A stretch of DNA of 64,000 nucleotides from an uncultured Ferrovum sp. (GTDB taxonomy: Bacteria > Pseudomonadota > Gammaproteobacteria > Burkholderiales > Ferrovaceae): the NCBI GenBank assembly GCA_903867885.1, contig CAIPTD010000081.1, forward strand, positions 1 to 64,000. Reading direction: 5' to 3'. Shown here piece after piece: positions 1-64,000 of this stretch (positions within the stretch are counted from its first letter, which is position 1; each line of letters starts with the position of its first letter). A program made the position numbers and the translations under genes. The notes beneath the pieces were generated by a model. That model had not been told where the DNA came from. It worked only from the letters and a program-made list of their open reading frames with translations, and made no database searches.

Positions 1-195
1 AGAGGTTTAGTTGGGGCGATAGAAATCTTTCCGGGTGTGGGAAAGCGATGAAAATCAAGGGCGGCTTTACGAAGATCGTCATGCATAAGGTTGAGGGCGC
101 TTGGCCCGCTCCAGTCGGTACTTTAAGGTACGTACATGATAAGCTTTAAGGCTGTTCCCCGCGAGTGGGGCTTATATGCAAAAGGATTGAGATCC

Positions 196-1311
196 ATGTC
201 GGGTAATACCATCGGCACCTTATTTACGGTAACTTCATTTGGCGAAAGTCATGGCCCAGCTATTGGCTGCGTCGTGGATGGTTGCCCCCCGGGACTGGCT
301 TTAGGCCAAGAACAGATTCAACATGAACTGGATCGTCGAAAACCAGGCACTTCACGCCACGTAACGCAGAGGCGTGAAAGCGATACGGTTGAAATTTTGT
401 CAGGCCTTTTTGAAGGGCGAACAACCGGAGCCCCCATCGGCCTTTTGATTCGTAACGAAGACCAACGCAGCAAAGACTACGGCAATATCGCCGATCGATT
501 TCGCCCGGGTCATGCAGATTACACCTATACCCAAAAATACGGATTTAGAGATTACCGAGGTGGTGGACGTTCTTCTGCACGTGAAACCGCAGTGCGGGTG
601 GCGGCCGGGGCCATTGCCAAATTGTGGTTAAAGGAACGCTTTGGGATCAGTGTACGTGGCTATTTATCGCAGCTTGGTTCTGTGAAAGTTTCCTTCGTGC
701 GCTGGGATGATGTGGATCAAAACCCTTTCTTTGTGGCGAATAATGAAGCCGTGCCCGAACTTGAAACTTTTATGGACAAGCTGCGCAAAGACGGCGATTC
801 AGTGGGCGCGCGAATTGAAGTGCTGGCAGAAGGCGTTCCTCCGGGTTGGGGAGAGCCAGTTTATGATCGGTTAGATGCTGATCTTGCCTATGCCTTAATG
901 GGCATCAATGCGGTTAAAGGTGTTGAGATTGGTGATGGCTTTGAGGTCATTGATCAACGAGGTACCACGCATGGTGATGAGATGAGCCCCGAAGGTTTTC
1001 TTTCAAACCATGCAGGCGGAGTGTTGGGTGGCATTAGCACCGGACAAGCGATCAAGGCATCGATTGCCATCAAGCCCACATCGAGTATTCGATTACCTAG
1101 AAATTCAGTGAACTTGCAGGGCGAAGCGGTGATGGTAGAAACCTTTGGTCGGCATGATCCATGTGTTGGTATTCGTGCAACTCCGATTGCCGAGGCCATG
1201 GTAGCACTGGTTTTGATGGATCACGCGCTACGCCATCGTGCACAGAATGCGGATGTGCAATGTGAGACCCCTGTTATTCCCTCTGCGGCGCCTGGCCAAC
1301 GAAATGAATAA
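196..1311 (+). CDS. aroC: Chorismate synthase
   Basis: Converts 5-enolpyruvylshikimate-3-phosphate to chorismate with reduced FMN, the last common step of aromatic amino acid synthesis in the cytoplasm. The protein (371 aa, normal length) has the family signatures GESHG at residues 16-20 and [10 protein letters not shown] near 122-131. I start at ATG 196 (MSGNTIGT), the usual family N-terminus, with AAAGGA at 181-186 as ribosome binding site; an in-frame ATG at 136 would add 20 atypical residues. The 195 bases before it hold no gene I can support; CCCC(157-160)/GGGG(167-170) can form a small hairpin there. Confidence 0.97.
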
Positions 1312-1395
1312 GAAGCGAATTAAGAACGGTCTCGATTAGAACACCCTGCTCGTGGCAAAATAACCGATTACCTAGAATCAAAGTGTGAGTTTTAT

Positions 1396-2796
1396 ATGTC
1401 CGCCCAAACGCTTTACGACAAACTTTGGCATTCTCATGTCATTCGCAGTGAGCCTGACGGTACTGCACTGATTTACATTGACCGTCATCTTGTGCATGAG
1501 GTGACCAGTCCTCAGGCCTTTGAGGGCTTGCGTCTCAATAATAGGCCCGTATGGCGCGTATCTTCGATCTTGGCGACGCAAGACCATAATGTGCCTACCA
1601 CTGCGGTTAAGGAAATTGCAGATCCTGTTTCGCGACTGCAAGTAAGTACTCTGGATGCAAATTGCAAATCATATGGAATTACAGAGTTTGCTATGGGCGA
1701 TCCGCGTCAGGGCATCGTGCATGTGATTGGGCCAGAACAGGGCGCAACATTACCCGGCATGACAGTAGTGTGTGGAGATTCTCATACGAGTACGCACGGC
1801 GCTTTTGCTGCCCTAGCAATGGGAATAGGCACTTCAGAAGTGGAGCATGTTTTGGCCACTCAATGCTTGTTAAGCAAAAAAGCCAAATCCATGTTGGTTC
1901 GCGTTGAGGGGAGCTTGCGCCCCGGCGTGACCGCTAAAGATATCGCTCTGGCTGTGATCGGTGAAATCGGAACCGCAGGTGGGACAGGGTATGCCATTGA
2001 GTTTGGTGGCAGTGGTATTCGTGCATTGAGCATGGAAGGTCGCATGACTTTGTGCAATATGGCGATTGAGGCCGGGGCGCGAAATGGAATGGTTGCTGCA
2101 GATGAAACCACCATAGCGTATCTAAAGGGGCGTCCCTATGCCCCCACTGCTCAGCAATGGGATGCAGCAGTTGCCGTATGGAATACCTTACACAGTGATG
2201 AGGGCGCTCATTTTGATCGTGTAGTTGAAATCGCTGCAGACAGTATTGAGCCCCAAGTAACATGGGGTACTTCACCCGAGATGGTGACCACAGTGGGTGG
2301 CGCTGTGCCCGACCCTTCTCAAGAGAGTGATGCTACGCGCCGTCATGGAATCGAAAAAGCACTGGCTTATATGGGATTGAAGGCCAACACGCCGATAACC
2401 GAGATTGAAATAGACAAGGTGTTTATTGGTTCATGCACCAACTCAAGAATAGAAGATTTGCGTGCAGCTGCGGATGTGGTGAAAGGCAGAAAAGTTTCAT
2501 CGCGCGTCAAGCTGGCGATGGTCGTTCCGGGTTCTGGTTTAGTCAAGGCAGCAGCTGAAAGAGAAGGATTGGATCGTGTTTTTACTGAAGCAGGTTTTGA
2601 GTGGCGCAATCCGGGGTGCTCGATGTGCCTGGGTATGAACGATGACCGCCTAGAGCCAGGTGAGCGCTGTGCTTCAACGTCTAATCGTAACTTTGAGGGG
2701 CGACAGGGGACAGGTGGTAGAACGCATTTGGTGAGCCCTGCAATGGCTGCGGCCGCTGCTATTGCAGGTCATTTCATCGACATTCGAAATCTATAA
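1396..2796 (+). CDS. leuC: 3-isopropylmalate dehydratase large subunit
   Basis: Aconitase-family subunit that, with LeuD, isomerises 2-isopropylmalate to 3-isopropylmalate in leucine synthesis. The 466-aa length matches the family. The three cysteines expected to hold the 4Fe-4S cluster are visible: Cys347 in GSCTN, and Cys408 and Cys411 in CSMC. It is the first gene of a leuC-leuD-leuB-asd run; leuD begins 25 bases downstream. The ribosome binding site before ATG 1396 is poor (only GTGAG), so translation may be weak or the start may depend on another signal. Confidence 0.97.
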
Positions 2797-2821
2797 GCGC
2801 TGCAGGTAAGAGAACAATACA

Positions 2822-3472
2822 ATGCAAAAATTTATTACTCATCAGGGTTTGGTTGCGCCCATGGATCGCGCTAATGTGGACACCGATGCGATCATCCCTA
2901 AGCAATTCTTAAAGTCAATTCAGCGTTCAGGATTTGGCCCTAACTTATTTGATGCTTGGCGCTATCTGGATGAAGGGCAGCCTGGTCAAGACAATTCGGG
3001 GCGGCCACTTAACCCTGATTTTGTGTTGAATCATGCACGCTATCAAGGGGCTTCAATTTTGATCGCTAGAGAGAATTTTGGTTGTGGTTCTAGTCGTGAG
3101 CACGCACCCTGGGCGCTTGAGGACTATGGTTTTCGCGCAATCATTGCGCCATCGTTCGCCGATATTTTTCACAGTAACGCCTATAAAAATGGCTTACTGC
3201 CCATTACCCTGCCCGCAGATTGTGTAGATGAACTGCTGCATATCACTGCCAGTCAAGAAGGCTTTCGCTTAACCATTGATCTGTCTCAACAAAAAGTGAC
3301 CACGCCAGATGGGCGCGCGTTTGCTTTTGAGATTGATGGGTTTAGAAAATACTGCTTGATGGAAGGCCTAGACGATATTGGCCTGACTTTGCGTTATGCC
3401 GAAGAAATTAAAAACTTTGAAGCCAGCCGCCGTGTCGCGCAGCCTTGGCTTTATGTGGAGAGTGCACGATGA
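2822..3472 (+). CDS. leuD: 3-isopropylmalate dehydratase small subunit
   Basis: Swivel-domain partner of LeuC in the isopropylmalate isomerase of leucine synthesis. The 216-aa sequence carries the typical N-terminal [18 protein letters not shown] segment and the [13 protein letters not shown] substrate-specificity region. Its stop codon overlaps the leuB start by four bases (ATGA at 3469-3472), indicating translational coupling within the leu operon. Confidence 0.97.
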
Positions 3473-4554
3473 AAATCGCTGTATTGGCTGGAGATGGGAT
3501 TGGCCCAGAAATCATTGCTGAAGCACTAAAAGTCATTGATGTGCTTCGCGCAGAAGGTCTTCATATAGAAACAGAGGCTGCTGCAGTGGGTGGAGCAGGG
3601 GTAGACCTGACTGGAGACCCGCTTCCTGAAGCTACGTTGAAATTATGTCGTGAATCCGATGCCATTTTATTTGGTGCAATTGGTGGGCCCAAGTATGACG
3701 TGTTGCCACGCGAACAGCGCCCTGAGCGGGGTTTGTTGCGTTTGCGAAAAGAGTTGGATTTGTTTGCCAACCTTCGCCCAGCTCAGGTTTTTCCTCAGTT
3801 GGCAGCCGCTTCAACCTTGCGTGCTGATGTCGTGGCAGGGCTGGATATTCTGATTATCCGTGAGCTGACCGGCGATATCTATTTTGGTGAGCCACGCGGC
3901 ATTCGTGTTGAAGCTAATGGTGAGCGTGTAGGTTTTAATACTATGATCTATAGCGAAAGCGAGATTCGTAGGGTAGCGCATGTGGGCTTTCAGGCTGCCC
4001 AGAAACGCAATCATCGCCTGTGCTCTGTAGATAAAATGAATGTACTCGAAGCCACTCAGCTATGGCGGGATGTGGTGATTGAGGTATCAGCAGAATATCC
4101 TGATATTGAACTCTCGCACATGCTGGTAGACAACGCAGCGATGCAGTTAGTGCGTAACCCGCGTCAATTTGATGTGATCCTCACTGGAAACATCTTTGGT
4201 GACATATTGTCTGATGAGGCCTCTATGTTAACCGGTTCCATTGGTATGCTTCCTTCGGCTTCTCTTAACGCAAGTGCTCAGGGCTTATATGAGCCAATTC
4301 ATGGATCGGCCCCTGACATCGCAGGGAAAGGCTTGGCTAACCCTTTAGCACAAATTCTTTCGCTTGCGATGATGTTCCGTCATTCCTTTAACCGTGCTGA
4401 CTTGGCGGATCGTATTGAAAAAGCAGTAGAGGATACCTTGGAAGCAGGGTATCGCACGGGTGATATTGCGATGCCAGGTGAACAGAAAATTGGAACGGTT
4501 GAAATGGGCGATGCGGTAGTGCGCGCCCTAAAGCAGGGACACGCATCATGTTGA
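3469..4554 (+). CDS. leuB: 3-isopropylmalate dehydrogenase
   Basis: NAD-dependent oxidative decarboxylation of 3-isopropylmalate to 2-oxoisocaproate, the third dedicated step of leucine synthesis. The 361-aa protein begins [15 protein letters not shown], the standard N-terminus, and has the [18 protein letters not shown] substrate loop and the [11 protein letters not shown] nucleotide-binding motif. ATG 3469 overlaps the leuD stop; an ATG eight codons upstream is inside leuD and less likely. The 3' end overlaps asd by seven bases. A paralogue of the same superfamily, annotated as isocitrate dehydrogenase, lies at 19643-20737. Confidence 0.96.
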
Positions 4555-5666
4555 AAACGGGATTGATTGGTTGGCGTGGGATGGTGGGCTCCGTGCTGAT
4601 GCAGCGTATGCAAGAAGAACATGACTTTTCGCATATTATTCCCACTTTTTTCACAACCTCACAATTGGGTGGCGATGCCCCCAGTCTTGCTGGACCTGGT
4701 GCAAAATTGCATGACGCAACGGATCTCAATCATTTGGCTGAGATGGATGTGATCTTGACTTGCCAGGGTGGGGACTACACCACCGAGGTGTTTGATGCTT
4801 TACGAGCCCGGGGTTGGGGAGGCTATTGGATTGACGCTGCCTCTACCCTCAGGATGCGTGACGATGCTGTCATTATTCTTGATCCGGTCAACCGTGATGT
4901 GATTGATGCTGCGTTGGATTCAGGTGTAAAGAACTTTGTAGGCGGAAATTGCACTGTCAGCCTTATGTTGATGGGCTTGGGAGGATTGTTTCGCGAAGAT
5001 CTCGTAGAGTGGGTTTCTGCGATGACCTATCAAGCCGCTTCGGGAGCGGGAGCGCAAAATATGCGCGAGCTGCTTTCTCAAATGGGTGTGTTAGAAGCTA
5101 AGGTGGCCACGCAACTCAGTGACCCAGCTTCAGCTATTTTAGAAATTGATGCTGCCGTGACCGAGACGCTAAGGGATGGATCCATGCCTATGCAAAACTT
5201 TGGCCACCCTTTAGCAGGGAGCTTGCTGCCTTGGATTGATAAGGATCTAGGCAACGGCCAGAGCAAAGAAGAATGGAAGGCGCAGGTTGAGGCAAATAAG
5301 ATTTTGGGTAAGTCTGCTCGTCCCATTCCTGTGGATGGCGTGTGCGTGAGAATTGGAGCGATGCGCTGCCATAGCCAAGGCCTAACAATTAAGTTGAAAG
5401 AAGATCTACCCCTAGATCAGATTGAACAAATTATCGCATCCTCGAATGATTGGGTTCGTGTTATTCCTAATCAGCGAGAGGCCAGTTTAGCTGGGCTTAC
5501 CCCTACTGCAGTGAGTGGAAAACTGGATATCCCTATAGGCAGGTTACGTAAGTTATCTCTGGGACCAAGTTATTTATCCGCTTTTACTGTGGGCGACCAG
5601 CTACTGTGGGGTGCTGCCGAGCCACTGAGACGTATGCTTCGGATTCTCGCCGCCAAGGCAAAATAG
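4548..5666 (+). CDS. asd: Aspartate-semialdehyde dehydrogenase
   Basis: NADPH-dependent reduction of aspartyl phosphate to aspartate semialdehyde, the branch point to lysine/diaminopimelate, threonine and methionine. The 372-aa protein has the N-terminal nucleotide loop GWRGMVGSV and the catalytic cysteine Cys135 in GGNCTVSL, the same position as in the enterobacterial enzyme. It overlaps leuB by seven bases and precedes fimV, the order also known in Pseudomonas. Confidence 0.97.
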
Positions 5667-5743
5667 TGGTAACTTTCCGGGTTGCAAAGCGATATCGACC
5701 GCTGCACCCATGGAGCTTTGAATGCGCGGCACAATGAAATCAC

Positions 5744-8527
5744 ATGATTAAACCTCGGGGTTTTAAACTTCAGGTCCTGACGGCTTGGCTCGTTGCGTTC
5801 AGTTTTCTACTGGGCGCAGGCCTAGCTGGGGCCGCAAGTTTTGGCAAGATGAATGTCATGTCGTCTATTGGCCAGCCCTTGATGGCTGAAATTGATTTAG
5901 TGAATGTCACGGCAGATGATTTGCAGGGTATGTCCGCAAAAATTGCGTCTGCCGAAATGTTCAGTGAAGCAAATATCGAGCGCTCTTCCTCTTTAGATAC
6001 AGTGAAGCTGAGTATTGAGAAACGCGAGAACGGCCAGCCCTTCATTCGTGTAAGCAGCTCACAAGCCGTTTCCCTGGCATCTTTGAATTTATTGATCGAA
6101 GTAAATTGGGCTTCTGGCCGTTTAGTTCGGGCCTATCCTATTTTGCTTAATCCTCCCAAATCACTAGCAAGTGTTGCGGGAGCAGGTTCAGTCAGCCCTC
6201 CTGGTTTTGTGAATCAAAACCCGCCTCCAGCTCTGCCTGAAGTAAAAGAAAAAGTTGTCAGTGCACCTCCACCTGAGGCACCTAAAGCCAATACACCACC
6301 CCAAGCCGCCGCCGCGACACCGAGTGCACCCCCTGTTACGCCTTCTACGCCTTCCATTGCCGCTGAAGCAACGCGAGAAGAAACTATGCCTACCCCTGCT
6401 TTACCTGCTGGGGCAACTTCACCAGAGCGAGCCAATGCCACTGAGAAGACGGGCAAAGCTGCTGATACTTCTGCTAAGTCCCGCAAAGTGATCAAAGTAA
6501 AAAATGGAGATACGCTGACTACCATTGCAGCGAAGTTGCATCCGCCAAAAGGAATGCTAGAGCAGACAATGATTGCAGTGTTTGAGGCGAATCGACAGGC
6601 ATTTATTAAAGATAATGTGAATCGCATCAGGGCAGGGGCTAATTTGCAAGTGCCTGACGCGACAGAGTCTGCTGCAATCCCCTCCGAAGAGGCCAGTAAA
6701 CGCCTAAAATTAATGGCTAAAGATTTCGATGCTTATCGCAGTCGATTGGCGAGTGCTGCGGCCGCGCGCCCTGTTGCAGCGGCTCCTAACAAAGCCACGG
6801 TGACAGGGAAGCTGGAAGGTGCTGCCGATGACGCTGCCGCTCCTGTCAAGCCAGGTGCGAATGATGTACTCAAACTTTCTCGCAGCGCTGAAAGCAAAAA
6901 AGCAGATAAATCTGATAAAACCGCAGATAAAACCGCAGATAAAAGTAAGTCTAGTTCAGCGATAGAGGACAAATTGCGTGAAGAAGCAATTGTTCGCGAT
7001 AACCAACTTAAAGAAGCGCGCGAGCGTGCATTGATTCTTGAGAAAGATGTAGGTCAAATGCGTAAGCTCTTGCAAGAGAAAGAAGCGCTTGCCCGCCAAA
7101 TTGAAATTGCAAATGCTAAAAAAGCAGAAGAACAAAAAAATGCCGCTGCCAAGCTGATGGCTCCGCCTGTTGCGTTGCCAGAAGCAATCAAGCCTGTGAT
7201 GACTGAGGAGCAAAAAGAAACAGCCAGAAAAGAGTCTCAAGCAAGTAAAGAAGCGCAGGCTTTGAAAGAAGCCGCCGCAAGAAAAGAGGCTGAGGCTAAA
7301 GATGCGAAAGAGGCTGAAGAGGCAGCTGCAAAAGCAGCCCAATTAAAAGAGACCGCCCTGCCTTCAAACAAGAGTCTGGCTGAAGCAACTGAAAAAGATG
7401 CCAAAGACGCAGAAACAGAGAAAAAAGAGAGCGCTAAGGAAGAAGATAAACCAGTTGCTCCCTTGGGTCGTCCTGAAAAAAAACCTGTGGTGACAGAAGC
7501 CTCTACGGATTCTGGATCGGCCCTTTCTACCCTTACAGAGCACCCTTTTGCGATTGCAGGTGGTTTGGCAAGCGGGTTACTTATTGGTTGGCTGGGGCTG
7601 ACAGTTCTTCGCCGCCGCCGCGAGCGTTTGCAAGATGCTTTATTTGAACCGGATCCAATAGACCCTATTTCGCATAGTGTCTCTGAACCTGAGTTAGAGA
7701 CCACAGATGAACAGCCAAAAGCAGTAAAAATTGCTGAAACGATTAAAGGTTTCGCTGAGGGGGGTTCGGTAGAAGCGCTCCCTCCGCCTTTGCGTCAGGA
7801 TGTGGACCCGATTGAAGAAGCGGATGTTTATATTGCTTATGGAAGAAATGAGCAGGCTGAAGAAATTCTGCTCAAGGCGATTGTTGCCAATCCCGCACGC
7901 TTGGAATTGGTTAAAAAATTACTTGACTTGTATGCAATGGAGAAACGCTTGCCCGATTATGCGCAAGGTTTCACCAAATTGCAGTCGCTTGCTCCGGCGG
8001 GTAGTACCCTATTGGCGGCTGCAAGGCGAATGGGCGCAGAACTTGATCCTTCAAATCCGCTTTATAGTATGGTTGCGCCGTCTGCTCCAGCCACGCCTCC
8101 CCCTGCACCTTTAGCCGCCGCCCCAACTCTTTCTTCTTCAACCGCCGCCGTCGCTGGGGCTAACCCAAACTTGGCAGGAATTGATCTGGATGTCACCACT
8201 GATGGGCCGGTACCCAGTGGTGGGAGAGAAATGGTTTCTGCCCCTGCCGTCTCAGCGTCCTCTATTGTGCCGCCCATTCCCGGAGAGTCTGCAACGCCTC
8301 CAAGTAGTTTTGCAGATATTAGTCTTGATCTTGATCAACCCACAGAAACAGCACCGGCGGAGCGTGGTCCTGAATGGCAAGCAGTCGCAACCCAGTTGGA
8401 TTTGGCACGCGCGTATTTGGAAATTGAAGATAAAGATAATGCACGTGATCTTCTCAATGAAGTGCTGGCTAAAGGGGATGCCGCGCAGCGCGGTGAGGCC
8501 GAGCGCATCCTGGCAGAATTGGGCTAG
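5744..8527 (+). CDS. fimV: FimV/HubP-family polar LysM protein
   Basis: Large inner-membrane protein of the FimV/HubP family, which binds peptidoglycan and organises the cell pole and type IV pilus or twitching functions. In order: signal peptide (about residues 1-30), FimV N-terminal domain (about 31-130), Pro/Ala-rich linker, LysM-like domain (about 250-303), long charged Ala/Lys/Glu region predicted coiled coil (about 400-580, including ADK repeats), one transmembrane helix (about 600-622), acidic cytoplasmic part with TPR-like segment, and the conserved C-terminal FimV motif (about 880-927). No type IV pilus genes are in the window, so a polar landmark role is equally possible. Confidence 0.92.
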   Translation: MIKPRGFKLQVLTAWLVAFSFLLGAGLAGAASFGKMNVMSSIGQPLMAEIDLVNVTADDLQGMSAKIASAEMFSEANIERSSSLDTVKLSIEKRENGQPFIRVSSSQAVSLASLNLLIEVNWASGRLVRAYPILLNPPKSLASVAGAGSVSPPGFVNQNPPPALPEVKEKVVSAPPPEAPKANTPPQAAAATPSAPPVTPSTPSIAAEATREETMPTPALPAGATSPERANATEKTGKAADTSAKSRKVIKVKNGDTLTTIAAKLHPPKGMLEQTMIAVFEANRQAFIKDNVNRIRAGANLQVPDATESAAIPSEEASKRLKLMAKDFDAYRSRLASAAAARPVAAAPNKATVTGKLEGAADDAAAPVKPGANDVLKLSRSAESKKADKSDKTADKTADKSKSSSAIEDKLREEAIVRDNQLKEARERALILEKDVGQMRKLLQEKEALARQIEIANAKKAEEQKNAAAKLMAPPVALPEAIKPVMTEEQKETARKESQASKEAQALKEAAARKEAEAKDAKEAEEAAAKAAQLKETALPSNKSLAEATEKDAKDAETEKKESAKEEDKPVAPLGRPEKKPVVTEASTDSGSALSTLTEHPFAIAGGLASGLLIGWLGLTVLRRRRERLQDALFEPDPIDPISHSVSEPELETTDEQPKAVKIAETIKGFAEGGSVEALPPPLRQDVDPIEEADVYIAYGRNEQAEEILLKAIVANPARLELVKKLLDLYAMEKRLPDYAQGFTKLQSLAPAGSTLLAAARRMGAELDPSNPLYSMVAPSAPATPPPAPLAAAPTLSSSTAAVAGANPNLAGIDLDVTTDGPVPSGGREMVSAPAVSASSIVPPIPGESATPPSSFADISLDLDQPTETAPAERGPEWQAVATQLDLARAYLEIEDKDNARDLLNEVLAKGDAAQRGEAERILAELG

Positions 8528-8544
8528 GTAAGCCCCGGTCAGTT

Positions 8545-9366
8545 GTGCGAATAGCGCTCGGACTCGAGTATGACGGCCGCGGTTTTGCGGGTTGGCAGCG
8601 TCAATTAGACTTGCCTACGATTCAATTAGCACTGGAATCTGCTGTTGCAGCCATTTCAGGCCATGCGGTGACCTTACATGCTGCCGGGCGCACGGACAGA
8701 GGAGTGCACGCGGTTTTGCAAGTGGTCCATTTTGATACGGATGTAGACCGCCCAGAAATGGCCTGGGTGCGAGGGGTGAATAGTCATCTTCCTCAAGGGA
8801 TTGCGGTGCTTTGGTCCGCAGTCGTTGAATCTCATTTTCACGCTCGGTTCTCTGCGACGGGCCGTCATTATCGTTATCTCTTGTTAGACCATCCGGTGAG
8901 ACCAGCATTGGCTTCAGGGCAAGTCGGTTGGTACCACGGCAAGCTCGATGTTGAGGCAATGGCGTTAGCCTGCCATTGCTTAATTGGGGAGCACGATTTC
9001 ACTAGTTTTCGTGCTTCAGGGTGTCAGGCCGATACCCCAGTAAAAGAAGTTCGTTATGCTAGCGTTCAGCGAACTGGGGGCCTGATAGAATTTCGATTCT
9101 CAGCAAATGGGTTTTTGCATCATATGGTTCGTAATTTTGTGGGAAGTCTTGTAGCGATTGGCAGTCATCGGCAGTCCGTTGAATGGATGGCAGCGTTACT
9201 GTTTGCCCGAGACCGCACTGCTGCAGCCCCCACTTTTGCCCCTGATGGTTTGTACCTCAGTCATATTGACTACCCGGCTGAATTCAATCTGCCTCACGTC
9301 AAAACGCATTCCTTATTGTCTTTACACGCCCATCCTTCTGATCACATTTCCTTGGGCCTGCAGTGA
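8545..9366 (+). CDS. truA: tRNA pseudouridine(38-40) synthase
   Basis: Isomerises uridine to pseudouridine at positions 38-40 of the tRNA anticodon arm. The catalytic aspartate is Asp51 in GRTDRGVHA; 273 aa is the normal length. I use GTG 8545 because the reading from it ([10 protein letters not shown]) is the family N-terminus and no ATG is available. The stop overlaps the trpF start (GTGA at 9363-9366). Confidence 0.95.
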
Positions 9367-9983
9367 AGCGTTCACGCATCAAAATTTGTGGGCTCACCCG
9401 TCCTGAGGATGTTCAAGCGAGCGTGGATGCAGGCACGGATGCCCTTGGATTTGTTTTTTATACTGAGAGCCCGCGTGCCGTTACTCCTCGTTTAATGCCC
9501 CCTTTAATGGCTCGGATTCCTGCATTTGTACAAACGGTAGGTCTTTTCGTTAACCCTGAGCCCGAATGGGTTGAAGAAGTGTGCGCAAGCGTCCCGTTAG
9601 ACCTCCTGCAATTTCATGGGGACGAGCCGCCGGAGTTTTGCGAGCGCTTCGGAAAACCTTATATCAAGGCAATACGAGTTAGACCCGGTCTTGATTTGCT
9701 ACAATATTGTGATACCTATGCTTCTGCGCGCGGTATGTTGTTGGATGCCTACCATCCGGATCTCTGGGGTGGAAGTGGGAAATCCTTTGATTGGTCTTTG
9801 ATACCTGAGAATTGTTCTCTTCCGGTGATCTTATCGGGGGGGTTAAATGCGTTAAATGTGGGTGAGGCGATTCGCGCCGTGCGCCCGTTTGCCGTCGATG
9901 TAAGCAGTGGCGTGGAGATCTCAAAAGGGATCAAGGACGCTAGTCGCATTGAGGCGTTTATCAACGGAGTTTGGAAATCATGA
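9363..9983 (+). CDS. trpF: Phosphoribosylanthranilate isomerase
   Basis: Amadori rearrangement of N-(5-phosphoribosyl)anthranilate in tryptophan synthesis. The (beta/alpha)8 protein of 206 aa begins with the [11 protein letters not shown] motif carrying the catalytic Cys9. GTG 9363 overlaps the truA stop, and the trpF stop overlaps the trpB start (ATGA at 9980-9983), so truA-trpF-trpB are translationally coupled. Confidence 0.96.
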
Positions 9984-11179
9984 AGATGTATGACCTGCCG
10001 GATGCCCGTGGCCACTTTGGGCCCTATGGTGGAACCTTTGTAGCAGAAACACTGATTGCCGCTTTGGATACCTTGCGCGACAACTATTTGCGTTTAAAAG
10101 ACGATCCAAAATTTAAAGAAGAGCTGGCCTATGAGCTTGCGCATTATGTAGGCCGGCCTAGCCCCATTTATTTTGCCCGTCGTATGACGGAATTGGCGGG
10201 TGGTGCGCAGATTTTCTTGAAGCGCGAAGACCTGAATCACACTGGGGCACACAAGGTTAACAATACGGTAGGCCAAGCGATGGTAGCGCGCCATATGGGC
10301 AAGCCTAGAGTGATTGCTGAAACGGGTGCAGGTCAGCACGGTGTAGCCACGGCAACTGTTGCCGCGCGCTATGGCATGGAATGCGTGGTGTATATGGGCT
10401 CTGAAGATGTAAAGCGCCAGGCGCAAAACGTATATCGTATGAAGCTTTTGGGTGCGAAAGTGGTACCCGTAGAAAGTGGTTCTAAAACGCTTAAAGATGC
10501 GTTGAACGAGGCCATGAGAGATTGGGTGACTAACGTACAAAACACCTTCTACATCATCGGTACCGTGGCGGGCCCCCATCCCTATCCCATGATGGTGCGT
10601 GACTTTAATTCTATTGTGGGAAAAGAATGCCTTACACAAATGCCTGAGATGGTGGGGCGCCAACCCGATGCAGTGCTCGCCTGCGTGGGCGGTGGCAGTA
10701 ACGCGATGGGTATCTTTCATCCCTATATTCCCTATGAAGATGTTCGATTGATTGGTGTTGAAGCGGGGGGAGAGGGTATTGCAACTGGGAAGCACTCTGC
10801 ATCGTTATCAGCAGGAACGCCTGGTGTATTACATGGCAATCGCACCTATCTGCTACAGGATGAAAATGGCCAAATTATCGAGACCCATTCCGTCTCTGCT
10901 GGTCTGGATTATCCGGGGGTGGGCCCAGAGCACGCATGGTTAAAAGATAGCGGCCGCGCGGAATACGTCAGTGTGACTGATGAAGAAGCTTTGCAAGCGT
11001 TCCATGATCTTTGTCGTCATGAAGGTATTATTCCTGCTCTTGAATCTAGTCATGCTTTGGCTTACGCCACAAAGCTCGCCAAAGAAATGCGTCCTGATCA
11101 AGTCATCTTGGTGAATTTGTCTGGCCGTGGTGACAAAGACATGGCCACTGTAGCTGAACGCATGGGCATGACTTTATAA
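9980..11179 (+). CDS. trpB: Tryptophan synthase beta chain
   Basis: PLP-dependent condensation of indole with serine to tryptophan; partner of TrpA. The 399-aa protein carries the PLP lysine Lys92 in HTGAHKVNN and the phosphate-binding GGGSNAMG loop. ATG 9980 is chosen since it overlaps the trpF stop and gives [18 protein letters not shown]; a TTG three codons upstream is also in frame. Confidence 0.97.
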
Positions 11180-11200
11180 AATCGTTTTTGGAGAAACACT

Positions 11201-12004
11201 TTGTCTCGTATCGCTAGTACCTTTGAGCAATTGGCTGCGCAGGGTCGTTCTGCATTGATTCCTTTTTTTACGGCAGGCGATCCTGATCCTGAGAGTGCGG
11301 TTGCATTGATGCGTGCGATGGTAAAAGGTGGGGCCGATGTGATCGAATTAGGTGTTCCTTTCTCTGATCCGATTGCCGATGGACCCGTGATTCAACGCTC
11401 TAGTGAACGCGCTCTTAAGCATGGTGTTTCTTTGCGGGGTGTGATTGAGATGGCGCGGACCTATCGCATGGAAGATCAAACGACTCCGCTAGTATTGATG
11501 GGCTATGCCAACCCGATTGAGCAGATGGGTTTTGAACACTTTGCAGACACTGCAAAAGAGGCGGGGGTGGATGGTGTCTTGGTAGTAGATTACCCGCCTG
11601 AAGAGTGTGAGGCACTGGTTTCTGTTTTGCGCACAAGGGATATTGATACCATCTTTTTGCTGTCTCCAACCAGTACGGATGCGCGTGTGGCAGCGGTAGG
11701 CAAGTTGGCCTCAGGTTATGTGTATTACGTTTCTTTGCGCGGAGTAACTGGGGCAGCAAATATCGACATTCATGATGTGGATCAGCAAGTTCAGCGGATT
11801 CGCAAACAGATCAGTGTGCCTGTAGGTGTTGGCTTTGGAATTCGTGATGGAGAAACTGCGCATGCTATTTCGCAATTCGCGGATGCGGTAGTCATTGGCA
11901 GCCGCATTGTGCTGACCATCGAAGAATCAGCCAGTGGCGAAGCTGCAGTTCCTCGCATTGAGGCTTTGATGCACGAATTTAGAGCAGCGATGGATCGTCG
12001 TTAA
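11201..12004 (+). CDS. trpA: Tryptophan synthase alpha chain
   Basis: Cleaves indole-3-glycerol phosphate to indole, which channels to TrpB. The catalytic pair Glu49 and Asp60 (in [14 protein letters not shown]) sit at the same numbers as in the enteric enzyme. The start is TTG 11201: a good GGAGA (11190-11194) lies six bases before it, and the resulting [11 protein letters not shown] is a normal N-terminus. 267 aa, full length. Confidence 0.96.
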
Positions 12005-12021
12005 GACGAAGGAAAAACAAG

Positions 12022-12891
12022 ATGAGTTGGTTTAAAAAGCTTCTTCCCCCAAGAATTAATCGCGATGCAGTCAGCGCTAAGCGATCTACGATGCCTGAGG
12101 GCTTGTGGAGCAAATGCGATTCTTGTGAAGCCGTATTGTATCGATCTGATCTCGATAACAATTTGCAAGTATGTCCAAAATGTTCGCATCATAATCGCAT
12201 TAGTGCCCGCGATAGGCTGGATGCCTTTCTTGATGAAGATGAGCGCTTTGAATTGGGCTCTGAAGTCGTCCCTGTGGATACACTTAAGTTCAAAGATAGC
12301 CGCCGTTATATCGAGCGGTTGACTGAAGCGCAACGTGTCACTGGTGAGACCGATGCGTTGGTGGTGATGCAGGGTACCGTTCATGGCTTACCTGTGATTG
12401 CAGCTAGCTTTGAGTTTTCTTTTATGGGTGGATCAATGGGTTCAGTTGTGGGTGAACGCTTTGTTCGCGCAGTCGAGGCAGCCATGGACCAAAAAGTACC
12501 TTTTGTGTGCTTCTTGGCAAGCGGAGGAGCGCGAATGCAAGAAGGTTTGCTCTCTTTGATGCAGATGGCTAAAACTTGTGCAGCGTTAAAGCGTCTTGCA
12601 GGTGTTCCTCTGCCATTTATTTCTGTACTTACCGACCCCACTATGGGCGGAGTTTCTGCTAGCTTTGCGATGATTGGGGATGTAGTCATTGCTGAACCGG
12701 GTGCGCTGATTGGTTTTGCTGGACCACGCGTGATTGAACAGACTGTGCGTGAAACCCTGCCAGAAGGTTTTCAGCGTGCTGAGTTTCTGTTGGAGAAAGG
12801 TGCGATTGATATGATTGTCGATCGTCGGGCAATGCGTGAGAGGGTAGCGAACCTGCTTGCTTTGCTCACCGGCCAGACTCTCGCAGCTTAA
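12022..12891 (+). CDS. accD: Acetyl-CoA carboxylase carboxyltransferase beta subunit
   Basis: Transfers the carboxyl group from carboxybiotin to acetyl-CoA, making malonyl-CoA for fatty acid synthesis, together with AccA (not in the window). A four-cysteine zinc ribbon is visible at Cys32, Cys35, Cys51 and Cys54, followed by the crotonase-like carboxyltransferase domain with the SGGARMQEG and GGVSASFAM oxyanion segments. 289 aa; the gene follows trpA by 17 bases, the common beta/gammaproteobacterial order before folC. Confidence 0.97.
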
Positions 12892-12911
12892 GGATAAAGG
12901 CTCGAATTTAG

Positions 12912-14204
12912 GTGGTCTCTGCCTCTCTCTCTCCTACCAGCGGGGCGGTTGCTGACTGGTTAAGCTATTTTGAAGGACTCCACGCTAAAGCTATTGATTT
13001 GGGTTTAGACCGTGTTGTTGAGGTGTTGCATCGTTTGCCGCCTGCAAAAAAAACCCCGGTGATCACGGTAGGGGGGACAAATGGTAAGGGTTCAACTACG
13101 GCCTACCTTGAAGCCATCCTTCATGCGGCAGGCTATAAAACAGGCTGCTATACCTCGCCCCACCTCTTACGTTATAACGAAAGAATTCGCATCAATCGCA
13201 AGCCGGCTTCAGATGAAGAGATTGTTCAATCCTTTGTTGCAGTAGAAACGGCACGGGCACAAACTTCACTGACTTATTTCGAATTTGGAACCTTAGCAGC
13301 ACTTCATCATTTTGCTCGATGTGAAGTGGATGTGTTGATTTTAGAAGTTGGTATGGGCGGTCGACTGGATGCAGTCAATGTGATGGATTCAGATTGCGCC
13401 ATCGTCACCAGTGTGGCCTTAGATCATATGGAATTTCTTGGGCCCGATAGAGAAAGTATTGCTCAAGAAAAAGCAGGTATTTTTAGACCAGGCCGTGTAG
13501 CCATTTTTGGTGAAAAAGAGGTGCCTGTTAGTCTTAAGGCCTATGCGGATTCTGTGGGTGCAAAACTGTGGGTGAACGGTGAAGCCTTTCAACATCAATC
13601 CTCTGCTTCTCAATGGGATTTTATTGGGCCTGGAAATACTTTATTTTCTTTGCCATATCCCGCGTTGCGCGGAGCCTATCAGCTTGATAATGCCTCGTGT
13701 GCCTTGGCTGCTTTGACCGCGCTTCAGGATATGCTTCCTGTTTCGATGCAGCATATTCGCCAAGGTTTTGTATCAGTTGACCTGCCAGGTCGTCTTCAGG
13801 TTTTGCCAGGCCGCCCGGCGATTATTTTGGATGTCGCACACAACCCCCATGCGGCCTCTGCCTTAGTGCGCAGTTTAGAACGCATGCCGGGCTTTAAGAC
13901 CACACGGATTGTATTGGGGATGTTGCGCGATAAAGACATCCCAGGCGTGACACAGTTGTTTAGGGGCTTGGTGGGCGCTTGGTATATCTGCGATCTTCCA
14001 GCGCCACGCGGTTCTTCTGCATCGGAATTGGCAAGTCAAATTGATTGTGGTGACTCTGAAAATCCACCCTCAATAAAATTATTTTCAAATCCTGGGCAAG
14101 CCTTGCAAGCGGCTCAGAAAGATGCGGATCCTGATGATCGTATTATTGTTTTGGGGTCTTTTTTGACGGTTGCTTCGGCGATGGAAAGTTTGGGAAGAAC
14201 ATGA
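12912..14204 (+). CDS. folC: Bifunctional folylpolyglutamate synthase/dihydrofolate synthase
   Basis: Mur-ligase-family enzyme that adds glutamate to dihydropteroate and then to folates. The ATP loop GGTNGKGST and the central YFEFGT and LEVGMGGRLDAVN motifs are intact over 430 aa. The start is GTG 12912. Its end overlaps the following SPOR-domain gene by four bases (ATGA). Of possible interest here, it is the only classical folate-side ligase in a window rich in other pterin-related ligases. Confidence 0.95.
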   Translation: MVSASLSPTSGAVADWLSYFEGLHAKAIDLGLDRVVEVLHRLPPAKKTPVITVGGTNGKGSTTAYLEAILHAAGYKTGCYTSPHLLRYNERIRINRKPASDEEIVQSFVAVETARAQTSLTYFEFGTLAALHHFARCEVDVLILEVGMGGRLDAVNVMDSDCAIVTSVALDHMEFLGPDRESIAQEKAGIFRPGRVAIFGEKEVPVSLKAYADSVGAKLWVNGEAFQHQSSASQWDFIGPGNTLFSLPYPALRGAYQLDNASCALAALTALQDMLPVSMQHIRQGFVSVDLPGRLQVLPGRPAIILDVAHNPHAASALVRSLERMPGFKTTRIVLGMLRDKDIPGVTQLFRGLVGAWYICDLPAPRGSSASELASQIDCGDSENPPSIKLFSNPGQALQAAQKDADPDDRIIVLGSFLTVASAMESLGRT

Positions 14205-14926
14205 CCGATGCTGAGCTAGCAGATATCAAAACAAGATCCAGGCATCGCTTAATCGGAACCATTGTATTGGTTCTGGTATTGGTGGTTTTGGTCCCTGTAT
14301 TACTAGATAGACAGGCTCCTTTGTCTGAATCTGTACCTTCTGTTGCTCGGTCTGAATTGGAGGCAGTTGAGACAAACACACTACCGCGCCCCCCTCCAGT
14401 TGACCTGAATGCTCCTGCGGCCATAACACCCATTGAAGCTAAACTTGAAGCTAAACTTGAAGCTAAACCTGAAGCTAAACCTGAAGCTAAACCTGAAGCT
14501 AAACCTGAAGCTAAACCTGAAGCAAAGCCTCCGGTCATCAGCCCGCCCTCAGTGATTCCACCCATACACGACTCTGTTGCCCCGGGAGCCAGAACTTCTG
14601 ATGTACCTGAGCCGAGTGCAAAAGTAGCCGTTCGCTCCCCTATGCCTGCTGAAAAAAAAGAAGAGCAGAATGTACAAGTCAGTAAATCTGAGAACATGAA
14701 TGGTTGGTTTGTTCAGCTTGGTATCTTTGCAGAGGAAGAGCGCGCGCACGCCTTAAATGATCGTATGCAGCAGCGAGGAGTGCGACTGCAAATTGATACC
14801 ATTCAGGGCCCGCGGGGTACCTTTAGCCGTTTACGTGCGGGACCTTTTGCAGAACGCGACGCTGCAAGTGCCGTGCTCGCTCGCATTAAAGCGCTAGGGG
14901 AAAATGCAATTTTGGTCCACCAATAG
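14201..14926 (+). CDS. DedD-like SPOR-domain membrane protein
   Basis: A 241-aa bitopic protein: short cytoplasmic N-terminus, one transmembrane helix at about residues 17-37, a long Pro/Ala/Lys/Glu periplasmic spacer and a C-terminal SPOR domain (about 165-241, FVQLGIFAEEERAHALNDRM). SPOR domains bind denuded septal peptidoglycan, and the position between folC and cvpA is that of dedD, so a cell-division role is likely. The spacer contains eight copies of a 12-base repeat (14435-14530) encoding EAKL/EAKP, a probable length-variable linker. Start ATG overlaps the folC stop. Confidence 0.88.
   Translation: MTDAELADIKTRSRHRLIGTIVLVLVLVVLVPVLLDRQAPLSESVPSVARSELEAVETNTLPRPPPVDLNAPAAITPIEAKLEAKLEAKPEAKPEAKPEAKPEAKPEAKPPVISPPSVIPPIHDSVAPGARTSDVPEPSAKVAVRSPMPAEKKEEQNVQVSKSENMNGWFVQLGIFAEEERAHALNDRMQQRGVRLQIDTIQGPRGTFSRLRAGPFAERDAASAVLARIKALGENAILVHQ
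14435..14530 (+). repeat. Eight tandem 12-bp repeats in the SPOR-protein linker
   Basis: Eight in-frame copies of a 12-mer: two GAAGCTAAACTT, five GAAGCTAAACCT and a diverged last GAAGCAAAGCCT. They encode EAKL or EAKP. Near-identity of neighbouring copies at the DNA level suggests recent slippage; being a multiple of three, copy changes alter only spacer length. Confidence 0.95.
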
Positions 14927-14936
14927 GAAAAATTGA

Positions 14937-15494
14937 ATGATGGAATTTCTTTTCAATTTAAGCGCCTATGACTGGATAGTCCTGGTTGTAGCAAGTTTTT
15001 CTATGCTGATGGGCTTAATTCGCGGCATGATTACTGAATTAGTCAGTTTTGGGTCTTGGTTCGGAGCCTTACTGGCCGCACGTTTTGGTGCGGAGTCATT
15101 AGGACAGTATTTTGAACATACGATGGAAAATAGCGCCATGCGTCTTGGCTTGGCTTTCATCCTAATTTTTATTGTGTCTCTGATCGTGATTCGTTTGCTG
15201 GGGCGCGCTTTATCTAAAGCAGCAAATCAAGTAGGTTTGGGTGCGTTAGATCGCATGCTTGGGGCACTGTTTGGAATGGTGCGCGCGATTGCGATCTTAA
15301 TGCTGCTAGTGGTGATCGCAGGGTTGACTGGATTAAATGATCAACCTGATTGGAAGCATGCATGGTTTACCATGCCATTAGAGCGTATGACTGCATTAGC
15401 GCTCCCTTTGTTGCCCAATGCCGTTGCTGCGCGCGTTCACCTGCATCACAACGACCATGTATCAACCTATATTCGCTTTGCTAAGGAGGCTTGA
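14937..15494 (+). CDS. cvpA: CvpA family membrane protein
   Basis: Inner-membrane protein of the CvpA family (colicin V production in E. coli), 185 aa with four hydrophobic segments and the typical [19 protein letters not shown] opening. The exact molecular function is unsettled in the family; it is nearly always next to purF, as here, where the stop codon lies just before the purF start. Start could be ATG 14937 or the adjacent ATG 14940; AGGAAAA lies upstream. Confidence 0.93.
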
Positions 15495-15499
15495 ACCGC

Positions 15500-17032
15500 A
15501 TGTGTGGAATTGTTGGAGTGATGGGACGTGCACCTGTGAACCAAGTGCTCTACGACGCGCTGCAGCTATTACAACATCGCGGTCAGGATGCCGCGGGTAT
15601 TGTTACGGCCGATGGAAACACCTTCCACATGCATAAAGGTTTGGGTTTGGTGCGAGATGTTTTTCGAACCCGCGATATGCGATCGCTGACGGGAAACTCT
15701 GGAATTGGGCATTGCCGTTATCCCACTGCAGGCTCTGCCAAATCCCCTGCTGAAGCCCAGCCCTTTTACGTCAATTCCCCTTTTGGGATTGTATTAGGAC
15801 ACAACGGTAATTTGACCAACTCGCGCCAGTTACGCAAAGAGCTGTTTGTAGAAGACCTGCGCCATGTAAATACTAATTCTGATTCTGAGGTTTTGCTGAA
15901 TGTGCTGGCGCATGAGCTGCAAGCAGAAGCGGCGGGCCATCGTTTAGATGCAGAAGCGATATTCCGTGCTGTGGCAGGTGTGCATAGGCGGTGCAAGGGT
16001 GCGTATGCAGTTGTTGCCATGATTGCAGGTTACGGCATGGTGGCCTTTCGAGATCCTTTCGGGATAAGACCGTTGGTGGTGGGTACGGCGGATACTCCAA
16101 ACGGAAAAGAATGCATGGTGGCTTCGGAGAGTGTGGCCTTGGATGCAGTAGGCTTTCAATTCTTGAGAGATGTAGCGCCAGGGGAAGCTATATTTTGTGA
16201 CTATGATGGCAATTTCTTAAGCCGCCAATGTGCTTTGCGACCTTCCTTGAATCCCTGTATTTTTGAATATGTCTATTTGGCACGTCCTGATTCGGTTTTG
16301 GATGGGGTTTCCGTTTATGAGACGCGCTTGAGAATGGGGGAAAGTTTGGCCAATCGGATCATGGAAGAGTTTCCTGATCTGGAATGTGATGTAGTGATAC
16401 CGATTCCTGATACCAGTCGCCCCAGTGCAATGCAACTTGCTTTAAAGCTCGGAAAACCCTATCGCGAAGGCTTCATTAAAAATCGCTATATTGGCCGTAC
16501 TTTTATTATGCCGGGCCAGGCAGAGCGCAAGAAATCTGTCCGCCAAAAACTGAATGCCATCGCGATGGAATTCAGGGGCAAGAATGTACTGTTAGTGGAT
16601 GACTCGATCGTGCGCGGAACAACGAGCCGTGAGATTGTTCAAATGGCGAGGGATTGTGGCGCGCTGAAGGTGTACTTTGCCTCTGCAGCGCCTCCTGTGC
16701 GTTTTCCTAATGTATATGGCATAGATATGCCGACGCGCCGGGAATTATTAGCCACCAACAGAACGGATGAAGAAATTGCTATTGAGATCGGTGCGGATGC
16801 CGTGTTCTATCAAGAGCTCGGAGCTCTGCAGCGCGCGATTCAATGTGATAACCCCAATATTGAACGGTTTGATGCCAGTTGTTTTGACGGTATTTATATT
16901 ACCGGTGATATCAGCAAAGAATACTTGGCAGAAATTGAAAATCATCGGGAGGATGGAGAAACCAATCAATCAGGTGAACCTGTTGCCCAACTGGACTTTA
17001 ATTTATCCAGTGAACCTGAAATGACTAGCTAA
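15500..17032 (+). CDS. purF: Amidophosphoribosyltransferase
   Basis: First step of purine synthesis: PRPP plus glutamine to phosphoribosylamine. I start at ATG 15500 because it gives MCGIVGVMG, where Cys2 becomes the N-terminal glutaminase nucleophile after Met removal; the AAGGAGG at 15483-15489 fits. The PRPP-binding motif [13 protein letters not shown] is present in the C-terminal phosphoribosyltransferase domain. 510 aa, full length. Confidence 0.97.
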
Positions 17033-17040
17033 GCCCTGGA

Positions 17041-18237
17041 GTGTCTGTTGTGAAATCCGAGTTTGATCCTTCTGAATATTCCCTAGAAACCTTGGCCATT
17101 CGGTCAGGCATTCAGCGCTCACAGTTTCAAGAGCATTCTGAGGCGATGTACCTTACCTCAAGTTTTATTTTTGAATCAGCCGCTCAAGCTGCCGCGCGAT
17201 TTTCGAATAAAGAGCCAGGGAATATCTATTCGCGCTTTACCAATCCCACCGTAACAGCTTTTGAGACCCGTTTGGCTGCGATGGAAGGGGCAGAGATGGC
17301 ACTTGCTACTTCTTCTGGTATGGCGGCGATTCTGGCCTGTGCTATGGGCCTTTTGAAGGCTGGCGACCATATCGTGGCTTCGCGTAGCATCTTTGGTGCC
17401 AGTATTATCTTATTCAATAATATCTTGGGACGGTTTGGGATTGAAACGACTTGGGTTGAACTTTCAGATATTGATGGCTGGATTGATGCGGTCAAACCCA
17501 ATACTCGAATGTTCTATCTGGAAACCCCTGCTAATCCCACGATGGAGTTGGTGGATATTGCCGCACTTTCAGCCCGCACGCGCACTTTGGGCATCCCTTT
17601 GGTGGTCGATAATTGTTTGTGCACGCCCGTGCTACAAAAGCCCTTGGCGCTGGGGGCAGATATTGTGATTCATTCGGCCACTAAGTTTTTAGATGGGCAA
17701 GGCAGGGTGTTGGGGGGGGCGGTGCTGGGTTCTGCTGAAATGATTAGAGATAAAATTTTGCCCGTATTGCGAACCGCTGGGCCAACATTGAGTGCCTTCA
17801 ATGCATGGGTGTTACTCAAGGGACTTGAGACCTTGCAAATTCGGGTAGAAGCTCAAAGTGCAAAGGCGTTGGCCATTGCACAATGGTTAGAGAGTCATCC
17901 CGCGGTTGAGCGCGTGCTGCACCCTGGGTTGGAGTCCCATCCCCAATATGAGCTGGCCTGTCGTCAGCAATCAGCGGGTGGGGCGGTCTTGTCGTTTATT
18001 GTGCATGGAGGAAGAGCATCTGCGTGGAAAGTAATCGACCACTGCAAGATCATTTCGATCACTGCCAATTTGGGTGATACCAAATCTACCATTACCCATC
18101 CTGCTACCACGACGCATGGCCGTATTTCACAGGATGAGCGCGATCGTGCAGGGATCGTCGAAGGGATGGTGCGAATCGCCGTTGGTCTTGAAGGGCTCGA
18201 AGACCTGAAAGCCGATCTCGCGCGCGGTCTCTCATAA
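17041..18237 (+). CDS. metZ: O-succinylhomoserine sulfhydrylase
   Basis: Cys/Met-metabolism PLP enzyme that makes homocysteine from O-succinylhomoserine and sulfide. The PLP lysine is Lys215 in SATKFLDGQGR, and the YSRFTNPT motif is present. The purF-metZ order is that of Pseudomonas and many Betaproteobacteria, supporting metZ over metB/metC. Start GTG 17041 is used; GTG 17050 is an alternative. 398 aa. Confidence 0.93.
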   Translation: MSVVKSEFDPSEYSLETLAIRSGIQRSQFQEHSEAMYLTSSFIFESAAQAAARFSNKEPGNIYSRFTNPTVTAFETRLAAMEGAEMALATSSGMAAILACAMGLLKAGDHIVASRSIFGASIILFNNILGRFGIETTWVELSDIDGWIDAVKPNTRMFYLETPANPTMELVDIAALSARTRTLGIPLVVDNCLCTPVLQKPLALGADIVIHSATKFLDGQGRVLGGAVLGSAEMIRDKILPVLRTAGPTLSAFNAWVLLKGLETLQIRVEAQSAKALAIAQWLESHPAVERVLHPGLESHPQYELACRQQSAGGAVLSFIVHGGRASAWKVIDHCKIISITANLGDTKSTITHPATTTHGRISQDERDRAGIVEGMVRIAVGLEGLEDLKADLARGLS

Positions 18238-18242
18238 TAGAT

Positions 18243-18261
18243 GGTTGCCTGTTAGGCAGCC
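18243..18261. other. Small stem-loop between convergent metZ and patatin genes
   Basis: GGTTGCC (18243-18249) and GGCAGCC (18255-18261) can pair with one G-U wobble around a 5-base loop. No T-run follows, so it is a weak candidate for transcription end or mRNA 3' protection after metZ. Confidence 0.35.
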
Positions 18262-18309
18262 GCAATCAAGTGGCCCGTACTATTCTACTATTGATACTCA
18301 AGTTTTGAA

Positions 18310-19482
18310 CTACTCGATTTCTCGCCTGACATCATGAACTGTAATTCCTGACCCTTTGGGGGGCATTTCAAGCAGTTCGGGTTTTTCAAAAATCTTTCTT
18401 GTATCTTCATACCCTGTTGTCCAATGCTCTCGCATTGAAGTGCCAGAGAAATCATAGTCCTTGGAGTGGCCTTCATGCGATTGTTGCTGATAGATGAGCT
18501 GAAGCAAGGTGATATCGGGAAGGGTAGAAAGATCCTCTAAAAGTTTTTTTTCTTGATTATCTAATTTGCTTGCTGGAATCTTTGAGAGTGCGGCTAGTGC
18601 AATGTTTTTCCAATTCCTTAGTTTACGATAGGAATCAGTATTCGCCCTCGTTCTAGAGGAATACATGATGTCCTTATGTCTTGCCAATACTTCAGGCATA
18701 TCATTGGGTACTTTACCTTTGGCGCTGAATAAATCTACCTGTATCACCAAGGTATTCAATTTATCTTCACGATCTAAAAGGTGTGCGAGGGGTGTGTTGG
18801 ATACGATACCGCCGTCCCAATATTGGGCGTTGTTAATCTCCACCATGGGGAGCGCAGGGGGAAGGGCCCCGCTGGCCATGATATGCTCGGGTTCAATCAC
18901 GGTGAATCGGTTATCGAAATACACGAAGTTTCCGCTGGTCACGTTTACAGCCCCCACGGCAAACTGCACGGGCCCATTATTCAGCAGATCAAAATCAACT
19001 AAGCGCAGCAGCGTTTCTTTCAGTGGAGCGGTATCGTAAAAGCTGGTTGAGGCATCGCCCCCCGCATGAGATAGCCAAGGATTTACATGGCGAGGCGCAA
19101 AGAAACCTGGTTGCCCATGCAGCATGGCCATCAAGGAGCTGCTGGCATTTCTTACTTTTCTAAACACATCGCCATCAGGAGTAAATGACCACACTTTTCG
19201 GCCTGAAATGGTTTCCCAAAAATCGCGCAGGCGTGGAAGTCGATCCTCTGGTTTGTTGCCAGCAATAATCGCTGAGTTAATGCCGCCAATCGATACACCG
19301 CTTACCCAGTCAGGTTCCATTCCATTTTCATGGAGTGCTTGGTATACGCCTGCTTGGTAAGCCCCTAGGGCTCCGCCACCCTGAAGAACCATGGCAACGC
19401 GTTCACAACCATTTGGCCGCCATCCTGCACTAGAGGATGTAACGTCTGTTATCCGAGGCGCGTTTTTTTTGCGAGCTACCAT
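18310..19482 (-). CDS. Patatin-like phospholipase
   Basis: Cytoplasmic serine acyl hydrolase of the patatin/NTE family. The oxyanion loop GGGALGAY (about residues 35-42), the nucleophile Ser64 in GVSIGG and the catalytic aspartate in YWDGGIVSNTPL are all present. The C-terminal about 100 residues (RANTDSYRKL and HSKDYDFSG...GYEDTRKIFEKPELL) resemble the extension found in bacterial patatins with a DUF3734-type tail, which are often annotated near polyhydroxyalkanoate functions. No signal peptide. Convergent with metZ. Substrate cannot be told from sequence. Confidence 0.9.
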   Translation of the reverse strand: MVARKKNAPRITDVTSSSAGWRPNGCERVAMVLQGGGALGAYQAGVYQALHENGMEPDWVSGVSIGGINSAIIAGNKPEDRLPRLRDFWETISGRKVWSFTPDGDVFRKVRNASSSLMAMLHGQPGFFAPRHVNPWLSHAGGDASTSFYDTAPLKETLLRLVDFDLLNNGPVQFAVGAVNVTSGNFVYFDNRFTVIEPEHIMASGALPPALPMVEINNAQYWDGGIVSNTPLAHLLDREDKLNTLVIQVDLFSAKGKVPNDMPEVLARHKDIMYSSRTRANTDSYRKLRNWKNIALAALSKIPASKLDNQEKKLLEDLSTLPDITLLQLIYQQQSHEGHSKDYDFSGTSMREHWTTGYEDTRKIFEKPELLEMPPKGSGITVHDVRREIE

Positions 19483-19584
19483 GAGGCTGACTCCTGAATT
19501 GATTTTGCATAGCTTGCCGATTCAAGATGACAGAAGAGCGAGGATATGTATTTGCGTGCTTAGCTAGGTGGGATCATCCAAAAA

Positions 19585-19618
19585 ATGAGGCCCGAAAAAA
19601 TCAGGGCCTCATGTTTTT
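19585..19618 (-). terminator. Terminator after isocitrate dehydrogenase gene
   Basis: Perfect 9-bp arms ATGAGGCCC (19585-19593) and GGGCCTCAT (19604-19612). On the minus strand a run of T follows the stem, right after the dehydrogenase stop (19643); on the plus strand GTTTTT follows, so it may act in both directions. Confidence 0.85.
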
Positions 19619-19642
19619 ACATCGTTTTAGTCATGATCAGGC

Positions 19643-20737
19643 TTAAGACTTTTTCTTTGAAGCCTTATTTTTTGAGGCTACTTTAACCGGCGATGCTTTG
19701 CCTTCAATGCGACGAATGATTGCATTGGTAAATTCTGCGGTAGTTGCTTTTCCGCCCAGATCACCTGTTCGGACATTATCTTCATTGACGGTGGCGTGGA
19801 TCGCTTCGCGTAGTCGTTTGGCTAGGTCTTGACGTTCTACGTGATCCAACATCATGGCAGCAGCATTCATTACAGCGATAGGGTTAGCGATTCCCTTTCC
19901 TGCTATGTCTGGGGCCGAACCATGTACTGCTTCAAAAATTGCGGCGTGCTCACCAATATTCGCTCCCGGTGTCATTCCCAGACCACCTACCAGCCCAGCA
20001 ATCTCATCAGAAAGAATATCGCCAAACAAGTTAGTCGTAAGTAGTACGTCGAATTGCCATGGATTCATTACAAGTTGCATAGCGCAAGCATCTACGATCC
20101 GGTCATCGACTTGAACGCGCCCTTCATATTCCTTGGCAACCTCAAGCGCGGTCTCTAAGAAAATACCCGTTAAAGCTTTGAGAATATTTGCTTTGTGGAT
20201 GATCGTAATTTTCTTGCGGCCGTTCTTCACAGCATATTCAAAGGCAAAACGTGCAATCCGACGGCAACCTGCGCGTGTATTCACACCAGAAGAGATCGCA
20301 GCGCCATGAGGATCATTGTCGATGGGTATGTAGTGATCAAAACCCACATACAGTCCTTCCAAGTTTTCACGAATTAAAACGATATCGATGTCGTCAAACC
20401 GACCACCAGGAATGGTGGTTTTGCCGGGGCGTACATTACCAAATAACTTGAACTCTTCCCGCAGGCGCACATTGATCGAACGAAAACCACCACCAACTGG
20501 CGTGGTTAAAGGACCTTTAAGCGCTAAACCTGTGCGACGAATACTCGCTAAGGTTGCTTCGGGTAAGGGATCAAGATGCTCGGTGACAGCGGCCATCCCT
20601 GCAATTTGTACATCCCATTCAAAGGGGGCTTCGAGTGCATCAAGAACAGAAACGGTGGCTTTGATGATTTCTGGCCCGATACCGTCACCGGGGATTAAGG
20701 TCGCGGGGATAAGTGATTTACGCTTGCTTTTAGCCAT
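19643..20737 (-). CDS. NAD-type isocitrate dehydrogenase (isocitrate/isopropylmalate family)
   Basis: Beta-decarboxylating dehydrogenase of 364 aa. The phosphate/substrate loop SINVRLREEFKLFGNVRP and the VLIRENLEGLYVG motif resemble NAD-dependent isocitrate dehydrogenases rather than LeuB, whose loop differs (see leuB in this window). [11 protein letters not shown] binds the nucleotide; an NAD-type enzyme is inferred from overall similarity, not proven. The protein ends in a Lys/Ser-rich tail (KASKNKASKKKS-like) not needed for catalysis. It has its own terminator and stands alone, so it probably serves the TCA cycle. Homoisocitrate or tartrate dehydrogenase are less likely alternatives. Confidence 0.83.
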   Translation of the reverse strand: MAKSKRKSLIPATLIPGDGIGPEIIKATVSVLDALEAPFEWDVQIAGMAAVTEHLDPLPEATLASIRRTGLALKGPLTTPVGGGFRSINVRLREEFKLFGNVRPGKTTIPGGRFDDIDIVLIRENLEGLYVGFDHYIPIDNDPHGAAISSGVNTRAGCRRIARFAFEYAVKNGRKKITIIHKANILKALTGIFLETALEVAKEYEGRVQVDDRIVDACAMQLVMNPWQFDVLLTTNLFGDILSDEIAGLVGGLGMTPGANIGEHAAIFEAVHGSAPDIAGKGIANPIAVMNAAAMMLDHVERQDLAKRLREAIHATVNEDNVRTGDLGGKATTAEFTNAIIRRIEGKASPVKVASKNKASKKKS

Positions 20738-20879
20738 GAGTTCCTCTTTTCAGGGTGCCCCCTATGTTGGGGCTTGGTTTCGGTATGGTTGCGCGATCAG
20801 CACATCCGAGAGCGAGAATACATTAGGCTGAGCATGCTGTGCTGACGTCTACACAATAAACAGGTGATAATTCTGAGTT

Positions 20880-22469
20880 ATGTTTCCAGCTCATCACTCT
20901 CAAATAATCAATACTCGTCCTTGGTGGCAGGTGCGACTTCTTATGGTCTTCCTCGCTTTTTTTGCGTTGATTACATTAGGGCGCGTGCCTCTGATAGACG
21001 AAGATGAGGGGGAGTACAGCGAAGTGGCAGCTGAAATGGCTGCCTCTGAAAACTTTCTTGCCCCAACACTCAACGGTCAGCCCTTTTACGAAAAACCAGC
21101 ACTCTTATTTTGGCTACAAGCACCCTTGGTTCAATTAGTAGGTCCTAAAGAATGGGTATTTCGATTACCCCCCTTTCTGGCTTCGCTAGCATGGGTTATC
21201 ACCGTATTGGGGTGGTGGAGAAAAAGGGGGGAGGCGCGAGAACCCGAATTGGCAGCTTGGATTGGGGTGTGCACTTTAGGAATGACGATTGCTGGGCGTG
21301 CGGCAACGATGGACAGCCTGATTATCCTTTGGCTTACTGCCACACTGTTTGATCTATGGTGTTTTATTGAGACAGATCAGCGCATTTATCTAAGACGCGC
21401 TGCGTGTTGGATGGCTTTGGGTTTTTTAACAAAAGGCCCGATGGCTTTAGTGATACCTTTTTTGGTCATGGGGGGATTTTTAATCTGCTCACCCAGATAT
21501 CGCGATCGTTGGCGAGGCTTATGGGATGGATGGGCATGGGCAATTTTTCTTGTTGTCGCCGCTCCATGGTTTATCTGGTACGGCATGCATTCCCAAGGCA
21601 TGTTTTTCCAATATTTCTTATTCAGAGAAAACTTGGGTCGCGTGGGCGGTTCATTGCAGGGGCATTCTGGTAGCCCAATGTATTACCTGATTGTGCTGCC
21701 CTTGCTGTTATTGCCGTATTCAGCGGTGCTGTTTCGCTTGATCAAAGCGATACCCAAAAATTGGAGTTCGCCCCTTAAGCGTTATTTGATGATTTGGTTC
21801 TTTGTGGTCTTAGCGGTGTTCACGTTGGCCGGAACCAAGCTTCCGCACTATCTTTTGTATGGATGTACGCCGCTCTTTTTGCTGGCAGCGGCTGAACTGC
21901 TCAAACCAGGTAAGGCCTTATGGCGATGGCTATTGGTGTTGCCAAGCGTATTGTTGCCTGCTGTGTCCTTGGTGCTCCCAGCGATTGTTGCGCATTTTGC
22001 ACTGAATGACTCGAACCCCTACATTCGAGAAATGTTGGGGAGAGGTGCGGAGATATTTACAAGTGATTACTACAGAAATTGCGGTCTTTGGGCTCTGCTG
22101 ACAGTCTTGTTTGGCTTGAGATTGGTTTGGACAGCACAAAACTCAAAAAACTATCCGTATTACGTTTTGCTGCCTGCCATGGCGGCAGCGATAGGCGTAT
22201 CGTGGATATTGATTCCTGCTGTCACTCACTTGCAGCAAGACCCGGTGCGAGCTGCCGCACAATTTGCAAAAACGCTAAACTTACCCATTGTGAGCGATAA
22301 TCGTATGCCTAGTTTCTCGGTGTATCTGGGTCGTCCTACTGAGCGTCGTCAATTGAAAACAGGGGATATTGCATTTGGAAGATTGGATCACCCCGGCCAA
22401 TTGGGAAGTCAATACCAAACCCTTTTCGCGCAGGGTGGTGTGCGTATTGTAAAAGTTTTGCAGCCTTAG
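20880..22469 (+). CDS. ArnT/GT39-like membrane glycosyltransferase
   Basis: Polytopic protein of 529 aa with about ten transmembrane segments and the periplasmic acidic motif DEDEGEYSEVAAEM (about residues 40-53), characteristic of GT39/GT83 (PMT/ArnT) enzymes that transfer a sugar from a polyprenyl-phosphate donor. Acceptor unknown: lipid A, another glycolipid or a protein are possible. It is followed after one base by a PAP2 phosphatase, a frequent partner for recycling lipid carriers, then by a flagellin gene. Confidence 0.85.
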   Translation: MFPAHHSQIINTRPWWQVRLLMVFLAFFALITLGRVPLIDEDEGEYSEVAAEMAASENFLAPTLNGQPFYEKPALLFWLQAPLVQLVGPKEWVFRLPPFLASLAWVITVLGWWRKRGEAREPELAAWIGVCTLGMTIAGRAATMDSLIILWLTATLFDLWCFIETDQRIYLRRAACWMALGFLTKGPMALVIPFLVMGGFLICSPRYRDRWRGLWDGWAWAIFLVVAAPWFIWYGMHSQGMFFQYFLFRENLGRVGGSLQGHSGSPMYYLIVLPLLLLPYSAVLFRLIKAIPKNWSSPLKRYLMIWFFVVLAVFTLAGTKLPHYLLYGCTPLFLLAAAELLKPGKALWRWLLVLPSVLLPAVSLVLPAIVAHFALNDSNPYIREMLGRGAEIFTSDYYRNCGLWALLTVLFGLRLVWTAQNSKNYPYYVLLPAMAAAIGVSWILIPAVTHLQQDPVRAAAQFAKTLNLPIVSDNRMPSFSVYLGRPTERRQLKTGDIAFGRLDHPGQLGSQYQTLFAQGGVRIVKVLQP

Positions 22470-22470
22470 A

Positions 22471-23280
22471 ATGAAGATGAATCAAAAGATCTCCAGCAAT
22501 AGTGTTCAATCGCTGAACCCATTTAGTAAAAAGCATTTTGTTATCCCCGCTTTGGGTTTCATTTTGGCGCTTACTGTTTTACTGACGGATTCAAACGTCA
22601 CCATTTTTAACACTGTTAGAGAAGCATTATCACCACTCGGTGAGCCGTTTTGGTCCGGTATTACCTTACTTGGGGATGCATTGGTTGGCCCCCTATTTTT
22701 AATTCCATTTCTTAAAAACCGGCCCGGTTTGATTTGGGATGGCACTCTAGCAGCACTCATTGCTACTGCCTTCACGCACATCATTAAACCCATTGCCCAT
22801 ATTGCCAGGCCCCCTGCAGTCTTAGACTTAGCAGTCATGGGGCCAAGGTTTTTACAAGGATCATTTCCATCGGGTCATACCACTACAGCTTTTACGGTTT
22901 TGGGCTTGCTGGTGATGGTGGGGGTCATTCGTGGTTTTGGGCCTATCCTTCTCGCCTTTATATTGGCTGGATTAGTAGGGGTTTCGCGCATAGTGGCAGG
23001 CGTGCATTGGCCTGCAGATGTGTTGATGGGAATTGCAGGTGGTTGGTTGTCTGCTATTTTTGCTATGTATCTTGCTCAGCGTTGGCCTTGGGGTGGGCAA
23101 GGGTGGCCAATGCGTGTGCAAATTGCGCTTCTGGTCTTGATCGCCTTATTTGATTTGTTAAGCCACGATACCGGCTATGCATCAGGTATTGTGCTGCAGC
23201 GCCTGGTCGCTTTATTGGGCCTGGTATGGTTGGCATGGGATGCCATTGAGGCGTACTATTTGAAGGTTAGTACTGCCTAA
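22471..23280 (+). CDS. PAP2-family membrane phosphatase
   Basis: Type 2 phosphatidic acid phosphatase fold, 269 aa, about six transmembrane helices. All three active-site motifs are visible: KPIAHIARP (Lys106, Arg113), PSGH (133-136) and SRIVAGVHWPAD (Ser172, Arg173, His179, Asp183). Likely dephosphorylates a lipid such as undecaprenyl diphosphate or phosphatidylglycerol phosphate in the periplasm. Coupled to the upstream glycosyltransferase (one base apart), so a shared lipid-carrier pathway is inferred. Confidence 0.9.
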   Translation: MKMNQKISSNSVQSLNPFSKKHFVIPALGFILALTVLLTDSNVTIFNTVREALSPLGEPFWSGITLLGDALVGPLFLIPFLKNRPGLIWDGTLAALIATAFTHIIKPIAHIARPPAVLDLAVMGPRFLQGSFPSGHTTTAFTVLGLLVMVGVIRGFGPILLAFILAGLVGVSRIVAGVHWPADVLMGIAGGWLSAIFAMYLAQRWPWGGQGWPMRVQIALLVLIALFDLLSHDTGYASGIVLQRLVALLGLVWLAWDAIEAYYLKVSTA

Positions 23281-23313
23281 AACGTAGGCGGTTGACTTAA
23301 GAGGGTCCCAATC

Positions 23314-24798
23314 ATGGGTTTGGGAGTGTTAACCAATCTCTCATCATTTGCTGCTCAGCAGGCGTTTACTCAAACGCAGGGCGCACTTGCGACCTCTATT
23401 CAAAGACTGTCCTCTGGATTGCGCATCCAATCAGGTGCAGATGATGCAGCTGGATTGGCCATTTCAACTCACCTGACTTCCCAGATCAATGGGATTAGCC
23501 AAGCAGGGCGAAATGTAAATGACGGAATTTCATTGGTTCAAACTGCCGATGGTGTTTTAGCCTCAGTTTCATCCCAATTGCAGTCACTCCGAACCTTAGC
23601 TGTTCAAGCGTCTAGTTCTTCCTATAGTGCTTCAGATAGAACTAGTCTTAATCAACAATCGCAAGAATTGCTCAACGCCATTCAGGCTTCAGTGCTAGGG
23701 GCGCAATTTAATGGCATGGCATTATTAAACGGAACGTTTAATGGGCATTCAATCCAAGTGGGGGCGGAGGCGCATCAAACTGTTTCTATTCTTATTCCCA
23801 ATCACCAGATCGGTACGATGGGGAGCTATCAAATTACGACTGGGCTGGTATCAGGTAATGCATTTACTTCATCTAATACCATTCAAATCAACGGGCAGAC
23901 CACGATTGGTGCCTCTTCAGGTGATGCCACGAACACGGGTTTGTCCGATGGCAGTGCCTATGCTTTGGCTTCAGCTATTAATGCCCAAACAAATTTGACA
24001 GGTGTAACTGCTGCTGCTTCTACTTCCTTGGTGGGGGCTTCCGCGCCAAGTGCCAATACGGCTTTGTCTAGTGGAGACATCATTATTAATGGCACCAGTA
24101 TTGGATCAGTATCAGGATCAAGTTCTGCTGTGGGACAAGGGTATCAAGTTCAGACAGCCATTAATGCATTATCGGCAACGACTGGGGTGACTGCATCAGT
24201 GAATAGTTCGTCAGGGCTTGTGACACTGAATGCGGCCGATGGTCGAGATATCATCCTCACTCTCAGTAATGATGCGAATATGGGTTCGGGTCTATTTGCA
24301 AGCAATGGAACTTCGACCACGCACGGACAAATTCAATTATCCTCACCTCAGGCCTTTTCTGTTTCTGAATATGGCTCATCAGATGTAGCTAATCTTACAG
24401 GGGCTTCTTCGCCTTCTTTATCTTCTTTGAGTTCAATTAGTCTTGCATCCACATCTGCAGCCACGAGTGCAATTGGGGTAATAGATTCAGCAATTCATCA
24501 GGTGGATATCACGCGCGAGAATTTAGGTGGCTATCAAAATCGATTTGGGGCTGTGGTTGATCAGTTATATCAATCCTCGATAAATGCATCTAATTCTCGA
24601 AGCCGTATCCGCGATACAGACTTTGCAGCTGAGACTGCAACACTGGCCAGCAACCAAGTTCAACAGTCCATTGACGTTGCCATGCTCACCCAAGCGAACG
24701 TCTTTCCCGCAGCCATTGCAGCCCTGCTCAAGGGCCTGCCGGCGCCGTCGATTTCCAGCACACCCTACTCCTCTGGTGCATATCGCGTTGGCCAGTAA
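23314..24798 (+). CDS. Flagellin-like protein with extended C-terminus
   Basis: 494 aa. The N-terminal D0/D1 helices are canonical (RLSSGLRIQSGADDAAGLAI), the centre is Ser/Thr/Ala-rich with Flagellin_IN-like segments (about residues 245-330, INGTSIGSVSG and LNAADGRDI), and the D1/D0 C-terminal part has SRIRDTDFAAETATL. Ordinary flagellins end soon after the MLxQAN...LL helix; here about 25 further residues (LPAPSISSTPYSSGAYRVGQ) follow LLKG. No other flagellar gene is in the window. The gene lies 33 bases after the PAP2 gene with GAGGG as ribosome binding site and no room for a sigma-28 promoter of its own, so it is probably read through from upstream. A non-motility filament role or a secondary flagellin are possible. 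Confidence 0.87.
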   Translation: MGLGVLTNLSSFAAQQAFTQTQGALATSIQRLSSGLRIQSGADDAAGLAISTHLTSQINGISQAGRNVNDGISLVQTADGVLASVSSQLQSLRTLAVQASSSSYSASDRTSLNQQSQELLNAIQASVLGAQFNGMALLNGTFNGHSIQVGAEAHQTVSILIPNHQIGTMGSYQITTGLVSGNAFTSSNTIQINGQTTIGASSGDATNTGLSDGSAYALASAINAQTNLTGVTAAASTSLVGASAPSANTALSSGDIIINGTSIGSVSGSSSAVGQGYQVQTAINALSATTGVTASVNSSSGLVTLNAADGRDIILTLSNDANMGSGLFASNGTSTTHGQIQLSSPQAFSVSEYGSSDVANLTGASSPSLSSLSSISLASTSAATSAIGVIDSAIHQVDITRENLGGYQNRFGAVVDQLYQSSINASNSRSRIRDTDFAAETATLASNQVQQSIDVAMLTQANVFPAAIAALLKGLPAPSISSTPYSSGAYRVGQ

Positions 24799-24847
24799 TC
24801 GCAAGACTTTCTGCACTTTTATTTGATTCCTATTTTATTTCCAGGGG

Positions 24848-24877
24848 GTGACAACATACTCATCCTCTGGTTATAAT
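24848..24877 (+). promoter_or_regulatory. Sigma-70 promoter for tRNA-Glu
   Basis: -35 GTGACA (24848-24853), 18-base spacer, perfect -10 TATAAT (24872-24877). Expected start near 24884, about 50 bases before the mature tRNA. Confidence 0.7.
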
Positions 24878-24935
24878 CTGAGGCTGAGCTCATTAAAGAG
24901 TATTTAAAATCTTTATTGAGGCTAACTGGCCTGCT

Positions 24936-25011
24936 GTCCCTATCGTCTAGAGGCCTAGGACACCGCCCTTTCACGGCGATAACCCGGGTTCGAATCCCGG
25001 TGGGGACGCCA
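24936..25011 (+). tRNA. tRNA-Glu (anticodon TTC)
   Basis: 76 bases with encoded CCA. Acceptor stem GTCCCTA pairs with TGGGGAC (one G-T pair); anticodon TTC at 24970-24972 in the loop CTTTCAC; T arm GGGTTCGAATCCC. The sequence is very close to enterobacterial tRNA-Glu. The anticodon stem has a C-A mismatch at its outer pair (24963/24979). Confidence 0.98.
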
Positions 25012-25027
25012 CTCTGATGGCCTTAAT

Positions 25028-26119
25028 GTGACTGATTCGCTTTCACACCTTTACTTTTCCAGTTTCCAAGCAGCCAGACGGTTAGCACGCGCTCCCGCTC
25101 GGGAACCTGAAGCCCGTCTTCATGGGCACGGCTTTCAACTTGCACTGAGCCTTCCGTCGCCGCTCGTTCCCTATGATGTAGAACAAGCAGATGAAAAAAC
25201 GACCCTTTCGCCCATTCATCCCTCTGCTGAACGATGGCACACCCAGATTGCTGAATGGGATCATCAGTCGCTTAATGATTTTGTGGCGCATCCCAGTGAC
25301 TTGAGAATCCTTCAAACTTTTGTCAAAACGCTCGATGTATCTGGTCACGAAATGGCTTTGTCTAGCATGCCCGATCGAGGGGTTCGCAAAGATGAGCAAG
25401 GCAACTATTTTGCTTGGCGTTCCTATCGCTTTGAATCGGCCCATCAGTTACCCAATGTTCCACCCGGCCATAAATGTGGTCGATTGCATGGTCATGGCTT
25501 TCAAGCGGTGATCCATATTCCTGTAACGCACGCAGAGCAAGAATGGAATAGCGATTATCATCAGTTAGATCTGGCATGGGCGCCACTTTATGCACAGTTG
25601 CATCATCATTATTTAAACGACATTCCCGGGCTCCCTAACCCCACTAGCGAATGGCTTGCGGTGTGGATTTGGGATCAGTTAAAGGAAGTGTTGCCAGCGC
25701 TCAGTTGGATCACGGTTTTTGAGACTGCAAGTTGTGGCGGGCATTACGATGGTATGAAGCATCGCATCTGGAAAGACTTCAGCATAGATAGTGCTACCGA
25801 AGAAGCAGGGATGACCTTTGGACACACATGGACGTTGCGCTTAAATTTGCAGGGGCAATTGCACCCTACTTTTGGATGGGCGATGGATTTTGCAGATGTG
25901 AAACGGGAGTTTGAACCACTTTTTCGCAGCTTGGATCATCAGCCTTTAAAAGAAGTTGTTGGATTGGTATCGCCTGATAGTGCGGGGCTCGCGCGATGGA
26001 TTCGTCACCACGCCCATTTAGTGCTGCCTCAGTTGGGTCGAGTCGATGTCCTGGATGGCTGCGGAAGTGGTGCAAGCCTGGACTGGGGCGCGGGTGGTAT
26101 TCAGGTTTTAGCGCCGTGA
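25028..26119 (+). CDS. queD: Three-part 6-pyruvoyl-tetrahydropterin synthase/QueD-like protein
   Basis: 363 aa, about three times a QueD subunit's core. Part 1 (1-125) keeps LHGHGF (31-36) and WDH (77-79) but lacks the cysteine. Part 2 (126-258) has the full zinc and catalytic set: His139 in SAHQL, Cys150, His154, His156, then PTSEWLA (205-211) and ET (232-233). Part 3 (259-363) has GHTW (265-268), DF (287-288), LDH (302-304) and PDSAGLARWI (316-325) but no cysteine. The linked queE (GTGA overlap) indicates 6-carboxytetrahydropterin synthase activity for queuosine; a pterin role for the H4MPT island nearby is possible. GTG start; no ATG in frame nearby. Confidence 0.82.
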   Translation: MTDSLSHLYFSSFQAARRLARAPAREPEARLHGHGFQLALSLPSPLVPYDVEQADEKTTLSPIHPSAERWHTQIAEWDHQSLNDFVAHPSDLRILQTFVKTLDVSGHEMALSSMPDRGVRKDEQGNYFAWRSYRFESAHQLPNVPPGHKCGRLHGHGFQAVIHIPVTHAEQEWNSDYHQLDLAWAPLYAQLHHHYLNDIPGLPNPTSEWLAVWIWDQLKEVLPALSWITVFETASCGGHYDGMKHRIWKDFSIDSATEEAGMTFGHTWTLRLNLQGQLHPTFGWAMDFADVKREFEPLFRSLDHQPLKEVVGLVSPDSAGLARWIRHHAHLVLPQLGRVDVLDGCGSGASLDWGAGGIQVLAP

Positions 26120-26775
26120 CCTATCACGTCAAAGAAATGTTTTACACCTTGCAAGGAGAAGGATGCAGAGCAGGGCGCGCTTCGGTCTTTTTGCGTTTTG
26201 CAGGATGCAATCTGTGGTCGGGCCTAGCGCGTGATCGAGAGCAGGCCTTGTGCAATTTTTGCGATACCGATTTTGTAGGTACAGACGGTGAAGGGGGGGG
26301 ACGTTTTGAATCACCTCAAGAGCTGGCTTTAGCCGTGAGGCGCAGCTGGGATCGCGCTCAATTGGAAACCTCGCAGTTCGCTAACGCTACTGTACCTTAT
26401 GTGGTGTGCACCGGTGGAGAGCCTCTGCTGCAATTGGATACGGCGCTTATCGTGGCTTTGCATGACGAAAACTTTGAGATCGCAGTGGAAACCAATGGCT
26501 CGATTGCAGCGCCCGAAGGAATTAATTGGATTTGCGTCAGCCCTAAAGGACAAGTACCTGTATTGCAACGAACAGGGGATGAATTGAAATTGGTCTACCC
26601 TCAGAGTAATGCCATGCCCGAGGCGTTTGAAGATCTAGAGTTTGATCATTTTCTTCTACAGCCGATGGATGGTGATCAGGTGCATCAAAACACTCAAATG
26701 GCCTTGCAATTTTGTCTGACGCATCCAAAGTGGCGCTTGAGTTTACAAACCCATAAGTGGTTAGGGATACCCTAA
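26116..26775 (+). CDS. queE: 7-carboxy-7-deazaguanine synthase
   Basis: Radical SAM enzyme making 7-carboxy-7-deazaguanine from 6-carboxytetrahydropterin in queuosine synthesis. The modified cluster motif CX14CX2C is visible (Cys31, Cys46, Cys49), the form known from the Burkholderia enzyme. TLQGEG near residue 11 and TGGEPLLQ for SAM binding are present. GTG 26116 overlaps the queD stop and gives the normal MTYHVKEMFYTLQGEG start. 219 aa. Confidence 0.94.
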   Translation: MTYHVKEMFYTLQGEGCRAGRASVFLRFAGCNLWSGLARDREQALCNFCDTDFVGTDGEGGGRFESPQELALAVRRSWDRAQLETSQFANATVPYVVCTGGEPLLQLDTALIVALHDENFEIAVETNGSIAAPEGINWICVSPKGQVPVLQRTGDELKLVYPQSNAMPEAFEDLEFDHFLLQPMDGDQVHQNTQMALQFCLTHPKWRLSLQTHKWLGIP

Positions 26776-27813
26776 GTGATCAACAAAGCCTGTGCTCTAG
26801 GTTTTTTGCTAGTGAATTTGTTTTTTATTTGCGTGCACGCTGAACAGGCTAATTTAAACACTCCCCTTTTATTAAAAGTACAATTTTCAGAATCGTTAGG
26901 CAATATCCCGGATCACCATCCTCGAGCCTTTGTGACCAACCAAGGGAGTCATGATTTATCGGTGATGGATGTTGCTTTAGGAAAGGAAATGGCGCGTATC
27001 CCTTTGCCCGAATCTCCTGCAGGTGTTGCAGTGGACAACACATTTGGGATGGTCTTTGTCAGTAGCCCAGATGGTCGTGCGGTCACCAAGATAGATGCCC
27101 AGTCTCTTGAAGTGTTGGCAACACAAGAAGTGGCGGGGGGGCCAGTAGGAATTGCGGTAGATCCATCAGGAAAACGGGTCTATGTGTCTGACTGGTATAA
27201 CAATCAGCTCCTTATCTTAGATGCTGAAAACTTAAAAGTACTCCATCGTATTTCGGTGGGTCATGTCCCTGCGGGATTGGTGATCTCCCCTGATGGAGAT
27301 CGTTTGTATCTAGCTGAGCGCGATGATAATCAGCTCGCAGTATTGAATACCCACTCATTAGAACGTATCGCCTCGATACCTGTGGGTCTGCATCCCTTTG
27401 GTGTGGCGATGGATGCGTTAGGGAAGACGATTGTTGCAGTGAATGTGCAAAGCAATGATGTCAGTATCATTGATGCTTTAGCGCTAAATGAAAAGGCAAG
27501 AGTTTCTGTGGGCATTTCTCCATACTGCGCCGTATTTTCTGATGATGGGCGCGTATTTGTGACCAACCAGCACAGTGATAGCGTGAGTGTGATTGATACT
27601 GTTACTGCTCAGCTCATCAAAACAATCCGCGTAGGTGCTTTTCCTGAGGGAATAGAAATTGATCAGGGGCTATTATTCGTAGTGAGCTGGATGGAAGAAG
27701 AGTTGGATGTGATCGATCTGAAAACACTGAAGATGATTCATAAAATTCCAGCGGGAAAGAACAGTCGCGGCTTTGGGCGATTTATTTGGTCTGGGGCTCA
27801 TCACGCAAATTGA
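26776..27813 (+). CDS. Periplasmic YVTN-type beta-propeller protein
   Basis: 345 aa with a signal peptide (about 1-22, ending CVHA) and about seven YVTN/PQQ-like blades with the recurrent pattern A-V-D-x-x-G-K-x-V-Y-V-x-x (for example GIAVDPSGKRVYVSD). Resembles beta-propeller proteins found beside PQQ-dependent alcohol catabolism genes. It starts directly after queE (GTG 26776) and precedes an MxaD-like gene, which strengthens the link to quinoprotein function; no catalytic residues can be assigned. GTG start, so the exact N-terminus is a little uncertain. Confidence 0.85.
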   Translation: MINKACALGFLLVNLFFICVHAEQANLNTPLLLKVQFSESLGNIPDHHPRAFVTNQGSHDLSVMDVALGKEMARIPLPESPAGVAVDNTFGMVFVSSPDGRAVTKIDAQSLEVLATQEVAGGPVGIAVDPSGKRVYVSDWYNNQLLILDAENLKVLHRISVGHVPAGLVISPDGDRLYLAERDDNQLAVLNTHSLERIASIPVGLHPFGVAMDALGKTIVAVNVQSNDVSIIDALALNEKARVSVGISPYCAVFSDDGRVFVTNQHSDSVSVIDTVTAQLIKTIRVGAFPEGIEIDQGLLFVVSWMEEELDVIDLKTLKMIHKIPAGKNSRGFGRFIWSGAHHAN

Positions 27814-27893
27814 CCCAGAAGGCGCAATTTGAAATAAGATTCACCCATTCGATTTTTGATTATCTAAATTTATTAAACCGAGGAGATTGCTCA

Positions 27894-28430
27894 ATGCGTC
27901 TAACCCAAGCACTGGCGGGAATTACCACTTTGACATTGTTATCTTTTTTGTCACCTTTAGCGCAGGCCCACGGTCCTACGCGTCAAAAAGTGACTGAAGA
28001 GATCACCATTAATGCTTCGCCCGATGCAGTCTGGAAAGTGGTGGGGGATTTTGCGGGTATTGCGAACTGGCACCCTGCGGTTGAAAAAAGCGAAGCCACT
28101 AAAGGTAATGAAGTAGGTTCTGTTCGCACCCTTGCAATCAAAGGCGGCGGCAAGATGGTAGAAGAAATTGAAGGTTATGATGCTGAGAACAAAGTAATCA
28201 AGATTCGTGCACTAGATGGCGGAGCGGTGCCTGCTACGAATTTCAGCATGATGATGGCAGTTGCTCCAGAAGGTAGCGGGGCTAAAGTGACATGGCGTGG
28301 TGCGTTTTACCGGGCCTATACCAACAACGATCCTCCCCCTGATCAGAATGACGAAGCAGCAGTGAAAGCAGTCACCTCTGTATTCAAATCTGGTCTTGAA
28401 AGCTTAAAAGCTAAACTCGAAAAGAAATAA
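27894..28430 (+). CDS. mxaD: MxaD-like periplasmic SRPBCC protein
   Basis: 178 aa with a signal peptide cleaved after AQA (about residue 25), then a START/SRPBCC fold beginning HGPTRQKVTEEITINASPDAVW-like and containing WHPAVEKSEA. This matches the MxaD family, which in methylotrophs supports electron transfer from methanol dehydrogenase to its cytochrome. I use ATG 27894 with GAGGAGA upstream; a longer reading frame upstream overlaps the previous gene and would abolish the signal peptide. It is detached from any mxa or xox structural gene in this window. Confidence 0.8.
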   Translation: MRLTQALAGITTLTLLSFLSPLAQAHGPTRQKVTEEITINASPDAVWKVVGDFAGIANWHPAVEKSEATKGNEVGSVRTLAIKGGGKMVEEIEGYDAENKVIKIRALDGGAVPATNFSMMMAVAPEGSGAKVTWRGAFYRAYTNNDPPPDQNDEAAVKAVTSVFKSGLESLKAKLEKK

Positions 28431-28454
28431 GTTTGACTAAAACGGAGTCCGGTC

Positions 28455-30212
28455 ATGTCCTTGTTTACGTCTTTATTCAAGCATGGCTTTAAACCTGACC
28501 GGGCTCTGGTTTTAGCTTGTGTTGCCGTTTTTGGTTTTACACCTCGTTTTTCCTGTGCTGATTCAGAGCTCCTCCCGAATCATTCCCTGGCGCATCGTTA
28601 TCCAGCCATAGTTAGTGTTTCACAGCCGCAGGCAGCAGAGGCGGGCGCCGATATACTCCGTCATGGTGGTGATGCCATCGATGCCGCGATGGCCATTCAA
28701 TATGCGCTGGGTGTCACCGAACCGCAATCGTCTGGGATCGGCGGAGGGTCATTTATTCTCGTTTGGCGCGCGCAGGATCACAGCGCCTGGTTTATTGATG
28801 GTCGTGAGGCTGCACCCATGGCTACCACTCCAGATCAATTTGAAAAACTCACCTTTGATCAGGCCTCAATGACTGGCCTCTCTGTTGGGGTGCCAGGAAC
28901 GGTTGCAGCTTTTCAGGTGGCGCATACCCGTTGGGGAAATTTACCCTTTAGTGAAGATCTACAACCTGCCATCGTATTAGCGGATCAAGGTTTTCCTCTC
29001 GGAAAATACGTTTCTAAAATGCTGGCAGATAAAAAATTTCAACCTCGATTGAATGAAGCAGCACGAGCAGTATTCATGCCAGAGGGCCGTCCTATTGAAG
29101 CCGGTGAAATCCTTGTTCAGAAAGATCTGGCACGAACCTTAAAACTGCTCGCTGATAATCCGGCACAGTTTTATCGCGGAGAAATTGCGCAGGCGATTAT
29201 TGAGGCGCAGCAGCCCTCTCGGGTTGGGCCTGGCGGCGAAGGACGCATGCAAATACAAGATTTACTGCGCTATGAAGTCAGGGTTCGCAAACCGCTAGAA
29301 GGCCAATATCGAGGCTACAAAGTCCTCACCGTGCCCTCTCCTTCTGCAGGTGGAACAACATTATTAGAAACTTTGGGCATGCTAGAGCGCTTTCCTTTAA
29401 GCGATCAAAAAGCCGGATATGGAGAGGTCAGCCCCCGGACATGGCATACGCTGATTGAAGCATTGCGCTTAGCCTCAGCAGATCGACTACGCTACTTAGG
29501 GGATGATAAACAATCAGTGCTGCCAACTGAAAAGCTGGTTTCTGGGACCTATGTTAAATCGCGTGCTGCCTTGATTACGGATCAAGTATTAAAAGAAGTG
29601 AGCTACGATTCTTTCGAACAAGAAAAGGGCCGCAATACAACCCATTTCAGTGTGGTTGATCATGAGGGAAATATTGTTCTGGTGACCAGCACCATTGACT
29701 ATATTTGGGGTACCGGCATGATGGTTCCGGGGTGGGGATTTTTTTTGAACAATGAGTTGACGGACTTTAATTTAAAGCCTGAAGGCCCCAAGCTGGGAAT
29801 GGAGCTGGCTCCCAATGACGCAGCCCCCGGTCGTCGGCCTCGCTCGAGCATGGCTCCCACTTTATTGCTGAAAAACGATCTGCCCTTTGAGGGCTTGGGT
29901 TCACCGGGAAGTGCCAGCATCATTAGTACCGTCTTGCAGACTATTGTACGCACGGTAGATTTTGCTCAGCCTCTAAAGAGCGCAGTTGAAGCGCCGCGTT
30001 TTGCACAGACCTCGCCGCGAGACGAGCCCAGTTTTGAGCCGGGTTGGCATTCTGATGTACTGGATGGCTTAAGCAAGGTAGGTCACTCCCTCAAGTATGA
30101 GGGGCGTGGAATGGGCTCTGTGCAAGGATTGGAATGGTCACCAAAGGGACAGCCCCATGGCGTTGCAGACTCACGAAGAGACGGCACGGTGATTGAGGTT
30201 GCGGTTCAATAA
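28455..30212 (+). CDS. ggt: Gamma-glutamyltransferase
   Basis: Periplasmic N-terminal nucleophile hydrolase of 585 aa with a signal peptide (about 1-35). It cleaves glutathione and other gamma-glutamyl compounds after self-processing. The processing site and nucleophile are Thr395 in NTTHFSVVD. GIGGGSF (about 95-101) and the C-terminal EAPRFAQ segment are family features. The GSPGG oxyanion motif of classical enzymes reads GSPGS here (around residue 481). Preceded by the MxaD-like gene, 24 bases away; convergent with the HisA-like gene. Confidence 0.93.
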   Translation: MSLFTSLFKHGFKPDRALVLACVAVFGFTPRFSCADSELLPNHSLAHRYPAIVSVSQPQAAEAGADILRHGGDAIDAAMAIQYALGVTEPQSSGIGGGSFILVWRAQDHSAWFIDGREAAPMATTPDQFEKLTFDQASMTGLSVGVPGTVAAFQVAHTRWGNLPFSEDLQPAIVLADQGFPLGKYVSKMLADKKFQPRLNEAARAVFMPEGRPIEAGEILVQKDLARTLKLLADNPAQFYRGEIAQAIIEAQQPSRVGPGGEGRMQIQDLLRYEVRVRKPLEGQYRGYKVLTVPSPSAGGTTLLETLGMLERFPLSDQKAGYGEVSPRTWHTLIEALRLASADRLRYLGDDKQSVLPTEKLVSGTYVKSRAALITDQVLKEVSYDSFEQEKGRNTTHFSVVDHEGNIVLVTSTIDYIWGTGMMVPGWGFFLNNELTDFNLKPEGPKLGMELAPNDAAPGRRPRSSMAPTLLLKNDLPFEGLGSPGSASIISTVLQTIVRTVDFAQPLKSAVEAPRFAQTSPRDEPSFEPGWHSDVLDGLSKVGHSLKYEGRGMGSVQGLEWSPKGQPHGVADSRRDGTVIEVAVQ

Positions 30213-30258
30213 TGATCTTTGGGGCTTTATTCCCATTTCATATTAGTCATCTATTCAA

Positions 30259-31044
30259 TTAAGGTTGGCTATGCAGTGCGCTTGCAACGAGCGCGCCAGC
30301 GACCCCTAATTGGCTCAGCTGCGATGCATGAAATTGGGCTACCCCTCCTGCTACAAAAACCTGAGTCGGCTTATCTAATTTACTGGCCTTGAGTAAGGCG
30401 GATTGGACTTGCTCAAAATCAGGCCCCGCTCCTACTCCTACTTTCGCCAAGCTCATCACAATCACTCGCTCGGGCCAATACTCAGGGTGGCTTAACCATC
30501 CAGCATCGCCGCGAAATCCCTCTGGACCAAAATCTAAAGACAACACAGAGTGTTGAGCTTGATTAGAGAGGTTCTCAAGGGCCTGCAATGTCTCTGTCCC
30601 TAATACCGGAAGCAAGGTCGAAAATCCCTCGCCCCTTTCTAAAACTGAACCTTGCAAATTCGATTCTGATGCGCCGGAAATGTTTTCTTTTTGACAATGT
30701 AACTGGATTGCGGATTGCCCACTCTCAAAACTTTCGAACCCCGCATCCAACCAAATCTCGATATCGCTAAAACGCGTAGCCAGTTGATTAATCAGTGGCC
30801 ATTGCGCCCGCTCATGCATGATGCCATCCAGATCCGCGATATAGGCTGTCTTAGCCTTGCTTCGATTCAGTAAGGCCTCTAGAACTTCTTCCGGATCGGA
30901 TCCTTGCACCAAAGGAGTTTGAATAGGTGCGTACAAATCCCGTTGTCCCGCGCGCGCATGCACCACCTGCCCGGATAAAAGATCGATCACGGGAATCACA
31001 GCTATAGGCCATTCATGCCCTTCGGCGGTAGGATGTGCAACCAT
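30259..31044 (-). CDS. HisA-like protein of the H4MPT gene set (COG1411 type)
   Basis: A (beta/alpha)8 barrel of 261 aa related to HisA (proFAR isomerase): IPVIDLLSGQVVHARAGQRD at its N-terminus, LDAGFE, LSLDFGPEGF and FVAGGV further on. Such HisA relatives travel with H4MPT-linked C1 genes and are thought to act in cofactor synthesis, but the reaction is not established to my knowledge. ATG 31044 has an excellent AGGAG five bases upstream, located inside the opposite gene. A GTG at 30999 is an alternative closer to the usual family start. Confidence 0.8.
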   Translation of the reverse strand: MVAHPTAEGHEWPIAVIPVIDLLSGQVVHARAGQRDLYAPIQTPLVQGSDPEEVLEALLNRSKAKTAYIADLDGIMHERAQWPLINQLATRFSDIEIWLDAGFESFESGQSAIQLHCQKENISGASESNLQGSVLERGEGFSTLLPVLGTETLQALENLSNQAQHSVLSLDFGPEGFRGDAGWLSHPEYWPERVIVMSLAKVGVGAGPDFEQVQSALLKASKLDKPTQVFVAGGVAQFHASQLSQLGVAGALVASALHSQP

Positions 31045-32008
31045 GAAACTCCTGATACTTGAATATGTAACGGCTGGCGGATTAGGGGATCCGGTTGGAT
31101 CCCCACTTCTTGAGGAAGCTGATGCGATGGCACTCGCCTTAGCTCGCGATTTTAGCGAGTTATCGGAGTACACGGTCTCATTACTTCGCTACCCACATCT
31201 AGTGCTGCCTCCTTCAAGCCCCATTCACATCCTTCCCTCAACAGGCGTGTTGGGCGAATGGGAGCAGGCCTTGTTAGCGCATGACCAAGTCCTCATCGTA
31301 GCGCCTGAAACGGATTCAATACTTTTGAATTGGTGCGCGCGCGCAGACAAAATAGGAATCAAAAGATTGGGTGCCAGCCTAGCAGCACTGACCATCGCAA
31401 GCGATAAATGGCAGACTGCACAGCATTTGCAACATCACTCTATTGCTCATGTCCCAACGTATCGACTCGATACTTCTGTTCCATGGTATGACCATGATGG
31501 TGCATGGGTACTCAAACCCTGCGATGGATGTGGTTGTGATGGCGTTCAACGTTTTATATCTTCAGAACAAGCCCAACAAGCGATTACACAATTACCCTCT
31601 ACGCATTTGAGCCATTGGATCGCGCAACCATGGTTAGCAGGCCAAGCAGCAAGCCTCACCCTTCTAGGAAGTTCTCAAGGCGCTCAATTGCTGAGCATCA
31701 ATGAGCAAGTATTGAGTATTTCAGCAGAGGGTTATGTTTACTTAGAAACAGTTCATACCGGATCGATTAAGCAAGATTTTTCGCTTTTTGAAAACCTCAC
31801 CCAATCCATACATAATGCAATTCCTGGATTACATGGGGTATACGGAATTGATATCCTCATCCAAGATCACCTACTTACCGTTGTTGAAATCAATCCTCGT
31901 GTCACCAGCGCCTATCCTGGACTAAGAGTCGCATTGGGCACAAACCCCGCTACACTGTGGGTTCAGAGTCTGGGCTTTCCTATACCAACTTCAAACTCAT
32001 CTTTTTAA
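31043..32008 (+). CDS. ATP-grasp protein of the H4MPT gene set (COG1821 type)
   Basis: 321 aa, ATP-grasp fold: a pre-ATP domain starting MKLLILEYVTAGGLGDPV, a glycine loop WVLKPCDGCGCDGVQRF (about 156-172) and a metal-binding VVEINPRVTSAYPG near residue 281. Likely an ATP-dependent ligase in methanopterin or methanofuran-analogue synthesis (inference from context). Its ATG overlaps the divergent HisA-like start codon (CATG at 31042-31045); TAGGA at 31029-31033 is the ribosome binding site. Confidence 0.82.
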   Translation: MKLLILEYVTAGGLGDPVGSPLLEEADAMALALARDFSELSEYTVSLLRYPHLVLPPSSPIHILPSTGVLGEWEQALLAHDQVLIVAPETDSILLNWCARADKIGIKRLGASLAALTIASDKWQTAQHLQHHSIAHVPTYRLDTSVPWYDHDGAWVLKPCDGCGCDGVQRFISSEQAQQAITQLPSTHLSHWIAQPWLAGQAASLTLLGSSQGAQLLSINEQVLSISAEGYVYLETVHTGSIKQDFSLFENLTQSIHNAIPGLHGVYGIDILIQDHLLTVVEINPRVTSAYPGLRVALGTNPATLWVQSLGFPIPTSNSSF

Positions 32009-32059
32009 ACCATTCCATTTTTTTCACTGCATAGACTGACTATTTCAGCAATCTTTAAC

Positions 32060-33253
32060 ATGCAAACCTCATCCGCCCGCCAAGATTCTATATTTCCTTT
32101 TACTTTGGGCTGGGATATCGGCGGGGCGCATTTAAAAATTGCTGTACTGAATCAAACGGGACAACTCATTGGTGTAGAGCAATATCCCTGTGCGCTCTGG
32201 AGGGGAATAGATCAACTCACGCCCTTAATCACACAAATACTCAACAAGTGGACTCCCGTCGCGCAGCATGCCGTCACGATGAGCGGCGAGATGGTCGATC
32301 TTTTTACTGATCGCATCTCAGGCGTCAAAACCTTACTGCACACCTTTGCAAAACACGTCGGTGAGATTCCTGTTCAGGTGTTCTGTGCGAAGCACGGATT
32401 TATTTCTTTGAAGGAGCTTGAAGGGTATGAAGCAGACATTGCTTCAGCTAATTGGCTGGCCTCAGCAACTTGGGCTGCGCAACATTTTGAATACGGAATC
32501 TTTCTTGATATTGGCAGCACCACAACCGATGTATTGTATTTTGAAGGTGGACGGCCTGCTCCTACTTCGATTGGCGATGCCGATCGACTGATCAGCGAGG
32601 AACTGGTTTATACCGGTGTTACACGTACCCCTTTGATGGCCTTGGCGCAGCGCATTACTTGGCGTGGTGAAACGCGTGGGGTGATGGCTGAACTCTTCGC
32701 CACCACGGCAGATGTATATCGCATTCTGGGAACATTGCCTGACGATGCCGACCAACATGATGCGGTTGATGGTGGGGAGAAAACGCGCTCTGCCAGTATT
32801 TCGCGGATGGCGAGAATGATAGGGCTGGATGGACATGAGTATGAGGATGCTGCATGGTTAGAACTCGCAGGAATTTGGCAGTCAATTCAGCAAGCGCACA
32901 TTCAAGCAGCTTTACATCGCGTTCAGCAAAGGCTGCTGACCTCACCCACCGTCTCTGTCCATGACGCCTCAGCTTACCCTTCGCCTTCTCTTTCCTTTGC
33001 TTCATCAGCAGGTATATCTGCACCTACTTCAAAAAATAGCCAGCTCATTCCACTTGTCATGGCAGGTGTGGGGCGTTTCCTGGTCAGCGGCTTGATGAAT
33101 CATGAAAGTGCTCCAACAGATTTCATCACAGTTGAATTTGGCGCATTGGGAAACCTGATCCATCCAGATCATCACAATCCTATGCTTGCGGACTATGCCA
33201 GTCGATGTGCTCCTGCCGTTGCAGTTGCTGCACTCTTATTCAGACCCAAATAA
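32060..33253 (+). CDS. H4MPT-linked C1 pathway protein, hydantoinase/ASKHA-like (COG1548 type)
   Basis: 397 aa with two actin-like ATPase signatures: GWDIGGAHLKIAV (about 18-30) and DIGSTTTDVLYF (about 150-161). This is the family annotated as probable H4MPT-linked C1 transfer pathway protein; homologues exist in methanogens. The biochemical step is not firmly known to me. It follows the ATP-grasp gene by 51 bases on the same strand and ends at a shared terminator with fae. Confidence 0.88.
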   Translation: MQTSSARQDSIFPFTLGWDIGGAHLKIAVLNQTGQLIGVEQYPCALWRGIDQLTPLITQILNKWTPVAQHAVTMSGEMVDLFTDRISGVKTLLHTFAKHVGEIPVQVFCAKHGFISLKELEGYEADIASANWLASATWAAQHFEYGIFLDIGSTTTDVLYFEGGRPAPTSIGDADRLISEELVYTGVTRTPLMALAQRITWRGETRGVMAELFATTADVYRILGTLPDDADQHDAVDGGEKTRSASISRMARMIGLDGHEYEDAAWLELAGIWQSIQQAHIQAALHRVQQRLLTSPTVSVHDASAYPSPSLSFASSAGISAPTSKNSQLIPLVMAGVGRFLVSGLMNHESAPTDFITVEFGALGNLIHPDHHNPMLADYASRCAPAVAVAALLFRPK

Positions 33254-33282
33254 AAAAAACCCCGCCGAAGCGGGGTTTTTTT
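33252..33282. terminator. Bidirectional terminator between COG1548-type gene and fae
   Basis: A-run, CCCCGC (33260-33265), loop CGAA, GCGGGG (33270-33275), T-run of seven. Symmetric A and T tracts serve both converging genes. Confidence 0.95.
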
Positions 33283-33306
33283 AATGAACCCGAAGAAACT
33301 CGGAGA

Positions 33307-33816
33307 TCAGTGTGCTGCAAAGGGGTGAGCAGTGGTGCCTTTCTTTGCAACAACATCAGCTGCAGTGGGCAGACCAGCAACAGCGCGCTGGATTGACTCA
33401 CGAGTAGCTTTGTAGTTGTAGTCCTGGATCTTAGCGTCGTCAGCTGCTTCCCAGTGAATGAATACACCAACGCAGATGAAGATGTCGTTGGCTTCAGCCA
33501 AAGGAATGGTGCCATCTTCAACGCTGTCAGCAACAGCCATTGCAACGCCACGCTGTGCGGGGCCAAACATCTGAACAGCTTGCTTAGCGCCTTTGATCGT
33601 GACTTTGTTGAACATCACGGTGTTGGGCTTAACAGGCAGGTTAGGAGCAACAACAGCTAGCAAGGAGGTGAAGCCATCCTTATTGTTGACCAATGCGTTG
33701 CAGAATGCTGACTCAGCGGCAGAACCGCGTGGGCCTAGGATCAAGTCAATGTGAGCAACTTCGTTGCCATCACCAACCAGGGACTCACCAACCATTACAT
33801 GATTAATCTTTGACAT
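33307..33816 (-). CDS. fae: Formaldehyde-activating enzyme
   Basis: Condenses formaldehyde with tetrahydromethanopterin to methylene-H4MPT in the cytoplasm; the entry point of the pathway. 169 aa, normal length, with the highly conserved [17 protein letters not shown] segment; His22 lies in the position of the catalytic histidine. It is last in the minus-strand H4MPT unit and is preceded by a 139-base gap, so it may also have its own promoter, which would fit the high expression usual for Fae. GGAG lies eight bases before ATG. Confidence 0.97.
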
Positions 33817-33955
33817 GTTTCCATCTCCATTAACAGACTTCTTATTTAAACTTGTGGGGAGAGCCCACTTCTCTTTTTCAGCAAATCCCTTTCGGGCCCC
33901 GCCAAAAACCTAGGCTAATCTCTTTCAAGACCAGCAATATCAGAAGGCTCGACGG

Positions 33956-34828
33956 CTAATGCCGCGTGCCATTATAACTGTTTGCATCGACTAATCGCAT
34001 TATCAAAATGCTTGCTACAACTAAATCTGCACTCGTTCCTGGGTTTATTTTGTTTTCACGCCAGCGACGATGAATTTGTAACAAATCTGGCCAGACTTCT
34101 GCTGCGTTGCCGCAAATTTCCCACTGTTCCAATACATGTCGTGCTTCATCTTGAGTCGCTTGTGCTACTGCCAATCCATGACGTCGTGATACATGCGTAT
34201 CTGGTTGATTTGCAACAAAATCAAGGTAACAGCGGGTAATAGCCCACAATTCTGCCTCGCCTTTTTCTTTGGAGCGCATTAAAGACTGAACCCCCATCCC
34301 AAACACCCCAGAATAATCTTGCGTATATTCTTGTGCGATCTGATCCCTGTTTGCCGCTAATCGCATGACTTCAAATAAGTTAATACTAGGCTCACACTGA
34401 ACGTCTTGCTCTTTACTCGCGCCCAAACCGCCGGGCGCAGCTAAGCGAATGGCGCGATAACAGGCCTGCGCATCTTCTATAGACAGTTCAGTTAATTCCA
34501 TATGCAATGCTTTTTGTAGCGAATCTAGAGTGAGATCCTCTCTCAGTCGTTCGAGCGCCCTCAACACAGGTGCAAACAGCAACACAATACCCAGATTCGT
34601 ATTACAAGAGACCACGCGGTGTGTCGCCTCTACAGAAAATTCTATCCTCTGGCCTACTGAGTAAGCTGATTGGGTGATAGGAGAAATGATGGCCTCCGCG
34701 CTTTTCACAAAGTCTGTAGCATTCATATCATGCATCGGAAACCCAATACTCACATTGCCAGGCTTAAATGCCCGTATATCCTGTGTACAGGCATCCATTA
34801 CAGCGGTTTGTAAGCGCGATTGATCCAT
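33956..34828 (-). CDS. CitG/MdcB-like triphosphoribosyl-dephospho-CoA synthase family protein
   Basis: 290 aa, CitG family: KPGNVS near residue 23, GGLGASKEQDV and the HVSRRHG and INPGTSADLVVASI motifs. Classical members build the prosthetic group precursor of citrate lyase or malonate decarboxylase from dephospho-CoA and ATP. No lyase genes are present; members of this family occur regularly in H4MPT islands, so a role in forming a ribosyl linkage of H4MPT or the methanofuran analogue is likely (inference). It overlaps the RimK-like stop by one base (TAATG). Confidence 0.85.
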   Translation of the reverse strand: MDQSRLQTAVMDACTQDIRAFKPGNVSIGFPMHDMNATDFVKSAEAIISPITQSAYSVGQRIEFSVEATHRVVSCNTNLGIVLLFAPVLRALERLREDLTLDSLQKALHMELTELSIEDAQACYRAIRLAAPGGLGASKEQDVQCEPSINLFEVMRLAANRDQIAQEYTQDYSGVFGMGVQSLMRSKEKGEAELWAITRCYLDFVANQPDTHVSRRHGLAVAQATQDEARHVLEQWEICGNAAEVWPDLLQIHRRWRENKINPGTSADLVVASILIMRLVDANSYNGTRH

Positions 34829-35802
34829 TAGTGCAGCGTCTCCTCAGAGGAGCGATGATCAGATGGATAGAGTTGAGAAGCAAGCGGATGCCGTAAAGTA
34901 GCGGCGGGCATCACACAGCGATTGAGAAAATCAGCGATGAGACGGTCGGCAATACGATGAGGCGTGACGGATTGCAAGCCATACCAAGCCGGAACGCTAT
35001 TGACTTCTAAGATTTGAAGATGGCCGTCTTGCCCGCGAATCAGGTCTACGCCGGCATAGTCCATTTCAAGTACCTCAACTGCGCGCTCTGCAAGGAGTTC
35101 TAAATCACCTGTTGGAATGATTGATTCACAGCGAGCACCTTGTGCGACGTTGTTTATCCAGTCTTTTCCATAACGCGCCATGGCGCAATCTACCTTACCA
35201 CCAACCACAAAAACTCTGAAATCGCAGCTAATACCATTCCAGCTTGGAACAAAACGTTGTAGGTAAGCTACGCCCTTAAATACTTCAAGATCAGGCATGC
35301 TGTCTTGAGGATTGAGTTTGATGATGCCCTCACCCTGAGATCCAAAGAGAGGTTTGCATACCATGGTGTGACCTGCCGCCCACTCAAGCATCAAAATTGA
35401 TTTTATAGCCTCTGGGGTTTCGCATACCCAAGTAGGTGGAGTGGGTAAACCCGCACGATGTAAGAGCAAACTGGTCATCCCCTTATCAACGGTTCGCTCG
35501 ATAGCTTTGGCATCGTTGTAAACGGGAACGCCGCTTTCGCGGAGAGCATGCAAGATATCCAGCCTTAAGATCACCTGTTCTAAGGAACCGCCTGGAACCC
35601 CACGAACAAACACCCCATCAGGTAATTCTGTTCCAAACTCGCCTAGATAGAGTCCCTCAGAGTGGTTAAGGTCAATGCGGCAATCTTGCAAACGCAGATA
35701 GCGTGCATCTATCCCGTAGGCCAACATAGACTTCAACAATTGCCGTCCATGCCAACCCGGGTCGTCGGTGACCACTGCAATCCGCAAGGGCGCAATACTC
35801 AA
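34828..35802 (-). CDS. RimK-like ATP-grasp ligase
   Basis: 324 aa, ATP-grasp of the RimK/glutamate ligase type: MVCKPLFGSQGEGI glycine loop (about 160-173), RVFVVGGKV and VDLIRGQDGHLQILEVNSVPAWYG near residues 250-275. Related archaeal ligases add glutamate to H4MPT. Here addition of glutamate to H4MPT or to the polyglutamate tail of the methanofuran analogue is a reasonable guess. Five bases after mch; overlaps the CitG-like gene. Confidence 0.86.
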   Translation of the reverse strand: MSIAPLRIAVVTDDPGWHGRQLLKSMLAYGIDARYLRLQDCRIDLNHSEGLYLGEFGTELPDGVFVRGVPGGSLEQVILRLDILHALRESGVPVYNDAKAIERTVDKGMTSLLLHRAGLPTPPTWVCETPEAIKSILMLEWAAGHTMVCKPLFGSQGEGIIKLNPQDSMPDLEVFKGVAYLQRFVPSWNGISCDFRVFVVGGKVDCAMARYGKDWINNVAQGARCESIIPTGDLELLAERAVEVLEMDYAGVDLIRGQDGHLQILEVNSVPAWYGLQSVTPHRIADRLIADFLNRCVMPAATLRHPLASQLYPSDHRSSEETLH

Positions 35803-35807
35803 GGCAC

Positions 35808-36827
35808 TCAGCTCCCAGTTCCAAAAGATTGGTAGAGCAGGGCTTCATTGATTTGCCCACCATGAAAGCTATGGCCTGTATCGAGGTTGCTTACGGTCAC
35901 CGCTGCAGGGGCAAACAACATGGGATCGATTTGGTAGAAGTCATATTTGTAGTCTTTGAAGACTTGGCCAAAGGGTTTGCCGTAGTCATTGGAATTAGAA
36001 CTTGGCAGGTGCTTTGCTAAATTCTTTGCGGCTTCATCGCTTCCCTTTACATAAAGCTGAATTTCGCCGCCATAGAGAATCGCATCGTTTGTTCTGCCCA
36101 TACCCGTTAGGAAATCTACGCCTGGTGGGGGGAGGGGAGCCGTGCCGCGACCATCGATGATGTGGCTTAAATTGAAGCCCAGCGCATGAGCTTTATGCAT
36201 CGCCACTTCTAACACGCGAGCCACCACTTGAAGGTTACCGGCCAAACTGCGCGTGGGGGTGAGGATAAAGACCAATTGTTCTGGATCAAGTTGGGTGTCG
36301 CGTGCCACTTTTGCAATCACTTCGGCGGGGGGGTGACGATCTACTTCCAGCACTAAGGTGGTTCTATCAAGGGCAGTATCGGTATAGCCTAGCTCTGCAA
36401 AGAGTGGCTCTTTGAGGGCGATGCTGCGAGCGGGCCCCGATCCTAAAGCATGAAAAGCCTCTTTCCCTTCTCCTGCGGATAGGCTCCATCCTGCATATTG
36501 ACTTCCCAGGCATGCAAGTATTGGTTCAAAACTCCCTACTGAAAGACGCAGGCGGCTGGGACCGCAGCTAGGTTCGATATCAACGGTACCTAGTCCACCC
36601 ATGCAAATTTCTGCGATTAATCTTCCGGCTTCTAGCCCCCCTGGGGCTTCAATACCCGCGTCAACAATAGTAGAACCTTCTGGTGATTGGCTGACTTTTA
36701 CGCGCAGCAGATCAGCTTCTTCGATCAAACTGTCTACTAGGGATGCAACGTGTTCTTGAATGCTTAAAGGATGATTGGCGTAATGACTGGCGTGAGGGGC
36801 TGAAGTCGTGCTGTGATCTTGGCTCAT
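35808..36827 (-). CDS. mch: Methenyl-H4MPT cyclohydrolase
   Basis: Hydrolyses methenyl-H4MPT to N5-formyl-H4MPT. 339 aa with the family segments VDAGIEAPGGLEAGR, IEPSCGPSRLRL and the GRTNDAILYGGE region. I choose ATG 36827 (AGGA seven bases upstream) instead of a start 29 codons earlier, which adds a segment without family features. A 130-base gap with two hairpins separates it from the upstream ATP-grasp gene. Confidence 0.96.
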   Translation of the reverse strand: MSQDHSTTSAPHASHYANHPLSIQEHVASLVDSLIEEADLLRVKVSQSPEGSTIVDAGIEAPGGLEAGRLIAEICMGGLGTVDIEPSCGPSRLRLSVGSFEPILACLGSQYAGWSLSAGEGKEAFHALGSGPARSIALKEPLFAELGYTDTALDRTTLVLEVDRHPPAEVIAKVARDTQLDPEQLVFILTPTRSLAGNLQVVARVLEVAMHKAHALGFNLSHIIDGRGTAPLPPPGVDFLTGMGRTNDAILYGGEIQLYVKGSDEAAKNLAKHLPSSNSNDYGKPFGQVFKDYKYDFYQIDPMLFAPAAVTVSNLDTGHSFHGGQINEALLYQSFGTGS

Positions 36828-36915
36828 TATGTTTTCCTTTGTATGTGGCGCCCCATTTCTTATGGATGCACGCATACCACATGGCATCTCGAATTCATTG
36901 GGACTGATAGGCACC

Positions 36916-36936
36916 AGATGTTCAAGATGAACATCT
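36916..36936. repeat. Perfect 8-bp dyad upstream of mch
   Basis: AGATGTTC (36916-36923), five-base spacer, GAACATCT (36929-36936). A second short hairpin CCGGC/GCCGG lies at 36941-36955 directly after the ATP-grasp stop. Together they could be an operator, an mRNA processing site or a weak attenuator in the operon; no T-run follows. Confidence 0.6.
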
Positions 36937-36957
36937 CGTTCCGGCCTTTCGCCGGGC

Positions 36958-38277
36958 TCAAAGGTAATAGAGCAAGTCCTCTCCAGCCACGGGGTTCAGG
37001 CATTCCCGCAGAGCCTTCACTTGCGCTCTGAGCTTTCCTAGCCCCCCATCTGAAATAACGATACTGCAAATCGGTTCACCCGCTTGAAATGTGCGGGGTA
37101 AGATTGGCAAGTCATGACAGCCTGAGGGAAATTGGAAATCGGCTGGAATCGACAACAGGGCACTAGCATAAACGATTGCCATCCCCCTGTTCAAGAGATT
37201 GTGAGAGGCTGGCCACAAAGTGTTGCGATTAGCATGAAAATGAGCGCTATTTAAAGCATCTAAGCCAATGATTGTGTTGAAGTTTGGTAATAAAGGGGTA
37301 GGTTTCGCAGCTCTTAGGCAAGAAATGAGATGCGCCTCAAAGAGTGGGGCTAGAAGAGCGTTGGGGTAAAGGGCAAGGCTGGCAGGGGGCCTGGGATTGA
37401 TTTCGAGCAGCCACAAGGTTGCACCATCCCAGATCGCATCTAGGCCATTGAGCCCTACTAAGCCAAATTGACGACAAATTGAATGGCAAGCGTTTGCAAG
37501 TGATATGCATGCTGGCTCTGGAATATCGGCATCTACTACCAAGCCCCCAAATCTAAATGGCCTTTCTGATGAGGGGGCAAGATACTGCCTATGTATAGAC
37601 AGGACAACGCACTCAGGGCCGTTTAAAAAAAGCGCTGAAAGGGCAATGCCCTCAACATATTGTTGGGCATAAAACGGTGCTTTAAGTTGGATCGCCTCGT
37701 CGAATGAAACAACTTCGATGTGTGCGCCACCTGAGGCGCCCATCGTTTTTTTGAGCCACTGCGGGATCGCCTTGCGCGAAGGGGAATTGCGCGAAGGGGA
37801 ATTGCATGAAGTGGTATCTGTTGCTTCATCACTGTTGTCGGCGTTGGATTGCCTATCCCTTAGATGAGAGAAGGGTGGCAATAAAGCTGGGGTGGATAAA
37901 CCAAGCTGCAGACATCTCCGATAAAACACTACGGGATCTTTGCAGCATGTCACGCACTGTGCTTGATTTCCTAGTATCCCGCCTAGCAGATTGAGCTTAT
38001 CGAGTGTATCAGGTGAGGATTCAAATCCGGTTGTAGTGACAACCAAACCTGATGGATTAAGCGCTTTCCAGTCTTGAACAAGCGGTATGAGTGCTGAGTG
38101 AGCGGGTAAAAAAGGGGCTTCTTTTGTGTCGGGCACCAGGCCAACATACCGCGCAGCCAGACGTGTATCCATGTCGCCAAAGCAATCGAATACATCAACG
38201 GTATACCCTGCTTGTTTGAGGGCCTGTGCTGCGATTCGACCACTGCTACCAACCACCAAGATCGGTGCAGCAGTCAA
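36958..38277 (-). CDS. ATP-grasp protein of the H4MPT gene set (COG2232 type)
   Basis: 439 aa. An N-terminal Rossmann-like part (ILVVGSSGRIAAQALKQAGY) is followed by an ATP-grasp domain with KKTMGASGGAHI (about 178-189), GLNGLDAIWDG and LLEINPRPPASLALY (about 295-309). Related to carboligases near biotin carboxylase; present in most H4MPT islands with unknown step. A Ser/Asn/Asp-rich insert (about 143-172) carries a 15-base tandem repeat. It begins 16 bases after the mtdB stop. Confidence 0.83.
   Translation of the reverse strand: MTAAPILVVGSSGRIAAQALKQAGYTVDVFDCFGDMDTRLAARYVGLVPDTKEAPFLPAHSALIPLVQDWKALNPSGLVVTTTGFESSPDTLDKLNLLGGILGNQAQCVTCCKDPVVFYRRCLQLGLSTPALLPPFSHLRDRQSNADNSDEATDTTSCNSPSRNSPSRKAIPQWLKKTMGASGGAHIEVVSFDEAIQLKAPFYAQQYVEGIALSALFLNGPECVVLSIHRQYLAPSSERPFRFGGLVVDADIPEPACISLANACHSICRQFGLVGLNGLDAIWDGATLWLLEINPRPPASLALYPNALLAPLFEAHLISCLRAAKPTPLLPNFNTIIGLDALNSAHFHANRNTLWPASHNLLNRGMAIVYASALLSIPADFQFPSGCHDLPILPRTFQAGEPICSIVISDGGLGKLRAQVKALRECLNPVAGEDLLYYL
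37772..37801 (-). repeat. Two 15-bp tandem repeats inside the COG2232-type gene
   Basis: TTGCGCGAAGGGGAA occurs twice in a row (37772-37786, 37787-37801), with the start of a third diverged copy. In the protein it gives NSPSR repeated. In frame, so only lengthens a low-complexity linker. Confidence 0.9.
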
Positions 38278-38293
38278 TCGGGATTGAGCCAGG

Positions 38294-39202
38294 TTAGAGC
38301 TCAGCTACCCGCTCCCGGGCAAACTGGAAGGCGTCACGGAAATCTAGATAGACCGGCTTATCAGAATTCAACATGCGCTCAAACATGCCATGCATCACTT
38401 GGTATTTGATGTTACCCACAGCTAAGGGGCCAATTCCAACAGCATGACCTGAGCCAGAGGGCATTGGAACGCCTTGATCGGTAAGCGAGATTCCGGCGAT
38501 GCCTGCAGGAGGAACCGCATTCAAATCAGCAGCAACTTTAAGGTGCTTGCACCCTTCTAATTGTTTGGCTGAGGCCACTTGTACTCCGGCCTTTGCTGCG
38601 CCCAATACGATCTCTGCACTTTCAAGTAATTCTTCAATTTTAGCGACGTCGCTCATATCAGCGGCTTCGGTGTTTGCACCGTAATGGGCATTGATGGTTT
38701 CTGCAGCAATGCGGGCCCTAGCCAAACCCGCATGCGAGGCCACGCGCACCCTTGCACCTGCAGTTGACGCCAAGACCGCAGCTGCAGAACCTACTGGGCC
38801 TGTGCCGCCAAGCAATACCACATCACGTCCTTCTAATTCCTGATTGAAATGCTTACGCAGCTGATGTTCAACCGAAGCCACCATTGCGGCTGCAGTGGTA
38901 AATGCGCCAGAAGGGTCGGCAAATACACTGACTTCAAACGGAGGCACCATTGCGCGCTTAACCATATCCATCATGTCATAAGCCAACCCAATATCGCGCC
39001 CACCTAAGAAAATACCCGTGCGTTTTACTCCGGTTGGGCCGCGAGAAAAAATGGCGTCTTGGGTGTAGCCGGTGACTTGATCTAATGTGATTCCGGTGTA
39101 AGGTGTGACTACCTGAAAGCCTGCGTCATACGCCATGTTAACGTCAAACGGGCTGACGTTAGGGCTGGGGGTCAACATGTGCAATATATATAGTTTTTCC
39201 AT
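38294..39202 (-). CDS. mtdB: NAD(P)-dependent methylene-H4MPT dehydrogenase
   Basis: Oxidises methylene-H4MPT to methenyl-H4MPT. 302 aa with Rossmann loop LLGGTGPVGSAAAVL (about 131-145) and the MtdA/MtdB N-terminal domain (KLYILHMLTPSPNVSPFDVNMAYDAG-like). In an H4MPT island beside mch it is taken as MtdB rather than the methylene-H4F enzyme MtdA. Between mptG and an ATP-grasp gene, all closely spaced. Confidence 0.93.
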   Translation of the reverse strand: MEKLYILHMLTPSPNVSPFDVNMAYDAGFQVVTPYTGITLDQVTGYTQDAIFSRGPTGVKRTGIFLGGRDIGLAYDMMDMVKRAMVPPFEVSVFADPSGAFTTAAAMVASVEHQLRKHFNQELEGRDVVLLGGTGPVGSAAAVLASTAGARVRVASHAGLARARIAAETINAHYGANTEAADMSDVAKIEELLESAEIVLGAAKAGVQVASAKQLEGCKHLKVAADLNAVPPAGIAGISLTDQGVPMPSGSGHAVGIGPLAVGNIKYQVMHGMFERMLNSDKPVYLDFRDAFQFARERVAEL

Positions 39203-39231
39203 GAATGGAGAGCTCGTAAAGTTAAAAAAAT

Positions 39232-40323
39232 CTACTCAGGCGCATACCATTGTGCACCTTGATGATTGGCTTCGGTGACTTCAATATGTAGCCCGGGTAA
39301 TGCAAGGTCATGCGTGCGTTGCGCCCACTCCTGAGCGGTCGTTGCATCGGGTGCGATGACAAAACCCGTTGGCCCCCAAGAACTTTGTCCTCGGCATTGC
39401 GCCCCAATAGAACCTAAAAAGTCGAGTGCCAGGCTTACTTTCTGGCTGGTAAATCGGCCGCCTTGGGCAGGCGCAAAATGGTCACCTACCGTTTCCTGTA
39501 ACTCTGTAATTGCAAGACCAAAGGGAGCTAAATCTGCTTCAGCAATGGCGGGTAGCGCACGCATCATCGTGATGTGGCAAAGCCTTGCAGCGAGCGCCTC
39601 AGGGAATACGGGAAGATGCTTAAATGCTTCGGTCTCTGCTTTACCATGCAATCCTTGATGCTCTGGATCCATCAATAAAACAATCCGCCATGCTGAAGGA
39701 AAGGCAATGCGCGCTAATAATGGCGGCGGTTCATCATTCTTACCTCTCCCGCCATCTAAAATAAATCCACCCGATTCAAATGCACCGATGCCAATACCCG
39801 AACGATTGCCGCGATCAAGCGCGGCGGCCAATTCACGGGGGCAGAGCGGCCTGCCATGCAGTTGAGACACAACGCTGCCCAACGCAAGTGCGAGCTGCGT
39901 TCCTGAACCTAAACCAGAATGGCTGGGAATCGTTCGCAGAAGTGTGATCTCTACGTTGTGATGGAAGCCAAACAAACAGGCAAGTTGGCCAAGCAGTTTT
40001 TCAATACGCGCCCGCTGTGATTCTTGTAAGTTTGAACCTACAACTTTGGTTTGGTTTGCAAGACGACCTTCTATTTGCAGAGAGGGGTTCGCAAGGCTTA
40101 CACCCACAGATCCAAAGCGTCGCCCCAGATGACCGCCCATATCCAGAAAGCCCAAATGAAGTCTTGAGGGAGCGATCAAGCCAAGTTGTAAGGCTTGTTC
40201 AGATCCGTTTTTCATGAATTCTTTAGATTGAGATCGGTTTAGTGCTGAGGATGATCCGCCGAGATCATCAGAGGAGAGCGGTGAGGAAGGATCAGTAATA
40301 GAAGTCATCATAGGGCGAATCAC
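39232..40323 (-). CDS. mptG: Beta-ribofuranosylaminobenzene 5'-phosphate synthase (GHMP fold)
   Basis: First committed step of methanopterin synthesis: 4-aminobenzoate-type substrate plus PRPP. The GHMP-kinase-like glycine loop IPSHSGLGSGTQLALALG lies near residues 135-152, and PSRLHLGFLDMGG near 52-64. The longest reading starts at GTG 40323, two bases after the exbD stop; ATG 40311 and ATG 40215 are alternatives. ATG 40215 would remove a Ser-rich stretch of 36 residues and bring the protein nearer to the usual start, so the N-terminus is uncertain. Archaeal naming is used for the symbol. Confidence 0.87.
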   Translation of the reverse strand: MIRPMMTSITDPSSPLSSDDLGGSSSALNRSQSKEFMKNGSEQALQLGLIAPSRLHLGFLDMGGHLGRRFGSVGVSLANPSLQIEGRLANQTKVVGSNLQESQRARIEKLLGQLACLFGFHHNVEITLLRTIPSHSGLGSGTQLALALGSVVSQLHGRPLCPRELAAALDRGNRSGIGIGAFESGGFILDGGRGKNDEPPPLLARIAFPSAWRIVLLMDPEHQGLHGKAETEAFKHLPVFPEALAARLCHITMMRALPAIAEADLAPFGLAITELQETVGDHFAPAQGGRFTSQKVSLALDFLGSIGAQCRGQSSWGPTGFVIAPDATTAQEWAQRTHDLALPGLHIEVTEANHQGAQWYAPE

Positions 40324-40325
40324 AA

Positions 40326-40754
40326 TTAGCGGACGGCGTCCATAAATTGCTCATTACCGGTGAGCCCAATTTTACTTATTCCTATTCTTTGGGCTGCGGC
40401 TAACACCCTGGCTACATGCTCATAGGCCACATCTTTATTCGGTCTAAGATGGACTTCATCTTGATCTGACTGTTGTGAAACCACCTTGAACTTAGTTTCA
40501 ACTGCGGCTTGATCATCGAGTAATTGACCGTTCCAGAATATCTGACCACGTGCATCGATATCTAATGTCACCACTACGGGATCATGATGCACAGGTGGCG
40601 CGCCTTGGGGCATGTTGAGCTTTACAGCGTGGGTTTGAATGGGGATGGTGATAATCAGCATCACCAAGAGCACGAGCATCACGTCAATCAGGGGCGTGGT
40701 ATTGATTTCCATCAATACCTCATCTTCTTTTTGAGAACCGGTATTCATTGCCAT
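40326..40754 (-). CDS. exbD: Biopolymer transport protein ExbD (copy 1)
   Basis: 142 aa bitopic inner-membrane protein; Asp in NTTPLIDVMLVLLVM is the proton-path residue of ExbD/TolR proteins, followed by a periplasmic domain. Works with ExbB to energise TonB. Third in tonB-exbB-exbD-exbD; AAAGGAA precedes the ATG. Its stop is almost fused to mptG, tying the TonB genes to the H4MPT unit. Confidence 0.92.
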   Translation of the reverse strand: MAMNTGSQKEDEVLMEINTTPLIDVMLVLLVMLIITIPIQTHAVKLNMPQGAPPVHHDPVVVTLDIDARGQIFWNGQLLDDQAAVETKFKVVSQQSDQDEVHLRPNKDVAYEHVARVLAAAQRIGISKIGLTGNEQFMDAVR

Positions 40755-40780
40755 GCTTGGATTCCTTTGGGTCTGAGCGA

Positions 40781-41233
40781 TTAGGGACTAGAGCGCACAG
40801 GCGGTTCGGTAATGAAGCCCACTTTGCCAATCCCCGCTTGTTGGCAGGCGACCACCACTTTGCCTATGGCTTCATAACGTGTTTTTTGATCACCCCGAAT
40901 ATGCACCTCGGGCTGTGGTTTTTTGACTGCCTCAACTTTGAGTTTTTCTACCAGATCGCGGTGACTTGTGATGGGGTTTTGATTCCAGAATACATCCCCG
41001 TTTTCAGTTACTGATAACAAAATATTATCTGGATTGGTTTGAGTTGGGGTGTTCACCTCTTTGGGTAACTTAACCGGAATGGTATGGGTTACGACTGGGA
41101 TGGTGATCAGAAAAATAATCAACAAAACAAGCATGACATCGACCAAAGGCGTGGTGTTGATCGTACTCAACACCTCATCCTCGTCTTCCTGACTTGGGTC
41201 ATTGATGCCGCGTGGACTAATAGAAAGAGACAT
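40781..41233 (-). CDS. exbD: Biopolymer transport protein ExbD (copy 2)
   Basis: 150 aa; a diverged ExbD paralogue with NTTPLVDVMLVLLIIFL as membrane helix with its Asp, and an N-terminal acidic stretch (QEDEDEV). Tandem ExbD copies are known in several Beta- and Gammaproteobacteria, where the two are not always interchangeable. Follows exbB by 14 bases. Confidence 0.92.
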   Translation of the reverse strand: MSLSISPRGINDPSQEDEDEVLSTINTTPLVDVMLVLLIIFLITIPVVTHTIPVKLPKEVNTPTQTNPDNILLSVTENGDVFWNQNPITSHRDLVEKLKVEAVKKPQPEVHIRGDQKTRYEAIGKVVVACQQAGIGKVGFITEPPVRSSP

Positions 41234-41247
41234 GCGTGCGCCTTTTC

Positions 41248-41931
41248 TTAGTCGCGTGCGCCCGGGCGCATACCTGCGATCAGAACTGAATGAACATCCG
41301 CACCGAAACTACGAACCCGTTCTAGTATGGTTTTATTGCGACGAACAAGCCAGTTGTAACCCAGCACGGCAGGAACAGCGACAGCTAAACCAATTGCGGT
41401 CATGATGAGGGCTTCGCCAACCGGGCCTGCAACCTTGTCAATAGAGGCTTGCCCAGCAATACCGATGGCGGTAAGCGCGTGATAAATACCCCAAACGGTT
41501 CCAAACAAACCAACGAAAGGGGCAGTGGAACTGACCGTAGCCAAGAATGTCAGGCCATTTTGCATGCGCCCTGCCACCAAATCCACAGCGCGTTGAATGC
41601 TCATCGTCACCCAAGTGTGGCGATCAATCGCTTCGATTAATTTGCCTTCATGATGCGCATTGGCGGATAAGCCAGATTCTGCGATGAAGCGGAAGGGACT
41701 TTCTTCGCTCAGTGCCTGAGTGCCTGCTGCAACTGAAGCTGCTGACCAAAATAATTCTCGTACCTCAGCGCTCTGCTTCATTGCTTTAGATTGCTCAATC
41801 AACTTGGTGATCAAGATATACCAAGTCCCTAGTGACATGATCACCAGTGCGATCAAGGTTCCATGGGTAACAAAGTCTCCCCCGTTCCAAAGGGCTTCCA
41901 AACCATAAGGGTTAGTTACTGTAATTTCCAT
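41248..41931 (-). CDS. exbB: Biopolymer transport protein ExbB
   Basis: MotA/TolQ/ExbB-family proton channel, 227 aa, three transmembrane helices; the conserved TAPFVGLFGTVWGIYHAL (about 137-154) and GEALIMTAIGLAVAVPAVLGYN motifs are present. ATG 41931 with a strong GGAGG is chosen over a frame extending 56 codons into tonB. TolQ at 60949-61641 is the separate Tol-system paralogue. Confidence 0.94.
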   Translation of the reverse strand: MEITVTNPYGLEALWNGGDFVTHGTLIALVIMSLGTWYILITKLIEQSKAMKQSAEVRELFWSAASVAAGTQALSEESPFRFIAESGLSANAHHEGKLIEAIDRHTWVTMSIQRAVDLVAGRMQNGLTFLATVSSTAPFVGLFGTVWGIYHALTAIGIAGQASIDKVAGPVGEALIMTAIGLAVAVPAVLGYNWLVRRNKTILERVRSFGADVHSVLIAGMRPGARD

Positions 41932-41953
41932 GACACCTCCAAAGTGTGTTGCA

Positions 41954-42643
41954 TTATTCGGCGTGGAATTCGATGACTTGATCGACTTCGAATTCGTCTT
42001 CACCTTTTTCAAAACGGAATTTTTGCACGTACTCGCTTGCCGCACGATCAAAAATTTTCTTGGGTTGCGCATCGCGCACAACCACATTGATGACTTCACC
42101 TGCGGGACTAATGGTTAATCGCAGCGAGACCCGACCGCTGATTCCTTCGCGGCGAGCGCGAGGGGGGTAGTTGGTGAGCAGTTCTTCAACAGGGGGGCGA
42201 TAGATGGGGTTCACGCCTGCCCGGAGTCGGGGCTTAGGTGCAGCAGGTGCTGGCTTAGCATTGATGACCTCAGCGGGTTTTTGAATGGACAAGGGGGCTT
42301 GCTCTGGTGCTTTTTCGGCTACCACAGCAGTGATAGTGTTTTGGGCAGGCACTGGGGTTTGTAACTTGATCTCGGGGGGTGGCACAAACGCGGGAGGAGG
42401 TGCAACAGGTTTGGCAGGCGGGGTTTGGGGTGGAGTCGGAGGGGTTGGGGGCAAGGGCGGGGGCGGTTTGAGTGCCTCAATGATGGTGGCCTCAACGGGA
42501 GGACGAATTACCTCAATGACTTTGCGACCTAGTCCAGACACCAATCCATAAACCAATAAGATGTGAAGAAGGGCCGCAATGACAAGCGCTGCTGTGCGCC
42601 TTGCGTTTGGTTGGGTGTCCAGGTAACGATGGCTTTGCTGCAT
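41954..42643 (-). CDS. tonB: TonB energy-transducing protein
   Basis: 229 aa: N-terminal membrane anchor (about 17-38), a Pro-rich periplasmic spacer (about 55-105, PPPPLPPTPPTPP), and the C-terminal TonB domain with YPPRARREGISGRV (about 150-163). Transmits proton motive force to outer-membrane receptors for metal chelates or vitamins. It is the first gene of the minus-strand unit; no TonB-dependent receptor lies in the window, so the cargo is unknown. Confidence 0.93.
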   Translation of the reverse strand: MQQSHRYLDTQPNARRTAALVIAALLHILLVYGLVSGLGRKVIEVIRPPVEATIIEALKPPPPLPPTPPTPPQTPPAKPVAPPPAFVPPPEIKLQTPVPAQNTITAVVAEKAPEQAPLSIQKPAEVINAKPAPAAPKPRLRAGVNPIYRPPVEELLTNYPPRARREGISGRVSLRLTISPAGEVINVVVRDAQPKKIFDRAASEYVQKFRFEKGEDEFEVDQVIEFHAE

Positions 42644-42670
42644 GAAAGGGGCGTTGTATGGCTTTTAGTG

Positions 42671-42699
42671 TTAGCTTTCAATTATACGACATAAGCTAA
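42671..42699 (-). promoter_or_regulatory. Candidate tonB promoter -10 inside a 7-bp dyad
   Basis: On the minus strand a perfect TATAAT lies at 42686-42681. It is framed by TTAGCTT (42671-42677) and AAGCTAA (42693-42699), exact inverted copies 15 bases apart, so a repressor bound there would cover the -10. No good -35 is seen. Expected start near 42674, about 30 bases before the tonB ATG. Confidence 0.5.
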
Positions 42700-42832
42700 T
42701 CCTTATATTGAAGCCTGACACCCCGAGTAAAGTGACTGTGCAACTGAGTTCAGTGGATCGTGATCCGCAATAAATTTGAAATTCCCCTGCCGCTGCGAGT
42801 ATGGTGCGCTTATAAAATTGTTTGGAGTCTTC

Positions 42833-44158
42833 ATGGCAACCGCTTCTTTAACTGATATTGCATGCCCTTTTTGTGGACTTGCTTGCGATGATTTAAGCTT
42901 GAATGAATCATCTGGAACACTCACCGCATCGGGAGGTGCCTGTTCCCGCGCGCAGTCCGTCTTTCAAAAAATTGGATCTGTTCGGTCGGACGCAGCTTCT
43001 AGTTGGATTGACGGCAAACCCGTTACCTTAGAGCAGGCTATGACCAAAGCCATTGAACTGATCGCCTCAGCTCAAGCACCTTTATTTGGGGGGTTGGCTA
43101 CGGATGTATTGGGCATGCGCGGTTTGATGGAGCTTGCTGATCGTACCGGTGCCATCCTTGATCATATGAATTCAGAGTCTAAGCTCAGAAATTTGCGAAC
43201 AGTACAGGATGCCGGTTGGATCACCACTACCCTGTCTGAGGTTCGCAATCGTGCAGATGTGATTGTGTGTTTTGGTACGGATGTCTCCTCCCGCTTCCCC
43301 CGTTTTTTTGAGCGTTGCGTATGGGTTGAAAAGCCTATGTTTTTGGAAGACAGCGAACATCGCCAAGTCATCCTCATCGGTGAGCCAAAAAATTTAGCTT
43401 CAGCAATCTCACCTAAAGGGCAGCAGCCCGAGGTCATTGCTATTGCTCAGGATCGCTTAGCTGAAGCCGCAGCCTTGATGCGGGGATTAGTAGCAGGCTC
43501 ATTACCGAACAAGATTAAAACCGATCTTCCTTTTGAAGCACTACAAAGCGTGGCAGAACGTCTTCAAGCGGCACACTATGGTGTGATTGTCTGGGCAGCG
43601 GCAGATTTGGATTGGTCCCACGCGGAGCTCACCATTCAGGCCCTGACTGCCATGATTGGAACACTGAATAACACCACGCGCTGTGCAGGAATGCCCTTGG
43701 GTGGTTCGGACGGAGACTTTTCAAGCGATGCCGTCATGCTCTGGCAATCTGGTTACCCCTTCCGCACGAGTCTTGCATCCGGAACAAGCCAATATGATCC
43801 CGTGATGCACTCTACTGAACGTATTGTGGCAGAGGGCGAAACAGATTGTGTTTTGTGGGTGGCAGGCTTAGATCCTGATCGAATACAAGTGCCCAATTTG
43901 CGTGCGGTCACCTCACGTCACTCAGCATCTGCTAAAGGATGTCCAATGATTGCGCTGACTTCAGCAGGGGCTGATCTGGTTTCTGAAGCTGCGGTTCAAA
44001 TCACCGTGGCCACCCCAGGAGTGGATACCCATGGTTACCTATTCCGAGCAGACAAAGTGGTCACACTTCCGCTGCGTAAAGCCATTCAACGTTCATACCC
44101 TACTGTTGCAGAGATTGCTCAGCATATTTTAGTCGGGCTGGGAGACAAAGCATGCTGA
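42833..44158 (+). CDS. fhcB: Formyltransferase/hydrolase complex subunit FhcB
   Basis: 441 aa homologue of formylmethanofuran dehydrogenase subunit B. In methylotrophs it belongs to the FhcABCD complex, which hydrolyses the formyl carrier to formate. The N-terminal CPFCGLACDDLSL cysteines are visible. I start at ATG 42833 with GGAG five bases upstream. The 189-base gap to tonB holds divergent promoters; TATAAA at 42811 is a weak -10 candidate. Overlaps fhcA by seven bases. Confidence 0.93.
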   Translation: MATASLTDIACPFCGLACDDLSLNESSGTLTASGGACSRAQSVFQKIGSVRSDAASSWIDGKPVTLEQAMTKAIELIASAQAPLFGGLATDVLGMRGLMELADRTGAILDHMNSESKLRNLRTVQDAGWITTTLSEVRNRADVIVCFGTDVSSRFPRFFERCVWVEKPMFLEDSEHRQVILIGEPKNLASAISPKGQQPEVIAIAQDRLAEAAALMRGLVAGSLPNKIKTDLPFEALQSVAERLQAAHYGVIVWAAADLDWSHAELTIQALTAMIGTLNNTTRCAGMPLGGSDGDFSSDAVMLWQSGYPFRTSLASGTSQYDPVMHSTERIVAEGETDCVLWVAGLDPDRIQVPNLRAVTSRHSASAKGCPMIALTSAGADLVSEAAVQITVATPGVDTHGYLFRADKVVTLPLRKAIQRSYPTVAEIAQHILVGLGDKAC

Positions 44159-45828
44159 CACTTCTTAAGGGCGGAAAAATCGTCGACCCAACACGCAAAC
44201 TTTCTAGCGTATCGGGTGATCTCTTCATGCGGGATGGTTGGATTGTAGAGGGCCCCAATCCCGGGGAGCGGATTGATGAAGAGATCGACATTACGGGTAG
44301 GATTGTTATGGCGGGGGCTATTGATATGCATACGCATATCGGAGGCGGTAAAGTGAATATCGCCAGGAATATGTTGCCCGAAGATCATCGCTTTGATCCT
44401 GTGCATCGGGCTGGTTTATGTCGATCAGGTTGTGGCCATGCAGCTCCCAGTACCCTAACCACGGGATATCGCTATGCTGCGATGGGCTACACAGCGGGTT
44501 TTGAGCCCGCCATGCTGCCGGTAAATGCGCGCCAGGCCCACCTGGAAATGGGCGATACTCCCATTATCGATAAGGGCGCTTATGTGATGTTGGGCAGCGA
44601 TGATTTTCTTTTGCGCTTAATGCGCGAAGGTGCCAGCCAAGAACGTATCAATGATTACGTAGGCTTTACGATTGCTTCCAGTCAAGCTTTGGGATTAAAG
44701 GTGGTGAATCCAGGCGGTATCAGTGACTTTAAATTCAACCGCCGTGCCTTGGATTTAGATGAAGCACACAGTCATTACAACGTGACTGCACGCCAGATTG
44801 TTTATACCTTGGCGCGCGCTTTGCATGAACTCAAGGTGCCGCATCCTCTGCATATTCATGCTTCAAATCTGGGTGTGCCGGGTAATTTCCAAACCACGCT
44901 CGATACGATTACGGGGGCAGAAGGCTTTCCTATTCACCTCACGCATATTCAGTTTCATAGTTATGGTACCGAGGGCGATCGTAAGTTTTCTTCTGAAGCC
45001 GCAAAGATTGCTGAGGCCATTAATAACAATCCGCACGTGAGTGCAGACGTAGGCCAAATCATGTTTGGTCAGACGGTCACTTGCTCAGGTGACAGCATGA
45101 CCCAGCATCGCAATGCAGGGTTTGGTAGTCCCAAGAAAAGCGTCATTATGGATATCGAATGCGATGCAGGTTGTGGGGTCGTACCCTTCAAATACAAAGA
45201 TAAAAACTTTGTGAATGCCTTGCAGTGGGCTGTTGGCTTGGAAATTTTCCTGCGTGTAGAAGACCCATGGAGAATTTTCTTAACGACCGATCATCCTAAC
45301 GGTGCTCCATTTACGAGTTACCCCCACTTGATTCGTTTGTTGATGGATAAAACTTTCCGTAACGATGCACTATCACGAATTAATCCTGATGCTGCAGCCA
45401 TGAGCACATTGGACTCGATCGATCGCGAATACACCTTGGATGAAATCGCAATCATGACGCGTTCTGCTCCGGCCAAGATATTGGGTCTGAAGGATTGCGG
45501 CCATCTTGGTCCTGGTGCACGCGCCGATGTGGTCGTCTATAAAGAAGATTCGGATCCAGAGAAAATGTTTACCGCTCCTGAATACGTATTTAAGAATGGC
45601 ACGATGGTCGCCAAGAATGGCGATATTGTGGCCGTGACCTGGGGGGATGTGCATGTGGTGAAACCCCAGTTTGATCGCAGTATTGAAAAACCCTTAGGCG
45701 AGTATTTCGATCGCCACCTCACTCAGAAGCTCGGTAATTTCAAAATTTCAGATGATGAGATTCGCGATATCACCAATGGCGGGGGACTGCGTGTCCATGC
45801 TTGTGAGCGTGATGGGAGAACAGTATGA
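44152..45828 (+). CDS. fhcA: Formyltransferase/hydrolase complex subunit FhcA
   Basis: 558 aa amidohydrolase-fold subunit that hydrolyses formyl-methanofuran-type carrier to formate. The metal-binding MHTHIGGGKVN (about residues 62-72) and further His residues in IHASNLGVPG and LTHIQFHSYG are in place, as is TTDHPNGAPFTSYP. Overlaps both neighbours, so fhcB-A-D-C are translationally coupled. Confidence 0.96.
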   Translation: MLTLLKGGKIVDPTRKLSSVSGDLFMRDGWIVEGPNPGERIDEEIDITGRIVMAGAIDMHTHIGGGKVNIARNMLPEDHRFDPVHRAGLCRSGCGHAAPSTLTTGYRYAAMGYTAGFEPAMLPVNARQAHLEMGDTPIIDKGAYVMLGSDDFLLRLMREGASQERINDYVGFTIASSQALGLKVVNPGGISDFKFNRRALDLDEAHSHYNVTARQIVYTLARALHELKVPHPLHIHASNLGVPGNFQTTLDTITGAEGFPIHLTHIQFHSYGTEGDRKFSSEAAKIAEAINNNPHVSADVGQIMFGQTVTCSGDSMTQHRNAGFGSPKKSVIMDIECDAGCGVVPFKYKDKNFVNALQWAVGLEIFLRVEDPWRIFLTTDHPNGAPFTSYPHLIRLLMDKTFRNDALSRINPDAAAMSTLDSIDREYTLDEIAIMTRSAPAKILGLKDCGHLGPGARADVVVYKEDSDPEKMFTAPEYVFKNGTMVAKNGDIVAVTWGDVHVVKPQFDRSIEKPLGEYFDRHLTQKLGNFKISDDEIRDITNGGGLRVHACERDGRTV

Positions 45829-46736
45829 ACATCAATGGCGTCCATATTGAAGATACCTTCGCTGAAGCCTTTGGTATGCGGGGAACGCGGCTGCTTATTA
45901 CTGGTGAAAACCTGAAGTGGGCGTATCACGGTGCGACTGCGCTGACCGGTTTTGCCACCTCTGTCATTGCTTGCGGCGCCGAAGCTGGAATAGAGCGCAA
46001 ATTAGATCCAAGTGAAACGCCCGATGGTCGTCCGGGGGCATCGGTCTTGATGTTTGCTACTTCAAGTAAAGAGTTGGCCTCGCAAGTTGAGCGACGTGTA
46101 GGTCAAACAATTTTGACTTGCCCCACGGCATCCTGTTTTGGTGGTTTAACTGAAGGAGACCCTATTGCACTGGGTAAAAATTTGCGCTATTTCGGTGATG
46201 GTTGGCAAGCATCCAAAGTAGTAAATGGTCGTCGGTTCTGGCGTGTACCGGTCATGGATGGCGAATTTGTATGCGAGGAAACTACGCGCATGGTCCGCGC
46301 AGTTGGGGGAGGAAATTTCTTGATTCTGACGCGTAACAGTCAAGATGCCTTGGCCGCAGCCGAGGCCGCGATTGAAGCAATGCGCAAGGTACCCAATGTG
46401 ATTATGCCGTTCCCGGGTGGGGTGGTGCGCTCAGGTTCCAAAGTGGGTTCGCGTTATAAAACACTGCCAGCGTCTACCAATGATGCCTTCTGTCCTACCT
46501 TGCGCGGTGTGGTGAAGTCTGATTTACCCGATGAAGCAGGTTGTTGTTTGGAAATTGTGATCGATGGGCTTACCGCAGATGACATTACCATTGCGATGCG
46601 AGTGGGCATGCAGGCTGTATGTGAACGAGGTCGTGAAAACGGCGTGATTGCGCTGTCAGCAGGTAACTATGGCGGCAAGCTAGGGCAATTCCATTTCAAG
46701 TTACGCGAGATTATGGCTGAAGGAGGTGCGCAATGA
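45825..46736 (+). CDS. fhcD: Formylmethanofuran:H4MPT formyltransferase FhcD
   Basis: 303 aa Ftr homologue transferring the formyl group from N5-formyl-H4MPT to the methanofuran analogue. Characteristic segments: DTFAEAFGMRGTRLLIT at the N-terminus and PFPGGVVRSGSKVGSRYK in the second half. Part of the FhcABCD complex. Its start and stop both overlap neighbours by four bases (ATGA). Confidence 0.97.
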   Translation: MNINGVHIEDTFAEAFGMRGTRLLITGENLKWAYHGATALTGFATSVIACGAEAGIERKLDPSETPDGRPGASVLMFATSSKELASQVERRVGQTILTCPTASCFGGLTEGDPIALGKNLRYFGDGWQASKVVNGRRFWRVPVMDGEFVCEETTRMVRAVGGGNFLILTRNSQDALAAAEAAIEAMRKVPNVIMPFPGGVVRSGSKVGSRYKTLPASTNDAFCPTLRGVVKSDLPDEAGCCLEIVIDGLTADDITIAMRVGMQAVCERGRENGVIALSAGNYGGKLGQFHFKLREIMAEGGAQ

Positions 46737-47542
46737 GCGCCTTAATCCTAACTTTAAAACAACTACCCTTGGGTCGACTGGATTTGTCCCCACTGATGCC
46801 TGCTTTGGTCTCAGGTGATATTTCTGAATTGGCTGCGCTGCCCTTGCAAATTGCCACCCAAAAAATTCCTTTAGGCGAATTGTTTTCTGTGAGTGGCAGT
46901 GATGCTTCGCAAATTGTTCTGCAAGGCGATCTGTCCCGCGTGGATGGAATCGGTGCTGCTATGCAATCAGGATCGCTCAATGTAGAGGGCAATGTAGGTG
47001 CCTATTTGGGTACAGGGCTGCTCGGTGGAGAAATCCATGTGCAGGGTGACGTAGGTCATTTTGCGGGCGTGGCCATGCGCAAAGGAACCATTCGCATCAA
47101 AGGCAATGCAGGGGATTATCTGGGCGGTATTCTTCCCGGCGCAATGCAGGGCATGGCCGGAGGTCAAATCATTGTGCTAGGGGATGTGGGAGAACGTTGT
47201 GGGGATCGCATGCGCCGAGGGGCAATTTTAATTGGCGGCAAAGTAGGTGATTACGCGGGCTCACGTATGTTGGCAGGAACGATCGCTGCTTTTGGTGGCG
47301 CTGGAAAGCATGCTGGATATGGCATGCGTCGCGGCACTCTAATGATTCGCGGTGAGATCCATTTAGATGCGACATTTGCCGATTGCGGGGAGCATATTTT
47401 GCCCATCACAAATTTACTCTTCCGTTCTTGGGTCAAGTTAGGGAGCCCCTTTGGAGATGCGGCGGGGAAATCTTCACCCGTGCATCGCTTTATGGGCGAT
47501 CGCGGGGCAGATGGCAAGGGCGAAATTTTACTGTTCAAGTAA
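46733..47542 (+). CDS. fhcC: Formyltransferase/hydrolase complex subunit FhcC
   Basis: 269 aa with a right-handed beta-helix built from repeated G-x-x-G-x-x-x-G turns (VEGNVGAYLGTGLLGG, VQGDVGHFAGVAMRKG, LGDVGERCGDRMRRG), like FwdC/FmdC and the C-terminal domain of glutamate synthase. Structural subunit of FhcABCD. Followed after 25 bases by a pterin dehydratase gene. Confidence 0.95.
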   Translation: MSALILTLKQLPLGRLDLSPLMPALVSGDISELAALPLQIATQKIPLGELFSVSGSDASQIVLQGDLSRVDGIGAAMQSGSLNVEGNVGAYLGTGLLGGEIHVQGDVGHFAGVAMRKGTIRIKGNAGDYLGGILPGAMQGMAGGQIIVLGDVGERCGDRMRRGAILIGGKVGDYAGSRMLAGTIAAFGGAGKHAGYGMRRGTLMIRGEIHLDATFADCGEHILPITNLLFRSWVKLGSPFGDAAGKSSPVHRFMGDRGADGKGEILLFK

Positions 47543-47567
47543 AAGAACACATTGAAAGGAGCAGGGT

Positions 47568-47945
47568 ATGGCTAAAGATATTGCTTATAGCGAAGACGAA
47601 GTTGTGGCGCATTTGATGGGGCCACTCAGACATTGGACTTATGAAAATGGTTGGATTCGCCGTAAGTACAAAACCGAAGGTTGGAAAGGTACCTTGATGG
47701 TAGTGAATACCGTTGCGCACTTGGCTGAAGCAGCTTGGCATCATCCCGATTTGGCTGTGACGTATGCCTTTGTGATTGTGAAATTGCAGAACCATCATGC
47801 CAAGGGTATTACGGATAAAGACTTTGAATTGGCGCGAAAAATCGAAGAAGTGATTCAGTGGCAACCGGGCAAAGAAGAGGGCAGCGCGCTGGAGGGGACA
47901 CCTAACGATGATCAGCGTTTCCGCTACATCAAGTACGACGAGTGA
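47568..47945 (+). CDS. Pterin-4a-carbinolamine dehydratase-like protein
   Basis: 125 aa, PCD/DCoH family. The active-site histidines lie in AEAAWHHPDL (His58, His59) and QNHHAKG (His76), followed by ITDKDFELARKIE. Classical members recycle tetrahydrobiopterin; in an H4MPT operon the substrate is probably the methanopterin pterin ring (inference). AGGAG precedes the ATG. Its stop overlaps the next start (GTGA). Confidence 0.88.
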   Translation: MAKDIAYSEDEVVAHLMGPLRHWTYENGWIRRKYKTEGWKGTLMVVNTVAHLAEAAWHHPDLAVTYAFVIVKLQNHHAKGITDKDFELARKIEEVIQWQPGKEEGSALEGTPNDDQRFRYIKYDE

Positions 47946-49018
47946 ATTCTAAGACTTTGGGTCTTGACCCAGCCAATAAGCTTACGATTGATGGTTTAAG
48001 TGCCACTTGCCTCAGTCTGGCCTGTTTGCTCGTATGTTTTTTCTTTGTTTTGCCCGCAGCCCATGCAGAGAGTGGGTTTGAAGTTCATGAAATTGCCGCA
48101 GGGGTGTGGGTGCACACCGGAGAAATAGGGGATTTCGCCCCTGAAAATAAGGGCGATCTTGCTAATCTTGGTTTTGTGATTGGCGCGCGCTGTGTGGCAG
48201 TCATTGACACTGGAGGAAGCCGCTGGGTAGGGGAGGCGCTGCTCGGTGCGATTCGGAGCAAAACTAAGCTTCCGATTTGCTATGTCATTGCTACGCATAT
48301 GCATCCCGATCATCTGTTGGGCCACGCAGCCTTTTTGGATGAACACCCTCAATTCGTTGCTGCGGCTTCTCAGGCGCGTGCCTTAATTATTCGCCGCGAG
48401 GGGTATTTATCCCGGCAAAAAGCAATCCTGGGAGAGAACCTGGCTCAAGGAACCGAAGTCGTTTTGCCTAATCACCCCATTATTGGAACAGAACAACTCG
48501 ATTTGGGTGGAAGGATGCTGACAGTCAAAACTTGGCGCACTGCGCATACTGATAACGATTTAACCGTTCAAGATAGTCAAACCCATACCTTGTTTACGGG
48601 TGATTTGTTGTTTGTAGATCATCTGCCTGTGATTGATGGCAGCATTAAGGGTTGGCTGGCGATCCTGCCAGAATTGGGTGCGCTGGCTCATGAAGAAGAA
48701 AAGTCAGTGCCGGTGGTACCGGGGCATGGACCTGATACTGGAAGGAGCGATAAAGAGCTTCAGCGCCTTGAAGTCATCACTACTAAGCCTACTGGGCCTG
48801 AAATCGGGCAGACTAAAGATATAAGCTCTGCCTATTTCGCCGCCGAAACGGATTATTTATCCTCGGTTGCTAAAGAAGTCAGGGGTGCCCTCAAGGCCCA
48901 GCAAACCCTGCAGCAAACGGTTTCTTCATCAACTTTACCGGCTCATTGGAAACTAGTGGAGTGGTATCACCGTCGCAATATCACTGCAGCATTTGCGGAA
49001 TTGGAGTGGGAAGATTAG
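47942..49018 (+). CDS. Quinoprotein-relay-type metallo-beta-lactamase-fold protein
   Basis: 358 aa with a signal peptide (about 20-42, PAAHA) and a metallo-beta-lactamase fold: metal motif HMHPDH (119-124), His202 in TAHTDNDL, Asp221 in TGDLLF and GHGP near 264. Resembles the SoxH-related zinc hydrolases encoded beside PQQ dehydrogenases and a SoxYZ-like carrier; the carrier gene is next. Substrate unknown. Coupled to the pterin dehydratase (GTG start overlapping its stop) but exported, so an odd operon partner for cytoplasmic enzymes. Confidence 0.85.
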   Translation: MNSKTLGLDPANKLTIDGLSATCLSLACLLVCFFFVLPAAHAESGFEVHEIAAGVWVHTGEIGDFAPENKGDLANLGFVIGARCVAVIDTGGSRWVGEALLGAIRSKTKLPICYVIATHMHPDHLLGHAAFLDEHPQFVAAASQARALIIRREGYLSRQKAILGENLAQGTEVVLPNHPIIGTEQLDLGGRMLTVKTWRTAHTDNDLTVQDSQTHTLFTGDLLFVDHLPVIDGSIKGWLAILPELGALAHEEEKSVPVVPGHGPDTGRSDKELQRLEVITTKPTGPEIGQTKDISSAYFAAETDYLSSVAKEVRGALKAQQTLQQTVSSSTLPAHWKLVEWYHRRNITAAFAELEWED

Positions 49019-49061
49019 TTTTTTTGGCAGATAAAGTCATATAGAGAACTTTTCCTTGGTA

Positions 49062-49073
49062 TTTAGTACTAAA
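49062..49073. repeat. 12-bp perfect palindrome upstream of SoxYZ-like gene
   Basis: TTTAGTACTAAA, in the 156-base gap before the carrier gene. A possible operator; nothing else in the gap is clear except the repeated CTCAGGA that contains the ribosome binding site. Confidence 0.4.
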
Positions 49074-49174
49074 ATACTGTGTTGGTTTAATTTTCTGGGT
49101 TGAGCTAAGGCAAAACGCATAGTGGGACGCTAAGCCCAGTAAAGAAATACTCAGGACTCTCAGGAGAGTTAGAA

Positions 49175-50026
49175 ATGTCACAACAATTCAATCGCTTAGT
49201 CGTTCGCGCTACTTTAGCGTTGTCAGGTTTGATATTGGCCGCAAGCGCCCATGCAGGTGACCCTGAAATGTGGTCTCGCATTCGCGCCAGCCTGTTTCAA
49301 GATCGCCCCATTGTAGAGGCTTCGGGAGATTTCTTGCGTTTGGATGCACCTACTCGTGCTGAAGATGCTGCGGTGGTGCCTATTTCGATTCATACCGGCA
49401 TTCCCCAATCTGCAGGGCAGTATGTGCAAAACACCTGGTTAATCATCGATCAAAACCCTTCGCCGATTGCCGCCAAATTTGTTTTTACTCCATCCAGTGG
49501 TCAGGCCGACATTGAGACAAGAGTGCGTGTCAATGAGTACACCTTGATTCGTGCGGTTGCGGAGCTGAATGATGGCAGTCTGCATATGGTCAGTAAGTTT
49601 GTGAAGGCCTCTGGTGGCTGTTCTGCGCCTGCGGGCAAAGATCCTGCTGAGGCACTAGCGAGCTTAGGCAAAATGAAAGTGCGTGTGGAAGGCGATGTGA
49701 TCCCTGGCAAGCCCTCGCTCGCGCAACTGATGATTAGCCATCCTAACGATTCAGGTTTGGCCTTTGATCAAATGAGCCGTAATTATACTCCCGCCCACTA
49801 CGTGCGAGAAATTAGCGTGACTTATGCCGGAAAAAAAGTCATGACAGCAGAGGTGGATATTTCAATCAGTGAGAACCCTAATTTCCGCTTTTATTTTGTT
49901 CCGGAAGGTGCGGGTGTTCTAGCGGTAGAAGCCATTGACTCCAGTGATCTGAAATTCAACACAGCCGTAAAATTGGACACTGGGAAGAACGTGGCCGCCT
50001 CGGTCAAGCCTGCTGCGGGTTCTTAA
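49175..50026 (+). CDS. SoxYZ-like fused carrier protein
   Basis: 283 aa, signal peptide cleaved after AHA (about residue 27). The first part resembles SoxY and ends in a GGC motif with Cys149; the second part (about 165-275) resembles SoxZ (HPNDSGLAFDQMSRNYTPAHYVREI). In true SoxYZ the SoxY cysteine sits on a free C-terminal arm; here it is in the middle of a fusion. Family members are annotated as quinoprotein dehydrogenase-associated carriers. No sox genes are present, so thiosulfate oxidation is unlikely. Confidence 0.87.
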   Translation: MSQQFNRLVVRATLALSGLILAASAHAGDPEMWSRIRASLFQDRPIVEASGDFLRLDAPTRAEDAAVVPISIHTGIPQSAGQYVQNTWLIIDQNPSPIAAKFVFTPSSGQADIETRVRVNEYTLIRAVAELNDGSLHMVSKFVKASGGCSAPAGKDPAEALASLGKMKVRVEGDVIPGKPSLAQLMISHPNDSGLAFDQMSRNYTPAHYVREISVTYAGKKVMTAEVDISISENPNFRFYFVPEGAGVLAVEAIDSSDLKFNTAVKLDTGKNVAASVKPAAGS

Positions 50027-50120
50027 GCCCCATCTTACGTAGCCGTTGAGCTGTGGGCGTGAACAATCAGTGAGTGTGTTCGCTTTGTTTGGTTTTATTG
50101 TGGGGCCTCGAAAAATAAGA

Positions 50121-50173
50121 CTTGGGTATTGATATATATAAGAATCTTCTTGTATAATTGTTGATTACCCAAG
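50121..50173 (+). promoter_or_regulatory. rpsO promoter framed by an 8-bp inverted repeat
   Basis: -35 TTGATA (50129-50134), 18-base spacer, -10 TATAAT (50153-50158). CTTGGGTA (50121-50128) touches the -35 and its exact inverse TACCCAAG (50166-50173) covers the expected start site. Confidence 0.7.
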
Positions 50174-50213
50174 TGATATTCTAAACAAAGATTTGACTGG
50201 AGCGTAGTTCTAT

Positions 50214-50483
50214 ATGGTTGCCAATGCCACTCAAAAGGCTGAAATTGTTTCCCAATTCCGTCGTTCACCCGCTGACACGGGTTCGACCGAAGTGCAGGTC
50301 GCTTTGCTGACCTCACGCATCAATGAATTAACTGATCACTTCAAAGTGCACGTTAAAGATCACCATTCGCGTCGGGGGTTGTTGCGTCTAGTTAGTCAGC
50401 GCCGTAGTTTGCTAGATTACCTCAAGCGTAAAAATATGAGCGGTTATCGCTCATTGATCGAGCGTCTGGGTCTTCGTAAGTAA
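50214..50483 (+). CDS. rpsO: 30S ribosomal protein S15
   Basis: 89 aa, full length, with the 16S rRNA-binding [16 protein letters not shown] and [15 protein letters not shown] motifs. In many bacteria S15 represses its own translation through a leader structure. Followed by a strong terminator and then pnp, the conserved rpsO-pnp order. Confidence 0.98.
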
Positions 50484-50494
50484 TTGATTGAATT

Positions 50495-50518
50495 GGGGCG
50501 GCTGATACCGCCCCTTTT
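50495..50518 (+). terminator. rpsO terminator
   Basis: GGGGCGG (50495-50501), loop CTGATA, CCGCCCC (50508-50514), then TTTT. The following pnp leader has small hairpins GCGGC/GCCGC and CGCTA/TAGCG that may be RNase processing sites. Confidence 0.9.
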
Positions 50519-50651
50519 GCATTTTTAGCGCGGCATTGCCGCTCCACCCCGAATTCAATTCCGAACTGATTCGATTCCCCAAGTTGCGCTACGTTATAGC
50601 GAACTTAAATTAAACTGGGATAATTCAGTCGATCGTCTAAAAGGATGTTCC

Positions 50652-52796
50652 ATGCAAGCAATTCGTAAATCGATTCCCTTCGGCAGTCATACCCTTACCC
50701 TAGAAGCAGGTGAAATTGCCCGTCAAGCTGACGGCGCAGTCATGGTGTCGCTGGGAGATACAGTCGTTCTTGTCACCTGCGTGGCGCAGAAATCCAGTAA
50801 GCCTGGCCAAGACTTCTTTCCCCTTACTGTTGATTACCAAGAACGTTTTTATGCAGGTGGCCGCATTCCTGGTGGTTTCTTCAAACGTGAAGGCCGCCCA
50901 ACAGAAAAAGAAACCCTTACTTCTCGTCTAATTGATCGCCCTTTGCGCCCTTTATTTCCAGAAGGCTTTTATAACGAAGTGCAGATCGTTGCTACCGTGA
51001 TGTCGGTTGATCCTGAGATTGATCCCGACATTCCTGCTGTAATTGGTGCAAGTGCGGCTGTGATGTTGGCGGGGATTCCTTTCAGCGGTCCCATTGGCTG
51101 CGCCCGCGTTGGTTATGCCAATGGTCAATTCATCCTCAACCCCTCCGCCACAGAATTGAAAACCTCATTGCTGGATTTGGTGGTAGCTGGTACTTCACAA
51201 GCGGTCCTGATGGTCGAGTCCGAAGCCCAAGAGTTGCCTGAAGACGTGATGTTGGGTGCAGTGGTGCATGGTCATCAAGCGATGCAACCTGTGATTGAAA
51301 TGATCATTCAGTTGGCTGAAGAAGCAGGCAAAGAAGAATGGAACTGGAAGCCGGCAGCGCGGGATGAAGAACTGATCGCCAAGCTGTATGCTTTGTGTGA
51401 AGAACCTCTCAAGCAAGCTTATAAGATTCGTCAGAAGCAAGCACGTTCTACTCGTATTAGCGAAATCGCATCAGAGATGAAGAAACAACTGATCGCTGCT
51501 GATGCCTCTCCTGATCATGTTAACCATGTGAAGAGTTTGTTTAGTGAACTCGAAGCCCGCATCGTGCGTTCGCAGATTCTTGACGGCGAGCCTCGCATTG
51601 ATGGTCGCGATACCCGAACCGTTCGCCCTATTACCATTCGTACCGGCGTGTTGCCTCGCACTCATGGATCTGCGCTGTTCACCCGTGGTGAGACCCAGGC
51701 ATTAGTCATTGCAACCCTGGGTACAGGCCGCGATGAGCAGATCATTGACGCGCTTCAGGGCGAATACAAAGAACGCTTTATGTTGCATTACAACTTCCCT
51801 CCTTACTCTACCGGTGAAACAGGTCGCGTAGGCAGCCCCAAGCGTCGTGAAATTGGTCATGGTCGTTTGGCTAAGCGTTCGCTAGTTGCAATGTTGCCTA
51901 GCCAAGAAGAATTTGGTTACACGATTCGTGTGGTTTCTGAGATTACTGAATCCAATGGTTCTAGCTCGATGGCATCCGTATGCGGTGGTTCATTGGCTAT
52001 GATGGATGCAGGGGTTCCCTTGAAGAAGCACACTGCAGGTGTGGCAATGGGCTTGATTAAAGACGGCAATCGCTTTGCAGTGTTGACCGATATCTTGGGT
52101 GATGAAGATCATTTGGGCGATATGGATTTCAAAGTAGCTGGCACGGTAGATGGTGTGACTGCTTTGCAGATGGATATCAAGATTGAAGGTATTACCGAAG
52201 AAATTATGCGTGTGGCTTTAGGCCAAGCGAAAGAAGGCCGCCAGCACATTCTGGGCATTATGCAATCCGCAATGGGTGGTGCACGTCAAGAATTGTCTAG
52301 CTTTGCGCCTCGGATTATCACCATCAAGATTAATCCAGAGAAAATTCGTGATGTGATCGGTAAGGGTGGCGCAGTGATTCGTGCACTGACCGAAGAAACG
52401 GGCACCACCATCGATATCACGGATGATGGCACAGTCAACATTGCATGCTTGAGCGTAGAGGCCGGTGAAGCGGCACGTGCACGTATTGAAGCAATTACGG
52501 CAGATGTTGAAGTAGGTAAGATTTACGAAGGTACTGTACTGAAGCTGCTCGATTTCGGTGCGATTGTAAGTGTGTTACCAGGCCGTGATGGTTTATTGCA
52601 CATTTCGCAGATTGCGAATGAGAGAGTCAATCAGGTGGCTGACTATCTGAAAGAAGGCCAGCAAGTGCGCGTGAAAGTGCTCGAAGCCGATGATAAGGGG
52701 CGCTTGCGTTTGTCGATGAAAGCATTGTTGGATCCTGTTGAGCCAGCTCCTGAAGTAGCACCTGTTAGCGAGATACCTGCTCCTGCAGCCGAGTAA
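50652..52796 (+). CDS. pnp: Polynucleotide phosphorylase
   Basis: 3'-5' phosphorolytic exoribonuclease, homotrimer, 714 aa. Two RNase PH domains (about 1-210 and 310-530), a KH domain (about 555-615, [15 protein letters not shown]) and an S1 domain (about 620-690, [18 protein letters not shown]), ending in a short Pro/Ala-rich tail. AAAGGA precedes the ATG. Two stem-loops follow. Confidence 0.98.
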
Positions 52797-52843
52797 TAAG
52801 CAGGCCTTAAAGGCCTGAAGTAAAGCTTAGCAGTCACCTAAGG

Positions 52844-52875
52844 CTAGAAAACACGCAGTGTTTTCTAGCTTTTTT
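52844..52875 (+). terminator. pnp terminator
   Basis: Perfect 11-bp stem CTAGAAAACAC/GTGTTTTCTAG with a GCA loop (52844-52868), followed by C and six T. Confidence 0.92.
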
Positions 52876-52900
52876 ACATTTTGCTTAGTGATATCTAAAT

Positions 52901-52935
52901 AAAAATGCCCACGGTTTCAATCGCGGGCATTTTTT
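52901..52935. terminator. Terminator between convergent pnp and dksA
   Basis: AAAAATGCCC (52901-52910) pairs with GGGCATTTTT (52925-52934). A and T tracts on both sides suit either direction; it probably ends dksA transcripts. Confidence 0.85.
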
Positions 52936-53011
52936 ATACTTCATAACGCTTTATGGAGAGAGCTATTGATTTTTGCTCTGTTTTTTCAAAGCGGGTTGAT
53001 AGACAAGCAGT

Positions 53012-53434
53012 TTATTTTGCGACTTGTCGTTCGCGCAGTTCTTCTAAGGTTTTGCAGTCGATACACTTGCTTGCGGTCGGGCGGGCCTGCAGACGCTGCA
53101 GGCCAATTTCAACGCCGCAGGCTTCGCAGTAGCCGTAATCCCCGGCTTCGATCTTGGAAATGGTCTCATCAATTTTTTTGATCAGCTTACGTTCACGGTC
53201 GCGATTGCGCAGTTCAAGTGCCATATCAGATTCTTGGCTGGCCCGATCATTGGGATCAGCAAAAATGGTGGCTTCATCCTGCATGGTGTGGACAGTGCGA
53301 TCAATATCCTGACTTAATTCACCCTTCCAATCATCAAGCAACTTGCGAAAGTGGGCGAGTTGTCGCGCACTCATGTATTCCTCGCCCTTCTTTGGGACGT
53401 ATGCATCGAATTGTTTAAGCTTTTGAGCTGCCAT
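53012..53434 (-). CDS. dksA: RNA polymerase-binding factor DksA
   Basis: 140 aa. Binds the RNA polymerase secondary channel and works with ppGpp in stringent control. The coiled-coil tip DPNDRA (Asp60, Asp63, Ala65) and the four-cysteine zinc finger (Cys103, Cys106, Cys124, Cys127) are intact, so it is the zinc-bound form. Divergent from the histidine kinase gene. Confidence 0.97.
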   Translation of the reverse strand: MAAQKLKQFDAYVPKKGEEYMSARQLAHFRKLLDDWKGELSQDIDRTVHTMQDEATIFADPNDRASQESDMALELRNRDRERKLIKKIDETISKIEAGDYGYCEACGVEIGLQRLQARPTASKCIDCKTLEELRERQVAK

Positions 53435-53527
53435 GGAGTAATACTTCTCTAAATACGATACGGGTAGAAACGAAAATTCTAGTTGTAGATTTTAGCACGC
53501 TTGTGCCCCTCTGCTAGACTGCATTCT

Positions 53528-54988
53528 ATGTCTATTCAACGATCCTTGAGAGATCTCACATTGCGTTACTCCACCGTGTACTTAGCGCTGGTGGTAGTCA
53601 CGGCTGCGCTTGGGGGTGGGGCGGTCTGGTTATGGCAGGAAGCCTCGGGCGAATCATTGCGTGTGAATGGCATGGTGCAGGAAGTTGAAATCATGCGCGG
53701 TAATTTATACCGCCAAATGAAGGAGTTGTTTGACACAACCTTTTTAGATGACCCCAATGCCCAAACCCAATACACACTGTACAGCGGTTTAATTGAAGAT
53801 GATTTGCACCGTTTGGCCGAACGTGCGCAGGGCCCAGAAGAAGAAGCAGCTGTGAAGGAACTCAAGCGGACTTATCATGAAATTCATAGCCGCACCGAGA
53901 TCATCGTTTTTGGTCCTATCCCGCCTGAAGGACGTGTACTTCAGCGTATTTTTGATACCGATCTAGAGGCAGGGGGGCTTCAAGCCTATGAATCTGCGTT
54001 TAGGCAGGTTGATCACCTATTCATGTTGCAACAGGAGCGATTGCAAAAAAAACTTTCTCGGTTAGCCTACTACACCCCTTTGCTCCTTGTGATTCCTATG
54101 TTTGCAGCCTGTGCGCTGTTACTGCTCACGCGACGGTTTTTGAAGCAGGATGTGGTAGAGCCCTTTTCTGAGTTACAAAAGGGAACACGAGTCATCGCAG
54201 GGGGGGATTTGGGTCATAGGCTTGTTATTGAAGGCGCAACAGAATTGATGGCCTTATCTCAAGCGATTAACCAGATGGCAGAAGACTTACAGCAAAGTCG
54301 TGCAGCGTTGTTAAAAACCGAGAGACAAGCCACATTAGGTGCCTTGGTGCCTGTGGTAGCGCATAATATTCGTAATCCCTTAGCGAGTATTCGCGCTACG
54401 GCGCAGGTGTTAGATGAAGAGAATGTGCACCCTGATATTCGTGATGGCCTGAAAGGGATTATTGCCAGCGCAGACCGTCTTGAACGATGGACCGCCTCGC
54501 TTCTTTCCTATCTTCATCCATTAGAAGCGCGATGGCTTGAGGCCGATGTAGCCGAGGTCTTACAGGGCCTACTGGATATCGTTCAACATCAGTTCAATGT
54601 GAGAGGTGTGAATCTTAAACGCGCTATTCCACATCAAAAAATATGGGTACGTTTTGACCAAGACTTGCTAGAACAGGCCTTGCACGGACTGATTGTGAAT
54701 GCCTTGGAAGCCACGCCCGATGGTGGCGAGGTGATGGTCAATCTAAGGAAAGCAGATCAGCGCGTAGAAATCTCTATCTTTGATCAAGGGCTAGGTTTGC
54801 AGTGGACGATTTCCTCTACGGGGGTGCCGCATGATCCTGTGGTTCCTGGCCGAACGACTAAACGAACTGGAACTGGCTTAGGGATTCCGTTTGCACTCAA
54901 GGTGAGTGAGGTGCACGATGGCGGTTTGAGTTATTTCCCTAGATCAGAAGGAGGCACCCAAGCCTTGTTTTGGATTCCCTGCATATGA
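53528..54988 (+). CDS. Sensor histidine kinase
   Basis: 486 aa inner-membrane kinase: TM1 (about 13-35), a periplasmic helical sensor region (about 36-175), TM2 (about 182-202), HAMP, a dimerisation domain with phosphorylated His279 in VAHNIRNPLASIRA, and a catalytic domain with NALEATPDGG, DQGLGL and GTGLGIP boxes. The H-box and partner indicate an NtrB/AtoS/ZraS-type kinase. The signal is unknown. ATG 53528 is preferred to TTG 53501. Stop overlaps the regulator start (ATGA). Confidence 0.92.
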   Translation: MSIQRSLRDLTLRYSTVYLALVVVTAALGGGAVWLWQEASGESLRVNGMVQEVEIMRGNLYRQMKELFDTTFLDDPNAQTQYTLYSGLIEDDLHRLAERAQGPEEEAAVKELKRTYHEIHSRTEIIVFGPIPPEGRVLQRIFDTDLEAGGLQAYESAFRQVDHLFMLQQERLQKKLSRLAYYTPLLLVIPMFAACALLLLTRRFLKQDVVEPFSELQKGTRVIAGGDLGHRLVIEGATELMALSQAINQMAEDLQQSRAALLKTERQATLGALVPVVAHNIRNPLASIRATAQVLDEENVHPDIRDGLKGIIASADRLERWTASLLSYLHPLEARWLEADVAEVLQGLLDIVQHQFNVRGVNLKRAIPHQKIWVRFDQDLLEQALHGLIVNALEATPDGGEVMVNLRKADQRVEISIFDQGLGLQWTISSTGVPHDPVVPGRTTKRTGTGLGIPFALKVSEVHDGGLSYFPRSEGGTQALFWIPCI

Positions 54989-56469
54989 ACTCAACGAGCA
55001 GTCTTCCTAGTCAAGCCGCGCTGATTCCGACACGTCAGATCCTGTTAATTGAGGATGAAGCCTTGTTCGCGCGATCAGTGGGGCGGCGTTTAGAGCGTGC
55101 GGGGTTTGCGGTGGGTCATGCCGCATCATTGCGTGAGGGGGTGGATCTTGCAGACGTGATGCAGCCTGATTTGATTCTCTTGGATCTGCGCTTGCCCGAT
55201 GGAGACGGCTTAAGCGTGTTACCGCAACTTTCGCGGGATCGAGAAGGTGCGCCTGTTCCTGTGATTGTCCTCACCGCATTTGGAGAGGTAGAAGATGCAG
55301 TCGCAGCTATGAAACAAGGCGCAGCAGATTATCTTAAAAAGCCTATTGATCTGGATGAGTTGATGTTGGTGGTAGAAGGGGTACTCGCCAACGTCGGTCT
55401 ACGTGACCGGCTGGATTTTTCAAAGGAGCGCGATAGCCGCGTTTCAGAAGGGGTGGTGTTCATCGGCGAAAGTCACCCCATCCTGGAGCTGAAACAGCGC
55501 ATTCAGTTCATCGCACAGTTATCAGGCCCAGGTGTGACCCCGCCCTCGGTGTTGATTCAAGGGGAGACAGGTGCTGGTAAAGATGTGGTTGCCCGCTTGT
55601 TGCACCAAGTGAGCACCAATGGTGCTGCGCCCTTTGTCCACGTCGATTGCGCCGCCTTGCCGCGCGATTTGATTGAGGCCGAGCTATTTGGCCATGAAAA
55701 GGGGGCGTTCACAGGCGCCACACGAGCCCGAGCGGGGTTAATTGAAGCGGCGGAAGAGGGCACGCTCTTTCTCGATGAAATCGGAGAGCTCCCGCTTGAT
55801 TTACAAGGTAAATTATTAGCTGTCATTGAAAGAAGAAAAGTTCGACGAGTGGGGTCAGTACGGGAGCGTCCAGTTGCCGCGCGCTTTATCTCGGCCAGTA
55901 ATCGTAATCTTCTCAAGATGAGCGATGAAGGGAGCTTTCGCTCGGATCTCTACTATCGCTTGAACGTGCTCTCCATCGCGCTTCCTCCTTTACGAGAGAG
56001 GGAACAAGATGTGATGCTACTCGCTCAACACTATGCCAATGTCACTGCGCGCCGCTATGGTTTAACTGTTCCAGGTTTTACTCCTGAGGCAGCTAACGCA
56101 ATGCGCGGCTATGCTTGGCCGGGAAATGTGCGAGAACTGCGTAACTTAATCGAGCGCGCCGTGTTGTTGTCTGAAGGACAGCGCATTTCTGCCCAAGCAC
56201 TGGCCTTACCAGGAAGACTTCAAAAAGCCGGGCGAGAGGACGATCAAAAGACTGCTTTGCCTCAAGCACATTTGCCCCTTGAAGAGATGACGCTGGCCGA
56301 AGCGGAGTGCTGGTTGATTCAACAAGCCCTTGATACGGCAGGGGGTAATGTTTCAGAGGCGGCTCGCAAACTAGGTGTGACCCGAATGACCTTGCGCTAC
56401 CGTATGCAGAAATATCACATTGCAACTGATTTAACGGCTGAACCAGATGAAGAGCCCTTGAGTGATTAG
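54985..56469 (+). CDS. Sigma-54-dependent response regulator (NtrC family)
   Basis: 494 aa. Receiver domain with phosphoacceptor Asp67 (LILLDLRLPDGDG), AAA+ domain with Walker A GETGAGKD, GAFTGA sigma-54 contact loop and Walker B LFLDEIGELP, and a C-terminal Fis-type helix-turn-helix (GGNVSEAARKLGVTRMTLRYR). All parts required to activate sigma-54 RNA polymerase are intact. ATG 54985 overlaps the kinase stop. A sigma-54 promoter lies 60 bases after its stop, facing the same way, a likely target. Confidence 0.95.
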   Translation: MNSTSSLPSQAALIPTRQILLIEDEALFARSVGRRLERAGFAVGHAASLREGVDLADVMQPDLILLDLRLPDGDGLSVLPQLSRDREGAPVPVIVLTAFGEVEDAVAAMKQGAADYLKKPIDLDELMLVVEGVLANVGLRDRLDFSKERDSRVSEGVVFIGESHPILELKQRIQFIAQLSGPGVTPPSVLIQGETGAGKDVVARLLHQVSTNGAAPFVHVDCAALPRDLIEAELFGHEKGAFTGATRARAGLIEAAEEGTLFLDEIGELPLDLQGKLLAVIERRKVRRVGSVRERPVAARFISASNRNLLKMSDEGSFRSDLYYRLNVLSIALPPLREREQDVMLLAQHYANVTARRYGLTVPGFTPEAANAMRGYAWPGNVRELRNLIERAVLLSEGQRISAQALALPGRLQKAGREDDQKTALPQAHLPLEEMTLAEAECWLIQQALDTAGGNVSEAARKLGVTRMTLRYRMQKYHIATDLTAEPDEEPLSD

Positions 56470-56480
56470 AGATCAATCAC
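56462..56480 (+). promoter_or_regulatory. Candidate activator-binding dyad (UAS)
   Basis: GTGATT (56462-56467), seven-base spacer, AATCAC (56475-56480). The centre is about 85 bp before the predicted sigma-54 start site, a normal distance for an NtrC-type enhancer site; it spans the regulator stop codon. Confidence 0.5.
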
Positions 56481-56528
56481 CCTTGGCTTCAGGCAGAACC
56501 ACGCGCTATCAAAAAAACTACAAAAAAG

Positions 56529-56545
56529 TTGGCATCTATTTTGCA
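56529..56545 (+). promoter_or_regulatory. Sigma-54 promoter
   Basis: TTGGCAT-N5-TTGCA: the -24 TGGCA (56530-56534) and -12 TTGC (56541-56544) match the consensus with exact spacing (TGGCAC-N5-TTGCW, one mismatch at the last C). Expected transcription start about 56555. Confidence 0.8.
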
Positions 56546-56554
56546 TAGAAAGCA

Positions 56555-56638
56555 GTGAGGGTTAATCTGAGAAGATATTGCCCTTCTCCTATTGTGAAGT
56601 CCTTTATCCGGGTTGCGATGTACGCAGCCCGTTTTTTT
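56555..56638 (+). ncRNA. Predicted sigma-54-dependent small RNA (about 83 nt)
   Basis: Bounded by the sigma-54 promoter and a strong terminator. Predicted fold: hairpin 1 GAGAAG/CTTCTC (56569-56574 with 56583-56588), a mostly unpaired linker (56589-56608) and the terminator hairpin (56609-56631). The position right after an NtrC-family regulator recalls crcZ after cbrB in Pseudomonas and qrr beside luxO in Vibrio. No sequence match to those is claimed. A GTG-started 38-codon frame crosses it but lacks a ribosome binding site. Confidence 0.6.
56609..56638 (+). terminator. Rho-independent terminator of the predicted small RNA
   Basis: CGGGTTGCG (56609-56617), loop ATGTA, CGCAGCCCG (56623-56631; one G-U pair), then seven T. 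Lies 140 bases after the regulator stop, so it could also end the kinase-regulator transcript. Confidence 0.9.
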
Positions 56639-56755
56639 ATTTTAATTCAATGTTTAAGCCCGATATAAAGTCAAAAAAACAATGTTTTTGTTTTATAGCA
56701 TTACAGCAAAACAACCAATGCTAAATTAAATAGTGGTTGAAATGCTGCATGGTGT

Positions 56756-56769
56756 GGTTCATATGAACC
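56756..56769. repeat. 14-bp perfect palindrome downstream of slmA
   Basis: GGTTCATATGAACC. Could be a protein-binding site; no promoter elements adjoin it on either strand that I can identify. Confidence 0.5.
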
Positions 56770-56807
56770 CGTTTATTTGATTTTTTTATCAGAAAGAATT
56801 TTTCGAT

Positions 56808-57401
56808 CTAGCCAGATTGTTTGATGCCTGCCACTAGTGTGTTCCACTGTGTATTCCATTGCGCTACGGGGTCGCGCTTGAAGCCGCTGCGAACAAACTG
56901 GCGCCAACGCCCTTCCACCCAAGCCAAGAGTAAACTGGCGCTTGCAGCACTGTCATGGGAAGCAGGAAGATCAGACGCTGTCATTGCCAAACGCAAGCTT
57001 TGTCTGAAAGTGGTCTCAAGGCGATCTAAAATTTGATTCACGCGTACCCTTAGGCGCTCATGCTCATGCACCAAGGCATCCCCTGTCAGTACTCGAGTCA
57101 TTCCACGGTTACGCTGTGCAAAGGCCAAGAGCAATTGCACGGTGGCGGTGATTTGCGCCAAGCCATTGGCATCCTGCTGGGTGATTAAGTTAATTCGGGA
57201 GAACAGGGTTTCTTCAATAAAGGCTAACAGGCCTTCAAACATTTGGGCTTTACTGGCGAAATGACGATACAGCGCAGCTTCAGATACGCCAATGCGCGCT
57301 GCTAAAGCTGCTGTTGTAATCTTCTCTCCCTCAGGGGATTCCAGCATTTCTGCCAAAGCTTGCAGAATTTGCTCTCGTCTTTCGCCTTGCTTTCCGCCCA
57401 T
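56808..57401 (-). CDS. slmA: Nucleoid occlusion factor SlmA (TetR family)
   Basis: 197 aa. TetR helix-turn-helix with ITTAALAARIGVSEAALYRHFASKAQMFEGLL (shown in part; about 28-58), FIEETLFSRINLI, and LTGDALVHEHERL, closely following the enterobacterial SlmA pattern. SlmA binds chromosome sites and blocks FtsZ over the nucleoid rather than acting as a metabolic repressor. ATG 57401 with AAGGGG is preferred to TTG 57422. Divergent from yebC. Confidence 0.9.
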   Translation of the reverse strand: MGGKQGERREQILQALAEMLESPEGEKITTAALAARIGVSEAALYRHFASKAQMFEGLLAFIEETLFSRINLITQQDANGLAQITATVQLLLAFAQRNRGMTRVLTGDALVHEHERLRVRVNQILDRLETTFRQSLRLAMTASDLPASHDSAASASLLLAWVEGRWRQFVRSGFKRDPVAQWNTQWNTLVAGIKQSG

Positions 57402-57494
57402 GCGTACCCCTTCATATTTCAATCGTGAGATTTAAATCGCTTTGCGCAGGATGGTAACATCGTACTTTGTATGATGGGTGAACAAGAGGGTGGT

Positions 57495-58220
57495 ATGGCT
57501 GGACATAGCAAATGGGCAAATATTAAGCATAAGAAAGCCGCGACCGATGCAAAACGCGGAAAAATCTTCACGCGCTTGATAAAAGAGATCACGGTAGCTT
57601 CGCGTTTAGGTGGGGCGGATGTATCAATAAACCCCAGACTGCGGCTGGCGGTGGACAAAGCCTACGATCAAAACATGCCTAAAGATACGATTGAACGCGC
57701 TATTAAACGGGGTAGCGGCGATCTAGAGGGTGTGAACTACGAAGAAATTCGTTATGAGGGCTACGGCATCAATGGTGCAGCAGTCATGGTGGATTGTTTA
57801 ACCGATAATCGCACTCGTACGGTGGCCGATGTGCGTCATGCCTTTACCAAGTATGGTGGCAATATGGGTACTGATGGTTCAGTGGCTTTTTTATTTAAGC
57901 ACTGCGGGCAAATGTTGTTTTCGCCCGGTACCTCAGAAGATGCCTTGTTGGAAGCTGCTTTAGATGCGGGTGCTGAAGACGTGATCCTTAATGAAGACGG
58001 CAGCATCGAGGTCATCACCCCACCTTATGAATTTTCTGCAATCAAAATTGCGCTAGAGCAGAAAGGGTTTAAGCCAGAGTTTGGTGAAGTCACAATGAAA
58101 GCCTCTACCGAAACTGAATTTGAAGGTGAAGACGGTATCAAAATGCAGAAACTGCTGGATGCGCTGGAAAGTTTAGATGACGTGCAAGACGTGTATACCA
58201 CTGCGCTAATCAGCGACTGA
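57495..58220 (+). CDS. yebC: YebC/PmpR family regulatory protein
   Basis: 241 aa, TACO1/YebC family, starting [22 protein letters not shown] as is nearly universal; GAGGG precedes this ATG, so the upstream eight codons are not used. Family members act as DNA-binding regulators or as translation factors for difficult proline runs. Directly upstream of ruvCAB, the usual position. Confidence 0.96.
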
Positions 58221-58262
58221 GGGCAGAGTTGAGAATGTATTCAAACTCTTCATACGCTGAAT

Positions 58263-58811
58263 TTGAATGGCGCACCCTTGATTGAAAGGGTGCGTATTCT
58301 AGGCATTGATCCGGGCTTAAGGGTGACTGGCTTTGGCATCATTGAAAAAGACGGATCTCGTTTGAGCTATATTGCCAGTGGAACCATTAAAAGTGGCGAA
58401 GGCGAATTGCCTGAACGCTTGGGTGCACTGTTTAGTGGTCTGACCGCGGTATTAAAAGAGCATCAACCTCAACAAGTGGCAATAGAAAAAGTATTTGTAA
58501 ACGTGAACCCGCAATCTACTTTGTTGCTAGGGCAAGCGCGAGGGGCTGCGATCGTGGCCGCAGTGAACCAAGGGCTCAGGGTTTCAGAATATACCGCTCT
58601 ACAAATCAAACAAGCGGTGGTGGGCAATGGGCATGCTGATAAAAAACAAGTGCAAGACATGGTAAAAAGATTGTTATCCCTAACCAAAGCTCCCGCTGCC
58701 GATCCTGCTGATGCCTTGGCCTGCGCAATCTGCCATGCGCACAGCCATTCACAAGTGGCACAAGGTCGTTTGCCAGCGGGATTAACCTTAAGGAGGGGGC
58801 GCTTGTCATGA
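58263..58811 (+). CDS. ruvC: Holliday junction resolvase RuvC
   Basis: Dimeric endonuclease cutting Holliday junctions. Catalytic residues are visible in [15 protein letters not shown] (first Asp), VAIEKVFVN (Glu) and the C-terminal [14 protein letters not shown]. 182 aa if started at TTG 58263; GTG 58290 or TTG 58278 are other options and no start has a clear ribosome binding site. Overlaps ruvA by four bases (ATGA). Confidence 0.94.
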
Positions 58812-59401
58812 TAGGACGTTTGCGCGGCATACTGGTCTCTAAAAATGCACCCTTTGTATTGATGGATGTGAATGGGGTGGGCTATGAAATAGAAGTGCCC
58901 ATTTCAACGCTGAGCGAACTCCCATCCAGTGATCAACCCTTAGAACTGCACACCCATTTGGTTGTTCGTGAAGACGCCCATTTGCTGTATGGCTTTGCTA
59001 GCTTGCATGAGCGCAATGCCTTTCGTATGTTGCTCAAAGTCTCTGGGGTTGGCCCTAAACTTGCCTTGGCTTTATTGTCGGGTTTGAGTGTGAGTGAGCT
59101 CGCAGGTGTGGTCGTGAGGCAAGATGTGACTCGCCTCACAAAAATATCTGGCGTGGGAAAAAAAACAGCAGAGCGCTTGCTGCTGGAATTGCGCGATAAA
59201 TTCAAAGACGCCGGTGTGAGCCTAGGCCCTGAAGTAGTTGGCCTGCCGCGTGATGATGTGAATGGCGATGTCGCAAATGCCCTAACGGCTCTCGGTTACA
59301 ATGATAAAGAAGTGGCCCATGCACTGAAATCACTCCCTGTGGGGACTCCCGTTGAGGAATCGATTCGCTTAAGTTTGCGGCTGCTGTCTCGGGTTGACTA
59401 A
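58808..59401 (+). CDS. ruvA: Holliday junction branch migration protein RuvA
   Basis: 197 aa: OB-fold N-terminal domain ([12 protein letters not shown]), two helix-hairpin-helix motifs ([13 protein letters not shown] and [16 protein letters not shown]), and a C-terminal three-helix domain contacting RuvB ([16 protein letters not shown]). Tetramer that holds the junction and guides RuvB. Confidence 0.97.
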
Positions 59402-59415
59402 TAGATTGAGGTTTC

Positions 59416-60474
59416 ATGATTGAATCGGAAAGACTGGTCACTGCACGAGGCGCACCCCAAGAGGAAGTAATTGAACGTGCTTTGCGCCCTCTGCGGCTGG
59501 CTGAGTATATCGGTCAGCATAAAGTCCGCGAGCAACTTGAGATTTTTATCGAGGCTTCACGCAGGCGAGGTGAAGCGCTTGATCACGTTCTCCTCTTTGG
59601 CCCTCCAGGCTTAGGTAAAACCACGCTTGCGCACATTATCGCGCGCGAGTGCGGGGTGAACCTAAAACAGACATCTGGTCCCGTTCTAGAGCGCGCAGGC
59701 GACCTTGCCGCACTCCTCACCAACCTTGAACCCAACGATGTGCTTTTCATCGATGAGATACACCGCTTAAGCCCGGTAGTTGAGGAAATTCTCTACCCCG
59801 CATTAGAAGACTACCAACTCGACATCATGATTGGTGAAGGCCCTGCTGCGCGTTCGGTCAAGATTGATCTGCCGCCTTTCACTTTAGTGGGTGCCACCAC
59901 CCGCGCGGGCATGCTGACCAATCCATTGCGCGATCGATTTGGTATTGTGGCCCGATTAGAATTTTATTCGGCTGAAGATTTGGCTACGATTGTGAAGCGC
60001 TCCGCGGGTTTACTGAAAATGGATATGGATCTTGCCGGTACTCTAGAAATTGCGCGACGTTCAAGAGGCACGCCCCGTATTGCAAATAGATTGCTGCGAA
60101 GGGTGCGTGACTATGCCGAGGTGCGCAGTGGTGGAAAGGTCACACAAGACATCGCCGATGCAGGCTTGAAAATGTTGGATGTAGATAAGCAAGGCTTGGA
60201 TTTAATGGATCGAAAACTGTTGCTGACCGTAATTGAAAAGTTTTCTGGCGGCCCCGTAGGCGTGGACAACCTCGCTGCGGCCATCAGCGAAGAGCGCGAT
60301 ACGATTGAAGATGTGCTGGAGCCTTATCTGATTCAACAAGGCTACTTGCAGCGCACGGCCCGCGGACGAATAGCCACGCCGGCAGCCTATCAACACTTTG
60401 GCTTGGCGGGGCCTTTATTGACCTCTGCAAATGCAGGGGCATTGAATACATCACCTGAAGGCTCTTTATTCTGA
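59416..60474 (+). CDS. ruvB: Holliday junction branch migration helicase RuvB
   Basis: 352 aa AAA+ motor. Walker A GPPGLGKT (62-69), Walker [10 protein letters not shown], sensor 1 GATTRAG and the winged-helix C-terminus with [17 protein letters not shown]. Stop shares a base with the ybgC start (TGATG). Confidence 0.98.
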
Positions 60475-60893
60475 TGCCTGCTTTTCATTTTCCGATTCGC
60501 ATTTACTACGATGATACGGATGCAGGTGGGGTGGTATATCACTCCAATTACCTCAAATTTATGGAGCGTGCGCGTACGGAATGGCTATCGCATCTGAATT
60601 TAGAGATCATGCGATTGGCAGATGAGTATGGAATCATTTTTGTCGTACGCGCAGCAAAGGTAGACTACTTCAAACCTGCGCGACTTTCAGATCGTCTGAA
60701 TATTCATGTTGAGCTGATCGATTTAAAACGAAGTTCAGTGGTGTTTAAGCAAGAAGTCATGTGTGGTGATCAGTGCCTGGCAATCGGTGAAGTAGTAGTG
60801 GTCGCCGTAAACTCCACCAGCTTTAAACCTTGTGCCCTGCCACCCGAGGTGAAAGAAGTATTGGAACCTTGGCGCAGGGCCACATCTTCATAA
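60474..60893 (+). CDS. ybgC: YbgC-like acyl-CoA thioesterase (Tol-Pal cluster)
   Basis: 139 aa hotdog thioesterase with the catalytic motif YYDDTDAGGVVYHSNY (Asp16, His23). First gene of the tol-pal operon in most Proteobacteria; hydrolyses acyl-CoA or acyl-ACP in the cytoplasm. Coupled to ruvB. Confidence 0.95.
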   Translation: MPAFHFPIRIYYDDTDAGGVVYHSNYLKFMERARTEWLSHLNLEIMRLADEYGIIFVVRAAKVDYFKPARLSDRLNIHVELIDLKRSSVVFKQEVMCGDQCLAIGEVVVVAVNSTSFKPCALPPEVKEVLEPWRRATSS

Positions 60894-60948
60894 AAATGTT
60901 TTGGTATGCTTCATCGCGATACCCAATGATGTAATAAGGGAGTGTGAA

Positions 60949-61641
60949 TTGAATACCTCGTCGGATATGTCTTTTTTCTCGCTGGTGGCGAACGCTAGTG
61001 TATTTGTGCAGTTGATTATGGGTATTTTGTTGCTCATCTCTTGCATATCGTGGAGCAGTATTTTCAGCAAAGCCTTTAGTGTGGGCCGGGCACGTCGTGC
61101 AACGAGAGAGTTTGAGGATGCGTTTTGGGGGCATTCAGACATCATCAATCACTATCAGCGCATCTCCAATCAGGGAGGGCCAAAAGAAACGATGGAGCGT
61201 ATTTTTGATGCCGGCTTTAGGGAGTTTTTAAAGCACCGCAAAATGCCAGGATCTGATCCTGCCGTTGTTTTAGAAAGTGCTCGACGCGCAATGCGGGCCA
61301 CCTATCAGCGTGAGTTGGATCAACTCGAGTCTAGCCTAAACTTTTTGGCCACTGCAGGTTCGGTCAGTCCATATATTGGATTATTGGGAACGGTGTGGGG
61401 CATCATGAATGCCTTTCGTGGGCTCGCAAATGTGGGACAAGCAACGCTTGCACACGTTGCGCCTGGTATTGCTGAGGCTTTGGTGGCTACTGCCATGGGT
61501 TTGTTCGCAGCGATTCCAGCTGTGATTGCCTACAACCGGTTTACTGATGATGTAGATCGTTTATCCAATCAATTTGAAACTTTTATTGAAGAGTTTTCTA
61601 ATATTTTGCAGCGTCAAATATTGATTCCCCCGGGGCATTGA
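60949..61641 (+). CDS. tolQ: Tol-Pal system protein TolQ
   Basis: 230 aa ExbB/MotA-family proton channel of the Tol-Pal envelope-constriction machine. Three transmembrane helices; the second and third include YIGLLGTVWGIMNAF and GIAEALVATAMGLFAAIPAV. I choose TTG 60949 (MNTSSDMSFF) because AGGGAG (60937-60942) lies six bases before it; ATG 60967 is a second option. Stop overlaps tolR. Confidence 0.95.
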   Translation: MNTSSDMSFFSLVANASVFVQLIMGILLLISCISWSSIFSKAFSVGRARRATREFEDAFWGHSDIINHYQRISNQGGPKETMERIFDAGFREFLKHRKMPGSDPAVVLESARRAMRATYQRELDQLESSLNFLATAGSVSPYIGLLGTVWGIMNAFRGLANVGQATLAHVAPGIAEALVATAMGLFAAIPAVIAYNRFTDDVDRLSNQFETFIEEFSNILQRQILIPPGH

Positions 61642-62060
61642 TCGTGGCTCGTCGTCCTCGCCGTTTAGTTGCCCAAATGAACGTCGTACCCTATATCGAT
61701 GTGATGCTTGTGTTGCTCGTGATTTTTATGATTACTGCACCGCTCATTAACCCGGGGAGTGTCGATCTTCCTCAAATCGGAAAATCCTTGGCGCAGCCGG
61801 AGCAGCCTATCGAAATTGATGTGCACAAAGATGGCTCATTGACCGTGATTGATCGGGCTGAAGGCGCGGCTGAGGCTAAGATGAGTCAGGATGATTTGGT
61901 GGCGTGGGTTAAAAACAAACAGGCCAAGAGGCCAGATCAACCCGTTGTGATTGCCGGAGATCGCAACGCAAAATACGAATTGATTTTGAAGGTGATGGAC
62001 ACCTTGCAACAAGCTGCGGTGAAGCGTATTGGTTTGCTTGCGAAGTCACGAGATGGTTAA
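61638..62060 (+). CDS. tolR: Tol-Pal system protein TolR
   Basis: 140 aa, ExbD/TolR family; membrane helix with the functional Asp in NVVPYIDVMLVLLVIFMI, then a periplasmic domain. Works with TolQ. TTG 61638 overlaps the tolQ stop; GTG 61644 is also possible. Confidence 0.95.
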   Translation: MIVARRPRRLVAQMNVVPYIDVMLVLLVIFMITAPLINPGSVDLPQIGKSLAQPEQPIEIDVHKDGSLTVIDRAEGAAEAKMSQDDLVAWVKNKQAKRPDQPVVIAGDRNAKYELILKVMDTLQQAAVKRIGLLAKSRDG

Positions 62061-62065
62061 GTGTT

Positions 62066-62938
62066 GTGAGCCGTCTAATCGTCGCTAGCTATCCCTCTCA
62101 TTCTCTGTCAACAGGTGCCCTGTCGGCACTTGTGCATGCCCTTTTTTTGGCGCTGCTGTTTTTTGGGCTTCAATGGCAAACCCATACCCCTCAACCTGTG
62201 CAGGCTGAGCTTTGGGCAGGGTTGCCACCCATTCCTAAGGTAGTTACGGAGACTGCGCCTGAACCCCGATTGCCTGAGCCTGTTCCAAGCCACCCTGATC
62301 CAGTGCCCAAGGTGGAACCGGTTAAACCTGTGCCTCCCTCGCCCGCTTCGTCTGCCGTTAGCAAACCAGACATTGTCACTGAGCGCGCTCGAAATGCAAA
62401 AATATTAGCGGAAAAAAAGGCTGAGGAGGAACAACATGAAATTGAAAGAAAAAAGACGCAGCAAGAGTTGAAATTACGTGAGATTGAGCGCGAACAAAAT
62501 GAAAAACGAGAAGCTCTGCTAAAGGAGCAGGCGATTAAAGCGCAAGCACAGAAAGAACTGGCCCTTAAAGAGCAAGCCGAAGAAAAACGTTTGGCAGCCT
62601 TGCAACGCGAAGCCGATGCACGGAACGCCCAAACGCAAGCTTCAGGTAATCAGCAGATACTGCAAAGTTATATCGAACGTATGCAGGCTAAAATCAAATC
62701 GAACACGATTGTTCCGCCCTCAGTTCCTAGTGGAGCGAGTGCGACAGTAAAGTTTGTGGTGCTGCCAGATGGATCTGTTTTAGATGGCAGTATTAGAGTG
62801 GTACAAAGCAGTGGGCAAAGCGCTTATGATGATGCCGTTCAACGGGCGATTATTGCCTCCCAGCCGCTCCCCTTACCCGATGATCTTGCACTGCGCAGGC
62901 AGATGAGAGATGTGTTACTTAAAACTACCAACCGTTAA
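62066..62938 (+). CDS. tolA: Tol-Pal system protein TolA
   Basis: 290 aa: N-terminal transmembrane anchor (about 17-36), Pro-rich segment, long charged helix (about 105-195, Glu/Lys/Arg/Gln-rich) spanning the periplasm and a C-terminal TonB-like domain (SYIERMQAKIKSNTIVPP onward). Transmits TolQR force to TolB and Pal. GTG start; the helical domain is shorter than in E. coli. Confidence 0.94.
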   Translation: MSRLIVASYPSHSLSTGALSALVHALFLALLFFGLQWQTHTPQPVQAELWAGLPPIPKVVTETAPEPRLPEPVPSHPDPVPKVEPVKPVPPSPASSAVSKPDIVTERARNAKILAEKKAEEEQHEIERKKTQQELKLREIEREQNEKREALLKEQAIKAQAQKELALKEQAEEKRLAALQREADARNAQTQASGNQQILQSYIERMQAKIKSNTIVPPSVPSGASATVKFVVLPDGSVLDGSIRVVQSSGQSAYDDAVQRAIIASQPLPLPDDLALRRQMRDVLLKTTNR

Positions 62939-62971
62939 ACATTATTTCTGCTTTTTCCAATCTGGACCATT

Positions 62972-64000
62972 ATGTTTTTAATTCCTGTTCAGCATCGCTC
63001 TTCTCTTCATCATTATGTGCTCGTACTCATTGCTGGTTTGATGCTGTTAGCATCGAATGTGCGAGCTGAGTTGTCGCTCGAAATTACCACAGAGGGACTT
63101 AAGCAGATTCCCTTGGCTATGCTGCCCTTTGCGAATGAGCGCGATCTCTCCTTGGGTATCTCCCCCATTGTGATTGCAGATTTACAGCGAACCGGTTTGT
63201 TTCGTCAGGTAGAGGTGAGTGGGGTCAATCCATTGCCTACAGAGACTGCTCAACTCAAGCTCACAGATTGGCGCGCGAAGCAGGCAACCGCGGTATTAAT
63301 GGGCTCAACCTCGATTGAACCGGATGGCAAAATCAAAATTCGCTATATGCTTGTTGATGCCATCACTGAACAAGAAAAGTTGGTTGAAGTCATTTCTGTG
63401 GCTCCCACACAAGTGCGTGGGGCTGCCCATCGTATTGCCGATGCGGTATACGAAAAACTCACGGGAGAGAAGGGTGTGTTTTCTACCAAGATCGCCTATA
63501 TCGTCAAAGATGGTCCTACTTTTCAATTGCGCGTGGCCGATGCTGACGCCTTTAATGAGCGAACAATTCTTTCCTCTAAAGAGCCCATCATCTCGCCCAA
63601 GTGGTCCCCGGATGGCACTCGCATGGCCTATGTGACCTTTGAGCTCAAACGCCCCCTTGTGGTGGTGCAGAACCTTTCTACGGGCGCTCGCAAAGTCGTG
63701 GCCAATTTTCGGGGCAACAATAGCGCCCCTGCTTGGTCGCCCGATGGTAAGCGTTTGGCGGTGACACTATCACGGGATGGAATTGCCCAAATTTATACGA
63801 TTGATGCGGAAGGCTTAGAGCAACCGCGCCGTTTAATGAGCACCCGGGCCATTGATACCGAAGCGGTATTTACTCCTGATGGTAAAAGTATTCTCTTCAC
63901 CTCAGATCGCGGGGGGGCACCACAAATTTATAAAGTGGCGGTGGAAGGAGGCAATGCACAAAGACTGACTTTTACCGGGAACTATAATGTGTCACCTAGG
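62972..64000 (+). CDS. tolB: Tol-Pal system beta-propeller TolB (3' end beyond window)
   Basis: 343 codons are visible and the frame is open to the window end, so the gene is cut, not broken. Signal peptide (about 1-32, NVRA), N-terminal domain (ELSLEITTEGLKQIPLAML), then beta-propeller blades of the PD40 type (PKWSPDGTRMAYVTFE, PAWSPDGKRLAVTLS, AVFTPDGKSILFTSDRGG). Binds Pal, TolA and outer-membrane lipoproteins. pal is expected just downstream. Confidence 0.95.
   Translation, partial: MFLIPVQHRSSLHHYVLVLIAGLMLLASNVRAELSLEITTEGLKQIPLAMLPFANERDLSLGISPIVIADLQRTGLFRQVEVSGVNPLPTETAQLKLTDWRAKQATAVLMGSTSIEPDGKIKIRYMLVDAITEQEKLVEVISVAPTQVRGAAHRIADAVYEKLTGEKGVFSTKIAYIVKDGPTFQLRVADADAFNERTILSSKEPIISPKWSPDGTRMAYVTFELKRPLVVVQNLSTGARKVVANFRGNNSAPAWSPDGKRLAVTLSRDGIAQIYTIDAEGLEQPRRLMSTRAIDTEAVFTPDGKSILFTSDRGGAPQIYKVAVEGGNAQRLTFTGNYNVSPR

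What the first reader, a model, noticed from the sequence alone, without database searches (positions are those of the whole stretch)
33307..42643. TonB-ExbB-ExbD-ExbD heads the H4MPT formaldehyde-oxidation unit
tonB, exbB and two exbD genes run directly into mptG (two bases from the exbD stop to the GTG start), then mtdB, ATP-grasp, mch, RimK-like, CitG-like and fae, all on one strand. Outer-membrane energised uptake thus appears co-expressed with cytoplasmic C1 cofactor and oxidation genes. Lanthanide or other metal uptake for a PQQ methanol dehydrogenase is an attractive explanation, but no receptor is present here.
Basis: partly seen in the sequence, partly recalled or inferred. Interest (0 to 1): 0.55.

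Follow-up and report, generated by a model that had tools for sequence, protein, structure and literature searches.

The report
TonB energiser lodged in C1 island
In an uncultured relative of iron-oxidising Ferrovum bacteria, the cell's ordinary machinery for powering outer-membrane nutrient uptake sits in the middle of its formaldehyde-burning genes, and relatives that lack those genes keep the machinery at what looks like the same place, which points to an old arrangement whose methanol-related half was later lost.

Summary
The genes are as described: tonB-exbB-exbD-exbD, then mptG-mtdB-ATP-grasp-mch-RimK-CitG-fae on one strand. The exbD-mptG junction is tight in the four genomes that have it.

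In the order, mptG and fhcB usually stand back to back: 27 of 33 loci read. Only 4 carry the tonB cluster between them, from two genera of one family.

The cluster is not dedicated to C1 growth. It is the only complete TonB set found in this genome, and 13 of 19 family genomes without mptG keep its ExbB orthologue. In five of those the cluster stands between ggt and pnp, which flank the whole H4MPT island in the window. The energiser tree puts wedge copies in two separate clades, so two-sided loss of the H4MPT genes is the simpler history; a Pnp tree does not settle it.

The lanthanide idea survives in weakened form: one XoxF, and a receptor on another contig that tends to travel with quinoproteins, which this set would have to power.

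Verdict: real, conserved, probably co-transcribed, but general-purpose. Expression and metal response are untested.

The parts
41954..42643 (-). tonB (229 aa)
   Evidence: TIGR01352 52.5 bits, over cut-off; best of three TonB-domain places in the genome
41248..41931 (-). exbB
   Evidence: PF01618 109.3 bits; start at 41931
40781..41233 (-). exbD1
   Evidence: PF02472 105.4 bits
40326..40754 (-). exbD2
   Evidence: PF02472 92.6 bits
39232..40311 (-). mptG (beta-RFAP synthase family); GTG start at 40323 also possible
   Evidence: TIGR00144 177.2 bits, over cut-off; start by comparison with L002
38294..39202 (-). mtdB (methylene-H4MPT dehydrogenase)
   Evidence: PF09176 123.7 bits
36958..38277 (-). 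ATP-grasp protein
   Evidence: PF02655 56 bits
35808..36827 (-). mch; a start at 36914 is possible
   Evidence: PF02289 393.5 bits
34828..35802 (-). RimK/MptN-like ligase
   Evidence: PF08443 65.6 bits; TIGR00768 158.1 over cut-off, NF040720 MptN 202.8 under its cut-off of 350
33956..34828 (-). CitG-like protein
   Evidence: PF01874 215 bits
33307..33816 (-). fae, after a 139-base gap
   Evidence: PF08714 226.8 bits
42671..42699 (-). candidate tonB promoter/operator: TATAAT (42681-42686) between inverted arms TTAGCTT and AAGCTAA
   Evidence: read from the sequence, identical in G004; not a match of the promoter scan; function untested
42830..47542 (+). fhcB-fhcA-fhcD-fhcC, the divergent half of the H4MPT island
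   Evidence: fhcD: PF02741 212 bits; fhcB: TIGR03129 269.9 bits, under its cut-off of 327.8; fhcA and fhcC named from sequence and synteny only
47568..50026 (+). Pcd-like gene (name recalled), quinoprotein-relay zinc metallohydrolase, quinoprotein-associated SoxYZ-like carrier
   Evidence: TIGR04559 322.4 and TIGR04557 277.6 bits, both over cut-off
30259..33253 (.). HisA/F-related (-), MfnD-like ATP-grasp (+) and MfnF-like / H4MPT-linked protein (+)
   Evidence: only TIGR03123 289.4 is over its cut-off; the MfnD, MfnF and HisA/F matches are below theirs
28455..30212 (+). ggt, left flank of the island
   Evidence: TIGR00066 429.7 bits, over cut-off
50652..52796 (+). pnp, right flank of the island (an 89-aa rpsO-like ORF, name recalled, at 50214-50483)
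   Evidence: tblastn to family members 78-97% and to annotated E. coli pnp 64%

Best explanation
The tonB-exbB-exbD1-exbD2 operon is the family's general-purpose TonB energiser. Early in the family it became lodged in the space between the two divergent halves of an H4MPT island (the mptG half and the fhcB half). It thereby separated mptG from its usual intergenic region, so mptG, mtdB, the ATP-grasp gene, mch, RimK and CitG are now most likely read through from the tonB promoter. ExbB/ExbD/TonB power the TonB-dependent receptors of the cell, among them one behind a cobalamin riboswitch and a quinoprotein-linked candidate for lanthanide (or PQQ) uptake on another contig. Several other genera of the family later lost the H4MPT genes on both sides and kept the energiser at the same ggt-pnp site. 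Shown here: gene content, synteny, phyletic pattern, gene trees, absence of a second complete set among the family matches. Inferred: co-transcription, direction of the history, what the receptors carry.
For: Wedge in 4 of 33 mptG loci, fhcB directly divergent in 27 of 33, neither seen in 2. Junction gaps of 1-17 bases in the four wedge genomes, G002 through a TPR gene. Only complete tonB-exbB-exbD set among the genome's matches. ExbB orthologue in 13 of 19 family genomes without mptG. ggt and pnp both flank the cluster in 5 such genomes (G006, G009, G011, G016, G020). In 5 of 6 H4MPT genomes the far end of the fhc half reaches pnp. In the energiser tree G008's wedge copy groups with the 8 copies from genomes without H4MPT genes (100/100), and grouping it with the g1 copies is rejected (p-AU 4.9e-12; same grouping 99/100). 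H4MPT proteins of the 6 family members form one clade among 33 rows (99/96). PMC13390463 places genus CAIVHB01 outside all other Ferrovaceae (Results section).
Against: No expression data. The ggt side of the island is visible only in the window, because the contigs of the other H4MPT genomes end before it, and the window's ggt is only 45-46% identical to the relatives'. The Pnp tree rooted on E. coli is unresolved, puts G008 beside g7 (87/89), and rejects neither g1+G008 (p 0.142) nor G008 with the rest (p 0.309) as a clade. G001 and G003, in the same genus, have no wedge. In the g4 genomes tonB lies elsewhere, and in G014 and G023 ggt adjoins pnp without tonB; the four g2 genomes show no ExbB orthologue; G015 and G021 have urease-like genes instead of ggt. 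These need further moves or losses.
Confidence: 0.62

Rival explanations
1. A dedicated unit: this TonB set serves lanthanide (or other C1-related) import and is co-expressed with formaldehyde oxidation for that reason.
For: XoxF at 83% identity or more occurs in the same 6 of 32 family genomes as mptG. A quinoprotein-linked receptor type is present in the genome. exbB and exbD respond to Nd in another lanthanide methylotroph (PMC10848612, passages).
Against: The cluster persists in 13 of 19 family genomes without mptG. G001 and G003 have XoxF and H4MPT genes but keep tonB elsewhere. No receptor or metal transporter lies in the stretch. As the only complete set it must also serve the riboswitch-controlled receptor.
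Confidence: 0.12
2. The arrangement was gained, not lost around: the ancestor had ggt-tonB-pnp, and H4MPT genes came in on both sides in g1 and in G008, for instance by recombination with a relative.
For: H4MPT genes are in 6 of 32 family genomes, 2 of 8 genera. The Pnp tree does not fix the root.
Against: mptG and fhcB are adjacent in 27 of 33 loci, so entry around tonB needs a split island or two entries. G008 and g1 energiser copies are not sisters, whereas the H4MPT proteins of the family are one clade.
Confidence: 0.18
3. Neighbours only: mptG has its own promoter inside exbD2 and the two sets are regulated separately.
For: Promoters inside upstream genes are common (general knowledge). 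A TPR gene separates the two in G002. G001 and G003 express mptG without tonB upstream, if they express it.
Against: Gaps of 1-17 bases in four genomes of two genera. No minus-strand promoter-like match there (weak).
Confidence: 0.2

Closest known systems
H4MPT/methanofuran-linked C1 island of methylotrophic Proteobacteria
   Same: Same genes and divergent mptG/fhcB halves as in 27 of 33 loci of the order and as annotated on an Azospirillum plasmid, where a dehydratase gene stands between them
   Different: A complete TonB energiser operon sits between the halves
tonB-exbB-exbD1-exbD2 energiser operons with two exbD genes (the Xanthomonas example is recalled)
   Same: Same four genes in one order
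   Different: Continues into C1 cofactor and oxidation genes instead of ending or leading to receptors
Lanthanide uptake by LutH and LutAEF in Methylorubrum extorquens (PMC7391723, passages read)
   Same: TonB-dependent uptake in an organism with XoxF
   Different: There the receptor and ABC transporter form the cluster, and the paper holds no exbB or exbD (0 occurrences); here the energiser is with H4MPT genes and the candidate receptor is on another contig

Membership tests
TonB-ExbB-ExbD energiser | TonB C-terminal domain, MotA/ExbB and ExbD proteins encoded together | tested here: met
   the ExbB and ExbD proteins score below the exbB, tolQ, ExbD and tolR equivalog cut-offs of NCBIfam, so the ExbB/ExbD naming rests on Pfam and on the adjacent tonB
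TonB-ExbB-ExbD energiser | Powers transport through TonB-dependent receptors | not testable with these tools
   six receptor barrel matches in the genome, one a contig-end fragment
H4MPT-linked formaldehyde oxidation pathway | fae, mtdB, mch and the fhc complex genes together | tested here: met
   fae, mtdB and mch by Pfam, fhcD by PF02741; fhcB is below its equivalog cut-off; fhcA and fhcC by sequence and synteny only
Lanthanide uptake (Lut-type) cluster | TonB-dependent receptor and ABC transporter encoded in the cluster | tested here: not met
   none among the ORFs of the finding's stretch or its neighbours
Lanthanide uptake (Lut-type) cluster | Repression by lanthanide | not testable with these tools
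   needs expression data
XoxF-type methanol dehydrogenase in the same genome | PQQ methanol/ethanol family score over cut-off and the extra Asp of the lanthanide type | tested here: met
   735.3 bits against 480.05; WDFDG; the meaning of the extra Asp is recalled, metal use not tested

The most novel reading that the evidence does not exclude
The ancestor of the Ferrovaceae was a lanthanide-dependent methylotroph in which expression of the H4MPT cofactor and oxidation genes was hard-wired to the TonB energiser. The iron-oxidising genera lost C1 metabolism, and several carry tonB between ggt and pnp as a scar. The genus with photosynthesis genes, CAIVHB01 ('Ca. Solisferrum'), kept the pathway and oxidises methanol, an electron source not considered in the published account, with metal import and formaldehyde oxidation on one transcript.
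Probability: 0.3. Interest if true: 0.6.

Novelty: new variant of a known kind. Interest (0 to 1): 0.43.

Why it matters
It would tie outer-membrane energisation to C1 cofactor supply in one transcript and give a positional scar from which loss of a whole pathway can be read in living relatives. It would also add predicted lanthanide methanol oxidation to a lineage described as phototrophic iron and sulfur oxidisers without Calvin-cycle genes, a lack its authors say may be due to incomplete assemblies (PMC13390463, Discussion part 1). The main text of that paper holds none of methanol, methylo-, formaldehyde, TonB, methanopterin or lanthan-; its supplements were not seen.

Tried and rejected
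Dedicated lanthanide operon: weakened by retention of the cluster in relatives without mptG. Fur control: no match to a classic Fur box with up to 3 mismatches in the window; other variants untested. Promoter and terminator scans gave about as many sites as shuffles. I considered that the TATA-like element before tonB in wedge genomes might be the mptG promoter of G001/G003; the alignment is too loose to claim it. Pnp trees: unrooted shows only that g1 is one clade; rooted on E. coli (18 family rows of the 29) is unresolved. Rfam on the window and six receptor loci: two tRNAs and one cobalamin riboswitch. Literature: no paper with tonB, exbB, exbD and methanopterin together; two with formaldehyde-activating enzyme and nine in a looser search, seen only as listings; other listings. 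The library holds open-licence papers only.

Trees: the energiser tree leaves out the four g4 rows and two of three G031 copies that are in the 22-row tree; the partial G018 copy is in neither. In one search the g4 and G031 placement is weak.

Receptor control: homologues of the C89 receptor lie on 7 of the same megaplasmids, 84-149 kb from the C146-type homologue (positions; 14 of 18 records listed in 92); the C161 receptor had no plasmid match. These plasmids are related, so the control is not independent.
Full report
What is there. On the minus strand from 42643 down to 33307 lie tonB, exbB, exbD1, exbD2, mptG, mtdB, an ATP-grasp gene, mch, a RimK/MptN-like ligase, a CitG-like gene and fae. 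Gaps: tonB-exbB 22 bases, exbB-exbD1 14, exbD1-exbD2 26, exbD2-mptG 14 (2 to the GTG), mptG-mtdB 29, mtdB-ATP-grasp 16, mch-RimK 5, RimK-CitG a 1-base overlap, CitG-fae 139. The mch start is uncertain. On the plus strand, diverging from tonB, run fhcB-A-D-C, a Pcd-like gene, a quinoprotein-relay metallohydrolase and a SoxYZ-like carrier, then an rpsO-like ORF and pnp. Beyond fae lie MfnF-like, MfnD-like and HisA/F-related genes, then ggt.

Where it comes from. The window is contig C81 of a 2.19 Mb assembly, 94.39% complete. A named relative, an uncultured Ferrovum sp. bin, contig CAIVHB010000038.1 of 36,626 bases, matches G004:C38 of the same length, and G004 is in the window's genus. I therefore take the genus to be GTDB CAIVHB01, which PMC13390463 names 'Ca. 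Solisferrum' and places outside all other Ferrovaceae (Results read). This identification is an inference.

The wedge. I read 33 mptG loci: 9 from 41 relatives and 24 more from a draw of 399 genomes of the order. Of the 39 genomes with mptG, 9 gave no locus and were not examined. In 27 of 33 loci fhcB lies directly divergent from mptG. In 4 (G000, G004, G002, G008) exbD2, or in G002 a TPR gene and then exbD2, stands upstream of mptG. In 2 (L080, L094) neither was seen within the flank. So the cluster is a wedge in an otherwise conserved divergent pair, seen only in this family in what I read.

Who has what. All 32 family genomes held were searched: mptG in 6 (G000-G004 and G008), XoxF at 83% identity or more in the same 6. 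The ExbB search covered 25 family genomes: orthologues in all 6 with mptG and in 13 of 19 without. Of the other 6, G005, G012, G017 and G022 (one genus, g2) had only distant hits, G024 a distant hit in a 76% complete genome, and G013 none in a 70% complete genome.

The same site. Among the 13 without mptG, ggt adjoins exbD2 in 7 (G006, G009, G010, G011, G016, G018, G020) and pnp is the next query gene beyond tonB in 7 (G006, G009, G011, G015, G016, G020, G021); both are visible in 5. G047 adds another pnp-tonB neighbour. G010 and G018 have the cluster at a contig end. G015 and G021 have urease-like genes (my reading of the ORFs) on the exbD2 side. In the four g4 genomes the cluster is elsewhere, and in G014 and G023 ggt adjoins pnp. 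In the H4MPT genomes the SoxYZ-like gene is the next query gene before pnp in 5 of 6; G002's contig does not show it. The ggt side is visible only in the window. G001 and G003 have mptG and fhcB back to back and tonB on another contig.

History. In a tree of ExbB+ExbD1+ExbD2 (16 rows) G008's wedge copy groups with the 8 copies from genomes without H4MPT genes (100/100), which form their own clade (100/99). Holding G008 with the six g1 copies is rejected (p-AU 4.9e-12). The 22-row tree agrees (99/100). G002's two copies are sisters (92/90 and 84/80), and the displaced copies of G001 and G003 lie inside g1. H4MPT proteins (MptG, MtdB) of the 6 family members form one clade among 33 rows (99/96). 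With g1 outside the rest, as published, the wedge is on both sides of the root and loss in the other genera is simplest. Against this: Pnp rooted on E. coli puts G008 beside g7 (87/89) and rejects neither alternative (p 0.309 and 0.142), and the window's ggt is only 45-46% identical to the relatives'.

Mechanism. ExbD matches occur at four places and TonB domains at three in this genome. Besides the set here they are the Tol genes in the window (61638-62938), an ExbB/ExbD pair on C7 with no TonB match beside it, and a TonB-family protein on C145. About 6% of the genome may be missing. As far as can be seen the set here serves the receptors found: six barrel matches, one a contig-end fragment, including one directly behind a cobalamin riboswitch (L053). 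Read-through into mptG is inferred from the tight, conserved junctions. A TATAAT lies 38-43 bases upstream of the tonB ATG between inverted 7-base arms, identical in G004.

The lanthanide question. One quinoprotein is over the methanol/ethanol family cut-off; four further matches are below it. It has WDFDG, as do the G008 XoxF and the dehydrogenases of G006 and G018; the genome's two other long quinoproteins lack it (the lanthanide meaning of the second Asp is recalled). The genera are the same three of eight, but not all genomes agree: G013 has the receptor without a quinoprotein hit and G018 the reverse; both are incomplete. On plasmids the receptor type has 31 records, of which I read 12 distinct loci. 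pqqB, pqqC and pqqE lie within 12 kb in 8 of 12, homologues of the neighbouring regulator and kinase in 6, fhc genes in 4; three show none of these (L142, read with 8 kb flanks only, L149, L150). The three quinoproteins found beside such receptors have WDYDG (two) or WDFDG (one). This makes the C146 receptor a fair candidate for lanthanide or PQQ uptake. NCBIfam gives only sub-cut-off matches, best a siderophore-receptor model. It is not linked to the wedge.

Known or new. Each component is known. The combination was not met in the literature searches listed under Tried and rejected. From PMC10848612 and PMC7391723 I read passages, from PMC5020050 passages on losses of H4MPT genes in other groups, from PMC13390463 the abstract, the Results and part 1 of the Discussion.

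Noticed in passing
G000:C146 (L050:1766-7293): Response regulator, histidine kinase, beta-propeller and TonB receptor in a row; homologues of the same set lie beside pqq genes, and in four loci fhc genes, on Burkholderiaceae plasmids.
   Followed up: partly
G000:C145 (L065:8732-10618): Single XoxF-like methanol dehydrogenase in a genus described as phototrophic iron and sulfur oxidisers; it occurs in the same 6 of 32 family genomes as mptG.
   Followed up: partly
window 47942-50026: Quinoprotein-relay metallohydrolase and SoxYZ-like carrier (TIGR04559, TIGR04557) sit behind the fhc genes and stay with them in five other H4MPT genomes where the contig shows the site (metallohydrolase in all five, carrier in four).
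   Followed up: no
L023 (G002:C177) 1522-2772: A 416-aa TPR protein gene is inserted between exbD2 and mptG in G002, which also has a second tonB cluster on C101.
   Followed up: partly
L030 and L032 (G001, G003): The displaced tonB clusters stand next to a transporter-like ORF of the sugar symporter type (my reading), and in G001 a receptor-like ORF follows.
   Followed up: no
L037, L040, L043, upstream of tonB: In genomes without H4MPT genes a TATAAT-like element lies only a few bases before the apparent tonB start, as a leaderless transcript would have it.
   Followed up: no
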